DNA from: Allacma fusca
Lineage: Eukaryota > Arthropoda > Collembola > Symphypleona > Sminthuridae
NCBI GenBank assembly: GCA_947179485.1
Contig: OX359249.1
Coordinates: forward strand, 53,021,402-53,085,401
Direction: 5' to 3'
Length of the DNA stretch: 64,000 nucleotides
In this document: piece by piece, positions 1 through 64,000 of the stretch
Numbering within the stretch: position 1 is the stretch's first letter
Layout: each line of letters begins with the position of its first letter
The notes under the pieces: model-generated
The model's input: the letters and a program-made list of their open reading frames with translations, nothing else
Database searches by the model: none
Told to the model about the DNA's origin: nothing
Position numbers and translations under genes: made by a program

Positions 1-414
1 CTCAGTCAATCTGAAGTTAAGGAAGCAATAAATAAACTTCAAACCAAGAAAGCGCCCGGTTCAGATGGACTTACATCTTAATTTTATAAACACTTCTCTG
101 AATATTACGAAACAATTCTCGAATTGCTTGCTATCACCTGTTTACAACTGAAAGAGCTCCCACAGTCGCTACGGATAGGAATAATCACAGTAATTTAAGG
201 GGGACCCATCCAACCTAAAGAATTATGGACCTATCCGTTTATGTAATTCAGACTAAAAAATATTGGCCATTATTGTTACACAGAATTACGTCTATACTAG
301 AAGATATTGTAGGGAACTATCAGACTTGTAATATACCTCGAAGATCCATATTCGACATATTCTTAATTTTCCGAGAGATGTAACGGAAGAAACTTTCGAT
401 GGGGTAATCATATG
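1..414 (+). pseudogene. L1-like LINE reverse transcriptase, 5' part, decayed
   Basis: The window opens inside a non-LTR retrotransposon. Conceptual translation from base 1 gives a stretch with AINKLQTKKAPGSDGL and then FYKHF, the start of the LINE reverse-transcriptase domain (family pattern K-x-PG-x-DG...FYK-x-F). Stops and frame changes follow. The region matching I-x-K-x-GDPSNLKNY-x-PI (about 195-245) is recognisable only across frames. The coding trace continues to about 405 and stops at the hAT-type insertion at 415, resuming at 1364. No functional protein is possible. The L1-like assignment rests on the spacing of these motifs and on the C-terminal part further downstream. Confidence 0.75.
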
Positions 415-1355
415 CAGAGGTGTGGAATATTTTGAAATATTGTATCTAAAATAGTATTTGAAATACATTCCGTATCTTGTATTTGGTATTTTTCTCACCG
501 TAAATGTTTCAAGATATTTTGTATTTCGTATTTTTTCAGCACCAACATTTCTACTGTATTTTGTATTTCGTATTTTCAAGATCAACGAACGTTATGATAT
601 TTTGTATTTATTTATCTTGTACTGTAACGTTATCCATCTCGTATTCCAAATACAAAATACAATTTCAAAATACATAGCCCTGGCAACTGCCAAAGTTGTC
701 TATCACATGTTCAAACAAATATTTTAAAAGCACTAATTTGAAACATTTTGAAACCATTTCTTCAATGGTTTTGGTTTGTTGCAATACTTACTTATTGGAT
801 AAATACATTATATTCGTTATGCGTATGTATGTGGGGTCATAAAAAAATTAGTGACGCCAACATAAAAGCAGTGATAAGTTACCCAGGAGTTATAAGATTA
901 TTCGTTTCAAGGAAATTTTTTTCTGTATCTAGGGACATGTTATTTACTTTGATCTACACAGATGAACAGTTCTAAACTCTAATCACGCGCCTGTTACCTT
1001 ACGTTTCCTGAATAACTTTCGGATACCTAATTATTTCTTTAAATTGTCCAAGATACTGTGCTTGAGAGAATACAGTTGCATCTCAGACGTACACTTTGAG
1101 ACAAATTTGAAAGTATTTTCAATATGTATTTTGAATTTCAAATACGGTATTTTCATTTCGTATTTTTGTTTTTGTTGGAGGCAAAATATTTTATCTTGTA
1201 TCTTGGAAAAATTCCTACGGATATTTGTATTTTATTTTGTATTTTAACTAAGTTGTTCCTAGTATCTGTATTTTATGTTTGCATTGTAATGTTTCTGGAA
1301 TTGTATTCGTATTTTGTGTTTTAATAATAAATTTCGTGTATTTTCCACACCTCTG
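415..1355. mobile_element. Non-autonomous hAT-type element inserted in the LINE
   Basis: Both ends carry the 13-bp inverted repeat CAGAGGTGTGGAA (415-427 and, reversed, 1343-1355). They are flanked by ATCATATG (407-414) and ATCAGATG (1356-1363), an 8-bp target duplication with one mismatch. An 8-bp duplication and a CAGAG start are hallmarks of the hAT superfamily. The interior (941 bp in all) has no transposase; it is AT-rich and repeats GTATTTTGTATTTCGTATTTT-like words near both ends. The insertion splits the LINE reverse transcriptase: coding traces stop at its left edge and resume at its right edge. Confidence 0.85.
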
Positions 1356-1363
1356 ATCAGATG

Positions 1364-2990
1364 CTTAGATCAGGAAAGCACATTCGACAATGTGAATCGG
1401 GAATTTTTAAAAGAATGCTTAGAATGATATTCAGAATGACTTCAATGAATTTATAAATAATTTTGTGCAGACGTTATACAAATCGAGGGGAATTATAATT
1501 AAGTTGGGAACTTTACTAACGTCACCTATAAACGTGAACCTTGTAATTAAGCAAGGAGACCCCGTTGTGAAAGTAATGTTCATTCTAACAAGTGAAATAC
1601 AACTAATAAGAATAACTAGAGCCCTAACTGCAACAGCACCAGCACCGTACAAACTAGTGCCATCTACATATCTGTCTGCATATGCGGATGTTACACATAT
1701 CCTGATTAGCCATGAAAACCAATTTAATGTACTAGAAGAAGAATTGCCCCAATGCGTCTGACATTCAGGTGGTAAATTGAATAGGGAAAAGTGCAGCTGC
1801 CTATTAATGGGTAATTGGTTCAATAGTCCTGTCAAAAGCAATTTTATGAATATTCAAAACGGCGCTAAAATCCTCGGAATACTATTCGGCAACGGGAATT
1901 ATGCGTTAAAAAACTAGTCAAATCTATTAATTAAGTTTCGAACGAAATTAGAATTTTAGACAGCAAGTTACCTAACGCAAGTCTGGTCTTACGAGCAAGA
2001 ATATTCAACACTTTCATATTACCAGGTTTCTGGTTTGATTTAAAAGTTTTGGACCCCCCGATAGCTTCATACTTTCAGTCACAGAAACAATAGAAGAATT
2101 CCTGTGGAAAGGTGGTAAAATTTGGGTGAAAAAAGTTTTCATATACAGTAGACGCGAGTATGTAGGGATAAATGTGAAAAACCCGGTAGAACTGCCGATG
2201 ACTTTCACAATAAGACAAGCGATTCAATTCTCCCAAGGAAAGGTTAATCACTGCTTCTGTCAAGAAGCGAGTAGTATAATTATTATGTTTAACGTAGAAA
2301 AGTGCACAACCACCAATAAATACTACAGAACAATAATGGCTATCCTACGGTCAACCCAATTAATTATAACTGGATTAGCACAAATGATAAGTGTGATTCA
2401 TTAGGTAACAGCTGAAAATTACAAATGGTTGGAAAGTATTGGCATTCCGACAATTGAAAACCTACTTACGGAAGATGCAGAAAGCAACCTACCAGTTTTC
2501 AAGAGACGAACGCTTGAATCCCTAAGAAATAAGTACCGACGCATTTACCCCAATATTATGAGTAACGACGCGGACAAAAATGTTTACGAAGCATATAGTG
2601 ACCTTAAAAAGAAACAATGGAATTAATAAAACCTATATATATATAACCTATCTATACTCATTTTGCCTATGTAGTCTGCCCAAACGAAGGAGTCGGATGG
2701 AGTCTGACCTAAATCTAGAAACTGAAATGTGAATGAAATCTGTCAAATGGAAAACCGCAAAATCTCAAGAAATATTTGGCACAATTCTCTGTGCACACCC
2801 ATCATGTTCTACCACATGGGACTCAACAATTGCCCTTTCTGCAAAAAAGATACACACATTATATAGTCTGTTTTTTTAGAACAGCCATTCCCATAGTGAA
2901 GCATTTTTTTTGGAATATGTGCATAAAATGTAAATAGATACATACATTTTAAATACTGTGGATAATATTGAGGCCAAATATAATCAGTCT
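1364..2990 (+). pseudogene. L1-like LINE reverse transcriptase, 3' part, decayed
   Basis: Coding traces resume directly after the hAT target duplication with TFDNVNREFLKECL (the AFD-x-VN motif-A region). Next come a QGDPxxxxLF-like block (VIKQGDPVVKVMFIL, about 1540) and the active-site block AYADVTHIL (about 1680), where the second catalytic aspartate of the family motif YADD is replaced by valine. SGGKLNREKC (about 1770) and an ILPGFWF...FLWKGG-type thumb region (about 2010-2115) fit the L1 group. At about 2820-2870 a CPFCKKDTH motif resembles the C-terminal cysteine motif of these LINEs. Frame changes and stops occur throughout. The open segments at 1465-1761, 2126-2404 and 2429-2626 are pieces of this one element. 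Confidence 0.75.
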
Positions 2991-4740
2991 GCAACCAACC
3001 AATAAAAAATTATTAAAAAAATAATTTGGGACTAGTTGAGCTGCGGCGCGATCCCACGGAATGGAGCTTGGTAGGGCTTTCTGTTTACAGCGAAGGCGCT
3101 GCCCGTGTATTACGTTCGCAGGAACCTCCTCTCCTCGTCTACTACAGCGAGCAAGCAATGCTTGAATGCTGGCCGTATGTATACGCATACAATCCATGCG
3201 TGGCAGTAATATGTGCACAACGCCTTAACTAGATATGTATACAAATTACCCGTTTCGGATGTATCCCGATTTGACTGCCGGCACTCCCAAATAAACGCTT
3301 TTTTAAAATTTTAAAATGAAGATTTTACTAATCTCCACATTTTCCAGCAATAAAAAAGCGTTTATTTTGGAGTGCCGGCAGTCAAACAAATTGGCGAAAG
3401 TTTACAATTTGCTATGTAATTTTTTTACAAAAATCCGAAGTTTTCATTTTAGGGCCCGGGAAAAAATCATCAGTGTAGTAGATGCTTAGAAAGTAAATCT
3501 GAGATAGTACGATTTTCAAAATTGTAAATAATAACGCTGTAAAAAATTATTTAATATTTCGGGTTTTCTCGGTTTATTCACCTTCCTATTCGGTTTTTGG
3601 GGAAAATTTTTGTTGGGAAATTTTTTTCTCTACATTATGCATCTCTGGTATAAATTAAATTGTTTTCTGGAATAGTGACCATCAAGGGTGGCCGTTCTCA
3701 AAAAAACAGACCCTATACTGTGCCACACGAAACCCATGAGCTGGGAGCGTACGAATGAGGATGAAATAAGGACAAGAAGACCAACTGATTGTAGTTGGAG
3801 TTTTGCTCTGTAATCTTACGGGAGGTTATCAGTTGTGGATGCTTGCTACAAATTGAAATCTCCTAATAATTACCTCATGTTTCTGAAAGGCCTGTAATAA
3901 ACTCCTCATATATGGACATGTTGCACTCTAATTGAAAATAAAAAATGACTATTCAACCAGAAAAAGAACAAATTAAACCAATTTACATTAGATTTCGGAT
4001 ATGCTTATTTATGATCCTGAGCATTATTTTCATCACTTCAGGATGACACAGAAATGTTCAAAGATTTGCTGAGTATTCCTGACCAGAAGTTGCAAAAGAA
4101 TGAGCAAGTTCGAAAAACCATTTACCCTTTGAGCGTCTTTAAATGACACTTGCTTGCTTAGTAACTGGAGACCAGCAAAAATCCATTACAAAATAATTGG
4201 GTGGGTCTGAAAGTACGGTTTGTGAAATTTGAGTTTTCCTCTGGACAGTTCCCAAACTGGGGGATGTCCATGGAAATTGCCGCTTTCAAGCGCCTCGGAA
4301 TTCGATTTAACAACCGTCTGTGTCGCAAACTACAATTTTATTTTGGTTAATTTTGGAGTAGCCAGAAATGAATGTAACCGTGCGATTGTAGAAGGGAACT
4401 GTTGTTTTCCTCCAAATCTTTAATTTCCTTCTTTGCCAATTTTGTTTTTTTCCGAGAATTCGTCCATAACTTTTTACTTATCTTATTAATTCTCACGATT
4501 TTGATGTTAAAAGTTGTCCAACGCACGTTGAAGTTCAATTCTTCCAACTTTGGAATCGAGCTTATAAAAGAATGATCATCGATGCATGCAGGAATCGTAT
4601 GAATGCATCGCAGTTACGTTACATGATTGAAAAACAATGAACGCGCGTTAACAGAAAAATCGCATGAATGTGAACTAAGCTTTAAACTTAAACCTTATGC
4701 GTTTAGATACCCTATGCTTCTATTGTTAGACGAGTATATA
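2991..4740. other. Intergenic, no gene recognised
   Basis: Apart from the hairpin at 3270-3386 I see nothing I can name. A locally GC-richer block at 3030-3230 is open in both directions (68 and 89 codons), but neither translation resembles a known family. AT-rich DNA with homopolymer runs follows. Confidence 0.4.
3270..3386. repeat. Hairpin-type MITE, about 117 bp
   Basis: TTTGACTGCCGGCACTCC (3270-3287) is repeated in reverse complement at the far end, and the arms extend through AAATAAACGCTTTTTT on the left and its complement on the right. Arm length is about 34 bp with one or two mismatches, around a roughly 45-bp AT-rich loop. I see no clear target duplication. Confidence 0.65.
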
Positions 4741-5140
4741 AGGCGGCATGCATAAATTATAATTTGCCACATTTTTGACCACCCCTGACCCCGAGTAACG
4801 CTGTCATCTAACCCCCACTATCATACATAACGCTATGATAATTAATTTATGCATAACGTAATTAATTAGTACTAAAATTATGTCAGAAATTACTCTTGTT
4901 TTGTAGAAATTGCACTTTGCAGTCCTTTGATTTTCACACATATTCTTAAAAATTAAACCTCGCTCTCAAATATTTTCACTAAATATGCCAAGAATGCCTA
5001 CGCGTTGAAATCGGGCCTAATCAAATATTGCGTTAGGTAATAGAGTGCAACAGTACCATCTACTGTGCGTAACGTTAGCATAACGTTAAGAAAAACCACC
5101 ACCGACCGAGTAAGCGTTATATAATTTATGCATGCCGCCT
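4741..5140. mobile_element. Non-autonomous element with 21-bp TIRs
   Basis: AGGCGGCATGCATAAATTATA at 4741-4761 is matched exactly in reverse complement at 5120-5140. The 400-bp interior holds no coding region but repeats GCGTTA/TAACGC-like words (for example around 4797, 4830, 5070 and 5110). No convincing target duplication is visible, so I leave the superfamily open. Confidence 0.7.
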
Positions 5141-6536
5141 AACTATACGTTTACGCAAAAATTCGTGTCTCTACGCGTTTAGATGTTATTCTGTTTGCCA
5201 CTTATGCTGTAAGGATTTAATTAAGTTGAGTTATGAAATCCTACAAAAACCGATTCCACATTCGACAAGAATGCAATGGGATTTTTAGATAATTAAAATG
5301 CGGATACGCAGTCTATAAGTTTCAGAGGAAAATATAGTTAGGCTTTATAAACGAGTAGCTACTCAATAACAATAAAATAATGAACCCCATTTGGTAGTTT
5401 CCTCAACGTATTTATAGGCGAGGAAGCAATGGCTAAATAATAATTGACTGTGTTACCTCTCAAATGGATAATGTAAATTATAATCTAATAACACATTCAT
5501 TTGTGGGTAGTGGGTACTAGCATCTTATTTATAGTAAACTAAAGTAAATATTAGTTTAATTTGTATTCAATGTAAATTCACCTGAACTCGCAATTGCACT
5601 GCCCGAAAACAGAAGGGAGTACAACGATATCTTTGCTAATAGTAAAGTTTACGTATACTTATGTACAGGGTTGCACAAATGAAAATCCCCTGAAAATGCC
5701 TTACTTTGAAAATGCCCAGGGGGGAAATGGACAGGCATATTCGGCATATTCACCGGTTTTGCAGAATCATATACACTATGACCTACAGGCACTCCGGAAT
5801 AAGGGGGGCAGAAGTTACGTTAAAGGGTTGGTGAAGGGCACTCATATGTCTCATAACGTTATATGTACATGCCCTCTACGTACATTTGACATTTGGCATG
5901 AACGTAAAACGTATACCATACGTATAGGGGTAAAGGTAGAAACAGAAACTAGATCAGATACGGCGGAAGACAAGTTTCATGTACAAGTGGTTTACTCTGT
6001 GACGCCCATAAATATTGTTAGCGTACATGACGGTGGCAATGTAGTTGCAGTTTGTAATTTGCATAAAAAGTAACTAACGTGACCAGTTTGGATGGAAGGA
6101 GTACCGTTATTCTGACTTCCCAAACAATGTTCATATGATCACATGCATTACAAGTATGCTAATACATGAGTGAAATAACGATTGCATTTACAAACTGAAA
6201 TTGGAGATGCGTTCAGTTGCACCTTGAAATACATTCAGAGTAATAAAATTACTTAGCTCTGATAATAATTTAGTTCATCCCTTCACTGAGCTACACTACT
6301 AACCTGAAATGTCCTGAAAGAAATGCTCATGTCCAGATTTGCTAGATTAGTAAACTTTGAGGAAATATTAGGAATGCGAAAGTCCAAGCCCATTTGTTTT
6401 GTGTAATAACAAGTGCTGGTGTGTTTACCAGACAGTAGGAGATTGGAATTAGCAAAGTAAATATCGAATTCATTCGTGTGTAACTCATTGTCAGCTACAC
6501 AAACATATCTGCGTGAGGGAATTAATTGTTCAAAAA
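5141..6536. other. Intergenic; remnant of a repeat end near 5667
   Basis: A 159-codon open frame spans 5594-6073, but its translation resembles no family. Its middle begins with CAGGGTTGCACAAATG (5666-5681), a hAT-like terminus, followed by spaced AAAATGCC words such as those near the ends of other elements in this window. I therefore read it as a repeat remnant, not as a gene. Sequence from 6074 to 6536 would include the promoter of the gene starting at 6537; no TATA box is clear enough to call. Confidence 0.4.
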
Positions 6537-9500
6537 ATGTTACTCAAATTCTTTGTACTTGCGTGGTGTGGGCTTGTGCACAGTGAGACGCTTATTATTT
6601 ATGAACACATAGGAAGACAAGGTATTTCAATTGTTATCATTATTATTTTATTGTACATTGGAGTGATTTAAGATTTTGTCGTTGAACTGTAAGTAACCCG
6701 CATGAGGAGACTAATAATTATTTTGATGCGTGAATTTTAAATTGAATTGTGTGTAAAGCTGATTGTGAGTGTGTAATGTAGGTGAGTCCCTTCAAATGTC
6801 AGTTGAAGGATGCACACCTTTCCCTGCCCACCAGAGCTGGAACGATCGCGTGTCATCTATTGACAACCAAGGGAAATGCATAACACTTCACGACAACGGA
6901 GACTGCACTGGAAGATACATTGACTTGCTTCCAGGGGATGCGAACCAATTTAATTTGTACTCGGCCGAATTCGATGACATGGCCAGTTCTGCCAGTCCTT
7001 GTACTAGAGACTACCGTGGAGTGCACAGTAACGTTGATGTTTTCCTCAAATGTCCAAGCATTTTAAGATCCTTCTAATTTCCTAGCATGTTATGTTCTCA
7101 AACAATTTTTACTATTTCTATGTAACAGTTGAAGACGGACTTTATTATGTTGAAAGTGCAGAGGATGATTCTGTAAGACTTTACAAAATAAATAACAGAT
7201 TCTTCGCGTATATTTTCAAATAATCTCAGAAATCAAGTAGACTCCCGATTCTCAATTTATTACCGCAGGCGCTAACAACAGAGCATCAAAGAGCAGAAGA
7301 TGTCATTTCGCAAGTTTTGATGGAGGACGCAATTGATGCTGAAACTCAAAAGTGGTCTATCTCGAAGTACAGTAAGTCCTGTAATAATAAAGTTTAAGCT
7401 TTCCTTGTTTGAAGTTACGCATTCCCCTGGAATTTGCTGAGTTGTATGAAACTTAAAACTATTACAGACAACTCGCCTAGAGTCAATGGTTATAAAGTGG
7501 TTCCAAAAAAGCACAAAATCAACCCGGTCACGACGAACATTAGAGATCCTGGTGGTGTGAAAAACATATGGCATTTCCTTCCTGGTCTTGGTGGTAAATA
7601 TATGATCTACCGTCATACTCACCGGGGACAAAATATCTGCTTGGCCAACAGAGGGTAAAATAATTAATTATTTATTATAATTTAATTATAACTTTGCTAG
7701 TACTACGCAGCTTGCAAGTTTGTTTAATAGTAGGTAACAAAGATGCTAGCCTATCCTACATGTAGGCCTATTTATAGGGTGCGAGCTATTTGCAGAAAAA
7801 ATGATAGGCAAAATAGGGTGCACTGTAATGTTAGTCAAACGGGACTCAGCTCTTTGGGACTGAGCGAAAACATAGGGAGTGGAGTGGGATTGGAGTGAGA
7901 GTGGGACTGATATGTATGAAAACGGTTGGGACTGAGACTGAGTGGGACTGACGGATTGAACTGATATAAGTGCATGGACTGAGCGGGACTGATGCGCGTA
8001 CAATATTAGGCAATTTTTAAATTTTCGCGCCATATATTAATGCCCAAGGATGAAAATTAGCGCCATTTTGTATCCTTGGGGACTGAGTGGGAGTTTGACC
8101 AAAGAGTTTCATTGGGACTGAGACTGAGTTGGACTTACACTGTAGATAGCATAGGAGTGAGTGTATCACAGCGCTTCTGGGACTGATCGGGAGTGGGACT
8201 GACGAACTGGGAGTTTGACTAACATTAGTGCACTGGTTTTCGCAGAAAAAATGCCTATAAAATAGGAATGCACGCCTGCATACACGCGGTCATATAGGCA
8301 TATATGTAGGCAGCACGAAAACGCGCTTGTATGAAGGCAAATATGTAGGATGTAAATACATATATACATAGCTATTTTCTCATTATGGAATAAGTTATCT
8401 CAATGCTAACCAAAACGAATTTTGAACGTTGGCTACGTTGGAATATCAGGCTTCTGCAGGGACATGTGAGATTTCCCATTCAAAATAATATCCATACATA
8501 ACTAAGTACCTACATATACATATATTGTCTGTGATTGCTCGATGCTTATCTACTTACTGTTACGTGCAATACGACCACATAATGCACATAATGCATGAGT
8601 AACATTAATTTTGAAGAAGTACTCACAATCAGTTTGTTTAAAAATATGATACATAAGAAAGTAACAACCAATTGCGAGTGTTTGCTGAATAATTGTTGCA
8701 TATGAGGGATAGCCTAATTGTTTTTTAAACTAATGCTATATGTCCATAATAAATTTGCTAAAATAAAGACAGCAAAATGTAATTATGAATTTTAATCAAA
8801 ATATAATTTAATTCTACAGTATGGGGTCCCATGTAGGAAGGGGCTAACACTTTCCGTTATCCTATATAGGCAGAAATGTAGGCACCGGCAAATGCCTACT
8901 TGTAGGCAAGGATATAGGCCTAGCAATTGCACAAATAGGGGAGAAGGAAGGCCCCTCCTAAACTGAATGTATAGGTAGGATGTAGGATAGGCAAAATCAG
9001 TTTAGCATCTTTGGTAGGTAATAGGTTTAACTTTAAGCACGGTGGCTTTCAATAAATGTGTCTTAAAGAAATTGTTGTGACACTTTTCCCTCAATTAGTA
9101 CGCTTAGGTAGAGATGCGTAAAGGAGAAGTTTTCAACCTTATTAGTATTGCAAAACGGTGTTGTAGCAAATTTAATGGGAATTCATTTGATTGTTTAGTA
9201 TTATGTAGTAAAAAAACAAGCCCGTTCGTGGCTGGTTTTCTACCCTAGAGCCAACGTTCAGATTGTTCGAATATTTGTCGAGACGTCCATGTTTATGAAT
9301 ATCCGGCCAAAATTTTACTACGACACGATTTTTGTTGTTTTGCAATTAAATTTCTAGAAAATGAGCTCTTAACTAACTAGACGTAGCCTGAGGGTGGCCA
9401 ACTCTCAGATGATTTGTTCTCGTCAAAAACATAATTTTGACGGCAAATTTTGGTAAAATAATCGATGGATTTGAATATCCCTCCCAAATTTCGACTAGGA

Positions 9501-11340
9501 TTTCAAAATTTCAGTCGAAACGATTTTAGGTTTAAAGAAATTAAACATTATTTTAATGATATTATAAACCGAGATGCGACATACAAGTTCAAATATATTA
9601 CAGTTTTTTTAATTTCACAATTGCTCCCAAAATGTGCTTTTTCGAAATTTTGAAGACTAATGAACATGGGTTTGATTTTTTAAATTCAACAACTTCATCT
9701 AAAGACAATTGGCTCTGAGACGGAGGGCCAAGTCTCAAGTGATTCCTTCTTGGCGAAAATAAATGTTGCAATTTTGGTTTATAAATTGGTGAATTTAAAT
9801 ATACCACCAAAATTGCAAATTGAAGAGCATTGCAAAAGATTTTGAAATTTTGAATGACATTATTTTAGCTTGTAGAGCATATATATTGCTTTTAAATGAG
9901 GTTTCAGTGGTCGAGACACAACATCTCATTCTTTCAAAAGTTATTGGGATTTTTCTCAAGGAGTCTCAAAATCAGTTTTTTCGAAATTTTGACCACCAGT
10001 TGACATGAATTTCAGATGTTATAATTTAGCCAACAACTTCATCAAAAGACTATTTGTCCTAGGTGTATAGGTCAAAATTGACAATTTTTTAAATTTGGGA
10101 TCAAAATTTGGTTCGCACAAGGTATTGCACTTCCTCTCACTCTCCTGCACTCTTTCCTTTCTGTTACACTTCTGGATTTATATAGAGTTTTTCATATCAT
10201 CTCCAAATACTTGTAATAGTAGGGAAACAAATACGTCTACGAATTGTTAATGGGCTAAAATAAAAATACAAAAATCTTCGTCAAATTTTTGGTTCTTTCG
10301 ACAACACTTTTTGACTTTCGAAAATGATAATAAATTTTCCAGTAAAAATTCTAGTTTTATTTATTTAGCTTATGTTGACCGCGGATACCAGCAAATATCT
10401 GCGGGCGGGCATGGGTGGGTTTCGTTATTCATACTTAAGAACGGACTGGCGCGGCCAATAATTATTGCAGACAGGAAAGTAAAGAGCAGTCCAGGGTAAA
10501 AATAAATTAGTTCTCCGGGTAATGTTTAACAACTGTGAGTACCGAGCCACCGAGCGGGCGGGTGGAAAACCTTTCTGCGGGTCCCAGCTCTACTTCCTCT
10601 CTCGTACACACACTTCCTGCATTACTCGAAGACTGTCGTACATAAGTACTTATGCGTGAACATAGCAGTTACTTATTTACCTTACTGCAGTTAAGTTTGG
10701 GTTTATTTAAAATATGATCTTCATTTCCATATTATATTGGAACTTGTCTTGCAACTTCCGATTTAGTTGACCTTCCCAGCACAATGGTGGGAGAGGAAGG
10801 ACCAAAGGGACAGCATTTAGTCAGAGTAGTTGTTGGCAAGAAAGCTATTTAGATATATTAATTCATAAGCCCACAAGTGTAAAAAATAGTCATCGCTAAA
10901 CTCGAACGTATGGCGGTGGGTACTACAATCTTTCATTTAAAATGAACCCATAAATACAAAAGCTTACTAGAGCTCTTGCACTCTAGCGCTGTTGTGGCCA
11001 TAAAGTCACTTTAGCTTAATGTTCCACTGAAGTCACCTACCCAAACGTACTTTAAATTGAGGCAAGATTGTTATCTTCGAAATAGAGCTGAAGGGCACAT
11101 TTTTAGTTGACACTTTCACAATCCTGACAATCCTGAATTGTGTTGTTTTATAAAAAAAACACATTATTATTATTATAAAAAAATCACGATGAATAGTATA
11201 AACACGTGTTACTCATTTGGCCTTTATCTTGACGATTCATCATGTTACTGTGGGTTTGCAGGTTTGGAAATCCCGTGGGAGAAACTTTCTGTGAACACAA
11301 TGCTAGAAAGCAACAATGGGTGCTTCGGAAGGCCGATTAA
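6537..11340 (+). CDS. Secreted crystallin-like/QxW (beta-trefoil-like) protein, six exons
   Basis: Predicted exons are 6537-6621, 6782-7027 (or to 7051), 7129-7172, 7269-7371, 7468-7654 and 11262-11340. All junctions are GT/AG and join in phase, giving about 247 aa (255 with the longer exon 2). The ATG at 6537 starts a signal peptide (MLLKFFVLAWCGLVHS). Exons 1-2 have the pattern of a beta/gamma-crystallin Greek-key fold: LIIYEH...G...L, NDRVSSID, GKCITLHDNGDCTGRY. Exons 3-6 contain ALTTEH, then QKW at the end of exon 4 and QQW in the last exon. Spaced QxW motifs are typical of ricin-type beta-trefoil carbohydrate-binding domains. Several cysteines fit an extracellular protein. The terminal exon lies past a 3.6-kb intron and is read in a different frame from the longest open frame there; it ends at TAA 11338-11340. 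Function is unknown; sugar or surface binding is an inference. Confidence 0.7.
7738..9013. mobile_element. Non-autonomous hAT-type element with TAGGC motif
   Basis: The terminal inverted repeat CAAAGATGCTA (7738-7748; reversed at 9003-9013) is flanked by GTAGGTAA (7730-7737 and 9014-9021), a perfect 8-bp target duplication. Length is 1276 bp including a nested element. Subterminal regions are full of TAGGC/GCCTA words (7749-7815 and about 8820-9000). No transposase is encoded. It sits in the intron of the secreted-protein gene. Confidence 0.88.
7826..8227. mobile_element. Non-autonomous hAT-type element nested in the previous one
   Basis: The 15-bp inverted repeat TAATGTTAGTCAAAC (7826-7840; reversed at 8213-8227) is perfect and is flanked by GTGCACTG (7818-7825 and 8228-8235), an exact 8-bp duplication. 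The 402-bp interior repeats GGGACTGA/GGGACTGAG at least ten times, clustered towards both ends. It interrupts the TAGGC-type element and is therefore younger. Confidence 0.9.
9390..10020. repeat. Degenerate dispersed repeat, about two tandem units
   Basis: Two similar blocks, starting near 9391 (GAGGGTGGCCAACTCTCAGA) and near 9722 (GAGGGCCAAGTCTCAAGTGA), are about 330 bp apart. Both are followed by sequence like GATTTGAATATCCCTCCCAA / GAATTTAAATATACCACCAA. Related words recur at 34553-34580 and 34800-34830 and at 47985-48020, so this is an old interspersed repeat of unknown type. Confidence 0.5.
10378..10590. repeat. GC-rich remnant, possible hAT-type right end
   Basis: A GGGCGGGC/GGGCGGGT-rich patch ends with GGGTCCCAGCTCTA (to 10590). 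Read on the other strand it starts TAGAGCTGGGA, like the TAGAGCTTCTG terminus of the element at 17962. No matching left end or target duplication was found, so it is probably truncated. Confidence 0.4.
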
Positions 11341-11526
11341 GCATCGATGCACCGTATTAATTGAGTCTCCTGACGACAAGGCCCGTACAACAACATTTTT
11401 TTGTTTGCTTGTTCGTTACATGACCAAAAGACAAATATATTGTACCTAATACCAGTAGCTTCAATCTTTAATAACCCTTGACGAACGAGTAATCTAATTA
11501 GAACTGACGAAGGTAAGAAGAAGAAC

Positions 11527-11532
11527 AATAAA
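11527..11532 (+). promoter_or_regulatory. Poly(A) signal AATAAA after the secreted-protein gene
   Basis: AATAAA lies 187 bases after the stop codon of the plus-strand gene in AT-rich sequence. It is the nearest canonical signal and would end the transcript before the convergent gene. Confidence 0.5.
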
Positions 11533-11548
11533 ATGTTTTTATGGAGTT

Positions 11549-11554
11549 TTTATT
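11549..11554 (-). promoter_or_regulatory. Candidate poly(A) signal for the MIF4G gene
   Basis: TTTATT on the plus strand reads AATAAA on the minus strand, about 350 bases after the minus-strand stop codon. With the plus-strand signal at 11527 it would make the two convergent transcripts end within about 20 bp of each other. Other AT-rich hexamers nearby are possible. Confidence 0.35.
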
Positions 11555-11904
11555 TGGCTTCCCAAATTCTAGAATATTTACAAGAGCGGGTGTGTACAAT
11601 AATTAATACAAGTACTGCTGATAGATTTAAGAAATGAGCTTGAATTTGAAAGGAAACCATGAAATGATTGCACAAACGAAAGTTAATTATTTTAAATGAA
11701 AAATAAGAACTCAGTTGGATTCAGTCAAATTGAATGTGGTTTGAGATCCAAAGAGTTGGTAAGAATCCAGATATCAACCACAGAGGCTTATTCAGCGGAT
11801 TACATTAATGTCAAACATAACAAATTTCCCGACTATATATCATCGTTATATATACTGCTCTGTATTTACAACAGTAGAGCGCATAATTATGTGCGGGTGG
11901 ACCA

Positions 11905-14288
11905 TTACGATGGATTTGAATAGTAGTACCTAACGGCAGATGCTGGTAAATGCCAATTAGCAGCATGTAGTTCTATTAATTGCATTAGAGTTTTCTGGAC
12001 ACATGGTGAAGATATCTCGATACCGGCCAAATGAGGTTTAATGCCAAGCAGAGCATCTCGCACAGCAGCAAGAATCTGCTTCATTTTGAGAGGAAACGTT
12101 CCTTCCATTTCCCTTCCAATTGATGTCATTATGGTAAACAGAGGGTCCATCTAGATGAACGAAGAAAACAAAAAATGCACCATACGAGAAGACTCATAAA
12201 TGTTTAAACGAAATGTCTCGAATCAAATAATATGCGGCATTAATGAAACAAATCCTTACTATATCAAAGGTGTGAAACAATGGTAATCGTAATGTCATTA
12301 AACAAGAATCACACAGAAGAGACAATGTGGCACTGTTCATCTCATCTATTGATTTCACCCCAGGCTTCTGCATTCGAATTATTTTTACCTACACATAAAT
12401 AAAAGAGCCAATGCAATAAATGTAAATCTATATGAGTATAGAAGCATCAAAATCTAGTACACCTAATTTCCTTACGGTGGAGGACAAAGATCTTGACCAT
12501 CAACTAACCTTTCCATATAGCGTTGATAAAAATTGCAAAAAAATGACCAGTTGCGTATTATTTTCGGCGTTGGCATTTAAGGTATCCTCATTTCGATTTT
12601 CCCCGGGATTTTGAAGAATCTCATAGTTCCTTATAGACTTTTTTTGTATTTGTTGGTAGGTAGCAAAACAGGTGTTTAGAACCGTTTCCATTACTGTCCT
12701 ATCCTTTTCGCGCTAATACAAAATAAAATAGCGTAATTTCAAAGAGTGAAATCATGGAGTATAAGATAAGTACAAACTAATCGGGCATTTAATTGAACAA
12801 AATCATTAAGCGGACTATGGTAAGCTGGGCACGAATTAAAAGCTAAACCAATTCTAGCTATTAAAAAATAAAAATAAATGAAGGCTGGTTTTTCAATTTT
12901 TAAAGAAGCCCACCTGAATAAAATAGAGGAAGATGTTTACTGCTGAAATGATCAACTGACTGGGATTTTCAAAAGTTTTTCCTTCTTTAGGGCTGATTTG
13001 TCGTACTGTCGAGTCTTCCTTCTCGGTAGTTTCCTCTTTGATTATTGCATTATTATTGCCGGAAAGCAATGTATTGAAAAGGGATCCAACCATATTGATT
13101 CTATGCCTTGCTGGAACCCTGTCCGCTCCAATCACAGCAGATGTAACAGATTCTTGAATCCCCTTCGGCCATTTCGTAATATCAAAATCCGAAGCAACTG
13201 AGATACTGGCAATTGAACTCGGAGATGACGCGAGATGGTACGAATTTGTTGTCGATCTTGGCGTGTAACTCTTGGATCTTTTTATCATAGAAGTTGTTCT
13301 GGCCGTATCCATTTTTGTGGAACTGTTGAAAGCATTCGGTAGTCCAAAAAACGTGTAGCTTTTCTGAAGCTGCGGAGGTGCATTATATTTAACTGAGGCT
13401 CCGGGATTTTGAGCACCTTCCTGAATTTCGGGATTCAGTGCAGGAAATGTTTCATCACATTTCTTTGGCAAGTCACTAAAGGCGTTCTTAGACGCTTGAC
13501 CTGAGATCAGTAAAACTTATTGGACACGTTTTGTATAGATGGTACAAAGATACATCATCAATATCAATGATGGAATTTTACAGTATAATTGCTAAAACTA
13601 AAATCGTACCATTAATTCGTAAGTTCTCCAAGTTCTGCCCCGTCATATCAATGTCTCGTTGCATGTTCAACAGCCGATTTTCAGCAGTGCCACCTTGTAA
13701 CGGCACGTCGTTATTTTGAAGGGGTGTTCCCCCCGAGTCTTCACAATCGAACCGAACGGTTTTACTGCTCCGTTGTACACGGTTTGGTATGTTCCCACTA
13801 GATTTGGATTGCTGCAAACGGAAATACTGACTCTCATCACTCTCGACCAGCGTTACAGGGGTTGTCTCCGACAAAGAGTTCTTATTCCTTCTTTTAACAA
13901 TTTGTACTGGTGGTTGCGGCTGTTGCTGAGGAATCAATTGTTGCTGTTGTTGTGCCCAAAGCTGGTAAAAATTGTTGACATTTCCCGAGGATTTCGACTG
14001 TTGAAGTGGATAGCAACCAGAAGTAGCTAAGATTGGGTTTTGATAATAGTCCGTGCTAGAATTCGAGTAGAAAGCAATTGACTGGGACCTTGAGTACGCC
14101 AGCGGGTTTCCTCGTGGGGAGTACTGAAACTCTTTGGCGTACACGTTGAACGGTCGGCTTGAACTGCGTAAAGATGTGGGTTGTGCGTGGTTGGAATTGC
14201 TCCCTCCCGGCATTCCGCCAAAATCCTGATTGTTGTCCAGTCCATTTCCACGCCCTTTCCTCACACCTTCAACATTTACAAATTCCAA
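11905..14288 (-). CDS. MIF4G-domain protein, CTIF/MIF4GD-like
   Basis: Minus-strand exons with consistent GT/AG sites and phases are 14288-13610 (5' limit uncertain), 13500-12914, 12712-12509, 12367-12260 and 12150-11905 (stop TAA 11907-11905), at least 607 codons. The N-terminal half is Ser/Gln/Asn-rich and probably disordered, with a poly-Gln tract (WAQQQQQLIPQQQPQ) and a repeated QQSKSSGN motif. The C-terminal part (from about exon 2) has helical MIF4G features: FLQFLSTLYGK, then a helix pair, and finally LMQLIELHAANW...YYYSNPS. The last motif matches the C-terminal signature of the small MIF4G proteins (LxxxIExxAxxW...YYYS). MIF4G domains scaffold translation-initiation or cap-binding complexes, and CTIF is about this length. 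Orthology is inferred; PAIP1 is an alternative. The true start exon lies upstream of 14288, because the first exon is closed by a stop just before and has no convincing ATG. Confidence 0.75.
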
Positions 14289-14894
14289 TTAGTGGGTTCA
14301 TGCATAGCTAGAATACCGAAAGTATATATTTTTTAAGTTTAGAATATATTCTGGAAAATCCAGTTGCCTTAGTATTGTTGGTATTTGGTGGCACTGACAC
14401 TGGAAACATTAAATGCTAAAAAGTACTGTTAGATTTATTGGAAAAAATGAAAAGTTACTTATACTAACAAGCAGATAAAATGCTTGTGGTTGACAAGAAG
14501 TGTTAAAAATAAAACAGAATGCTACACAAGCCAGGACACCAATAATTACGCTAGAGTAAGTATTTTCAATAACAACATTAACAACCAGGCGTCGTTCTTT
14601 TCTTACGACCTGAAGAAAGGGTGGGGAGGCTTTGGGGGAAAATGACGATGACTACAGAGGGGAGCGGATGGGTGTATGAGGATTATGACGAAATAACATT
14701 CTAAATAACTACAAGTACAAATCCTCGTGTTATACGCTGGCATTGGGTGGGTTGGACATCTTAAATGATTTTTTAAAGTAGGGGAGGGTGTGTACCATTT
14801 ACCAAAACTTTGATGACGTAATAAACGAGCTACGCCTCACTACATTTTTAGAACCTGAAGCCACAAACAAAGTTTACTAGTCCGAGAGAACGAC
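14289..14894. other. Upstream of the MIF4G gene; no exon recognised
   Basis: This stretch should hold the intron or 5' end of the minus-strand gene. I see no open frame with splice signals in phase. A G-rich patch at about 14620-14660 is present. Confidence 0.35.
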
Positions 14895-16183
14895 TAGTGT
14901 TTCTGTTCGGTATCGGGAATTCCCGAGGTTCCGGTTCGGTTTCGGTTCCGGTACGGTTTCGAGTCAACGCTTTAAAGAACCGTTACATTTCGGTCCGGTT
15001 TCGGGTCATCGGTTTATGAAATGTCAAATTTCGATCCGGTTTCGGGCAAGGATGGGAGTTCGAAAAAATATGAATTTAAATTCGAATTAAAATATTCAAG
15101 GCGAAGAATTCCGATTTAAAATACCTATAGCAATACTGAAAAATATAAATTCTAATACGGATTTAAATATTCTCGAGTATTCTTTCATTATGAATTCCGA
15201 TTTGAATATTTATTTGAATACTGCTAGTGTACTGAAAATACAAAGAATTTAATTACGGAAAAAATTCAACCTTAGAAACATGATATCATCAATGTTTTGG
15301 GAAGCTAGTTTCCCCCGCAGGTCATTAAGTATCAATTTAAGTGTTGAAAAATACGTTCAACGGATACTCGAACTCCAAAATTACTAATTGTCTTTTGGCC
15401 CATTTGTAGTTACCCAAAAAAAATCTTTAGTTACCTAAAAATATCTTTAGTTACCCAAAAAAATCTTTATTATCAACGATTTACATTACTTGAGTAATTA
15501 AATTGTAGGACAAACAATAGTTTTGAGCACAACCGTTAAAAGCCTCTGACAAGTGCTAATAATTCGCCTTTATTTTAGTTGTAAGTAAAAATTGCGACAA
15601 TTTTAAATTTATATTTATGTATGTACACTGAAAAATGAGAATATGCCCTTGAAAACAATACTTTATTTTAATCGGAATTCAGTAAAAATGTTTCGAATAC
15701 CAATTCCGATTCCAAAAAAGTTTTTGAATGTAATTTTGAATTAAAATACTTCCTGGGAATTATTTGGGATTCCAATATGAATTAAAATCCTCAAATTTTC
15801 GAATATAATTCCGATTCCGATTCCCATCCTTGGTTTCGGGTACAAAAATCAAAACCGAAAATTTTCTCGAAGGGTTTGTTAAAGCTGCCGTTTTGGATGA
15901 AAACGCGAAACTTGCATTTGGCCAGCATTTGTCAACTATCATTTGAAAAGGCGACACAATTTTGACTTCCGTAAAAATGAATCATATACATTTTCTGTCG
16001 GTTCGGAAAGGAACCGGAACCGGTTCGGGAACCGCTTTTATTTTCCGGATCGGTTCCGGGAAGCCAAAAATGTCCCGGACTCGATAATATCGGTTCCGGT
16101 TTCGGGAACAGAATTGGGATTTTTTTCGGTTCGGGAAAACGAGTCGGGTCGAGTCCATGTTTTGGTACCGTTCAGAAACACTA
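14895..16183. mobile_element. Non-autonomous hAT-type element with GGTTCCGG arrays
   Basis: The inverted repeat TAGTGTTTCTG (14895-14905; reversed at 16173-16183) is perfect and is flanked by AGAACGAC at 14887-14894 and 16184-16191, an exact 8-bp target duplication. Both subterminal regions (about 14920-15060 and 15990-16165) are built of GGTTCCGGTTCGG/CGGGAACC words. The 900-bp middle is AT-rich and repeats GAATTCCGATTT/AAATTCGAAT-like words. The open frames here, which read as Arg/Asn/Phe-rich, are by-products of the array. No transposase is present. Its TIR differs from that of the element at 17962 by two bases. Confidence 0.9.
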
Positions 16184-16419
16184 AGAACGACCTGCATGAC
16201 TTACTTGGTGGTCGATAGATTTCACGACATGGTTTGCTTCGTGAAACGCCGGAAGACTTCCTTTTACGTTCATCTGCCAAATTATATTAACTCATAAATA
16301 TATTCCATTGGAATATTAACACTGAATTGGCAATAAACAACGACAACAGCAAATTATAAATAAATGTATAAATTTATAAATAATAAATATGTATAATTTA
16401 TAAAGCACAATTATATTTC

Positions 16420-17003
16420 AGGGTCCCCACAAACAATATCGAATACTACTTTTCCCCTTTATAACAAAATTGATGAAGTTTCCAGACAAGACTACCTAAA
16501 ATATGCTGGGAAAAATATTCAAACAATCCCGTTTCTATACTGTGGCCACTGTCACATCTCAAGTATTTGAAGTCCGATCTGCATGAAAATTGGTCTGTAG
16601 TCTGCATATGATTTCATCGAGGGTATTTTTCACCGTAGCCAGAAATTCCGAAAATTCGAGTTTTTAGGATTTTCGGCGTATGGTATTGTTTACCAGTGTA
16701 CATGATGATAAACGATCAATCTGTAGTTATCTGTAAAAAAAACTTTTCTGATTACGGTGAAAAACGCCCTCGATGAAATCATATATGTAGACTACAGACC
16801 AATTTTCATGCAGACCGGACTTCAAATACTTGAGATGTGACAGTGGCCCACTTCACAGGTTCCCATAACAAGGGGTACTGATATAGGAATTGTTTGAATA
16901 TTTTTCCCAGCATATTTTAGGTCGTCTTGTCTGGAAACTTCATCAATTTTGTTATAATTCCGTCATGAGGTATGTCGTATTCGATACTGTTTATAGGGAC
17001 CCT
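16420..17003. mobile_element. Foldback element with inverted repeats of about 230 bp
   Basis: The left arm from AGGGTCCC (16420) through about 16645 is repeated inverted from about 16755 to 17003, including AACAAAATTGATGAAGTTTC, ACCAATTTTCATGCAGA and GATGAAATCATA. The ends pair as AGGGTCCCnAnAAACAnTATCGAATAC. The right arm carries a short extra segment near 16855. The loop (about 16645-16755) has no gene. Superfamily and target duplication are not clear. The two arms have diverged by several percent. Confidence 0.8.
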
Positions 17004-17338
17004 TCAGTGTTTACATGCAGTGTTTTTGATACCCCTCTGGATCCTCAAAGCACCAACATTTGTAGAATACTTACATGGATTGCTTTTAATTATCCACTGA
17101 CTAAGATATGTCACCTCCATGTTTCATAAGCATTTTTTTGAATTACTACTGCAAACTGTGAACGAAAAAACACTGTAACTGAACGTATAAATGGTTCATT
17201 GTGACTTGTGACACCAAGTTCCTCATCACAGTATTGCATCTTTAATGAGGACATAGCTCATATCTTTCACCATATCGCAGTAGGCATTCCAGATGTACTG
17301 GTTTGAGATACCCATCCCTGATAAGTTTGTAATGAGAA

Positions 17339-17700
17339 CCTATAAAGCATTCAACTCAGTGTCAAGACTTATACTACTTGAGAAAATCAAACGGAATTTC
17401 AAATTACTCTGACTTGAATGGAGTCCCTCTGGGGTCCATCCTAGGACCGTTCTTGTTCGTTATTTTCCTGAGTGACATTGATAGTCTTCTGTCTATTGAC
17501 TACATTGCGTATGCAGATGATTTTGTCTTGTTTATCTCAGATATATGTTTGACTAGTATGTTTGAAAAAATGTAACTGTGGCTTGACAAGCTCTAAATGT
17601 GGATGCAGAGTAACTCTCTAGTCATAAGTACTGCAAATTTTATAACGATATACCATCCTCTAAATAAACTTTGCATTGTGCAAAAAAAATGTGATGTAAA
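17339..17700 (+). pseudogene. LINE reverse transcriptase fragment (CR1/jockey-like)
   Basis: Traces of the palm domain are readable: KAFNSVSRLILLEKI (motif A), GVPLGSILGPFLFVIFLSDI and IAYADDFVLF (intact YADD active site), then LWLDKL and SNSLVIST. The pattern GVPQGSxLGPxLFxxxxxD is typical of CR1/jockey-type LINEs. The open part is 17378-17575; flanking pieces are in other frames. The order of motifs and several words match the copy at 43598-44133, so both come from one LINE family. Confidence 0.75.
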
Positions 17701-17961
17701 GCTGTGTATCCTTATGTAATAATTTACCTCTTTAAAATTGTAATTTGACCCGGTACCCCATATAACTGTATTGTTTACTTTACTTACGAACTAGTTCATT
17801 GAATGAATTGTTGCATGCATGCGGTGGACTATCCGGGTGATTCCAAAATACAATTGTTTTCAAAATCAGCTAAATCAAATGCTCACTGCTTTTGACATTC
17901 CCTGAACACAGCGAGATGTAAAAGGTCAATTTAACAGAAAATAGCGCCTGACTGTACCAAT

Positions 17962-18802
17962 TAGAGCTTCTGCCGGGGACAGGGACGTCCCGTCGGGACA
18001 CTGGACGGACCGGGACGGGACGTCCCAGGGGACAAAATAATTGTCCCCATGTCGTATTCGGGAAGGGACGGGGACAAAAAATTGTCCCCATTATATTCGG
18101 GACGGGACGGGGACAAAAAAATTGTCCCCGTTATATTCGGGACGGGGACAAAAAAAATTGTCCCTACTATATTCGGGACGGGGACAAAAACAATTGTCCC
18201 CATTATATTCGGGACGGGAGATGCTTTTTGGTCGTGTATATAACGGGACGGGACGAGCAAGCATAGCAGAACAAGGATAACGTTGTTCTGCTTAATGCTG
18301 TTTAATGCTGTTTAATGCTCATGAGTGAACTATTCTGTGAGCACTATTTCACCGAATGTAAGACATTCGATTTTAGGTTGTAGAGCATGAAGCTTGCTCA
18401 AAAAGTTAAGGAAGAATTTTGGGCTACGATTCTATAAATGTGTTTTTTATGTTTTTGGTACAAATAATTATATTTTCCTCATGTTCCGATTTTCGGTATG
18501 AGAATGTCGACAACTGAATGTCTGAAACGGTACAGGAATTTTGTTCACATGCCCCGATTTTCGGGACTGGGGACAACGTTTTTTACAAATTTTGGGGACG
18601 TGACGGGAACAAGCTTTTTGTCCCCATGTCCCGACTTTCGGGACGGGACCGGGGACAACGTTTTCATACATTTTTGGGGACGGGATGGGGACATGGTTTT
18701 TGTCACCGTGTCCCGATTGTCGGGACGGGACTGGGGACAAAGGTTTTGAAAAAATATCGGGACGGGGACGGGACAAGAATTTTGTCCCCAACAGAAGCTC
18801 TA
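17962..18802. mobile_element. Non-autonomous hAT-type element with GGGACGGGGACA arrays
   Basis: The inverted repeat TAGAGCTTCTG (17962-17972; reversed at 18792-18802) is perfect and continues as nnGGGGACA. It is flanked by GTACCAAT at 17954-17961 and 18803-18810, an exact 8-bp duplication. Left (17973-18260) and right (18555-18790) subterminal arrays consist of roughly 45-80-bp units containing GGGACGGGGACA. In the left array each unit pairs with a following TTGTCCCC, so each can form a GGGGACAA/TTGTCCCC hairpin. The 290-bp centre is AT-rich. Nothing is encoded; Gly/Asp/Thr/Lys-rich open frames here are array by-products. Confidence 0.92.
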
Positions 18803-18860
18803 GTACCAATCCATAAATGTCACGAATATCTCAATAATCCTCCTTTTACAACTAGTTAGC

Positions 18861-19330
18861 AGGGTTGACCAGACAAAACAGATGTTTAATTACGGATTAC
18901 AGATAACTCTCGTTTGAAACGATTTTGGGGATTACAATTTTTGGAGTGTGATTCCGTGATTATATTTAAAATGTATGGGGCGGTGAATACGGATAGAATA
19001 GATATATGGAATGTCTGATTACAGGACGACTGCAAAAGTACATTGGAGGATTTATGACTTCTTGAGATTTTCTTTACAACCATAATCTTTTCGCAATATC
19101 AGACTGCATCTCGAAATAATATGTTATAGTATGACTTTATAAGTCCTCTTAGGCGCATGACAGTACTTCTAATATCTAATTTGTATTTTGTTAGATTTCT
19201 CGGATTACATTTACTATTTTAAAGGGATTCCTGGGATTACAGATGAATACATTTTACATGGGATAACTGGAAATTTACAGACATTTTACATGGAAGTATC
19301 GGGATTACAGATTATATTTAATTAAAATGT
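18861..19330. repeat. GGGATTAC-rich repeat, probably a truncated element
   Basis: CAGGGTTGACCAGAC (18861) could be a hAT-like terminus. It is followed by dispersed GGATTACA words at about 18893, 18930, 19017, 19203, 19236 and 19302. No reverse-complement right end was found, so the element is probably incomplete. Confidence 0.45.
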
Positions 19331-20480
19331 ACTTCAATACCAAGAGATTGACTTCTAAACAATATACAAATGAAAAAGTAACCAACAGAATACCATTAGT
19401 GCTCAAACTCAGGCCATTGACCTAAGAACTATCTAATGACAACTTCACAAGGTAAGTACGACTTCACAAAGAAATAGCACCAAAATCAAATGATTTTCAA
19501 ATTATGCAACTTTCATCCATTAAATTCACTCCAAGGACCTCATTTACTAAGAATCAAGTAAAATCCAAACCAGAAACTTATCCCTATGAAAGACCATGGG
19601 TAACATGTAAGCACACGTTACAACTCCAAAATGTTAGTAGTGGAACTCGGTTCTAACAGTTTAACAAAGATTTCAACTGTCCATAAAAATGGATTGTTTA
19701 CACAATGACTTGGACGTTATATCCAAACACCGTTCATATTGGTCAAACCAAAAAATCATTGGCAGAACGCTTTAATGGTCATCGATTTGTTATTAGGCTT
19801 AAGAAACCTACACCAATTACATTTTAATGAAAGTAATCCCAAAGTAAAAAATGGAAAAATTTCAGCTTGTAAATTTGCATAATATATCAAGAGCGAAAGG
19901 GAATTATCAGGAATCCGACTGATTCATTAATATATTCTTATTCTAATAATTACTTCAAACTGGAATATCAAGTTTAGCTTCAGAAACCCCCATCATTCAT
20001 AAAAACCTCAAAACGATTTAGGCGACGGGTTTGACAATCACGGGGTTCTCTCAACCAATTAGGTTTCTAATGGCTTTTAAGATTTTAGTTTAAATTAGCA
20101 TAATAAGTTTTGCGGTGTTTTTAAAAGATCTGTGTAATATGTGATGGTAATTGTGATACCCCACGGCACGACACTACAAGTAAATGGTCCCATATTATGG
20201 ATTTCCCTGATAATATAAGGTCATTAATTCAATAATTTTAGTTTTTCTTTTAAAAGGATACATGTGTGTTGGATTCATCATTGTACTGATCGATTTTCTC
20301 AAATCAATTTTATTATTATTTTTTACTACAGATTGGGTTCCATTTATTTGAAATTCAGGTTCATGGTCATCTGACTCCAATTTTGTATCTATTTTTGTAT
20401 TACGAGGACTACACTACACAGCCAGCAATTGCTGGCTCAGCAAGACAAATGTAAACTGGGAAGGCAGAAAATAGTAGGAT
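19331..20480. other. Repeat-rich intergenic stretch with a PLE fragment
   Basis: Apart from the GIY-YIG fragment listed separately (19702-19827), I see only decayed AT-rich sequence. No intact gene is recognisable. Confidence 0.35.
19702..19827 (+). pseudogene. GIY-YIG endonuclease fragment of a Penelope-like element
   Basis: One short frame reads VHIGQTKKSLAERFNGHR followed by a lysine/proline stretch. This matches the core YIGQT-x-RSL-x-x-R-x-x-x-H motif of the GIY-YIG endonuclease carried at the C-terminus of Penelope-like retroelements (YVGxT...R...H). The frame closes at 19827, and no reverse transcriptase could be found upstream. It is distinct from the endonuclease remnant at 48.4 kb. 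Confidence 0.55.
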
Positions 20481-21092
20481 CAGTGATGGGCACCTCGCCT
20501 ATATATAGGCCCTATAAATAGGCGATAGTATAGGCGGGCTGGAAAATGCTAAAAAAATGTAGGCGAGGTTGACAAAAAAGGGTAGGCATTTTACAAATAC
20601 TAGGCTAGGGGATAGGAAGGCAAATATAAAACCAATTATCTAGGCAAGGAAAAGGAAGGGTGTCAAGTTTCGCCGATCATGTCAGAATATTATGTTGAAG
20701 GGTACCTATCGGTGTTTTTACAAGGCAATGAGAAAGACCATGCATGCATCAATGCATACCCTGACTAAACGTACGATTGGACTGCATTAAACGTTTTATT
20801 GGAATCTGGGTTTGGGGTTGTTGGCAAATACAGAATAAGGAACAATAGAAGTATTTTGTGCTCCCGTTGATAAATAAATAGAACTTATGTAGCACAAATC
20901 CACTGCACTTCAAAACTAGGCGAGGTGTTACCTGGGCGGTCAGAGAAAAATAGGCAAGGAAAAGGTAGGCGATGTATCTGCTTAGTTTTGGGCTGTAGGG
21001 AATGGCCATCCCTGTAGCCCAGTAGGTAGGGCTGTTTTTAAAATATTTTACAGGGAAGGCTGAAGGATAGGCGATCCACTTGCCCATCACTG
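20481..21092. mobile_element. Non-autonomous hAT-type element with TAGGCGAGG motif
   Basis: The 12-bp inverted repeat CAGTGATGGGCA (20481-20492; reversed at 21081-21092) is perfect and is flanked by AGTAGGAT at 20473-20480 and 21093-21100, an exact 8-bp duplication. Subterminal regions repeat TAGGC, GGCGAGG and AGGAAAAGG words (20500-20660 and 20920-21070). No transposase is present. The minus-strand open frame of 134 codons (20749-21153) crosses the right end of the element and so is not a gene. Confidence 0.9.
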
Positions 21093-21377
21093 AGTAGGAT
21101 GCAATAGCTGGCTGCGCAGTGCTGTGGCCTTGGATGTATCTAATAAAGCGCACGTAAATTTGAATCTCAAAACCGTATTACACCAAGGGGAAAATGTAGA
21201 CGAAGACGGCCCACTCTTTCAAATTAGAAGAGAGGATATTCGCTAGCTGTTAATGCCGACTTTGTATATTTACTGACTTGTAAATCGATTACGAATGGAC
21301 CCACTTATGAAATCCGTTTTTGTAAACCAGTGTTTGAGTTCTGAACTAACCTGACTCCTAATTAAAAATTTGACATT

Positions 21378-22376
21378 ACATTACATTACGTCAAGTTGAG
21401 AACCCGAAACACTTGTACCACCTATTCATGGTCAAGTAATCCAAAAATTACTTCGAGAAAGTATTACTTGAACTGAAAATTTCAAGTTCGAGCAAACTTG
21501 AAAGTTCTTCACAATCGATTTTATACCGTCCAATCCTGATAGACCATTAACTTTAAAGGGAATACAATTCCCTATTCGTATAAGTTTCGTCATAGGGCAA
21601 GACTAGACATTTAATTGTCTTGACATTTACTTACCCTCGCCTGATTTCGCGTATGGGCAGTTGTATGTTAATTCTTCTACAACAACGTCAAAACACAAAG
21701 TCACGGTCATAATCATAACCATTAATACTGATCAGTAAAGTCGACTCCTGGGAGATAATATGATACATTTCGAGGAAGTATTTCCAACTTGAATTGCTTT
21801 AAATAATAAAATTATTTTGCTGATCTCTGCACAAGTTACATTTGAGTTCAAGGTCTAGTTTCAAGTTGCGCTGCAGTGTTATACTACATTTGAATTTCAA
21901 GTTGCGCTTGAGTGTTATACTACATTCGAATTTCAAGTTGCGCTTTAGTTAAACTTGAGTTCAAACCCGAATTTCAAGTCACACTGAAATTCTGTATTGA
22001 ATTGATGTGAAACTTGAGCGAAACTTTAATTTTAACGAATTTAAAGTTGCATTTTAGTTGCTTGCTACACAGAAATTCTCGCTTGAATTTCATGTGAACA
22101 TCGATTTCGAACTGAAATTTCAAGTTGGACATGAGTTACACTTAAGTTCAATGTTGAGCGTAAGCTCGAGTTTCAAGTCGCACTGAAGTTTAAACAGGAA
22201 TTCCAAACTACAAATATGTTACACCTGAGTTCAAACTCGAAATTCAAATTGTACTTGTGGTTTAGGATACACTGAAGTTCAAAGAGTTTTAAGTGTGAAC
22301 TCAATTTTACAGGTTTAAACTGGACTGCTAAACGAACATTTAAGTTCAAGTTAGGTGTTAGATTGTCCACACTTAC
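21378..22376. repeat. AACTTGAA/TTCAAGTT-rich repeat region
   Basis: The words TTCAAGTT and AACTTGAA recur dozens of times. A roughly 42-bp unit containing TTGCGCTnnAGTGTTATACTACATTnGAATTTCAAG is present in about two tandem copies near 21868-21945. The same word set recurs at about 27000-27265 and 27970-28035. No inverted terminal repeat or target duplication could be fixed. It resembles the subterminal arrays of the hAT-type elements but is not proved to be one. Confidence 0.5.
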
Positions 22377-22499
22377 GTATGTAGATCAGTTTGAATTTTG
22401 AGAAAACTGTGTACAGTTGATTTTGCCTTTAAAAGTCATACAGAGTATTTTGATACTCAATTAGATCATTTTGCCTCTTCACCGACGAAATAGTACAAG
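22376..22499. repeat. Partial copy of the long-TIR element family
   Basis: GATCATTTTGCCTCTTCACC (22464-22483), followed by GACGA, matches the right end of the element at 32634-33516. The upstream GTATGTAGATCAGTTTG (22378-22394) matches its subterminal repeats. The left end is missing. Confidence 0.7.
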
Positions 22500-23385
22500 T
22501 ACAGTAATAATTATACTCGATGAAACAATATTCGGCATTATTATGTCCATTACAGCTTTTAGAGCGGAATGAATTTTCGAGTCATTTTGTTGAATTTATC
22601 GCTCAAATGTGAAAGGCAAGTTGCAATTAAATTGTTACAACTTTTTATAGTGCAAGTACTTGTATTTGTTATGAAAAATACAAGTAATTGCAGAGTATTT
22701 GTATTTTGCGAAACCTGTAATTGCGAATATTCATTTTGTTATTTCTATTTAATTGGGCAGAAATTGAACTTGCACCGAAGATTGCAGTTGCCTGGTGTAA
22801 AGTAACCATAATTGAACCGAACTACCCAGTTCAATTAGTAGTTGTTGTTAACTTGCAATTGACAAGAAACACTATTGCAAAGTATAAAATTGATGAAAAC
22901 TGGACAAAACGAATTCACTTGATTTACAGTGCACTCTCGCTACAAGAGACGCGCTTATACGGGATCTAAACATGTAGTCTCAACTCCCATTTACACAATG
23001 CTTAAGACTATCCACATAAGGGTTAATGTGCATTATGGAGAAAATTGTCCAGTCTCTGCGTACGCACTAAATGTTTTTGAGACGAAAAGAAGCTGCAAGT
23101 CCTTAATTGTAAGTCTATAATGTAATGTCATTTGGTTGTATATCCTGACGATATGGGCCTGACGAACCAATTAGACCAGACAATTCAAACTTTTTATTGG
23201 AACAGATTATGTAAAAAGTAAAAAAGCCTGTTGATTTTGAAGGATATCAGGCTATATGTTTGAACTCAGAAAATTAAATAAGGTCAGGTATAAACAAATT
23301 CAATTACATCTCTTATATATTCTTATATCTCTACTGAAACATGTTAAAAATTTGTCATATTTTCCCCCTAAAAATATACATTCTA
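22500..23385. other. Unassigned AT-rich DNA with a diverged MITE end
   Basis: At 22927 the sequence CAGTGCACTCTCGCTACAAG, preceded by TA, resembles the pogo-type MITE at 61865. Similarity (CTCCCATTTACACAATG at about 22983) extends to about 23000 and then fades, so this is a decayed copy. No gene is recognised in the rest. Confidence 0.5.
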
Positions 23386-23690
23386 CCCGGTAGTGGAAAA
23401 AGTATCCTAAGAGCAGGACCAATTGTCCAACCATAAAAGGGTGGCCAACTGCCAGTATCACCTGCCCAACTGAATTTAAAAAAAAATTCGACCCATAGTC
23501 GGTACGATTTGTATCTGCCCAACTCAATTTTTAAAAAAATTCGACCCTTAGTCGGTTCGAAAATTGTTATCTGCCCAAATTAGTCATACTTGCCCAACAA
23601 ATCCATTTGCCTAACTGATGAGGGTCACTTGCTCAAGTATCCTGGATACCAGGATACCGAACTTTCTCTACTACCGATTTCTACCGATTC
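23386..23690. repeat. Inverted-repeat element with tandem CTGCCCAACT units
   Basis: The ends pair imperfectly (CGGTAGTGGAAAAAG...ATCCT on the left with its complement around 23655-23690). Inside are two tandem units of about 55 bp beginning CTGCCCAACTnAATTTnnAAAAAAATTCGACC (about 23462 and 23516), then degenerate TGCCCAA words. A CTACC flank is seen on both sides, but no full target duplication. Confidence 0.55.
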
Positions 23691-23949
23691 CGAAGACAAC
23701 TATTTAGATGTGGTGACTAATAGGTTCCGAGATATTTGACGAAGTCATCACTTAAATTCAAAAAGTGAACGCAAATTGGGCAGACAAGACAGTCCAGTGG
23801 TAAATGGTAAAGTACATAGCTGCTTCAACCTTCAGGGAATTGGCAGAGCCTACGACACTTGTCTGTCGCGGAGAGGATTTTCAAGGTTCCTCTCCATAGC
23901 ATACCTAAGTTAAGCAAATTGTAACTGTAATCTGGCTTAATATCTAAAT

Positions 23950-24108
23950 CAGGGGTGGATTTACGGGGTGGCTCACCACCAGTGTAAAAAATTTAAGGCC
24001 AGGGTAAAAAAATGTTGACTAAGGCTATCAGTTTGCATGTGTGAAGGTCGATAAATCTATTTGGAGGGTGAGGGCCAGGGTAAAAACTATTTTATTAATC
24101 TACCCCTG
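23950..24108. mobile_element. Short hAT-type MITE, 159 bp
   Basis: The ends CAGGGGTGGATTTA (23950-23963) and, reversed, CAGGGGTAGATTAA (to 24108) form a 14-bp TIR with two mismatches. ATCTAAAT flanks the element at 23942-23949 and 24109-24116, an exact 8-bp duplication. GGGCCAGGGTAAAA-like words occur twice inside. Nothing is encoded. Confidence 0.88.
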
Positions 24109-24572
24109 ATCTAAATGTATAGTGGATGCCAAAAATGTCTAACTGGAAGTAAGTGCCTATCGCTGAGTTTCTTTTACAATAAAGCAATTATTATTGTCAC
24201 CTCCGCTCCAACTATCGTGTCGAGTTGGGGGCACCACGCACAAGTTGCGGATGCTTCAATAGGGAATTCCCTATTGCTGGAAACACAAAGCTCCTGATAT
24301 CTAGTTCATACACAAACATTACGTTAAAATAATCCTTCTTACTAAAAGCTTCATCGTAGTAGACTAGGACGAATCATTTGCATTAAGTTTGTTTCCAAGA
24401 TTATTTATATTTATTTATTTATTGTTACATAAAAATTCCAGAGAGATTCATGGAAGGGTGTAATGAATAATTCAAGGGTCAGGGAGGACTGCAAGGGAGT
24501 ATAGGGACTTTTAAATCAAACGCTGCATCTCACTGGCATAATACTTTTGCTCAGAGTTCTAGCGAGACGAGT

Positions 24573-24795
24573 TGTGTTACGCACGCCTCTCTTGCCTCCG
24601 ATAGGCTTATGCTTGTTACCATAGAGTGACTGTCAACCATCGTTTACTTGCCGACCATAGATTGACTCTCGAGTTTCAATTTCTTAATCATGTTGCAAGA
24701 TATTTACATTGCATATGCATACATACTTTTATTTCGCGCTGAAACGCACAAAAAATTATCGGCCAATCGCAGGCAAGAGAGGCATGCGTAACACA
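24573..24795. repeat. Inverted-repeat element with arms of about 34 bp
   Basis: TGTGTTACGCACGCCTCTCT (24573-24592) and the following TGCCTCCGATAGGC are mirrored by GGCCAATCGCAGGCAAGAGA and GGCATGCGTAACACA (24761-24795) with a few mismatches. The spacer is about 155 bp. No target duplication was fixed. Confidence 0.65.
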
Positions 24796-25960
24796 CCTGT
24801 CCTTAATTGGTAAAGTGCCACCCTGGCTTGTCTTGACAGTACATGCATGTTTTTTAAATGCGACCAAACCGAAGCAGAGCAGAATTCGCCTAAGTTCCAA
24901 GTCATTTCAAGCAACCAAAAGCAGGTTTTACGTCCTAGTATCGTAGTAGTGATGGTTTTCGTCCTTATGTTCATGCCATGTTGAAGCAAAGCGGTTCATT
25001 TCTTTATTACATTTATGCAAAAAAATGCTTTAAAATAAAAATCAAAGCATTTTTTTTCTTTTTTGTTAACTTGAACATGCTTAAGTTATAGTAACCAAAA
25101 GTGTTCAACTTAATTCTGACCATGTCAACAAAAAATAATGCAATTCCAGAATACAAAAGATAAAAAAGCGTTTCACTTTGAAAAGTAAAAAAGAGAACAG
25201 AAATACCGCAATGATAAACAAGTTACCAACAAGCTGTTATGCTGCATATTGGAATTTGAATGGTTAATTCGAATAAACTACCACTTGATTTTTATGTACA
25301 CCTTTGAATATTTAGTATAGCGTGGCTAATATGATCAGTCGTCATCCTTTAATCAATACCATTAAATTCAAACTTTGGGTAAACAGTCCATAAACGCAGG
25401 TCAGACATTAAATGCATTAAAATGATGCAGCTGTCATGCATTGATAGCGTTCTGGATAGTGCAAACAATTTGAACCTTCCTTGGTCAAAAAATTCAAACG
25501 AAGTAACAATCAAAAACCTAAGTACATATGTTTAAATTTGTTTGTAAATTATCAATTTTTGTAAGCCGTGCCTAAATGTTTCACGTCCACGTGAACAAAA
25601 CCTCCAAAATATAGCCTAAACATACGCGCATATACTTGACTGTCTCATTTAACCATATTAATAATTAGCCCACTTGATTTAAAAAACAATTCGCCACTGG
25701 TGCTCGACTTTATCGAGAGAGTCGCTGTCATTAATATATTTAAATTACACTGGAGGACTGAAAACAGCCTTTCTTGCAACAATACTAGCGACATAATGTT
25801 GAAACGCTTCTTTTCCTAGAATCAAAGCGTTCATTCAAAAATGTTGTGCCCAGGTCTAATTATTTTAGTAAAGTTACCCAGCATAATGCATATTAACTAG
25901 GATAATTATTTCAAAACAAGACTGACTGACAAACATTTGGTCTGCTTAAATAGTTTAATT

Positions 25961-26084
25961 TACCGTTTTAAAAGCACCATATCGTTGGCTAAATTCTAAA
26001 ACGTACCATTTTCATTGGAGATCCCATTTAAAAAGCATAGGTTACGAAATGAAAATGGTACCTTTTAAATTTTAGAAAACGGTA
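25961..26084. repeat. Hairpin MITE-like element, 124 bp
   Basis: TACCGTTTT (25961-25969) pairs with AAAACGGTA (26076-26084). Inner arms CTAAATTCTAAAACGTACC and ATTTTCATT pair with AATGAAAAT and GGTACCTTTTAAATTTTAG. The structure is a long imperfect hairpin without coding capacity. Confidence 0.65.
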
Positions 26085-26601
26085 TGTAGCCTTTATTTAT
26101 CACAACATTTGATTATTTAAAAAAAATATATAAGCCGCAATATCAGATTAATTTAAAAACAATAATTCTAAAATTTACTTTTTGTCAACCGACCTACGGG
26201 CATCCTGATGCAACTTAAAAAACAGATAAATTGGGATAGCGATACTAACATAAATTGTATGAGTTAAGGTTTGTTGATGGTTTATAAAACGCCATGTCAG
26301 TTTTCATACGATTATTGTTTACTATCACAACAGATAAAGCCACTCCAGCAATGAAGTTACTACAAATAAATATTTACGAAATGTTAGAAAAACAAATTAT
26401 TTAATATTAGGAAATTTCTGAAATACGGGGCAAATTGGATAGTTAAACCAATTTCACGTTAAGATTATTTAACTGTTTTGGCATTTCATATAATAATTCT
26501 GTGTAATTGCTGTAAAAAATAGAACTTCTAGGGTATTTGTATATAAGATATTGTTGCATTCAAATTATTATTACAATTAAAATTCATTGCTGCCACACTT
26601 A

Positions 26602-26621
26602 CCATCCGCCTCGGCGGATGG
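26602..26621. repeat. GC-rich short palindrome in AT-rich DNA
   Basis: CCATCCGCC, TC, GGCGGATGG is a perfect 9-bp inverted repeat with a 2-bp centre, conspicuous in surroundings of about 70 percent AT. Function unknown. Confidence 0.6.
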
Positions 26622-27477
26622 CTTGATTGCTAGTTCATGTTTAATCGACGTTATTCGTTATAAGTGAGGAAAGGGAGAAAATCGTCGATTTAGGTGTTAG
26701 TGGAGACTCAGAAGATGTTTCTAGCAGTTACGTTAAAACAAAAAAAAACATCTTTTGACAAACAAGCATGCATTCAGCGACGGAGTTTAATTATTGTTAT
26801 TCACGGTATTTATTTTCGGCTGAAATTTGAAAACCCTTTGGAGTTTTTAAAGCAAAAATCATTTGCTGTCTAAAACGCTTCTCGGGGAAACTTAGTTTTA
26901 CTGTAACAGTATTAAAGGTAGCTTCTTGTAATTTTACGTGTTACAAGGAATAAACGAGCATGTTATAAATCATTATACTTTTTTATTTTGATATTAAGTG
27001 GAAGCAGTTAATTGCACGTTAAATTGCTGAACTCAATTTAAATCAACTTCAAGTCAATTTCAATTCAACTTCAATTTGTACAAATATTACAACTTGAAAT
27101 TGCCAACTTCAAATAATGAAGCTATAAGTTGGTTTTCGATAATTGACTGTCATTTAAAAAATTTATTTACAATTGGTCAAATACAACTATGAGGGTCAAA
27201 ATTGAGTTGAAAATTCAATTTCAAGTACAACTTCAAGTTCAAATAACGTGATAACTTGAGTTGTGAGGAGCCCTAGCCGAGATAGGTTGGTGAGTTCACA
27301 AAAACGTCTTTGGTCTATTATTGGTTATTTGGTTTAATATTAAATTACGACATATCATCGAATTCGGAGAGATTTTCTGACATTATGTCAATACAAATTG
27401 GCATACTAACCCTGGACCTGGTGTTTCATCTAATTTAATGATAGTTTAGGAATAATTAATTTTTTTACGCGGCCGTA

Positions 27478-27685
27478 CAGGGTGAAACAACCGTGGAAAC
27501 GTTTCCTGGACCTCAGCTTCAAAATCAAATATCTCTGGACCGGATTATCATAGCATTCTCAAATAAGTGTTTTACTACCAGAAAAAATATCCTTTATAAT
27601 TCTGAGAAGTAGTTACGTAATCTCCAAACTGCAACATTCCGTATTTATTAGAATCATGGTGAGTAAAAAAACCTGCTTCACCCTG
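27478..27685. mobile_element. Tc1/mariner-type MITE, 208 bp
   Basis: CAGGGTGAA (27478-27486) is mirrored by TTCACCCTG (27677-27685), and a TA dinucleotide flanks each end (27476-27477, 27686-27687). A TA duplication with a CAGGGT-like terminus is usual for mariner-type MITEs of arthropods. No coding sequence. Confidence 0.7.
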
Positions 27686-28372
27686 TATGTGCAGAAACTG
27701 TGAGGTAACCCTTTAGCCATCTATATCGGAATTATAAATTAATTGTTATATTAATTTGTTTTTTCCTTCCACTGATAGATTTCGCATCAACTCGTACATG
27801 TGTAATTGAAATTCCGTTGACGTTTAGAAAATTTAGTCTATACATAATGAATATCAGAACACGTGTAAAATGTGACTACTCGTTTAGGTGAATATAATTC
27901 CAAAAGTGCAAACAAAGATATCGAGGCAACATGGTTTAAAGACTGTAAAAAGCATCTTCAGTAACTTCAGAACTAGTTTCAAGTTCAAGTACACTTGACC
28001 ATTTTCAAATTCAAGTGTCACTTGACAAGTTCTTTAAAATGTCCCGTTTTGAAACCGTAAGCAAAGTCAAGATTGTTTGAACATTGTAGGCACCAAAATT
28101 GTCTGCTCAGGGCAAATATTTCTTTTGATGATCATTTGTAAGAAATTGTATAGCCTTTCCAGCTCTCAATGTTGAAAATTCTAGACACGACCCGGAATAA
28201 CAGACAACAAGACTTGTGAAATTCATATTCAGGAACAAAGATTCGGAAATGGAAATTTTCTTAGCTTGCCAATTTTTCATGATCGGCTGTCGTTCTTAAA
28301 TATATTTCAAGTCTCTTCGCTTGTGAAAAATATCATGGACACCCATTCGAGATTAATATTCATTTTTATAGT

Positions 28373-28505
28373 TCAAAAATTGCGGTCTCAGGACCCAAGA
28401 ATATTAAACAACATTGGTACCAAGAAAAATCTTTATTTGCTGTAATGTTTTGAAACACTTAATAAACTTTGCTCATATTCTGAGGTCCTGAGACTAATTT
28501 TTGAC
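28373..28505. repeat. Inverted-repeat element, about 130 bp
   Basis: GTTCAAAAATTGCGGTCTCAGGACC on the left pairs with GGTCCTGAGACTAATTTTTGACC on the right, and inner AAGAATAT with ATATTCTG. The arms are about 30 bp. No gene. Confidence 0.65.
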
Positions 28506-31500
28506 CTGAGAATATGACATTACACTCAAATGATTCCTCATGAAAGCCATAGCACAGCGATTTAATTTTTTTTAAAGAATGACATACTGTTTACAAAAAC
28601 TAGCAAGATCAGAAACTTTTTCCACATGTTTGCTTCTGAGAATCAATTTCCCCGACTTACCCCTCTGTTTTTACTGGTCAAGCCCACTATTCGCATCGTA
28701 GGACAGCGGAAACCCATAACATTTTCTTCATGTCAAAAGGAAGTTTAGAAAGAATTTTATGGAACTACCCCGATCCATCTGTACACACTTCACTGTATCG
28801 ACATGCTTGAGGGCCATCCCATGGACTTGCTAACCGAGATCTTAGCTTGAGTTTATATCAAACGAATATGGCACATAACCTTTGCATTTCTCAATGCATA
28901 ATTCCTCATCAGCGTCAACGTCAAGTGTAGAAAGGAAGCACATTTTACAGTGCCTCAAATATAACATATTTCTCGACAAGCCATTTAGAATTTAAAGTAC
29001 ATATAATTAGGTTATTACAACCCACTCCAATAAATACATCCTTATTGCAGGGCTTTCTACTAGTCTATAATAACCTATGTTGATGGCTTGAGATCTGGAG
29101 GGGACAACATATACTGTTAGTATGCATAGCTGATTAGACAAAACCAAAGTAATAGTAAAATGTAAGACCTTCACTGTCGTCGGTTTTTGTTTTAGCTTCT
29201 TTTTCGTTTTGCCTGTTTCCAGCTTTCTTTGAATCTCGTCGCTCCATTTTCGGTTCTTTACTTATGCGTAGTTATTGCAGAGTTAGAGAAAAAAGGAATT
29301 AAATGTTAAAAAGAAACATTATAGATAAAAAACTGTTCGATATGTATTGATTCAAATTGAAGGTAAACGCAAGTGACTTCAATGAATTATCTTTAGCTTG
29401 CTTTATGAAGAACAATATTGGTCCCGAGCAAAAAAATGTCTACACGTGGATATTCAGTTTTCAAAAAAAAGTACTTTCAGCTGTCACAAAAAAATGTACT
29501 AAAATTAATCATATAGTCAATGTTCCGTTGAAAGTATGCTTCGAAATCCCAACTAAATGTAGACTTAAAGTTGAGCACCAACCTGGAGGAAAATGATATT
29601 CTATTTTGAGTATTACTTGGTATTACTTTTATGTCATGAATAGCAAACTGTAGTCTCTTCTGTAGTCACATAAAACAAAATAGGAACTTACTGGAGGCTG
29701 AACTTATATATAAACAGTAGCAAAAATATAACTTTTCTGGGTCGTCGAGTATTTTCAAATAGTTCTTAAGCTGGATTTATTTAAACAGTAAACTTCTCAT
29801 ATCAATCCCCGACTAGGAATTCTTGGTAGTCGAAATATCAGTACCTTCGAGAATCGTAGATTCGGTTCGTTCTGTTGTAATCATAAAAAATAGATTAAAC
29901 ATAAAACAGTAACTTATCGTGGGCTAGATTATACATTGTATTAATTATTACATTTTGGGTTATCTATGCATACATTTTAAAGGAAACCTGCGAGTACATA
30001 GGAAGTTTAAAAATTTAGGCCACGGATCATACAAATACTAATAATAATTATTATTGCTGCACAGAATATAATAAATAAATATTTTCGAGTATAAAAAAAT
30101 TAAACCAAGTAAATAATAAGTTATTACATACCGCTTTTAAAAAGATAATGAGTTCTCTCTCACTGGGTAGTTTTTCATGCTTTCTTTATCAGTCTGAAAG
30201 CGTGGGCTGAAATCGTTTTCTACTGTATGCACTCATGTAAATGTCTTGATCAACACACCTATTTTTGCAAATTGTAAAAAATAGTTGAAATGCTCATATC
30301 AACCAACTTGCTTGACGATACATGTAAGTACGTATGAGATGTGGTAAATGGAGTGGGAAGAAAACGATAATAAAGTGGAGCTTACTAATTTATCGTGATG
30401 CAAAATTGGACACGTGAAGTTAGTTGCAAGGGTGCAACAAAGTAGAGGAAGCGATGACAAGAAACTAAATTTGGAGCTAAAAAGGCCAGTCCTCAGTAAG
30501 AAAATGTGAGAGTTAAAACGAATATGTGAGGGTTAATTTAAACTGAATTGACTTTTCTTGTTAAATAATGACGGAATAGTGAGGCCGAATCAAAACGATA
30601 ATTTTAAACAATTTTTCGCACTATATTGGCTCCTAGAACTACGAAGGAGTTTGAACTGATACTGAAGCAGTTAGAAAAGCAAGGGAGAAAAATTCTTTTT
30701 TTGGCTCATACTTGATGCCTGCTTTACTACGTTGGATGAGGAAAGAGTTTTGTGTGCAAGTACTTACCTCATGTACATAACTTGCCATAAACGTTTCCTG
30801 GTGTAGCTGCTGGTACGGAGTGTGGAACAGACATACCCTAAGTGATCTCATCTCATGGTTAAATTTACTTACTAAAAGCACTCTCTCACAATCAGAGACC
30901 AAGTTCCCAAGTCCGCCTTTACAGTCTATGTGAATGCATGAAGGAAGAAAAGGAAGATGAGCTGGAGGTTAACTCTTGCAAAGTGTTCCAAGCAAGGGAT
31001 GACAAAAACATTGATTTTTAAATAGAAACACATGTTGGGACTACGTCGTTTTACTTTAACATGCGCAAATTCACCGTTTTATTTGTTTTCAACCCAAACA
31101 ATATCATTACCACCAATAACACTTTCGTAGCTGCACTTCCTTCATCTAAGTCTTTGGACTCTGCCTATTCAAATCTGCAACAAGAATAGTTGTGATGCTT
31201 GTGAATAAGACACACCTTTTCTTTTTCTCCAAACTTGACTATCAATTTGTTAGTAAGGCTTTACTCCTAATTAGTTATCATCTTTCTTCCCTTCCTTTAA
31301 ATTAAATGTCATTTGGCTTGCACTAATTAAAAATCATGGAGCATTTTTAATTATGGGCAAAAGCAATCAATGCCAAGTTTTATTCCTCTCTATTAGAGGC
31401 ACTAAAAAAACTCTGTATAGCTATTTTAACGTATGATATGTAATTCGAAAATAGCTGGGGTATGTCATCACTAATGTAGATTTATACAGACTTATAATAT

Positions 31501-32633
31501 GAAAGAAATAGACGTTACTTGAAGGCGCATATGTAATAACAAAGATCTACGCTGTCATATTTAGAAGACAAATAAAATGAATTCTTCTTCAGCCTCCGTG
31601 CTTTGTGATAATGAATTAAAATGCAAACAAAAATAATGAGGAAATTGTCAAGGAGCGATCCTATTAGAGCGGCTTTACGTGTTGCTGCAGTGGCAATAAC
31701 GTTTGCACGCGTTGTTGTGGACGTGAACATCTAATCAGATAACTCACTACATGCATTATGTACCTATATTTCCAAACAGAGATGCGCACATGGAATCGCC
31801 TCCCTACAATAGTTCCAAGGCAAACATCCAGAGTATCTTTGTACGGAGACCTCAAAATATTTGGCTTCCCTCAGCCTTCCTTCTAAAAAACAAACTCAGT
31901 TCTGCTTTCCTCTAAGAATAACCCACCATCAGTTTAGCCATCCTTCCATATTATTTCATAAAGAACAAATGCATTAAAATTTCGTAATAGGTATTTGTAA
32001 GGTATTTCGGATAGAAGTGATTGAGATTTGCATTATCTATTCGCGTTTACATAATTTTTAAGACTATAAGACAACAGATAGTATTTACGAAAGGCACATA
32101 TTTTCGGTCTCTTTAGCATATACCTTAAGTGACAGTTCCCTATAATCAATCACAAGAAGTTATTCCATTTACACTTGAGTTAACTGTCGTTACAAGTGAT
32201 GCGAAACTGTGTCCCTCATAAGCATTATAACTTACGTATACATAGTCTCACATGTACTGACAATTAATCCCTTATATCTATCCCCGTATGTGGGAGCATC
32301 TATATCAGCAGGTTTGAATATATAGAACTATTTTGTCAACTCTGTCAGTTACGAAACTACTGGAAGGTTGCCCTAATACAGTAATGCATTGTCAATGTAG
32401 TTTCGTGATGCAATTTTAATTAACTTAAATTAAATTAAATTAATCTGATTTAAATAAAACCAGTTTAATATTATATTATTATTACATGATTTTCAGTATA
32501 TATTGTCGTCCTAGTGCGCACATATATTGTATTTTTAATTGTAGTACGACTTAAATTCTTCACAAAAGCCTTCAGGTTGGTAGAAGGTTCATTTTTAGGC
32601 ACCATGCCTTTATACTTCATTTTCTTTGGAATA
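28506..32633. other. Long AT-rich stretch without recognised features
   Basis: I find no exon, RNA gene or bounded transposon. Open frames at 29357-29596 (plus) and 30639-30902 (minus) are about 80-90 codons, match no family I recognise and have no supporting splice structure. A (TTAAA)n patch lies at about 32425. Confidence 0.35.
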
Positions 32634-33516
32634 TATCGTCGGTGAAGAGGCAAAATGATCTACGTGCATGATCGATTAGAATCAAAATGATCTACTTGCA
32701 GTTTCACTAAAGGCAAAATGATCTACTTGCATTGAATTTTAAAAGCAAAATGATCTAGATGCAGCTTTTCCTAAAAGCAAAATGATCTAGATGCAGCTTT
32801 TCCTAAAAGCAAAATGATCTAGATACAAATTATAATAAAAACAATATAAGTAAACACATTCTAATGCCGGTGTACAAAAATGCGAGGTATTCAAAATCTT
32901 TTATATATGCATTTAATTCCCCAATGCCTCCATTTCTTTCTTTCAGTAACATTGAAAAAAAAAGTTTTCAATTATGATTTAACATTTGAAAATGATTCCG
33001 AATATTATGATAATGGTGATTATCGTAGAATACGATTTGAAAAAACTCCAAGTTGAGAATTATTAAAGGGAAAACCAATTCAATGTGCACACTAACACAT
33101 GAGCTTACTGTGATTTTGATTCGTCTTTTAATTCGTCGATTTTAAAATAAATGAATGTTGCAGTTTTCGTAACTAAAAATGTATTAGATGCAATACGTGA
33201 AATTAACTTTAGTTGCCGGAATGATCCTTAGTAATAGCAAACCCTTCAGAGAATATTAACCCACAACCCTAGGTCAATTACAGTCATGGTTAGCCCTTAT
33301 AAGCCACGTGTCCTCCTTACAGATGCTAGTTTTCTCACAAAAAAAATTAGACCAGCACTTAGATCATTTTGCTTTTAAGGAAAATTGTATGTAGATCAGT
33401 TTGCTTTTAAAGAGGCTTGCACCTAGTTCATTTTGCCTTTAGGGAAAAAGTTATGTAGATCATTTTGATTCTAATCGATTATGCACCTAGATCATTTTGC
33501 CTCTTCACCGACGATA
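32634..33516. mobile_element. Non-autonomous element with long TIRs of AAAATGATCTA repeats
   Basis: TATCGTCGGTGAAGAGGCAA (32634-32653), continuing AATGATCTA, is mirrored at the right end (to 33516) and is flanked by TA on both sides, so a TA duplication is likely. The arms are about 100 bp of good match and up to 190 bp in all. They consist of tandem units of about 32 bp containing AAAAGCAAAATGATCTAGAT GCAGC-like sequence, four to six per arm. The 500-bp centre is AT-rich and non-coding. A second partial copy lies at 22376-22499. Superfamily unknown. Confidence 0.82.
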
Positions 33517-33518
33517 TA

Positions 33519-34931
33519 ATGGCTTCCCTTAGCTTTCAGAAACAAATACGGCCGGGCCCTATAAATCTTCGCCTTTATTGAAGCCTTTTTGGAAGGCTGC
33601 GCATCTTTGCGTTTCAAATACAATAATTTGAGTCTGCATCCTAAATAACACGTGTACTGCAGTCGTATTGGGACATTGGAACTGGGGACGTCATTTCAGG
33701 AACAACTGATCGAAGCAACGGGTATGAGATCATTTCACTATACTATACTCAAGATGAATGGTGAAATGCTTATTAAGTTACTCCGTTCTCGTGTCTGTAC
33801 AGTATAATCAAAGTGTAGATTTGGACTGCCAATATGCTAGTTCAGTCTGTAAGCGTACATAAAACTTACCATGTAACACCCAGTTGGCATATATTTCCCC
33901 TTCTACTATATAATTTCAAGAAGAAATGCAAAACTCCTTATAACTCTAGAAGTATGAAGCGTAGAACCAAGTGTAATACCTCAATCAAACCCTCTCGGCA
34001 ACCCCGAAACAAATTTTGATTTTCTAAAGGAATTTTTGCAGAAACTGAAAATCCTCACATTTTTTGACATGCTTTTATAGATTACACAGATTTTAGGTAC
34101 AGTTTGCCCACACGCACAAGATTTATTTTCAACTGAAAAAGGACAGTCCTAGCCTTCAAAATTTTTAAAACTAAGACAGCCGAAGAACTGCAAAAAATTT
34201 TGACCGGAATGTTATAACTCGGTAATTATTGTCTCATTCGGAAGGAAATCAGGAAGGATTTCCTTAGACCTTACAGGAACGCACTAACAGGACTGCACTA
34301 CAGTTCAAATAAATTATAAAATTGCAAATTCCTGTAACTGGCGTTCAAAATTTCGAAAATACCTTGGGCTTGCTAATACTTATGAAAAACTACTATAACT
34401 TTTGACTGATGATGATGGTAATTGATAGGCAATTATTTAAGATATTCGTATATTGATGATAAATTCATGTAAGACGAAATTTCCAAATCGTAGTAGATTT
34501 TTCGGATTCAATCCAAAACACATTTTTTTACCAATACTTTTTTCACAAAGAAGGGATCATCAGAGGCTTGGTCCTCCAATAATATCGACTGGTGTTAAAA
34601 ATTTCAACAATAACGACCTTGACCTTCGTATTACTTTCGAAACACTGGAATAACTTCTTGTATGTCACAACTCGGTCGCTGCGAGCCTCTAGAAAAGGCA
34701 TTTTACTATTCCAGAAATTAAAATCAAGCCAACCGAAATTTTGGCAGGGTATTCAAATTCTTGTTTTGATCAAAATTTGAACATGTTTTACAAAAAGGAA
34801 TCATCTGAGACCTTGCATGCACCCTCAGAACAATTTGTCCTGGGATGAAGTTTTCCCATGTAGCGCGCAAAACACGAGACACTTGTTCCAAGGGTGTGTT
34901 TTTAACACGTATTGAACTGACACGTATATTC
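33519..34931. other. Intergenic with old dispersed repeat
   Basis: No gene recognised. Words such as GGGATCATCAGAGGCTTGGTCCTCC (about 34555) and GGAATCATCTGAGACCTTGCA (about 34797) belong to the dispersed repeat also seen at 9.4-9.8 kb and 48.0 kb. Confidence 0.4.
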
Positions 34932-35953
34932 TAAAGCTGCCAGATGCCTACCTTTTTAGTAGACAACTACTATTTGGGAAGTCAGTTTACTAAAAAATCA
35001 TGAGATCTACTAAGTCTACTATTTGATTGAAAAAGCTTCTAAACTCTACTTTTTTTATATTTTCCTAAAATAATTGTAAAATTATTCTGTGCTAGGAAAT
35101 GTGAGCACGATTAAGCGACACTTGTCCGACATTTTAGAAGTTGGTAATGTAAATTTTCGAATCACTAACGTCTATCCATTTAAAAGTAGGTCTGTCATTT
35201 CAACTCAAATTCTGTTCATTGTTTCATTTCTGCAGCATACTGCAATAGTGCATTAAAGTGAAGTAGTAGAAATCATAAAATGAAAATGAAGTGAAAATCA
35301 TGATTAAATATTTTTCTTGTAACCTTTAGCACTGAATAGTTGCTTTTATTTAAATGTAGGTACTCCGTGTGCTATTATTTGACCCGACAAAATTAAAATG
35401 GGAGGAGTTTGTACTTTCAACGATGGCTTACAAAAAAGTATCTAAAAGTAATTACTGTCCTAGTTGAACTTACCTCCGCTTCCAGGTAAAATCCTTTCAA
35501 CATTTGTTTCTTATAAAATTGTCTTGCTAGAAATATTTTTGTCAACACAAACAGGGTTCTGTGCTTCATTTCATGAACCAACGCTGTCACTGAACGCGTA
35601 TTCGCTTTTTCATCAATAATTTTTGGACGTATGTAAATTCTAAAATGTCCATGGAACTTCTGGAAGCAATGACAGTTGTAAACGTTATTCTAGAATGGAT
35701 TTGTGTATCATTTTATGATATGCTATTCGGTGACACAAATTTGTTGAAACAAATCCATTCCTCTAACAAGTATGTTACAAGACAAGTTACTAATATTAAT
35801 ATACAGCAGACGTACTTGCCAATAACAATTATACCGTAGTTATGTTTATAGAATGTTTGTTAAATCGCTTCAAGAAAATGCTAACGTTAGAATTGTTTTT
35901 ATAAAACGGAATAAAATTAAAAAACCTACTATTATTCGAATCTGGCAGCTTTA
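34932..35953. mobile_element. Non-autonomous element with 14-bp TIR TAAAGCTGCCAGAT
   Basis: TAAAGCTGCCAGAT (34932-34945) is exactly mirrored at 35940-35953. Next to the left end TTTTAGTAGAC/TCTACTA words recur, and the right end has CCTACTATTATTCG, so short subterminal repeats exist here too. Length 1022 bp. No clear target duplication (at most AGCT). No transposase; the 64-codon frame at 35645 matches nothing. Confidence 0.7.
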
Positions 35954-35989
35954 CTCATGACCCGATATTAGAATTACAAAGATTTCCTG

Positions 35990-36160
35990 TCCGGCCAACT
36001 GCCACTCCCACAACTGCCACAATCACAACTGCCACCCGGAGAACTGCCACATTCACAACTGCCACAATAATTTTTTGCCACCCATCCAAAATTGTAAGCT
36101 GTAACAACTGCCACAAAACCAACTGCCACCCGGAGAACTGCCACAAGGCAATGCTAACAG
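35990..36160. repeat. Tandem AACTGCCAC array
   Basis: About ten copies of AACTGCCAC(A/C) spaced 12-35 bp apart. Reverse-complement words (GGCAGTTG) reappear at about 36513-36555, which suggests the two patches are the two subterminal parts of one element of about 570 bp. Its exact ends could not be fixed. Confidence 0.6.
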
Positions 36161-36189
36161 CATATGCTAAGTGATGTGGCAAACCCCAA

Positions 36190-36425
36190 CGCTAATGCAA
36201 TGCATTTAGCATAGGGTTTTGCAATGACAGCGTAGGGGTTTGCAATGACACTTAGCATGGGGTTTTGCAATGACGCTTAGCATGGGGTTTTGCAATGACA
36301 CTTAGCATTGGAATTTGCCATGACACTTAGCATAGGATTTGCAAAGACACTTAGCATAGGATTTGCAAAGACACTTAGCATATATATTTGCAACGACACT
36401 TAGCATTGTTATTTTCAACGACGAT
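36190..36425. repeat. Tandem array, unit about 27 bp, about eight copies
   Basis: The unit is close to TTGCAATGACACTTAGCATGGGGTT, with copies starting near 36212, 36239, 36265, 36290, 36315, 36340, 36367 and 36393. Units decay towards the right. It lies between the two GCCAC/GGCAG patches. Confidence 0.75.
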
Positions 36426-36838
36426 TTTCAATTTCTATTTTTTTAAAAAAGTATTTGCATGTAAATTAAGTTTGCATAGAAGCGGCATATGTGCAAGTGA
36501 TACAAAGGGGATGTGGCAGTTGTGCGTGTGGCAATGGGCCAAAGCGGCAGTTGGGATTGAGGCAGATTCTCCTTATAATTATATAGTAGTCATTTTATGT
36601 CAAGGGTTTTACAGATTCTTTTGTAGTTTTTTATGTAGACACTAAGGAATTTACTTCTAAAAAATCTAAAATCATGAGAGCTTCTAACATTTTGTCTCTG
36701 CTTTTAGGATTAAAGTGTAGCCTACATTGGAGTAACAATTTTGCAGTTTACTCGATTAATTTCCTAGATTGATTTACTTGGATTTGACCAGTTTGATGTA
36801 TAATAAATATTTATTGAAAATTTAATTGAAATTTCAAT

Positions 36839-37916
36839 ATGCCGAGACGGAATTATAGAGATAATAAAAACGCTAGGGTGACTGAAAGATTTTCAAGTAC
36901 TATGAATGATAGTGTATTGGAAAATACGAGGAGTGATGAGAATAATGTACCAGGAGATGGATTGGTTGTTTCTAGTCATGATCAGTTGTGTAATCATTTG
37001 ATGCAAAAATTAACAGGTGTATTAACGACTCATTTGACTTCTATTGATGAACGTATGTCTAGCATTGAAAAACTATTACAATTAGAAGAAACTCGATGTA
37101 ATGATAATGAGTACAATTATAATGCACGATTCAATCATGATAATGATAAGCAACAGTTCTGGGCAAATGAGGACGGTGTGAGTGGACAATTTCGTGAGAA
37201 ATGTTCCGAATGTATATTATGATGGAAATAGGGGATGGATAGGACAAGATATACAGTATGTTAGGGATTAGCGAGGAGATGATGGGAATATTCAAACGCT
37301 GCGGTTGAAAGCAAAGGATGTACATATACCCAAGTACGCTGGATATCATGAAACAAGGATGCCTTATGATTTCTTATTGGAATTAGAAAAATATCAAACT
37401 GCGGTAGGATATTCGGATGATGAAATGTTGAGACTTGTTATTCATTATGCTTTGATTGATGATGCTTATTTATGGTACAGGAGAGTTTTGAAGATGTATT
37501 CTTTCGAAATTTTTGGTGATTTTATAAGGTATTTCAGGCGGGTCTTTCAGTGGTAAATATGGTAGAAATATGCTACGTGATCTGGATAATAGGTATCAGG
37601 GAGTTGAAGAGCCATTATCAAAGTTTATTTGTGTTATAGATGATTTCTATGAGAGAATTAATCCAGAAATTAATGAGAAAGTAAGATGTGAGAAAGTTTT
37701 GGAATTGATGCATCCACAATATCGGGAAAGGTGTTATCATTTAGGAGAGAATTTAATAGCTTAAAAGAGATGATGGATATTGCTTATGATGCTCAGTTGA
37801 GTGTATCATTAGATAGGGAGTATAAATCTCCAATACTTAATCAAGGATTAGAACCCTCATTGGCTTATCGAGCATCTGTGAGTACATCTAAGGTAGGTGA
37901 TACGGTAGTAATGTGA
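36839..37916 (+). pseudogene. Gypsy Gag-like protein, broken
   Basis: The first frame (36839-37222, 127 codons) is a charged N-terminal region with a predicted coiled-coil segment (SIDERMSSIEKLLQLEETR). The core continues in other frames: 37305-37556 has VHIPKYAGYHETRMPYDFL...WYRRVL, the capsid region common to gypsy Gag (F...W). 37570-37764 has RDLDNRYQGVEEPLSKFI. 37731-37916 continues to the end. At least three frame breaks are needed. No zinc knuckle was seen. Confidence 0.7.
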
Positions 37917-38634
37917 AAGAAGTGAAGTGTATGGAAAGCTCTACTGTTATACCTGAGTAACAAAGAAGTTCATTTGATCAGTATGGAGCATTTCATCATA
38001 AACAGATGGAAATTAAGTTTGATGATTCAAATGGTCCTAATTAGTGACAACAGCCTAAAGTGCATTTTCAGAGAAATGATAGTCCTCATCCTAGACGATG
38101 GAATAATAATAACAAACATTGGAGTAATAATCATGGAGATTATAACAATTGGAACAATTGGGGTAATATGTCAAATCAAAATGCACATAATAATCTAATG
38201 GAGCTAATGACAACCAAGAAAGAAGACGTAATAATGCACATGCTGAAATAAACTTCTAAAAAATCAGTATAAATGATTTACGATTGCATGAAACGATTTT
38301 TGAATTTATGTAACGTAAATCTAATTATAAGAGATGGTAGTAAATTGTAAGAGTGGCAAAGATTTTCAATAATGGATAATAACTTTATTGTGATTCGGTT
38401 TATGTTATTTGCTGTCCAGGTGTTTCGGTTTTCGTTAAGTTTTTGTTAGTCAAGGGGAATATGTTAAACGTTATTTCTAATTAACCGTTACTAGGATTTT
38501 ATCGATAATAACGTCATTCATAAAAGTTAACTAATAACGTTACCCATCACTGGATTCATCCCAACCAGGACGAAATACACCAGTACAGGGAAACAGTCGT
38601 TCACCGAGCAGGCAGTGAGGCAAACTCAGGTGGT

Positions 38635-38995
38635 ACCGATGGATCTTCACTATGATTTAAATGAAGATATACGCTGTTCAGAATTACAATATCCTCCTGT
38701 ATTTATGGAAATGAATGTATTAGATGTGAATCTTCAGGCTTTATTAAATCCAGGAGCAACAATGTAAGTTTAGGCTCTAGTTTTGTAGACGTTATAAATA
38801 ATAAAGGAGTCTGTATACAATTTTATATGATTATGTATTAACAGTAAGTGGTATACGTAAAACCGATGGATTTGTAGATATAATGATTGATACTCCTTTT
38901 GGTAAAATTGAACATCGATTTGTAATGATATCTTCTAAAAGGGAATGTATTTTGGGTAGAGATTTCTTAGGAAAGTATAGAATAAATGTGTGTTA
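38635..38995 (+). pseudogene. Gypsy aspartic protease region, active site altered
   Basis: Translation gives VNLQALLNPGATM, where the family has LxDTGAT. The catalytic aspartate is Asn and the Thr is Pro. Downstream KRECILGRDFL (about 38940) is the conserved ILGxDFL flap/hydrophobic motif of gypsy proteases. Several frame breaks lie between. The 180 bp before it (38380-38570) look like inserted DNA ending AACGTTACCCATCACTG, possibly a hAT-type end. Confidence 0.6.
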
Positions 38996-39261
38996 GTGAA
39001 GGATCATGGTCATCTGACTTAATACCTGATGTAGATATAGATATTAATTTTATTGACACAAGTGGAATGTTAACTTTTAGGGAATGTTTGAATATTGAAA
39101 ATAATAATAGTATGAACATTATACAAGATAAAATAGAAAATAATGTTAATTTAAATTGTGATTATAAAATAAAGTTTAAGGAATTATTTCGAATTTCGAA
39201 GAATTTAGTCGATATTGTCCAGGTAAATGTCATTTAGTTAAACATAGAATAGATACTGGCA

Positions 39262-39714
39262 ATGCTAAACCTATTGCTTCAAAACCCAATGACACCAGCA
39301 AAACGAGCAGTGTATCAGAATGCAATTGATGAACTACTTGAATTAGATTTGATTGAAAGATGCGAAAGCCCATGGTGTTCAGAACCAGTAATTGTTCCAA
39401 AGAAGAATGGCGATGGTACAACTGGGTATAGAGTTACGTTCGACTATAGGAAAGTTAATGAAGTAACTGTTCCTAACAAGATTTGTGCCCCACGTTTACA
39501 AGATGTTATAGTTGCACTTTCTGATGGGATCATATTTACAGTACTGGATGTACCATCAAGTTATTTTCATATTGAAGTTGCAGAGGAAGATCGAAATAAG
39601 ACATCCTTTAGAGTACCAAAAGGATTATTCCGTTTTAAGGTAGTACCGTTAGCGTTAGAAAATATAGCGAGACCTCTATATAGATTATTGAGAAAAGGAG
39701 TAAAACTTTTGTGA
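39262..39714 (+). pseudogene. Gypsy reverse transcriptase with deleted catalytic palm
   Basis: The N-terminal fingers are present: RAVYQNAIDELLELDLIERC, YRVTFDYRKVNEVTVPN and VLDVPSSYFHIEV, the motif-A region with its Asp kept, followed by FRVPKGLFRFKVVPL. Directly after, the frame jumps to IARPLYRLLRKGVK, which in the family lies after the thumb. The segment containing the YxDD active site (about 130-140 residues) is missing, while the frame stays open. The junction falls near 39655. This copy cannot have reverse transcriptase activity. Confidence 0.8.
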
Positions 39715-39732
39715 ACCGAAAATTGTCAAGCT

Positions 39733-40122
39733 TTGTTTGATAGTTTCCGTAAAGGGTTGAATGAGACATCTTGTTTATATATGCCAGATCTTAATAAATC
39801 ATTTATTATTAATACTGATGATAGTAATACGGGAATATCAGGTATATTAGGTCAGGAGCGAGATGGAAATAAGTATCCTATTTGGTTTGCGAGTAGAGGC
39901 TTAACACCGGCTGAATTGAACTATTCAACAACTGAAAAGGAGGCATTAGCGATTATCTATACAATTAGAAAGTTTCGTGGGTTTATTATATTATCCAAAT
40001 TTACTGTTAAAACTGACCATAAGGCACTGACGTATTTAAAAACCTTGAAAGATCCAACTGGAAGAATAGCTAGATGGATGTTAGAATTACAGGGATACGA
40101 GTTTGATGTGAAATACAGATGA
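39733..40122 (+). pseudogene. Gypsy RNase H domain
   Basis: An open frame of 129 codons carries IINTDDSNTGISGILGQ (first catalytic region), FASRGLTPAELNYSTTEKEALAI (the family's TE-x-E block) and VKTDHKALTYL (third catalytic Asp). It continues the frame of the RT fragment after a stop (39712-39714). The end is a stop at 40120-40122; coding resumes in another frame in the integrase. Confidence 0.8.
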
Positions 40123-40165
40123 TATACATAATGAAGCTGCGGATGCTCTTTCTCGTGTTTATGAA

Positions 40166-40897
40166 ATGAATATGGTTGATGATTTCCCATCAATTAGCCG
40201 TAAAACGCTGAAAGAGAGTCAATATAAAGATAAAATATTATCACAAGTAATAGCATATTGTTCTAATCCTTCATTAGAATATCCACAATGTATCGTAAAA
40301 CTTTTACGAGATGCTGAGCTAGCGGATGATGGATGCTTATTTAAGTACGTTGGAAGTTTGTATAAATTATGGGAAAATGAATCCAAGTTTTGGAAGCTAT
40401 GGGTACCACAAGATCATGTCAGGATAATATTGTCGTATTTTCATGCTAATGATTTGTCCGGTCATATGGGTATAAATAAGACGTTTAAAAGAATTGAGGA
40501 ACGATTTTATTGGAAACGCATGCGATCAGATATTGTAAAATTTGTGCGGACGTGTGTTATTTGTCAGAAGTCTAAGTCGTCTCATACTTATAAAATTGGA
40601 ATTGGTACTTCTTCTTATATAGGTGAACCCTGGGATAATGTATGTGCAGATTTATTTGGACCTTATGTGAAAAGTAGTAAGGGAAATATATATCTTTTGG
40701 TGGTTATGTGTATTGCCACTAAATATGTCGAACCTTTTGCCGTTAAGTCAGCAACTGTAGCAAGTATAATAATTAAAAGGCTTTGGATAGTTTTCCTTAA
40801 ATGGGGGTTTCCTTTAACAATTACAAGTGACAATGCAACACAATTTAATAGTAGAAGATTCCTGCAGTGTTGTAATTCTCTGAGCGTAAAACCTTGA
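40166..40897 (+). pseudogene. Gypsy integrase, C-terminally broken
   Basis: 243 open codons. The H2C2 zinc module is intact: HANDLSGHMG...CVICQKSK. The catalytic core has the first Asp in WDNVCADLFGPY and the second in TSDNATQFNS. The region that should carry the third acidic residue is interrupted by the stop at 40895-40897 and later stops. A related segment resumes out of frame to about 41030 (PVYLNFGRDL). Confidence 0.8.
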
Positions 40898-41223
40898 AAA
40901 ATTGCTTCTTAACACCCACTATAAAAGATAGCATAATTACACAAATCGATAGGTGTATAAATAGATACGTCTAATAATGATACAACGGAATTTTCTCCAG
41001 TTTACCTAAATTTTGGTAGGGATTTAAAAACCCTATTGATAATGCATTACAAATTGTAACGTCTGGAATTAATCATAATGACGAGTTCAGTGACCGAATA
41101 CAATTTATTCCCAATCTTGCTAGATGTAATACTTATGATAGTCAACATAAATATATTGCTATCTATAATAAGGGCAGGAGTGAGTGTAAGTATGACGTAG
41201 GGGAATCGGTCTATTCCATTGCA

Positions 41224-41421
41224 TTGAATATTTCAAACGCAGCAAAAGGAATTACAAGTTCATTATGTAAACAATATTCAGGTCCTTTTGTTATTTCAAA
41301 ATTAATATCCAATACAATTTGTGAATTGAAGTGCCCAAGATCATTAAAAGTTGTTGGTAGAGTTCATGTCTCGTTTAAAACTTTCGAATCTCCCAACTTG
41401 AAATATACTCAGTTTGTGTGA
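41224..41421 (+). pseudogene. Gypsy integrase C-terminal (GPY/F-like) segment
   Basis: The frame contains CKQYSGPFVISKLISN and VVGRVHVSFKTF, like the GPY/F module (K-x-x-GPY-x-I...V-x-x-LK) at the end of gypsy integrases. The upstream part (YDVGESVYSI) belongs to the same module. It ends at TGA 41419-41421. Confidence 0.65.
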
Positions 41422-41756
41422 AGTGTGTACGTTGTAGAAGAAGTAGGCGGCGAATGAGATAAGATATAGGAATGAATGGAGCAGAGAGAGTACATGTAAG
41501 TGATTGTATTGCATATATGTGTTGCATGGTTGGAAGCCGAAAAACGACAGTTTTGAAATATTACTGAAAGTACGGAAATTCAGTGAGATTGGTGTAAATA
41601 TGTGAATTATACTTATATTTCAGGAATTTCAACTAAAATAATTTGCTTGGATATAAATAGTGTCATTTTAAAATTTCAGTGATATAAAATTCTATATCCT
41701 AGTCGTGAATGTTTCTTTTACAAGCATGAATTCATTCTGCTGTATTTGTTAGGGAG

Positions 41757-41930
41757 TGATGCACTGCGTGCTAATTTATACATCGATCTATGGAAGTGGG
41801 TAGTGATTCCTAAACTGATCTTGAAACAATAAACACGCATATCTTTTGATATTCTTTGGGAGTCATTATTTTATAATTTGAGTTGGGAACTATGTATTGA
41901 GCCGCTAAATAGTTCCTTACAGTATGTAGC
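41757..41930 (+). repeat. Possible 3' LTR of the gypsy element
   Basis: The segment starts TGTTAGGG, contains AATAAA (41828-41833) and ends AGTTCCTTACA, which would fit an LTR (TG...CA). No second copy is seen on the left side, so this remains tentative. Confidence 0.3.
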
Positions 41931-41961
41931 ATTGCATTTGGTATGTCATTTGGTAAACCAA

Positions 41962-42590
41962 TTATTTCTTTGATTGCACTACAAATAGTTTATTCAAATT
42001 TTTAAAAAATGACATTGGAATCTTATTTAATGACGCACATTGCAATGGATAAATTAATTTAGGCCATATATACTGACTGATAATATCTAACTTCTGATCA
42101 GGTCTTAACATTGGTATTGATACTAAATTTTGGAGATCTCTGCCGAAAGTTTTACGAAAAACGATTTCGTCATTATAATTGACACCAAAATATATGATGG
42201 TGTCATCCACTTCAATGGCAGGAATGATAAAATCATTACTAATTTGTTTTGGTTGGCTAACTAACATTGCGTTATTAATTACAAAAGCCTTACATTTACT
42301 TGGGTTGGAGCTATAATCGAACTTTGTTCAAATTAAACATTTTTTCTATTCGATCCAACTAAGCAACTCCTCCTATTAACTCACATGCTACAGCTAGGTT
42401 ATCTGCAAACCCCGCATTGGTAAATTCCGTGACATCAGGATATATCTCAAAACCATTTATATTTACTTCTATTTCAGAAAGCTCTTTGTGAACATGCTTA
42501 GTTGATGTATTAAATTGTAAAGGAGTTATTATCTGGGTTTGATTACCTTGCATCAAATTGATAGAAATATCCCTAAAATTTGTCAAAAAC
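41962..42590 (-). pseudogene. LINE reverse transcriptase fragment, R2/NeSL-like
   Basis: On the minus strand 42586-42359 reads INLMQGNQTQIITPLQFN...TNAGFADNLAVACELIGG, where FADN replaces FADD. 42267-41962 then reads VINNAMLVSQ, IPAIEVDDTIIYFGVNYN, LRPDQKLDIISQYIWPKLIY. The block LxPxQKLxxLxxxxxPKLxY after the palm is typical of R2/NeSL-type LINEs. A frame change near 42310 separates the two parts. One catalytic aspartate is changed. Confidence 0.65.
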
Positions 42591-43560
42591 TACCCCTCTG
42601 ACTTTTTGCCTTTTTGCCTTTTGAGTATTCCTTTCATAATGGAAGAATTAATCTGACATCCCAGTGTATGAACAAATTACCAAATTACTTTTTCGGATTT
42701 GAGACTTTTGAAACTTCTAATAGTTACTTGATTCAAACCAGCTCCTGTATCAACATTTGTCTTTTATCACATCCAAAATTTGATCCGGTAAAATGATTGT
42801 CGTACATTCTTCATCAATACTAGCATGTAATGTTGGATATATTTGTGGCCCGTAATCTTCAAGAGTCATGTAATTAGGAGTGCTCCATCTGGTATTACAA
42901 CATTCTACTTATTCATGTGGAATTGTGCACTTAATTGAAGGGGATGTAAATTTAAGTAATTCTAGTACTGAATCAGCTCATAGATATATTGAGCTCTATT
43001 GTCATCCCTCTACCCCTTATATGTTCTTTCAGGGTTAGAAGAACGTTTATGAATTTTTGAAAATATCTAAATCATTGCACTTCACACATTGTTGATCCTT
43101 GCTAGTTCATCATTCAGTATTTTTAAATTTGTCTTAATTTCGTCACTTTCGGCATTTTCATCAGTTTCTTGTATCACTTGATGTTTTTAATTTTTTTCTC
43201 TGTTTAAAAAATATGTTAGAAATGCTAATTTCTACTATTACAACAACTTCAATGATCCCCAAATAAATCTAAAATCCCTTTGTATCACCAAATTAATTCG
43301 AGATTCACAATCTACATGACTTAATTGCCCATAATCCAATATATCATTAATGACATCACGCCCCATCCGCTCCATCCAAACCGCAAACTCGGAGCGAACA
43401 ATTGGTGCTGATTTCTGTTCTACAGCTGTGAATATTATAAAAAAAAATCTTATATAATATTCTTTATTCATAACAATTATTTTAAAAAATCGTTATTTTG
43501 ATACCCTTAGTAAACGTTGGTTTTCAATAAAATGTTAGTTGTCTACGATTTGCAATATAG
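42591..43560. other. Decayed retroelement-like DNA, not assigned
   Basis: The minus strand around 42690-42770 reads VDTGAGLNQVTIRSF, which resembles a retroelement aspartic-protease active site (DTGA) but stands alone. An open frame of 77 codons at 43238-43471 (minus) matches nothing I recognise. Confidence 0.35.
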
Positions 43561-43597
43561 TTAATCAACGGAACAGACCCGCCGTTTGTAACCAGAA

Positions 43598-44133
43598 GTG
43601 TGTAAAATTGCCCTCTGGAAGTCATTGATTTTCAATGCGTTGAAGATATCATCAATCGAATCTGCAATTTTTAGAATATTTTTAAATAATACACGCTCAC
43701 AGGAATTCCAGGACCTGAACGGAGTTCCTCAAGGTTCAATACTTGGCCCATACTTATTTCTGTTATTTTTCTCGGATGTGTGTAATGTGTTGGAGATAGA
43801 TTATGTGGCTTATGCTGATGACTTGGTCATGTTTGTTTATGATACATGTATATCACAGCTTTTTTGAGCATGCAACTTTGGTTAGATAAACTACAGTTCT
43901 GGATGAATGACAATTCACTTGTAATAAATACATCTAAAACTATGTATATCATCTTCAATAAGTCCCCTGGTAGTATTGACACAGATTGTAAATTGTATGT
44001 TAACAATGAGGAAATTCAGAGGGTATGGTCATTTAAATACCTGGGAGTTATTTTAGACGACAGACTTAGCTTTAAGGATCACTGTGACTACATTGTAAAA
44101 AAAGTGGCGAAATCGATGGGTGCTCGGCGATAA
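43598..44133 (+). pseudogene. LINE reverse transcriptase fragment (CR1/jockey-like), well preserved
   Basis: The first frame (43598-43867) has DLNGVPQGSILGPYLFLLFFSD and YVAYADDLVMF with an intact YADD site. After a one-base shift near 43865 the second frame (43846-44133) continues with LWLDKLQFWMNDNSLVINTSKT and FKYLGVILDDRLSFKDH, the standard LINE thumb motif (YLGxxLDxxLxFxxH). It stops abruptly at the Tc1-like fragment. Same family as 17339-17700. Confidence 0.8.
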
Positions 44134-44354
44134 AATGGACAGCACAAAGCCCAGACATGAACCCGTGCAAACATCTTTAGATTTTATTGCGACGGAGTTG
44201 AAGAATTTCAACATTTCTGGGAAACCCACGTTGAAAAATTTGGTCAGCGAAATACGAGGAAAGATTCTCCAAGAGTTACCCGGAAGCTAGTGGAGAGCAT
44301 GTCTCGGAGGATATCAGCTGTCCTAGGAGTCAGAGGTGGGCCTACGCGGTACTA
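44131..44354 (+). pseudogene. Tc1-like transposase C-terminal fragment
   Basis: Directly after the LINE, one frame reads KWTAQSPDMNPCKHL (family WPAQSPDLNPIENLW, with the second Asp of the DDE triad). After a frame change it continues ATELKNFNISGKPTLKNL...ESMSRRISAVLGVRGGPTRY, the typical end of Tc1 transposases (SMPRRxxAVxxxxGxxTxY). The catalytic N-terminal two thirds are missing. The terminal inverted repeat was not found. Confidence 0.75.
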
Positions 44355-45243
44355 AAGTACAGTAGTTAAGTGACCATTGAGGTAAAAAATTAGCTAAATG
44401 CCAACCATGTCCAACTTCAAATTGCAACGATTTTTTAACACGTTAATTTTGTTTCAAATGGTTTTTACAGTGTTTCAGATTGACTGTGTACGTTAATGTC
44501 TACGAGTAACTAATCCCCATATTTTTTAATTTAAAAAATAATTTTTTGAACAGATCCGCTTATCTGTGTATAAAGTTATTCCTAGTTGTTCAAAATAACA
44601 TTGCGCTTCCCGGCTCAATTAATTGGCAGTGTATATAAAGAAAATCGCTGCGACCCTTCGCAAGTGCTTCTACGGTTGTTCCTGGGTTGCTGTGGAATAT
44701 GTTTGAAGTGATAAGTTCGCTGTTGTTGTGAAGATCTCTCACTCGCTAGAAAATTTTCCTTGCTATAATTGGAAATTGAGTTGGATTCAAAGGGATGACC
44801 AGTGGGTGAGCTTCGTTGGAAACACGGTCCAGGAAATGCGGTTCTCTACTTCTCCTGCTCAATGGAACCACATTCGGGACATATGAATCCAGCTGATCTA
44901 CCTTCCTGTCTGTGCAATCCACGAAATTTAGTAGTCTCGATGGTGTGAGGGACCACAATGGGTGAAATTATCCGAACACTTCAAACTTTTCAGACGAAAC
45001 GTTTCAGCCATTAGAAGTAGTATACAATCCGGAAATTACAGTAGTTAAATTTTTAACGAAAAATCTAATACACGATTTTAATTAAACTTGGGGGTAAACT
45101 TAAAAGTGAAAGTATTTCTGAAATATTAACTTTTAGTGAAAAGAACTTAAAGATGGGCATGTTTTATATTATCTACGAGTTCGTCATTCCTTTTGGATAT
45201 GGCGTGGTATTGTAGCACTCATGTTAAACAGCAAATAACTGAG
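44355..45243. other. Decayed repeat DNA without a recognised gene
   Basis: No intact frame. The minus-strand frame at 44746-44958 (70 codons) resembles nothing I know. From about 45150 weak LINE traces lead into the fragment at 45244. Confidence 0.3.
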
Positions 45244-45420
45244 ACTAAATTCTGAATGCTTATTCTTCCTACTCTTTGGTTTCATTTCCACGTGTATATT
45301 CCACCTGAAGGTGTTTTCAAGAAAATTAATCAAAATATAGAATATTTCCTGTCGAACGAATTCAAAATTTGGGGAATGTTTTTTGTATATGCCAGGAGAA
45401 CGGTCTAAAAATTAACTACG
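45244..45420 (+). pseudogene. L1-like LINE fragment (thumb region)
   Basis: MLILPTLWFHFHVYIPPEGV and FKKINQNIEYFLSNEFK match the L1-type pattern ILPxLxFxxxxxPxxxxxKINxxIxxFLW, also seen at 2010-2115. A stop follows soon after. Confidence 0.55.
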
Positions 45421-45924
45421 CTTGGGCTATGCCAATGTCATGTAAGATTTTATACGCGGTTTTGTATCATCAAAGTAGATATAACCAAACATTCGCCCAA
45501 AAACTATTGATTTACTTTAAATTGCAGATACACATTTTTGAGTCGTAATTGCTCCGCACCCTTCCTTTTTTGGTTAAAATCTTTGCATACACAGTATTAC
45601 AGCCCGTCATCTCATTCAACTATTATCGAAAAATAACTACATCACAACCCTTCGTTTCAGACGGTCTGGTTTGGATACTTGAGTCTGGAAACAGATGCCA
45701 GCAGGTGCATATACAGACCTAAATTCGTTATGACAAATGACCATAGTTAACCTTTATTGACCTCACCAACCGTACAATATTCTCCGAAATCTTCCTTTAA
45801 AGGTATGTCTACCAAACAAGGATGCACCGAAACACTGTAAATGATAGAAAATATAGAAATATTCACATAAAATAAGAAAAAAGTGTATAGGAATTTTTAA
45901 TGGCCCTTGTTATGTCAGGGAACA

Positions 45925-47000
45925 TTTTTACGCATACCAAAACATTATTATGCCTATTAATTTAAAGACATTTCCACCAGGAAGACCAATTAGTGCGAAC
46001 TGTAATACCATTAACCGACATATAAGCAAATTATTAGACATAATCCTGCGACCAGTAATGCTTAATGTACCTAATATTATTCTAGATACGAACAATTTTT
46101 TAATATTACTGAACACATTTAAATTCAACTAGAAAGTACATGCTGACAACTTCTGGCGTGGATTCTTTATATCCTTCATTGCCACCAAAAACATGTATTG
46201 ACAATATCGTTGACTTTTAACGAATACAAGATTAACCCTTATAATTTGACTGAATTTATGCTAAAATTATTACTAAAATGGACGTTGTATAAAAACTATG
46301 TCACGTATCAAGATATTGTTCTGGAAAATCTGCAAATCTCAGGAATAGCAATGGGAAATACTGCGAGTGTAGCTATTGCTAATACAACCGTGTAAAAAGG
46401 CCTGCTTAATATTCTTTCACATAAATCAATTGTATTCCAAGGTAGAATTGTAGATGGTATATTTTTTATTGTTGATGTAACAGAAATAAGCAACTTTGAT
46501 GCATGGCTGAATGATGTCTTGCAGCATAAATTCCTTAAATGTACACATAAATTCAGTATTGTTTTAGTCGAATTTTTGGATGTTTTGGTTATACTAAAAC
46601 AAGGAAATATTTTAGAAACGTCAATTTTTAAAAAGCCCATGGTTAAACAGCTTTACCTTCATTTCAAGAGTAATCATCAGAAGAAAACTCTTCAAAGCCT
46701 GCCTTACTCTCAAGGACTACGTATTAATGAATTGTGTTCAAGTTTGACAGATAGAATAACTAAGTTACATAACTTATTGTTAGAATTTTTAAGACGTCAA
46801 TACCCATTGGAACTATTGATTGATACTGCAAATATACTTAAGTCACTAGAAAGACACTCATTAATCTGGCCCAAGAAGCCAATAATAATTAACTATATTT
46901 CCAACTTTAATCCGGATTTAATCACAGATATCGTACCCTAATGATATCGCAATTTATCTCGGATTTACATACAATAGCAATACTACCAATATGAAATCCT
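45925..47000 (+). pseudogene. Penelope-like reverse transcriptase, decayed
   Basis: Readable blocks in order: PGRPISANCNTINRHISKLLD (family RPIVSxxxSxTxxISKxLD); GVDSLYPSLPP (motif A, Asp present); ISGIAMGNTASVAIAN (the GxxMGxxxAPxxANL block); FQGRIVDGIFFIV (active site, where VDG replaces the family YxDD); then FLDVLVILKQGNI, TSIFKKPMVKQLYLHFKSN and SLPYSQGLRINELCSS. The last block (KPxxxxxYLHxxSxHP...SxxYxQxxRxxxxCS) is diagnostic of PLE reverse transcriptases. Stops and frame changes (near 46133, 46230 and 46395) break the gene. No GIY-YIG domain follows. The 46519-46941 frame is the best-kept piece. Confidence 0.75.
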
Positions 47001-47820
47001 TCGTACAAAATTTATTTCACAATAATTTAAATGCTATTTCAGAATCAGAATATACAGCAGTAGCCAGACAAATCAAAATCAAGACAGCTTTTAAGAGAAG
47101 CAGCACCATTATCGAATTACTCAAGTAATACGTGGACGAAAGTTATTCGAGATCGCTAAACTCAAATTTTATTATAATATCCAACTCGGCTATCAATTCT
47201 TTTAAGCTCAGTACAGTCACCACTTTCAACTCTGACTTGTGAGAAGTTTCCAAACCTCTCTTCGTAATTTGTATCATAATTGAACCCCACCTTTTAAAGT
47301 GAGAATTCCTATTATTTCCCACAAGTCCGGATACAACCATTAATAATTTTATGTACAAGATTTCAGAACCTTAAACGGATTCTAACATGTAACTATTTAT
47401 ATTATTTAATTACATTTGAAATCAAAGCATTATATTGATGACTGTATTTTGTAAGTTTACTTTGAGTCTGTTTTACACGTTGTGCTATAAAGTATACATA
47501 TATACATACTGTTCATTTGGTTAGCCTCACCTGCCGCTGTATTATAATAATTGTACCTTAGATATTTCCATGGATTTATTGTTTTAATATTTGCTGTTTT
47601 CAATTTAAAATCTCTTCTGATGAACTCACTGCTATAAGTAGATGAAGCTTAACTACTAATTACTTTTGACAATTACTCATTATTCGAAGTAAGAGTTTGA
47701 GCCTCTTTGATACATGTAAATATATCTCCACGGGATCATATATATTTTTTCTTTAATTCTGTGCACACGAATATCCATACAGTTTTAATTCTTATAATAT
47801 TAATTATCATTATTTGATAC

Positions 47821-47880
47821 GTTTAGCCTGATGACAAAATTTTGACTCGAAACATGTCGTTTGAATAAATCAATATAGAA
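47821..47880 (+). repeat. Probable 3' end of a PLE
   Basis: CCTGATGACAAAATTTTGAC, then TCGAAACATGTCG and AATAAA, resembles the hairpin-forming 3' tail common in Penelope-like elements (CTGAtGAcg...CGAAACATGTCG). It lies 820 bp downstream of the plus-strand PLE and may be its 3' terminus. Confidence 0.4.
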
Positions 47881-48069
47881 AATTACCAAAGTTCCAACTC
47901 TATTTTTTGACATCGGGTGCTGCAGTACACTTACCCATCGAAACCTTAATAACCCAGTTTACCGAAAAATTCAACAATTGTTTCTACAATTGGAGGGCAA
48001 GGTCTCAGAAGATTCCTATTGGTACCTCATAAATGAGAACTTGATGAAATAGATTCCATTCTTTGGCTT

Positions 48070-49250
48070 ACGTGGTTATTATTAAACAAGCTAAATTACA
48101 TGCAAGCTTTCGACATCTAACAGACTGTCATCTTCAGACACGAACAAGCGAGTGAGAAGTAATTTTCACAATTCAGAAAAAATAGAATTAAAAAAATTTT
48201 TTTTCGTGGAATGGATATTTTATTAAAAGAAGTTTTTAAGATAATTTTTGGGATCAATGGCTTCCATGCAAGGTCTAATAAAAAACCATCATTGACGTTC
48301 ATCAGACTCGTCGGATTGTTGGATTACTAAACCTTCCTTAATTTACTTTAATAAATGATTTAGTTCTTTTATACCTGACCAGCCGATGGAATGCTTTCTG
48401 TTGTTATATCTAAATATGTTGAGCAACTGCTGATTTTTCACGGGTTTTCAATCGAATATGATTGATGTGTTCTTTCGGTCGTGCGTAAAGGACGATAAGT
48501 CTCACCATAATATATTTTGTCACATGAATTGCATAGAATCTAATATATGACATGGGTTTCGTTTCTTCTTTGTCCTTAATTCGATTCAGAGTACTTACTA
48601 TCTTACCGGGTAAGAAAGTAATTTTCCATTGGCATTTTCTTAATAATCCGGCAACTTTATTGGATACACGGCCTAGGAATGGAATGGGGACCCACTTGGT
48701 GTCTTCTTCGGGTTCTTCGTTCCCCTTTTCTATTTGAATTTCAAGTTGAGAGTCAGTGATTACTTAAGGCTGATCCTTTCTTGTGGATAAATTATATCGA
48801 TTGATTGGATTCGATGTGTTATGTTGATTCGATGTATTAAATTTTATGTGCATTCGTTTTACTCTTCTCAAAATGAGGCTTGATATGTATATGCTGTAGA
48901 ATATTCTTTACAAGTTGAACTTCATCATTTAAGTAATCTTTATGGTAAACGGTAAAAGCTCTGAATAATAAAACATCAATAACGGAGATTTTGTTTGATT
49001 GATGATGATATGATTGCCAATGTAAATATCTGTCCGTATGTGTCTTTTTTCGATATACTTTTGTTATAATCGAATTATACTCTTGTCTATGCATAGAAAC
49101 ATCTAAAAATGGTATCTGATCATTTGTTTCCACTTCAACTGTAAATTGGATGTTCGGATGAAATTGATTAATTGTATAGATGTTTTCAACTTCGTTCTTA
49201 TTTACAATGACCAGAACATCGTCTACATGCCTTACCCAACAGTGTTTTTG
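48070..49250 (-). pseudogene. Penelope-like element, RT C-terminus plus GIY-YIG, decayed
   Basis: On the minus strand, from 49240 down: WVRHVDDVLVIVNK (RT active site VDD), then (49133-48837) QIPFLDVSMHR, VYRKKTHTDRYLHWQSYHH and SVIDVLLFRA, the PLE-specific block. Past a stop, WVPIPFLGRVSNKVAGLLRK (about 48690-48640) is the linker domain. At 48530-48420 CDKIYYGETYRPLRTRPKEH is a GIY-YIG endonuclease motif. The 3' tail at 48140-48095 carries CTGAAGATGACAGTCTGTTA, matching the usual PLE end. Stops separate the domains. The 5' part of the element is replaced by a tandem repeat (49245-49375). Confidence 0.8.
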
Positions 49251-49375
49251 AGGGTGATTCTTGATAAGTTTGTCTTCTGTTGATCGAAAGTGTATTTGAG
49301 GGTTATTCTTGATAAGTTTGTCTTCTAGTGATTGAAAGTATATTTGAGGGTGATTCTTGATAACTTGAGAACTTG
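49245..49375. repeat. Tandem repeat of about 50 bp, two and a half copies
   Basis: TTGAGGGTGATTCTTGATAA followed by GTTTGTCTTCT is repeated with starts near 49249, 49297 and 49345. It directly abuts the active-site block of the minus-strand PLE and is derived from its sequence. Confidence 0.65.
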
Positions 49376-50790
49376 ATGACCGATATACACCACCGCACTG
49401 AAAATTTATTGCGGTTTTTCAAATTTACTCATAAACCTTTTCTCTAAAAATCAGTTTCTCATACTTTGAGACTTTTTTCTATGTAACCCCATGTAACACA
49501 TTAACGTGTACAACACGTAGTATATTAATTAGTAAGTGTATACAAACATACGTGTTCAAAGCGTATACAGTTAGTGCTCAAAATTTGTGGGTTTGGTAAA
49601 TTTTCCGTAACGTGTCCGAGTAGGTCAATGTGTTTTCAAACACGTATATATGACGTGTCAATAATATTTTGTATTTTGAATTCCACTCATTCAAACAATT
49701 GTAAGTCGCCAAAATAAATCGTGAAGGAATTTCTATTACATTAACAATAAGCATACTTTATTTGCCACAATAAATTAAATACAAAATGCCAATAGTTTAA
49801 AAGATATTAAACCTTTTATTGCCCCCGCCTATCTTAAGAAGTACTGCGTTTTTCGGCAAGACTTTCCTGAAAACAAATAATATTATCGTTGGGCAAATTT
49901 CATCATTAAAATTCATCAAAATGTATTAATTAATTTATAAATCAAAATTACAGGTAAATTCGGTTGCTAGCTTGTTTTAATGTATCTTTGACGGTTGTTT
50001 CGATCGAAGCGTCGTTGGATTTCTTTCCCTCGAAATAATTCTTTACTGTACCTAGATAATAAAACCATATAGTGGTGATTACTCCAACTATATATGTATT
50101 TTTCAATTGTATCAATGCCCGGGTGCAACTATTTTTTTCTGTTTTATTTCTAGAGACTTCGACTTGGTTCAATTTTGTTTTGATGGCCGTCAAACACTAA
50201 TTTTGAATCAATAAATAACTGTAGCACATATGTGTACACGTATGCAACTTAATCGATACATTCAACATAAATACGTTCAATAATTACAAACACATCCATT
50301 CCGTGTCGATGATCTGGACTTTGGCGTGGTAGATCTTGGGGGGCTTGAACAACAACATTAAGTTCTCTTAACAAAACAAATATATTTGCCGAATTTAAAT
50401 CCATTGAGAATATTTCAATAATCACGTTTTCGTTATAAATAATGTTATTCGACAAATTTCTTACTTCTGGTGAGCATTTGATCGTGCACAGCGATTCCAG
50501 GCTTTTCTGAAACAAGTTCCAGCTCAGAACATTAATTGTCTTCGTTTTCATAAACATGTTTGCTTGCAATTTCTCGAAGGGTTACCTGATTATTCGAGCA
50601 GCTAAATTTATGAAAATTAAAAATTTATAAAATTCATAAATAATAATAGTTATAATTATTTATATTACTAATAATATCACAGAAATACTTATTTGTAGAA
50701 ATACATTATCAGAAAAACGCATTTATTGAAATACTCAAATACTAATAACATTCATAAAAATTACTTAACAGTGAGCTTCCCGACGATATT
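49376..50790. other. Possible 3' part of the CACTA-like element; unassigned frames
   Basis: Two minus-strand open frames, 50249-50569 (106 codons) and 49948-50193 (81 codons, one hydrophobic segment VGVITTIWFYYLG), have no recognisable match. They lie downstream of the CACTA-like coding region on the same strand and may belong to it. No terminal inverted repeat was found. Confidence 0.35.
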
Positions 50791-50799
50791 TTAGGATTC

Positions 50800-51323
50800 C
50801 AAGCGGGTACAGTCCGACTCTCTGTCTGAGCTAGAATTCTCAGAATACATTGAAGAATGTGATATAACTTTTAGGGAGTTCTCAACAACCTTAGGTGTTT
50901 TCCGGGAGGGCTGATAGTCACTAGATTGTTTTGTTGCCCTCGTTTCAGTTTTTTGTAGTAATCCGTGTTAACATCAGAATAATCGAGTGACTCCTTCGAT
51001 TTTTGTTGAACAATTAATTCAGTTTCTGAAAGTTAGTTGTCAGTGAAGTATTAAGCAAATACGTGACAACAATAGAACCAAAATATTTGTATTCTATTTC
51101 TAAAAATTGAATTATTATTCGAACCGTATGATCCTATTTTTTTTAATTCTTCCCAGTTAGAACAAGGCTCTGTGAAGTTAGAGAATTATTTTGAATGGCC
51201 AGAATTTCATATTTTCGATGCCGGTCGGCATGAGTTTTCATCGGATGTAATCCAAACTGTTATGACGACACTAACCGCTGCACATTCGGTATCACTACCA
51301 GCAAACTCGATTAAACTGAACAT
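50800..51323 (-). pseudogene. Second gene of the CACTA-like element, decayed
   Basis: A minus-strand frame beginning at ATG 51323 reads MFSLIEFAGSDTECAAVSVV and later CSNWEELKKI. Animal Transposase_21-type elements usually carry a second protein starting with M(Y/F)xxVEF and including a Cys-Trp-Pro segment, which is my reason for this call. Stops appear near 51225. About 300 bp further, SYSENSSSDRESD-like acidic sequence (about 50880-50840) in another frame suggests a following exon. The plus-strand frame 51172-51360 is its shadow. Confidence 0.4.
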
Positions 51324-51461
51324 TTTGATGGAAATCATAAATTTACGCAAACAAATGTAAATTAAATTTTATTAGAAATTTAGCAACAAAGTAAGGGTTA
51401 ACACAACACAATTGTTCTTAAAGGGCAAACACACTAATTTTCGTTTCACATCACAATGTTT

Positions 51462-52211
51462 CTAAGCATTAAGTGACGATGTGTCATTGATGTTCATTAT
51501 AAATGCAGCCATAATATCGGATGAGCAAGGACGCGTAAAAGGTGGCTTTCGAAGCAAAAATTTCCGTCCAAAATTAAAAGCTTCGCCTTTTCCTTCAATT
51601 TTGAAAAATTCACACAACTTTCTTGTATAAGTTTCAAAGTAAGAATCCGCAATATTTGCGGATAATTCGAAGAATTTGTATTTAAGGGATATTGCGTTGT
51701 TTTTTTGAATGATAGGAACTTCTGGTTTATTTGCTTCAATTGCATGCCGTAATGAAAAGAATTCTGGATTTTCTGAGAATCGTTTGTCAATTTGCTGTAA
51801 CGGTTTGTGGTTTCCCTTAATACGTTTATTTAAATGTTTTGCATGTTATTTTCGAAAGCACAGGCACTATAATCTTCCAATAAGTACTTCATTTCGAAAG
51901 GATCATCAACGATTTGAAGTAAATTGTGCACTTTGTAAGATACTGACTCAAAATGATAATAGTACTGATGGGTTTTTACGACATATTCCAACAATTTTGA
52001 TGAATATTCGAGGAGCTCTGGATTGATGTCGTTGTTATATAAAATTGATGTAGCACAATGAAAGGTTAAGAAATGTTCTGATTTTAATTTTTTACGAAGA
52101 ACGATGCGACTAAAATATAACCAAAAATTGAGGTACTACGTGAACTTCCACCGAAACAATTCTGATAATACTCTTGGCTTTCTAGAAAATTCCGTCGGAA
52201 TGTACTTCCGA
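51462..52211 (-). pseudogene. Transposase_21/CACTA-like transposase, C-terminal exon
   Basis: A minus-strand exon starts after a good acceptor (TATATAATTTCAG at about 52212). It reads YIPTEFSRKPRVLSELFRWK, stop (52136-52138), LKSEHFLTFHCATSIL, VSYKVHNLLQIVDDP and CAFENNMQNI. After a frameshift near 51865 it continues NHKPLQQIDKRFSEN...KFFELSANIADSYF and ends with TAG 51464-51462. The order RKPRSL...RWKATEFR...HFLxLHxAxxIL...YxVHxLLHLxxD...FENYM...KPLxQ is that of animal Transposase_21 (CACTA/EnSpm-related) proteins, near the DUF4218 region. The catalytic part would lie upstream, which is now the BEL insertion. I did not find upstream exons beyond 59823. Confidence 0.65.
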
Positions 52212-52342
52212 CTGAAATTATATATTATTGTATTATTATATTTGTTCCAACTGGGAACGGGTTCTATATTATAAGAAAACAAGGAAAACCAAATAATCCG
52301 TGGATTCACCAAATACAAAATTCTCAAGTCGTCTTGAATTTA

Positions 52343-54551
52343 CAGTAAAACCTGTATATAGTCACCACCTATACAGTGGTCTCCTGCTCACAGTGGCCAG
52401 TAACACGTTGCCCCGTCACGCTTCCTATCTTTTAACATTAAGCTATCCCTGTATACAGTGGTTTTCTCTATAGTGGTAACCTGTCAATAATGGACCAGGG
52501 CTTATGTCCGTTCACTTCGAAACGCATGCTTTAAACTCTGAATACAATGGTCTGCATTTTGAACAATGTACACATGGATTACGCGGAAGTCTTTGCTAAA
52601 TCGAGAACCGTTGCTCATCTTTCCCATATATTCACAGTGTGCTAGAATAGTGTTTCTTGAATAAAGTATAATTCTGTGCCACCATGCACACTTTAAAAAG
52701 ACGCTCACTTCCCTTTTCGAAAAAATTGGGAATATTAGAATTATTGGAAAATGGAAAATCCCAAAGTGAAGTTGCCAAAGAGTTTAAAATGGCAAAATCG
52801 TCTGTACAGAAAATATTTTCTGATAGAATAAAAATCCGCCAGCAGTATGCTCTTATCGGACCAAAAGGTAAAAAAGTCAGAAAGTGTAAATTCACTAAAA
52901 CCGACGCAGCAATGCTGGATTGGTTTAATTCAATGCGAAACCAACTTGTTCCCGTTAACGGTCCGATGTTGGCTACAAAGGCCAAATCATTTGCGGAAAA
53001 ATTCGGGGAAAAGGGATTCACAGCAAGCAATGGTTGGATTGAATCTTGGAAGAAGAGACATCACATTTCATTGCATTGAATTTGTGGAGAATCTGCCGGC
53101 GTCAATAACGAAGTAATTTCACGTTGGCTGGAGGATATTTGGCCCAATATCCAAAAGGAATATTTATCAAAGGATATTTTCAATGTTGATGAAACTGGAT
53201 TCTTTTACAAGCTGCTTCCTAACAAAAGTCTGAACAGAAAGGGGGAACGCTGCTCTGGGGGGAAATTATCGAAGGAAAGAATTACCGTGATGCTTTGTTG
53301 CAATTCAGATGGAACTGAAAAGTTGAAGCCGCTTGTCATCGGAAAGTATGAAAATCCGCGGTGCTTCAAATCCATTAAAACGACATCTCTTCCAGTCAAA
53401 TATTATTTCAATAAGAAAGCCTGGATGACTAGAGAGGTAATATTAACTAATAATGTCATCTTATAATTTTATGTGCTAATAAATCTTTAACTTTTCAGTT
53501 TAACACGTAATGATTTTTTGTGACAGCTGTTTTTAAATTGGCTCCGGAACTTGGATCTGCAAATGAGATTTAAGCGAAGAAAAATTTTACTTTTGCTCGA
53601 TAATTGTACGGCTCATGTGATAAACGAAGAGTTTCGGAATATCCGCCTTGAATTCTTCCCACCGAATGTTACCTCCAAACTGCAACCTCTCGACCAGGGA
53701 ATTATTCAGGCAACGAAGAAGATTTACCGGACGAGACTATTGCAAAAAATAGTTGATCACCTGGATACCGGAAATCAATATGAAATTGACCTTCTGGAAG
53801 GAATAAAAATGACTGCATTGGCTTGGTCGCAGGTTTCTTCACAGACAATTTCAAATTGTTTTCGTCATGCTAAGATCATTAACTTTGAGGAACCTGCCGA
53901 TAATTCTCTGGAAGAAGAAATCGAAGAAAGTATTAACACCGCAGATTTGGAACGACTTGGGTTTGGTGATATTGATATTGAAGAATATTTTCAAATTGAC
54001 GCAAATGTAAATATTTGCGAATACTAAAGAATATTTTTTATTGCAAGTAACTAGTAAAACAAGTAATTAATTATTTTTCTCTTTTTCGCTAACAGCTATG
54101 CACATCGGAACAATTGGACGAAGATGAAATTATTCAGAGGCACAGCGAGAACAATCAGCCTAATGAAAGCGACTTGGAAATTTCGGATGGAGAAGATGAC
54201 CCAGAAGTTACTAGACGGGATGTGCCATCAAACCTCGAAGTCGCAAGTTATTTGGATTCTATTTCGTCTTGGATAATGAATCAAGACGGAGATTGTACCC
54301 AAGCTCATCAAATTGTGCATTTATTACAGGGATTTCTTGATCAAAACAAGTCAAAAAATTTAAAACAATCCAAAATTAGTGATTATTTTAATAAAATGTA
54401 ACCGTTTTAAAATGGTTGTCTTGTAACTGTTTGATTTAATACAATTACACTATATAGTGGTCAATGACCACTATACTGAGTACAGCGGTCACTGTACATA
54501 GTGGTCAAATTTTTAGTTCCCTAGAGAAACCACTATATACAGGTTTTACTG
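52343..54551 (+). mobile_element. pogo/Tigger-type DNA transposon
   Basis: CAGTAAAACCTGTATATAGT at 52343 is mirrored at the right end (to 54551) and TA flanks both sides (52341-52342, 54552-54553). The TIR is about 20 bp, and CAGTGGTC/CACTATAC-like words repeat for another 100 bp inside each end. The 2209-bp element encodes one transposase. It sits in the BEL LTR at a TA that is single in the intact LTR (59440-59441). Confidence 0.95.
52684..54401 (+). CDS. pogo/Tigger transposase with one internal stop
   Basis: A DDE-type transposase that would cut and paste the surrounding element. Exon 1 (52684-53436) begins with a CENP-B-like helix-turn-helix (LPFSKKLGILELLENGKSQS...EVAKEFKMAKSSVQK), then a second DNA-binding helix set (FTKTDAAMLDWF...GWIESWKKRH). 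The catalytic core has its first Asp in FNVDETGFFYK and its second in LLLLDNCTAH. The third, in SKLQPLDQGI, completes the DDD triad of this group. Introns 53437-53526 and 54007-54095 are GT/AG and join in phase 0. Exon 3 ends at 54401 (TAA). The only lesion seen is TGA at 53077-53079, probably from CGA. The acidic C-terminal region is typical of Tigger. The protein may still act through readthrough or a repaired copy elsewhere. Confidence 0.88.
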
Positions 54552-55017
54552 TATTTAAGAGCAAATAAATAACAATCCGATACACAATAGGCGAGAAGGG
54601 CGAATAATCACTCAGATTTTCTTGTCCCATAATAATCCTAGGCACAATTTTCTTAACCAATAAATTTAGGTCGCTAGGACGCTATGAGAACATTACACAT
54701 ACCGATTGCCAATCAATACAAATAAGCACTGTCACACGATGAACTTGATGACTCAACAATATCAACATAATTAATAACTTACTGAGCTATTTGGTAATAA
54801 TAAGAGAACATATTAGAAACTATAGTAACACCATACAATTCAATCACCACTCACAATCATACGATTCAAATTCTCCACGATGTGAAGAGTCACGTCGACG
54901 TGAGTATAGGTGGCTACACTGTACAGTTCTTACATAAAATACTCCCACCATTTGATTTTAATGATTACAAGTCAAATATTATAATTAATTACAAATATAT
55001 TAATGACACTAAACGAA

Positions 55018-55563
55018 TCAACGACTTCTTTCTTCCACTGGAACCCCCAAAGGAAATAGTCGTTGCACCGGACGGATTATTTCTCTCGATGCAGTTCTAA
55101 GCTTGACAACTCGAACGATTCCGTCTTTACCAGGGAACAGTTCGATCACTCGTGCCAAGGGCCAGTTGATTCGCTTCTTATTGTCTTGCTCCAACAAAAC
55201 AATGTCCCCAATCTTCATATATCCCCGGAATCGTTTCGCTTCGAAGCGATGGACCAACGTACTTAAGTACTCTGCCCGAAATCTGCTTCTGAAATGGTCC
55301 CGCAATCTTGATTGATACTTCAGTCTTCTGTTCAGCGACTTCACCTCCACCTCGTCCAACTCGGGAAGACCTGACTCACGGACATCACGAAGCAGCATCG
55401 CGGGAGTTAAGGGAATCAAATCATCGCTGTCTTCGGATACATATGTCAAAGGTCTAGAATTAAGAACAGATTCGCAATCACAAAGAACAGTTAATAACTC
55501 TTCATAATTGACACACGCTCGACCCAACACTCGCTTCAAAATGTTTTTGATGAGCCTGATCAA
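55018..55563 (-). pseudogene. BEL Pol C-terminal region (DUF5641) after integrase deletion
   Basis: 181 codons on the minus strand start near GGWWERLIRLIKN, the end of the integrase core in this family, and continue VLNSRPLTYVSED (integrase motif near its third acidic residue), LLRDVRESGLPEL and GDIVLLEQDN...WPLARVIELFPGKDGIVRVV. The latter is DUF5641, the usual end of BEL Pol. It joins directly to the RNase H-side frame at about 55570 in another frame, so the H2C2 and most of the DDE core are absent. Confidence 0.82.
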
Positions 55564-57407
55564 ACGCTCCCACCATCCGCCCTTCTTCTTACAACCTTCC
55601 AGTAGCTTGTCAGTCCTCTGTAATACCAGTCAGCTGGCCCAGTCGACTGGACAGTATATGTCAACCCGGACTTTATTACCTCGCTTCTGATGATTTCTTC
55701 ATCCGGGGCTGGATCAGAATTTGGCCACGTATCTGGATCTCCTTTGAGCGAGTTTGGACCACACCACCAACTACTTCGAAGTAGACGCGAAGATGAGCAT
55801 CCTCTGGAAGGAAGGTCAGCTGGGTTCATTTCACCTGGAACGTGATTCCACGATGAGGAAATTGTCAACTCTCTGATCTCCTTCACACGATTCTTCACAA
55901 ACACTCCCCACTGGTTCTGCTTCTTGATCCAACAAAGGGCCTTACTTGAGTCTGACCAGTAGGTAAAAGGAATGTCCGCACAATTTAGTGCAGTCTTAAC
56001 GGATTCAGCTAGTCTGGCACCAATGCAACAAGCCATCAACTCTAATCTTGGAATGGTAATTTTCTTCATTGGAGCCACACGCACCTTAGAAAATACTAAC
56101 TGAACTGACACCGTATTTATCGTGTCGACACGAATGAAAACCACTGCAGCGTAAGCATAGGAACTTGCATCCACAAATACATGAAATGAGAGCTTACAAT
56201 CAGAAATAGTACCGACTAACCACCTTGGTATCTTGATTTTCTTCAACTCAGCAACTTGTTCTGACCATCGAGGAAACTCGTTAGTGATCTCCTCAGGCAG
56301 CTCGTCGTCCCATCCCAACTTGAGTGACCATGACCTTTGAAGTAGTAACTTCGGAACTACAGTGACTGGGCACGTGAAACCAATGGGATCGAAGACACGA
56401 TGAGCACAGGACAAAATGACTCTTTTGGTCACCTTTGTGTCGACACAAACAACATTGTCCACAGCAACAGTAAGAGTATCAGCCGCAGTACACCAAAACA
56501 ATCCCAACACCGATACATCGGAATTAGCAGTAGAGCTTGGCAAATCGTCTTGGTTCCACTTCCAATCTCTAAGGTTAAAATGTCCTTTCGAAAGGAGTCT
56601 CACAGATTCAGAAATGAATACATTTAGTTCATCTTTAGTATTCACACTTGTCACACAGTTGTCAACATAAAGAGAGTCCAAGAGTTTGTTAGCAATAGTT
56701 TTTTCATTTTCACTAACCTCACATAAGTGTTTGTTCAGTGTACCTGCCAAAAGAAACGGACTTGAAGACACGCCAAATACAACTCGACGATGACGATACT
56801 TTTTAATTCTCTCAAAGCGAGGCTCCCACCATAGGAATCTGAGAAAATTCCTGTCGAATGGAGAATCGGATAGCTGCAAGAACGCCTTTTCAATATCTGA
56901 AATAACCCCAAATCTACTTAACCTGAACCTCAAAAGGATGGTAGGGATTAACTCCAAAAAATTTACACCCTTCTGCAGACAGTCATTTAGGGATGGATTG
57001 TTCTTCTACTTGGCCGAAGCATCAAACACAGGGCGGATCTTCGTGGTTGCACTACTCTCCTTGATGACGGGTCGGTGAGGCAGGTAGTGCCCAAAATCAA
57101 TCAATTCTTCTGTCGGCACTTCCTCGATGATTCCTCTTTCTACCCAGTCCATAAAGACGTTTTGATAGACTTCCAACTTCCCCATGCCTTTTAAATTCTT
57201 TGTTGTAGAATACAACCGTCGTGTAGCTAGTTCTTCGTTAGACGGAAGATCAACTTGATCGGTGAGCCAGGGAAGACCAACAACATACCTTCCAACCTTT
57301 TCTCTTCGAAGAGAGTCTTCAAATGTCTTCAGGATGAATGCTTGCTCTTCACTTTTGGTTTTCACTTCACATGGATCAGTAATCCTCAGAACATCCAGTT
57401 TCCACAT
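55560..57407 (-). pseudogene. BEL reverse transcriptase and RNase H
   Basis: One minus-strand frame runs from 57407 to 55560 with a single TAG at 57008-57006. Blocks: LTDQVDLPSNEELATRRL, FGHYLPHRPVIKESSATTKI and RPVFDASAK before the stop; FGVISDIEKAFLQL (motif A), YRHRRVVFGVSSSPFLL and LDSLYVDNCVTS (YVDN, a variant common in BEL rather than proof of loss). Then come VLGLFWCTAADTL, DPIGFTCPVTV and FHVFVDASSYAYAAVVFIR (RNase H first Asp), PRLELMACCIGARLA, YWSDSSKALCWI and HVPGEMNPADLPSRG. The frame ends in the deletion junction. Confidence 0.88.
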
Positions 57408-57445
57408 ATTCGAAACGGTAGTATCTAAATTACAAACTGAGGAAA

Positions 57446-58129
57446 CTAAGGTAGTCTATTTCTTCTCTCGTGTCGACACGAACTGTTTCCCATAATAACC
57501 CAACCCAGCTTTGTCTCAAAAGCGACCGGACCAGACTTCGTTGCATGGAGTTTTAAAGTAAACAATTTGCCCACAACATCCGCGCCCAATAACAGCTGGA
57601 TCTTGGTGTCCTTGGATTGGGCATCTAATATCCGAATACCTTTCTGATTCAATTCTTGAACAACCCTTGTGTTCGAAAGTTTCGGAATATTACCGCAAAT
57701 TTCTGGATGATCCAAGGCACTAATCTCGCAAGAAAAAGAATCATCTTTACTTACTAGTTCAAAATTGTAAAGTGAATGTTCGATAGGTCCCGTTTCCGAC
57801 CCTCCAAATACAGAATGATTTAATTCCAGACGACTGGAAGACTTCAGACCCAATTCCTTTGCCAGCTCAGACATAATATGAGACGGTTGAGAACCTTGAT
57901 CGATCAATGCACGAATCAATCTCTCGTTCTTCCCAATTCTGACCTTAATAATCAATGTCTGCAAAAGAACCTCAGGATCACAGGAAGCACTCATACTGAC
58001 TTCACTCTTGTTCTCAGAACTAGCTGTATCTTCTTTGGACTTCAAAAGTTCGGGACACATGATCACATATCGGACACCGATGTTTCGACTTACAATTTGC
58101 TGATGTATGACCTGATTTAAGGCAAACAA
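57446..58129 (-). pseudogene. BEL aspartic protease (DUF1758)
   Basis: 227 codons. IRALIDQGSQPSHIM is the active-site region; the family has LxDSGSQ or LxDTGSQ, so Gln replaces Ser/Thr next to the catalytic Asp. KLGLKSSSRLEL, FGGSETG and IQLLLGADVVGKL (LLxGxD motif) fit DUF1758. It overlaps the preceding Gag zinc-knuckle frame by 13 bases in a different frame, and the next part (RT) is in a third frame. Confidence 0.8.
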
Positions 58130-59305
58130 AGCAGTTTTTTCTCTTTGATTACCTTATTCTTGTCGTCAAGAGTCATCTTTGCTGCCTTAAAACATTCTTG
58201 ACTGGAATGACCTTTATCACAGAAACCACATTTCTTGACTTCAGACTTCATGCTCCCAGTAAATAAACCTGCAGCAGTAGGAGTTTCTTCTTGACTTTGT
58301 TTTTTTGACTTCGGCTTGTTTGTCTTCGGTTCTTCTAAACGAAGACCAAAATTCGCCATTGAAATTCGTGTTTAACCATCAACTTCACTCTTTAGGAACT
58401 TCATAAGACCCTCTAAGCGACCTTCATTATTCGCATCGATGCGACGATTGCGCTCCCATGTACGGAGTACTTCCTCCGGAAGACACGACTCGACCCACGG
58501 ATACAACATAGCTGCATACTTGTCTTGAGTTACTCCAAGGGATTCTAACGTACGAAGCTGAGTCTCCAACTTGTCATAAAGGGAAGAGATGGATATGACA
58601 TCACTTGAATTCTGAGCGGTTTTAAGCACTAACCTTAAGAGTTCACGAACGTAAACTTCCAGTAGAATGTCGTCACGACCAAAACGATCCTTGAGGTAAT
58701 CAATTACTTTCGGATAATTACTACCGCTCAACGGAAAGCTGTCGACGACTTCTCTAGCCTTAGAACCTTCTCTCATAGATTGGATGAGGTATTGAAACTT
58801 GTCCTCCGGAGCCATCTTGACATCAGAGTGAATCTTCTTAAACTGACTCCAGACCCCCAACCACTCCTTGGCATCTCCAGAAAACTTCGTTAGTTCAAGC
58901 TTGGGTAGGCGCAATTGAATAGAACTGGCACTTTTACGTACAGTTTGGTACACACTACCACTACTCGCGTCGACGCGATCCACATCGTGTCGAAAGCAAT
59001 TCTTGTAGCGAACTTCAAGTTCCAGAAAACGATCCTGATAATTCGATTGGACTTCATATTCTTGATTAGCTTCTTCATCGGTCAAATCATCTGCTTCCAA
59101 CATGACTCCTTGAATTCTAGCATCAAAATCCAAGTCTGGATCGATGATTTTCCAGTTTGGCTAGGATCTGTTGGAGAAGGATTAAGTCGGGAGCTTCCTT
59201 CCCTAATTCTTCCTCCAATTCTTGCGATGTCCGAGTAAAAGCTGCTCGAACGGGTGCACGAGTTTTCCGTAGGTTTTCCATGATTTTCAAACAAAAAGTG
59301 TTCAA
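58117..59305 (-). pseudogene. BEL Gag (DUF1759) with zinc knuckle
   Basis: Gag is in three pieces: N-terminal 59305-59123 (KTRAPVRAAFTRTSQELEEE); core 59133-58372, which has QLRLPKLELTKFSGDAKEWL, FKYLIQSM-like and YLKDRFGR blocks of DUF1759; and 58359-58117 with the zinc knuckle CGFCDKGHSSQEC. A frameshift lies near 59130 and a stop at 58374-58372; the knuckle frame is the same as the core. The N-terminal part would start soon after the 5' LTR. Confidence 0.82.
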
Positions 59306-59341
59306 ATTAACACAATCGGCACAATTGGCTGCGCCAATAAA

Positions 59342-59822
59342 TGCTCCAACTGGGAACGGGTGCTATATTATAAGAAAACAAGGAAAACCAAATAATCCGT
59401 GGATTCACCAAATACAAAATTCTCAAGTCGTCTTGAATTTATTTAAGAGCAAATAAATAACAATCCGATACACAATAGGCGAGAAGGGCGAATAATCACT
59501 CAGATTTTCTTGTCCCATAATAATCCTAGGCACAATTTTCTTAACCAATAAATTTAGGTCGCTAGGACGCTATGAGAACATTACACATACCGATTGCCAA
59601 TCAATACAAATAAGCACTGTCACACGATGAACTTGATGACTCAACAATATCAACATAATTAATAACTTACTGAGCTATTTGGTAATAATAAGAGAACATA
59701 TTAGAAACTATAGTAACACCATACAATTCAATCACCACTCACAATCATACGATTCAAATTCTCCACGATGTGAAGAGTCACGTCGACGTGAGTATAGGTG
59801 GCTACACTCTACAGTTCTAACA
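59342..59822 (-). repeat. 5' LTR of the BEL element
   Basis: 481 bp, from TGTTAGAACTG at 59822 (minus strand) to TTGGAGCA at 59342. The next internal bases on the minus strand (TTTATTGGCGCAGCC, from 59341) would include the primer-binding site; TGGCGCAGCC is the best candidate, but the tRNA was not identified. Confidence 0.9.
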
Positions 59823-60078
59823 ATTTTATTGTATGTATGTATTTATTATTATTATTATTTGCAGGCGCGTAGCCAAGGGGGGGCCAAGGGGGCAATTGCC
59901 CCCCATTCGAAATAAAATTCTCTCAAATCACTCAAAAAGTTAAAAATAAATCAGTCCATACCGAGACATGCAAACCTTTTTAGTGATTTGACAGTAGAAT
60001 TTGTTTTTTGTAAAAACAATCACTTCAAAACTCAACATATGCAGTATTCCATGTAAATATCTGTGTATAAACAGCATA

Positions 60079-60353
60079 ACTCTAGAATCACCCATGAAAT
60101 TTGCAGGTTTCGTGTGAATGACTTATTACCCACGGCTCCTCCCGTCATTAATTGAACCATCCATACGCGCAAAAATCGTATCGCAATGCTTGTTCATTAC
60201 TAGAGCAAATGATTTCGAGATCAATAAATTTCTATCGAAATGGAAAAGCATTTTGATACGATTTTCGCGAGTATGGATGGGTCAACTTTTGACGGGAAGA
60301 AGCCTTGGGTAATAAACCATTTAATAAAGAGACGTTTTGGGTGATTCTAGAGT
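60079..60353. mobile_element. Palindromic inverted-repeat element, 275 bp
   Basis: ACTCTAGAATCACCC (60079) pairs with GGGTGATTCTAGAGT (ending 60353). Inner blocks TTACCCACGGCTCCTCCCGTCA, GAACCATCCATACGCGCAAA and ATCGTATC pair with their complements at 60235-60315. The arms are about 120 bp with mismatches. No gene and no certain target duplication. Confidence 0.7.
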
Positions 60354-61320
60354 ATATTTTTATTGTGTTCATCCTTGCTTAGCGGGTGATTTGAATGCAT
60401 TTCGAAATCCTGATTTCACTTTGACCTTTGCCTCTTCGATTTGACTTCAACCTTCAACGGCAACAAAAGTATGGTAACAGCGGCTTTAAAAATTTTCATA
60501 TTAAAAGCTTTTAGCTTCTGTAACTTACACGCATCGCTTCGAGGGAATTTTTAAGCTGGATAGAATTATTAAATTAGTGAATTGTATTTAATTCTTCATT
60601 GTGAAAAGGTCAAGCACGCCTGATATCCGCAGTTTCTTTTCGAAGCAAAGACGGGTGTCACAGGAACAGTAGGCTAAGCACCAGCTGAAACGATAGAAGC
60701 GAACCCAGGTCTCGAAATTCTCCAAAATCGGATCAAGCCCAATTAAAAATCTGGTCCAAAATTATTCAAATTTGATGGAATCGTAAAACGTGGAGATTTT
60801 TAAAATCTGAAATCCAGTTTGCAAAATTTGATGCGTTTTACATTCGTGAATTTGATTTCCCATAGAATGTGTCAGTTTACATATTGTTACATCCCAATTC
60901 GCACACCTGGAGAACGTGACAAGAGACGGAGGCTACGTGACAAAAGATCGCGTGATGTCACGTTAGCAGAAAATAAAAGACCACGTCCACAGATCTCAAA
61001 AAGGAAGATTTAACCTTTTAGATCATTCAGCAATTCCACTCAGCAGAATCTGAGAGGAGAACGAATAAGGAGTGGAATGTGAAATCCATTAACACCAATC
61101 CAACCTATTGTTATTACAAACAATAATTATGATGATTGTGTTAAATTTTAATTATGTACATACTATGTAAATAGGCTAAGACCAAATCTTTAGGCTAAGT
61201 CAAGCAAGAAGAGACAGGAGTTCTTGGGAGGCACTCGTATGGATCGGATCAAAGCTCGCGTTACGGATCCGTATCCATTACAGCCCCTGCCCAAGGCTTG
61301 AAGATTCACAGCCATGCGGA

Positions 61321-61361
61321 GAATTATATTGGGAAAAGATCCTTGGATCCCAATATAATTC
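61321..61361. repeat. Perfect 14-bp hairpin
   Basis: GAATTATATTGGGA (61321-61334) and TCCCAATATAATTC (61348-61361) are exact reverse complements around a 13-base loop. Function unknown. Confidence 0.6.
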
Positions 61362-61864
61362 ATGGAGACTTCCCATGGAGGAAATTCAACACTGAAGAAT
61401 TATTTTAAGAATCCTTTTATCATTTCAAGTTTATTTTATCTTTGATTTCAATTAGAATAAATTAATACAAGATTATTATTCAGTATAAACTTATTTTTAG
61501 CCAATGATTATTTTATTATCATCAAAAATACTACACTTCATTACTCGACTCGTTCCGAACTTGGGCACGAGATTCAACATCCAATAATCTCGTTACATGC
61601 TGTTTCTGCCAGGCCTCCAATTTTCGGGGAAAATTTGGAGGGTCCCGAACCCTGGGATGAGTCCGAGTCAACAAAATCACAGAGATTTTTGAGACTGAAT
61701 TCAAGACCCATAGTACTATACTATAGTACGGACTACACACAGTATGTACATAAGATCAGCCCACGCTTGAGTTTCAATAGACGAGACTTACAAGCTGGAG
61801 AATTTTGGAAATTTCAACAAAATCCTGTGGACGTAAGAACTTTTTCACGGACAAACTGGGAATA

Positions 61865-62042
61865 CAGTCAACTCTCGCTATAAGGGATGCCCTTATAAGG
61901 GATTTCTCGATATAAAGGATCAGGATTAGCAGTACCGATTCCCATTTACACAATGTATAACACTTTGCTTATAAGGGATTAGTGTTTATAAGGGACAGAT
62001 TTTGCCGGTCCCTTGAGCATCCCTTATAGCGAGAGTTGACTG
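61865..62042. mobile_element. pogo-type MITE, 178 bp
   Basis: CAGTCAACTCTCGCTATAAG plus GGATG is perfectly mirrored at the right end (to 62042), and TA flanks both sides (61863-61864, 62043-62044). The interior has TTATAAGGGA words. The terminus differs from the pogo element at 52343 (CAGTAAAACC), so another transposase should mobilise it. A decayed copy lies at 22927. Confidence 0.92.
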
Positions 62043-62044
62043 TA

Positions 62045-64000
62045 CTCATAGAACCATAGAGTTAACCAGCCAAACGAAATTTTCGAGACAATCCATGGAT
62101 ATTCTCGCGAGTACAATAGATGTTACTTACATAGATCCAGTAAGCAGGATTCAGACTTAGATCATTTTGTGGTTCCTGAATTACAACTTTAAGGAATTAT
62201 TCCACCCGGAATGAGATTTCTGATCAAGATTTCACCCGGAGTGCAGCTAAATGATGTCCATTTCCAACCGGAAATTCTGGAAGGAAGGCGTCAACAAAAG
62301 CTAAGTATCGAATTACAATATTTTTGGGATTAAAAATTTTTTAAGTGCATAAAATACAGGGTATACCGAAAATTTTGCGAGAAATATTTTAGTTTTGGAA
62401 GTCATGACCCAGACTCAGATTTTTTTCATAGGTTTAAATTTTTGAAATTAAATAGGTAGTAACTCCTCTCTAACAATGACGTCATCTTTTCCTATCTTTT
62501 TAGAAATCGGAAGGGCCGAGGCAGTGAGCACCGATATAAAGTGTTTGTGTGTACTGTATATTTTACTTTCCTCAGGCCAATTTTTGGATAAAGGAATAGT
62601 TTAGTGTTTCTCTTTATGTAAGGAAGAATTAACAGACGGAATTGATAGTTTTTCCTGTGGCTTAGAAATAAAGTAACTTTTCTGAGTGAATTTTCGTGAT
62701 GCGTTTAACGCGCGGAAATTTCTTTACAAATCTTTATAAATTATTCTTCACTCAACAGGCGAAGGACAGCTGTTAGAGCATTTGGAACTTTTCCAAAATT
62801 TTAGTTAGGGTTTAGGGGCTGAAATCTAAACTCAATAAGGACTCTATCATTTTTCTTTTACCCTAAACTCTACTCATATCGAGGTACTGATACGGGGTGA
62901 TTCGCAATTTAATGTCGAAGTACTGACATATTAGGACTAAAATTTTACTGAATGAACCGAAGTACTGTGTTCAGGAGGCATTTGTTTATTCTTCGATTTT
63001 GTAAATTTATAATCCGAAGTACGGGATTCCATAAGGTTTTAGAATTCTTTCCAAAGGTTTTCGTAGTTTTAGGGTTGGAAGGGCCGCATATGAGCGCCAA
63101 CATTGTCGTGTTAATTCTAGCGTCTGGTAAGGTATCTCCAGTAGGAACGATTTTCCCTATAGGTAAAAATTAGAAGGAACAATGTTGTGATATAAAGGAA
63201 GTTATTATAGCATATCTTTTAACAATTTTTATTGGAATATCGGATTTTCTGAAACGCCGACAGCAAGCAACAATACGCCTAGATCCTGTTAGAGGTAATT
63301 GTAAAGGCTACAAGTGAGCACAGAATTTTAGGTTTTTGTTTTTGCCCGACCCTAGGCGAGTTGGTAACATAGTTCAATACCCGAAGGTTTGGAGGGCTAG
63401 GAAACTAGCTAGGATAACAGGGGCCGCGGATCCAAGTCACGGAGACGCCTCTTTAAAACCATAACTAACCATGCTAGGTCATGAATGGTATTTATGGGAC
63501 TTTCATTTTTCTATATGTTCTTCTAACATAACCGGTAATTGGTTATATAAGTTAGCCACCACGAAGGAACTCGCAGTAGTAGAAGTGAGTAGGCAAAAAC
63601 AACCACGGAGCTGGTTTAGGGAAAACTTATGACACCACTAATTAGTGACTTTAATTTTTGGGAGATCGCGTATGCTTATAGTCTTTGATAAGAGCAGGCT
63701 TATTTCAAGGAATAGCTTAGGGTTTTAGAACACAATTTTGTCTAAAGGACCTGACAAATTTGGAGCGGATACAGTCCTGATTGAAATAGAGAGATTTCAT
63801 TTTAGGAGTATTAGGGACAACTTAGGCTACATCCAATCAAGTGACTGGAGAAGGTGTAGATAGAGTTTAAGGATAAAAAGGACTTAGGATTAAAATAGAG
63901 TTTCAGCAAATGTTAGGTTAAATAAAGGTAATTTAGAGTAGGTATATCCTTCGCTGGGTTATGCGTAGGGATACCACAACACGGTTTGAGTTCATGTAAA
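62045..64000. other. Unassigned DNA
   Basis: A plus-strand region at 62060-62330 reads partly open (YNRCYLHRSSKQDSDLDHFV, then a stop, IPPGMRFLIKISPGVQ), but without any family match. TACAGGGTATACCGAAAATT at 62356 resembles a mariner-type terminus with no partner. An open frame of 73 codons at 62952-63173 is probably chance. Confidence 0.35.

Follow-up and report, generated by a model that had tools for sequence, protein, structure and literature searches.

Subterminal word arrays of hAT elements in the springtail Allacma fusca: probable family-specific docking sites with a mainly same-strand layout

Our results suggest that Allacma fusca harbours dependent hAT families, most of which carry arrays of family-specific docking words at their ends. 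It is highly probable that these arrays were inherited from parent elements, that the words drift along with the finger of the transposase that would bind them, and that they share a mainly same-strand layout. The window (the whole stretch of 64,000 nucleotides that we analysed) is part of chromosome X1 and contains eight such elements:

E1, 415 to 1355, forward strand: non-autonomous hAT of 941 bp, TIR CAGAGGTGTGGAA, TSD ATCATATG/ATCAGATG (one mismatch), GTATTT array.
E2a, 7738 to 9013, forward strand: non-autonomous hAT, TIR CAAAGATGCTA, exact TSD GTAGGTAA, TAGGC array, with E2b nested inside.
E2b, 7826 to 8227, forward strand: non-autonomous hAT of 402 bp inside E2a, TIR TAATGTTAGTCAAAC, exact TSD GTGCACTG; its array consists of the word GGGACTGA on a single strand only.
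E3, 14895 to 16183, forward strand: non-autonomous hAT, TIR TAGTGTTTCTG, exact TSD AGAACGAC, CGGTTC array.
E3b, 15047 to 15832, forward strand: hAT of 786 bp, TIR CAAGGATGGGA, exact TSD GTTTCGGG, weak ATTCCG array.
E4, 17962 to 18802, forward strand: non-autonomous hAT of 841 bp, TIR TAGAGCTTCTG, exact TSD GTACCAAT, dense CGGGAC/GGGGACA array.
E5, 20481 to 21092, forward strand: non-autonomous hAT of 612 bp, TIR CAGTGATGGGCA, exact TSD AGTAGGAT, TAGGCG array.
E6, 23950 to 24108, forward strand: non-autonomous hAT of 159 bp, TIR CAGGGGTRGATT, exact TSD ATCTAAAT; no array word under the word criterion applied to all window elements.

The original prediction listed seven of these elements, with YARNG TIRs and 8-bp duplications, and all seven were verified (six TSDs exact, one mismatch in E1). 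A blind screen of the window (YARNG TIR, at least 10 of 14 TIR bases, TSD with at most one mismatch) returned nine matches: the seven, one chance-like match (19825-25006, 10/14) and E3b, an eighth element that lies nested within E3, towards its left. Reversed sequence gave one match and block shuffles 0.4 on average. All eight elements thus have an 8-bp TSD, exact in seven, and a TIR of the YARNG form, which the screen itself required. The coordinates of E3 include E3b; minus E3b and one TSD copy, E3 measures 495 bp, which is also the modal E3 size (13 of 35 convergent end pairs among the first 100 places listed). For E2b there is an empty site, another E2a copy that carries a single GTGCACTG, which shows that E2b inserted precisely. 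The Ac group of hATs has the TSD consensus nTnnnnAn; in 25 E2b TSDs, with both strands counted, T makes up 50% at position 2 and A 50% at position 7. Stop-to-stop frames of at least 150 aa are absent from every window element, so that, as predicted, none encodes a full transposase. The hAT assignment also stands, since all eight have the TSD length and TIR form of hATs and E5 matches both ends of an element that contains a PF05699 domain. The window elements belong to several hAT families, of which they are short dependent members with TIRs of about 11–15 bp at their tips.

The arrays differ in clarity. When the best k-mer (k of 5 to 8) of an element was compared with 100 dinucleotide shuffles of that element alone, E2b and E4 beat every shuffle at every k. 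E1 did so for k of 5 and 7, E2a for k of 7, both with small margins, and E3, tested with E3b still included in its sequence, at no k. Most words are strongly enriched relative to the remainder of the window in a comparison of the elements other than E6. That each element amplifies a different motif is correct only in part: most have a word, but E6 has none, and E2a and E5 have the TAGGC core in common.

One could argue that the arrays are unrelated microsatellites adjoining the TIRs. The window is rich in tandem repeats, and in the single-element test E5 and E6 beat their shuffles at no k from 5 to 8. Nevertheless, this explanation is extremely improbable, because TIRs and first array bases recur jointly hundreds of times: the E3 end pattern at 669 places genome-wide, the E4 end pattern at 188 and the E2a right-end pattern (at most one mismatch) at 243, with a reversed-pattern control of 0 in each case. 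Arrays are also present in 28 of 28 E2b copies (25 with exact TSDs) from a DNA search that scored 40 of 680 candidates, contrary to the possibility that most copies would lack them. Finally, in ten profiled transposase-bearing elements the arrays are confined to roughly the outermost 300 bp. Word density there, for words picked from the ends, is 34–50 per kb in the outer 100 bp, 0–2 per kb at 300–400 bp and 0.8 per kb in the middle.

The origin of an array can be followed most closely in E5, which aligns with both ends of a 3954-bp element (L059) that has a PF05699 domain (hAT dimerisation, E 4e-19). Judged by this alignment, E5 is a deletion derivative of that hAT. Over the left 198 bp the array of E5 aligns with that of the parent without gaps, position by position, and words are better conserved than spacers. 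With words derived from E5, changes affect 2/52 word versus 20/134 spacer positions (p 0.04); with words derived from the parent, 0/40 versus 22/146 (p 0.005). At the right end words are not clearly better conserved than spacers (4/26 and 3/22 word versus 33/184 and 34/188 spacer positions). The comparison shows that the left array of E5 was inherited from its parent.

This bears on the suggestion, part of the original prediction, that arrays grew inside non-autonomous copies; such growth could yield selfish extra docking sites or reflect slippage. The arrays that are clearest by the shuffle test do belong to dependent elements, E2b and E4, and the right end of L035, with about seven near-identical tandem units, shows local tandem growth, though in a transposase-bearing element. 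We nevertheless consider growth in the copies improbable. The left array of E5 is gap-free against its parent, transposase-bearing elements reach similar word counts, and there is little variation across the 28 E2b copies: 26 hold 8–9 copies of GGGACTGA and the remaining two hold 4 and 6.

hAT transposases are abundant in the genome: all 150 places scored, out of 860 candidates, exceed the PF05699 cut-off, and a protein search with L062 scored 89 of 687 candidates. In 11 of 16 extended transposase regions we found both ends and a TSD (eight exact, three with one mismatch), and all 11 completed elements have arrays at both ends; in L061 and L066 neither array nor ends were seen. When the best 6-mer was sought over 900 bp on the downstream side of 37 transposase places, it exceeded the 95% shuffle value in only 10, of which at least three are not family words (poly-A at L058, AT-rich at L068, a neighbouring element at L038). 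The BED finger PF02892 was recognised in L065 only, the other elements having been read as unassembled exons, and three frames of E5's parent gave none. A Hermes-type domain (PF10683) in L064 is below cut-off, as are the only matches bearing on the RNase H-like catalytic core, those to PF14372 in L062 and L060.

Array similarity tracks transposase similarity (Mantel rho 0.58, p 0.004, n=10), a signal to which one five-member clade contributes most; the words of this clade overlap: GAAGGA (L035), GAAGG (L036), TAGGAAGG (L043), AAGGCA (L060) and TAGGC (L059). The sister pair L064 and L068, 54% identical, has quite different words and little array content in common. The predicted co-evolution of arrays and transposases is supported in outline: the arrays in 11 of 11 elements and the Mantel correlation speak for it, and the dominance of one clade and the differing words of L064 and L068 limit it. 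That each array type pairs with one transposase clade was seen once, since E5 alone among the eight window elements could be paired; partners of the other seven were not found among the 150 of 860 PF05699 candidates scored. The long E3 copy (C1:21485054-21488851) has no transposase match there among the matches listed. Three candidate pairings were rejected: X2 with L043 and X13 with L038, where the match is neighbouring X2-like or X13-like sequence just outside the end of L043 or L038, and E2a with L048, where the match is internal and L048 lacks the E2a TIR word.

Another aspect of the arrays is their strand layout. The TIRs are mirrored and the arrays are not; from one end to the other, the words mostly keep a single direction. 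In 19 of 21 families the words that the two ends share lie predominantly on the same strand, and the same-strand log2 score is above 0.6 in 14 of the 21 and below −0.6 in none. Random segments, drawn from the window only and overlapping one another, have a mean of 0.08, with 13% above 0.6 and 8% below −0.6. A rank test gives p 1e-6 for 20 families, although members of one clade are non-independent cases. In E2b, GACTG occurs on a single strand only in 28 of 28 copies. With one chosen word per element, from an analysis whose z-scores have no family-wise null, 3 of 22 look mirrored (X2, L064, L036), one is a tie and one has no word. Both senses exceed shuffles in many elements, which makes the layout a bias, and part of the signal is shared strand composition: at k=6 the direct-to-inverted ratio, divided by that of shuffled ends, exceeds 1 in 16 of 18 elements and 1.5 in only 7.

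What could such a layout be for? If the words run mainly head-to-tail along the entire element, the left and right ends present them in opposite senses. It is conceivable, though we hold this only tentatively because the composition-corrected ratios are modest in many elements, that this same-strand rule is a built-in end-identity code that is kept during word drift. Alternatively, the layout could allow a single strand to be read by the transposase just after replication, and the two ends would then become active on the same daughter chromatid. At both ends a same-strand word would fall on one strand, be it the parental or the new one, which a mirrored word would not, and binding of the Ac transposase is described in PMC5371812 as strand-dependent at hemimethylated sites and chromatid-selective. 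However, 14 of 20 family words have no CpG, so the methylation route of Ac would not fit most of them, and we think this explanation unlikely.

Docking-word arrays at transposon ends have precedents among known hATs. Hermes from Musca domestica also has TIRs followed by short subterminal sites, which are bound by BED fingers; its sites are the 4-bp AAGT/AAGC, 17 and 14 at its two ends, whereas the springtail words are mostly 5–8 bp and vary between families. For Hermes, LE-STR2 to STR7 are given as antisense and RE-STR1 to STR5 as sense (PMC10368747); as both ends are numbered from the tip, these sites would lie on the same genomic strand at both ends. Maize Ac/Ds has an 8-bp TSD, an 11-bp TIR and, spread over about 200 bp at either end, AAACGG hexamers to which the transposase binds; its dependent copies retain parts of the ends (PMC3260210). 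AAACGG is also among the words of L064, but Ac is one family with one word. For Herves of Anopheles gambiae, a short motif repeated at both ends, as in our elements, is reported in PMC3143072 to suffice for transposase binding, and its authors state that bound sequences vary between hATs, giving specificity; Herves, however, is a single element with several motif copies. Kat1 of Kluyveromyces lactis likewise has subterminal hexamers, with unlike polarity at the two ends (PMC4763223), but it is a domesticated hAT transposase working at the mating-type locus.

By analogy with Hermes, Herves and Ac, each word would be where the DNA-binding finger of the transposase docks, and an array would give a multimeric transposase many places to bind. 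Drift of the finger would be accompanied by drift of the word, and the same-strand layout would set the left end apart from the right, so that pairing brings together one of each.

One animal genome holds many hAT families that combine a common architecture with differing docking words, and within one clade kindred words go with kindred transposases. How finger specificity and array change together is now directly testable, as is the question of why both hAT ends must differ; the mainly same-strand layout seen here and, as we read it, in one Hermes paper may offer a general answer to the latter. If the end-identity code is real, it would favour left-right synapsis over left-left or right-right, and the host genome would hold a natural series of related words, from GAAGGA to TAGGC, for decoding finger specificity.

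Our results show that the short words arrayed near the ends of hAT elements in Allacma fusca tend to lie on the same strand at both ends. For each element, we counted the 6-mers common to the two ends, TIRs excluded, in direct and in inverted arrangement. The direct arrangement is favoured in 19 of 21 families (counted after merging the transposase-bearing elements L059 into E5 and L063 into L062), with a log2 ratio above 0.6 in 14 and below -0.6 in none; the two remaining families are X2 and X28. Random window segments of equal lengths have a mean of 0.08 (SD 0.54), with 54% above 0, 13% above 0.6 and 8% below -0.6. For 20 families, a rank test against these segments gives p = 1e-6 and a sign test p = 0.001. 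A single word chosen by score in each of 22 elements gives 17 direct and three inverted cases, one tie and one element without a word.

The effective number of families is smaller than 21, because the members of a five-member transposase clade (L035, L036, L043, L060 and L059) share ancestry. Composition-matched shuffled ends likewise favour the direct arrangement, since the arrays skew strand composition. Divided by the shuffle expectation (k=6), the ratio exceeds 1 in 16 of 18 elements and 1.5 in only seven (E2a, E2b, E5, E6, L062, L068 and L070). Several words occur on both strands with one preferred, such as CGGATA in L062 and GGGAC in E4.

That mirrored arrays can exist and be detected is shown by a non-hAT element in the window, a useful contrast to the same-strand hAT arrays. 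Its arrays are clearly mirrored, with counts of 6 and 0 on the two strands at the left end and 0 and 3 at the right. It is listed here with other features of the window.

32637-33513: non-hAT TIR element, TIR CGTCGGTGAAGAGG, ATAT flanks, arrays of 32-bp units
Near 22463-22492: end resembling that of the 32637-33513 element, noticed by eye
16420-17003: fold-back element, inverted arms of 72, 66, 40 and 30 nt; a clear TSD was looked for here and not found
39.2-39.7 kb: reverse-transcriptase frame (PF00078, below cut-off)
53.5-54.0 kb: DDE_1 frame (PF03184)
55-59 kb: long frames, which we take to resemble a BEL/Pao element

All seven short non-autonomous elements of the original prediction were verified in the window with their ends and TSDs, and a blind screen added an eighth, E3b, nested inside the left portion of E3. 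The genome searched comprises 392.7 Mb in 91 contigs, where the window is C5:53021402-53085401; going by PMC10427803, this would lie on chromosome X1 of Allacma fusca qeAllFusc8.1. Without E3b and one TSD copy, E3 measures 495 bp. Among the first 100 places matching the E3-end pattern there are 35 convergent pairs, 13 of exactly 495 bp, and all 35 join one TTCGGTATC-type to one AACGGTACC-type end (a single CTCGGTATC end being assigned to the TTCGGTATC type).

An E2a copy elsewhere, with an empty site and a single GTGCACTG, shows that E2b was inserted into E2a. An E2a copy (L026, 1405-2661) is empty at the corresponding site and carries an E2b-family element at a different one (TSD with one mismatch). 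Elements of this family have thus entered E2a at least twice. Other non-autonomous hAT elements with very dense arrays lie beside two E2b copies (L002, 2522-3057, AACTGA x25; L013, 66-1093, ACTTGA x29).

Absence of the array from most copies, which the original prediction had named as its refutation, was not seen for E2b. At the 28 loci read (search with 40 of 680 candidates scored, including the window's own copy and one truncated at the left end), GACTG is present in 11-13 copies on one strand and none on the other, and 25 have exact TSDs. For the other families the check covered the TIR and first array bases. In pattern searches, ends of E3 were matched at 669 places, those of E4 at 188 and the right end of E2a at 243 (at most one mismatch), the reversed pattern giving 0 each time.

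Arrays are also found in elements carrying a transposase. PF05699 scored above cut-off at all 150 places scored (150 of 860 candidates). We extended 16 regions, 12 by fetching longer sequence plus four more, and 11 yielded both ends and a TSD. The TSD is exact in L059, L060, L062, L063, L065, L070, L035 and L036 and has one mismatch in L064, L068 and L043. The ends of L060 and L063 were obtained by relaxed search only, and those of L043, whose left TIR deviates from YARNG, through similarity to E5. Words in these elements include TAGGC, AAGGCA, CAACAA, CACTAC, TAGAGG, GAAGGA, GAAGG, TAGGAAGG, CGGATA (L062 and L063, one family) and AAACGG/ACGTTA. In ten of the 11, the density of words picked from the element ends themselves is 34-50 per kb within 100 bp of the tips, and the words almost vanish past 300 bp.

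On extension, L053, L067 and L069 had words downstream and no second end was found; in L053 only GAAGGC was seen there, eight times on one strand. Extension of L061 and L066 revealed neither arrays nor ends or TIRs; these two genes, whose frames measure 566 and 433 aa, contain the hAT dimerisation domain and are possibly domesticated. In a blunter test, the top 6-mer in the 900 bp downstream of the transposase beat the 95% shuffle value at only 10 of 37 places, some of these 6-mers being poly-A, AT-rich or from a neighbouring element; hence the presence of arrays in the completed elements need not extend to hAT genes without completed ends.

Array words vary with transposase relatedness. Pairs of elements with higher identity over at most 170 C-terminal transposase residues have more similar arrays by 5-mer comparison (rho = 0.58, permutation p = 0.004, ten complete elements; 0.48, p = 0.012, with nine), array similarity averaging 0.36 in 11 pairs above 35% identity vs 0.16 in the other 34. 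The signal comes mainly from the five-member clade, whose words overlap each other and do not strictly follow the order of the tree (one node of the clade is weakly supported, 0.55); L064 and L068 are a counter-example.

E5 is a deletion derivative of the 3954-bp hAT element in L059, matching it over bases 1-375 from the left tip (82%) and 411-612 to the right tip (84%). Spacers are less conserved than words in the first 198 bp; at the right end words are not clearly more conserved. In E2b copies, 23 of 2344 word columns changed vs 170 of 9119 others (p = 0.002), a weak hint of lower variation since the copies have substitutions in common. No parent for the other seven window elements was found among the transposase regions examined. 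The TIRs of E3, E4 and L062 resemble one another loosely (TA..G.TTCT) and their words contain CGG, which is only a lead towards a possible relationship.

The window elements are new, but their type is already known. Among the papers listed in searches of the open subset of PubMed Central, none was seen to compare the direction of arrays between different hAT families; PMC1562414 contains "same orientation", and the nearest statements seen are one sentence each on Hermes (PMC10368747) and Kat1 (PMC4763223).

One could also argue that the same-strand layout reflects a reading of the replication strand, an alternative modelled on Ac (PMC5371812). Its methylation form would fit most words poorly, because 14 of 20 family words lack CpG. 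Work on Hermes has shown that short subterminal sites are the targets of BED fingers and that synapsis of two left ends is antiparallel, a configuration unable to support transposition (PMC10368747). Mutations of inner sites did not strongly lower activity there, which argues against all subterminal sites being required. Herves (PMC3143072) and Ac (PMC3260210) transposases also bind repeated short motifs. By analogy, the arrays in Allacma fusca are probably transposase docking sites, and a word direction shared by both ends would make the left and right ends unequal.
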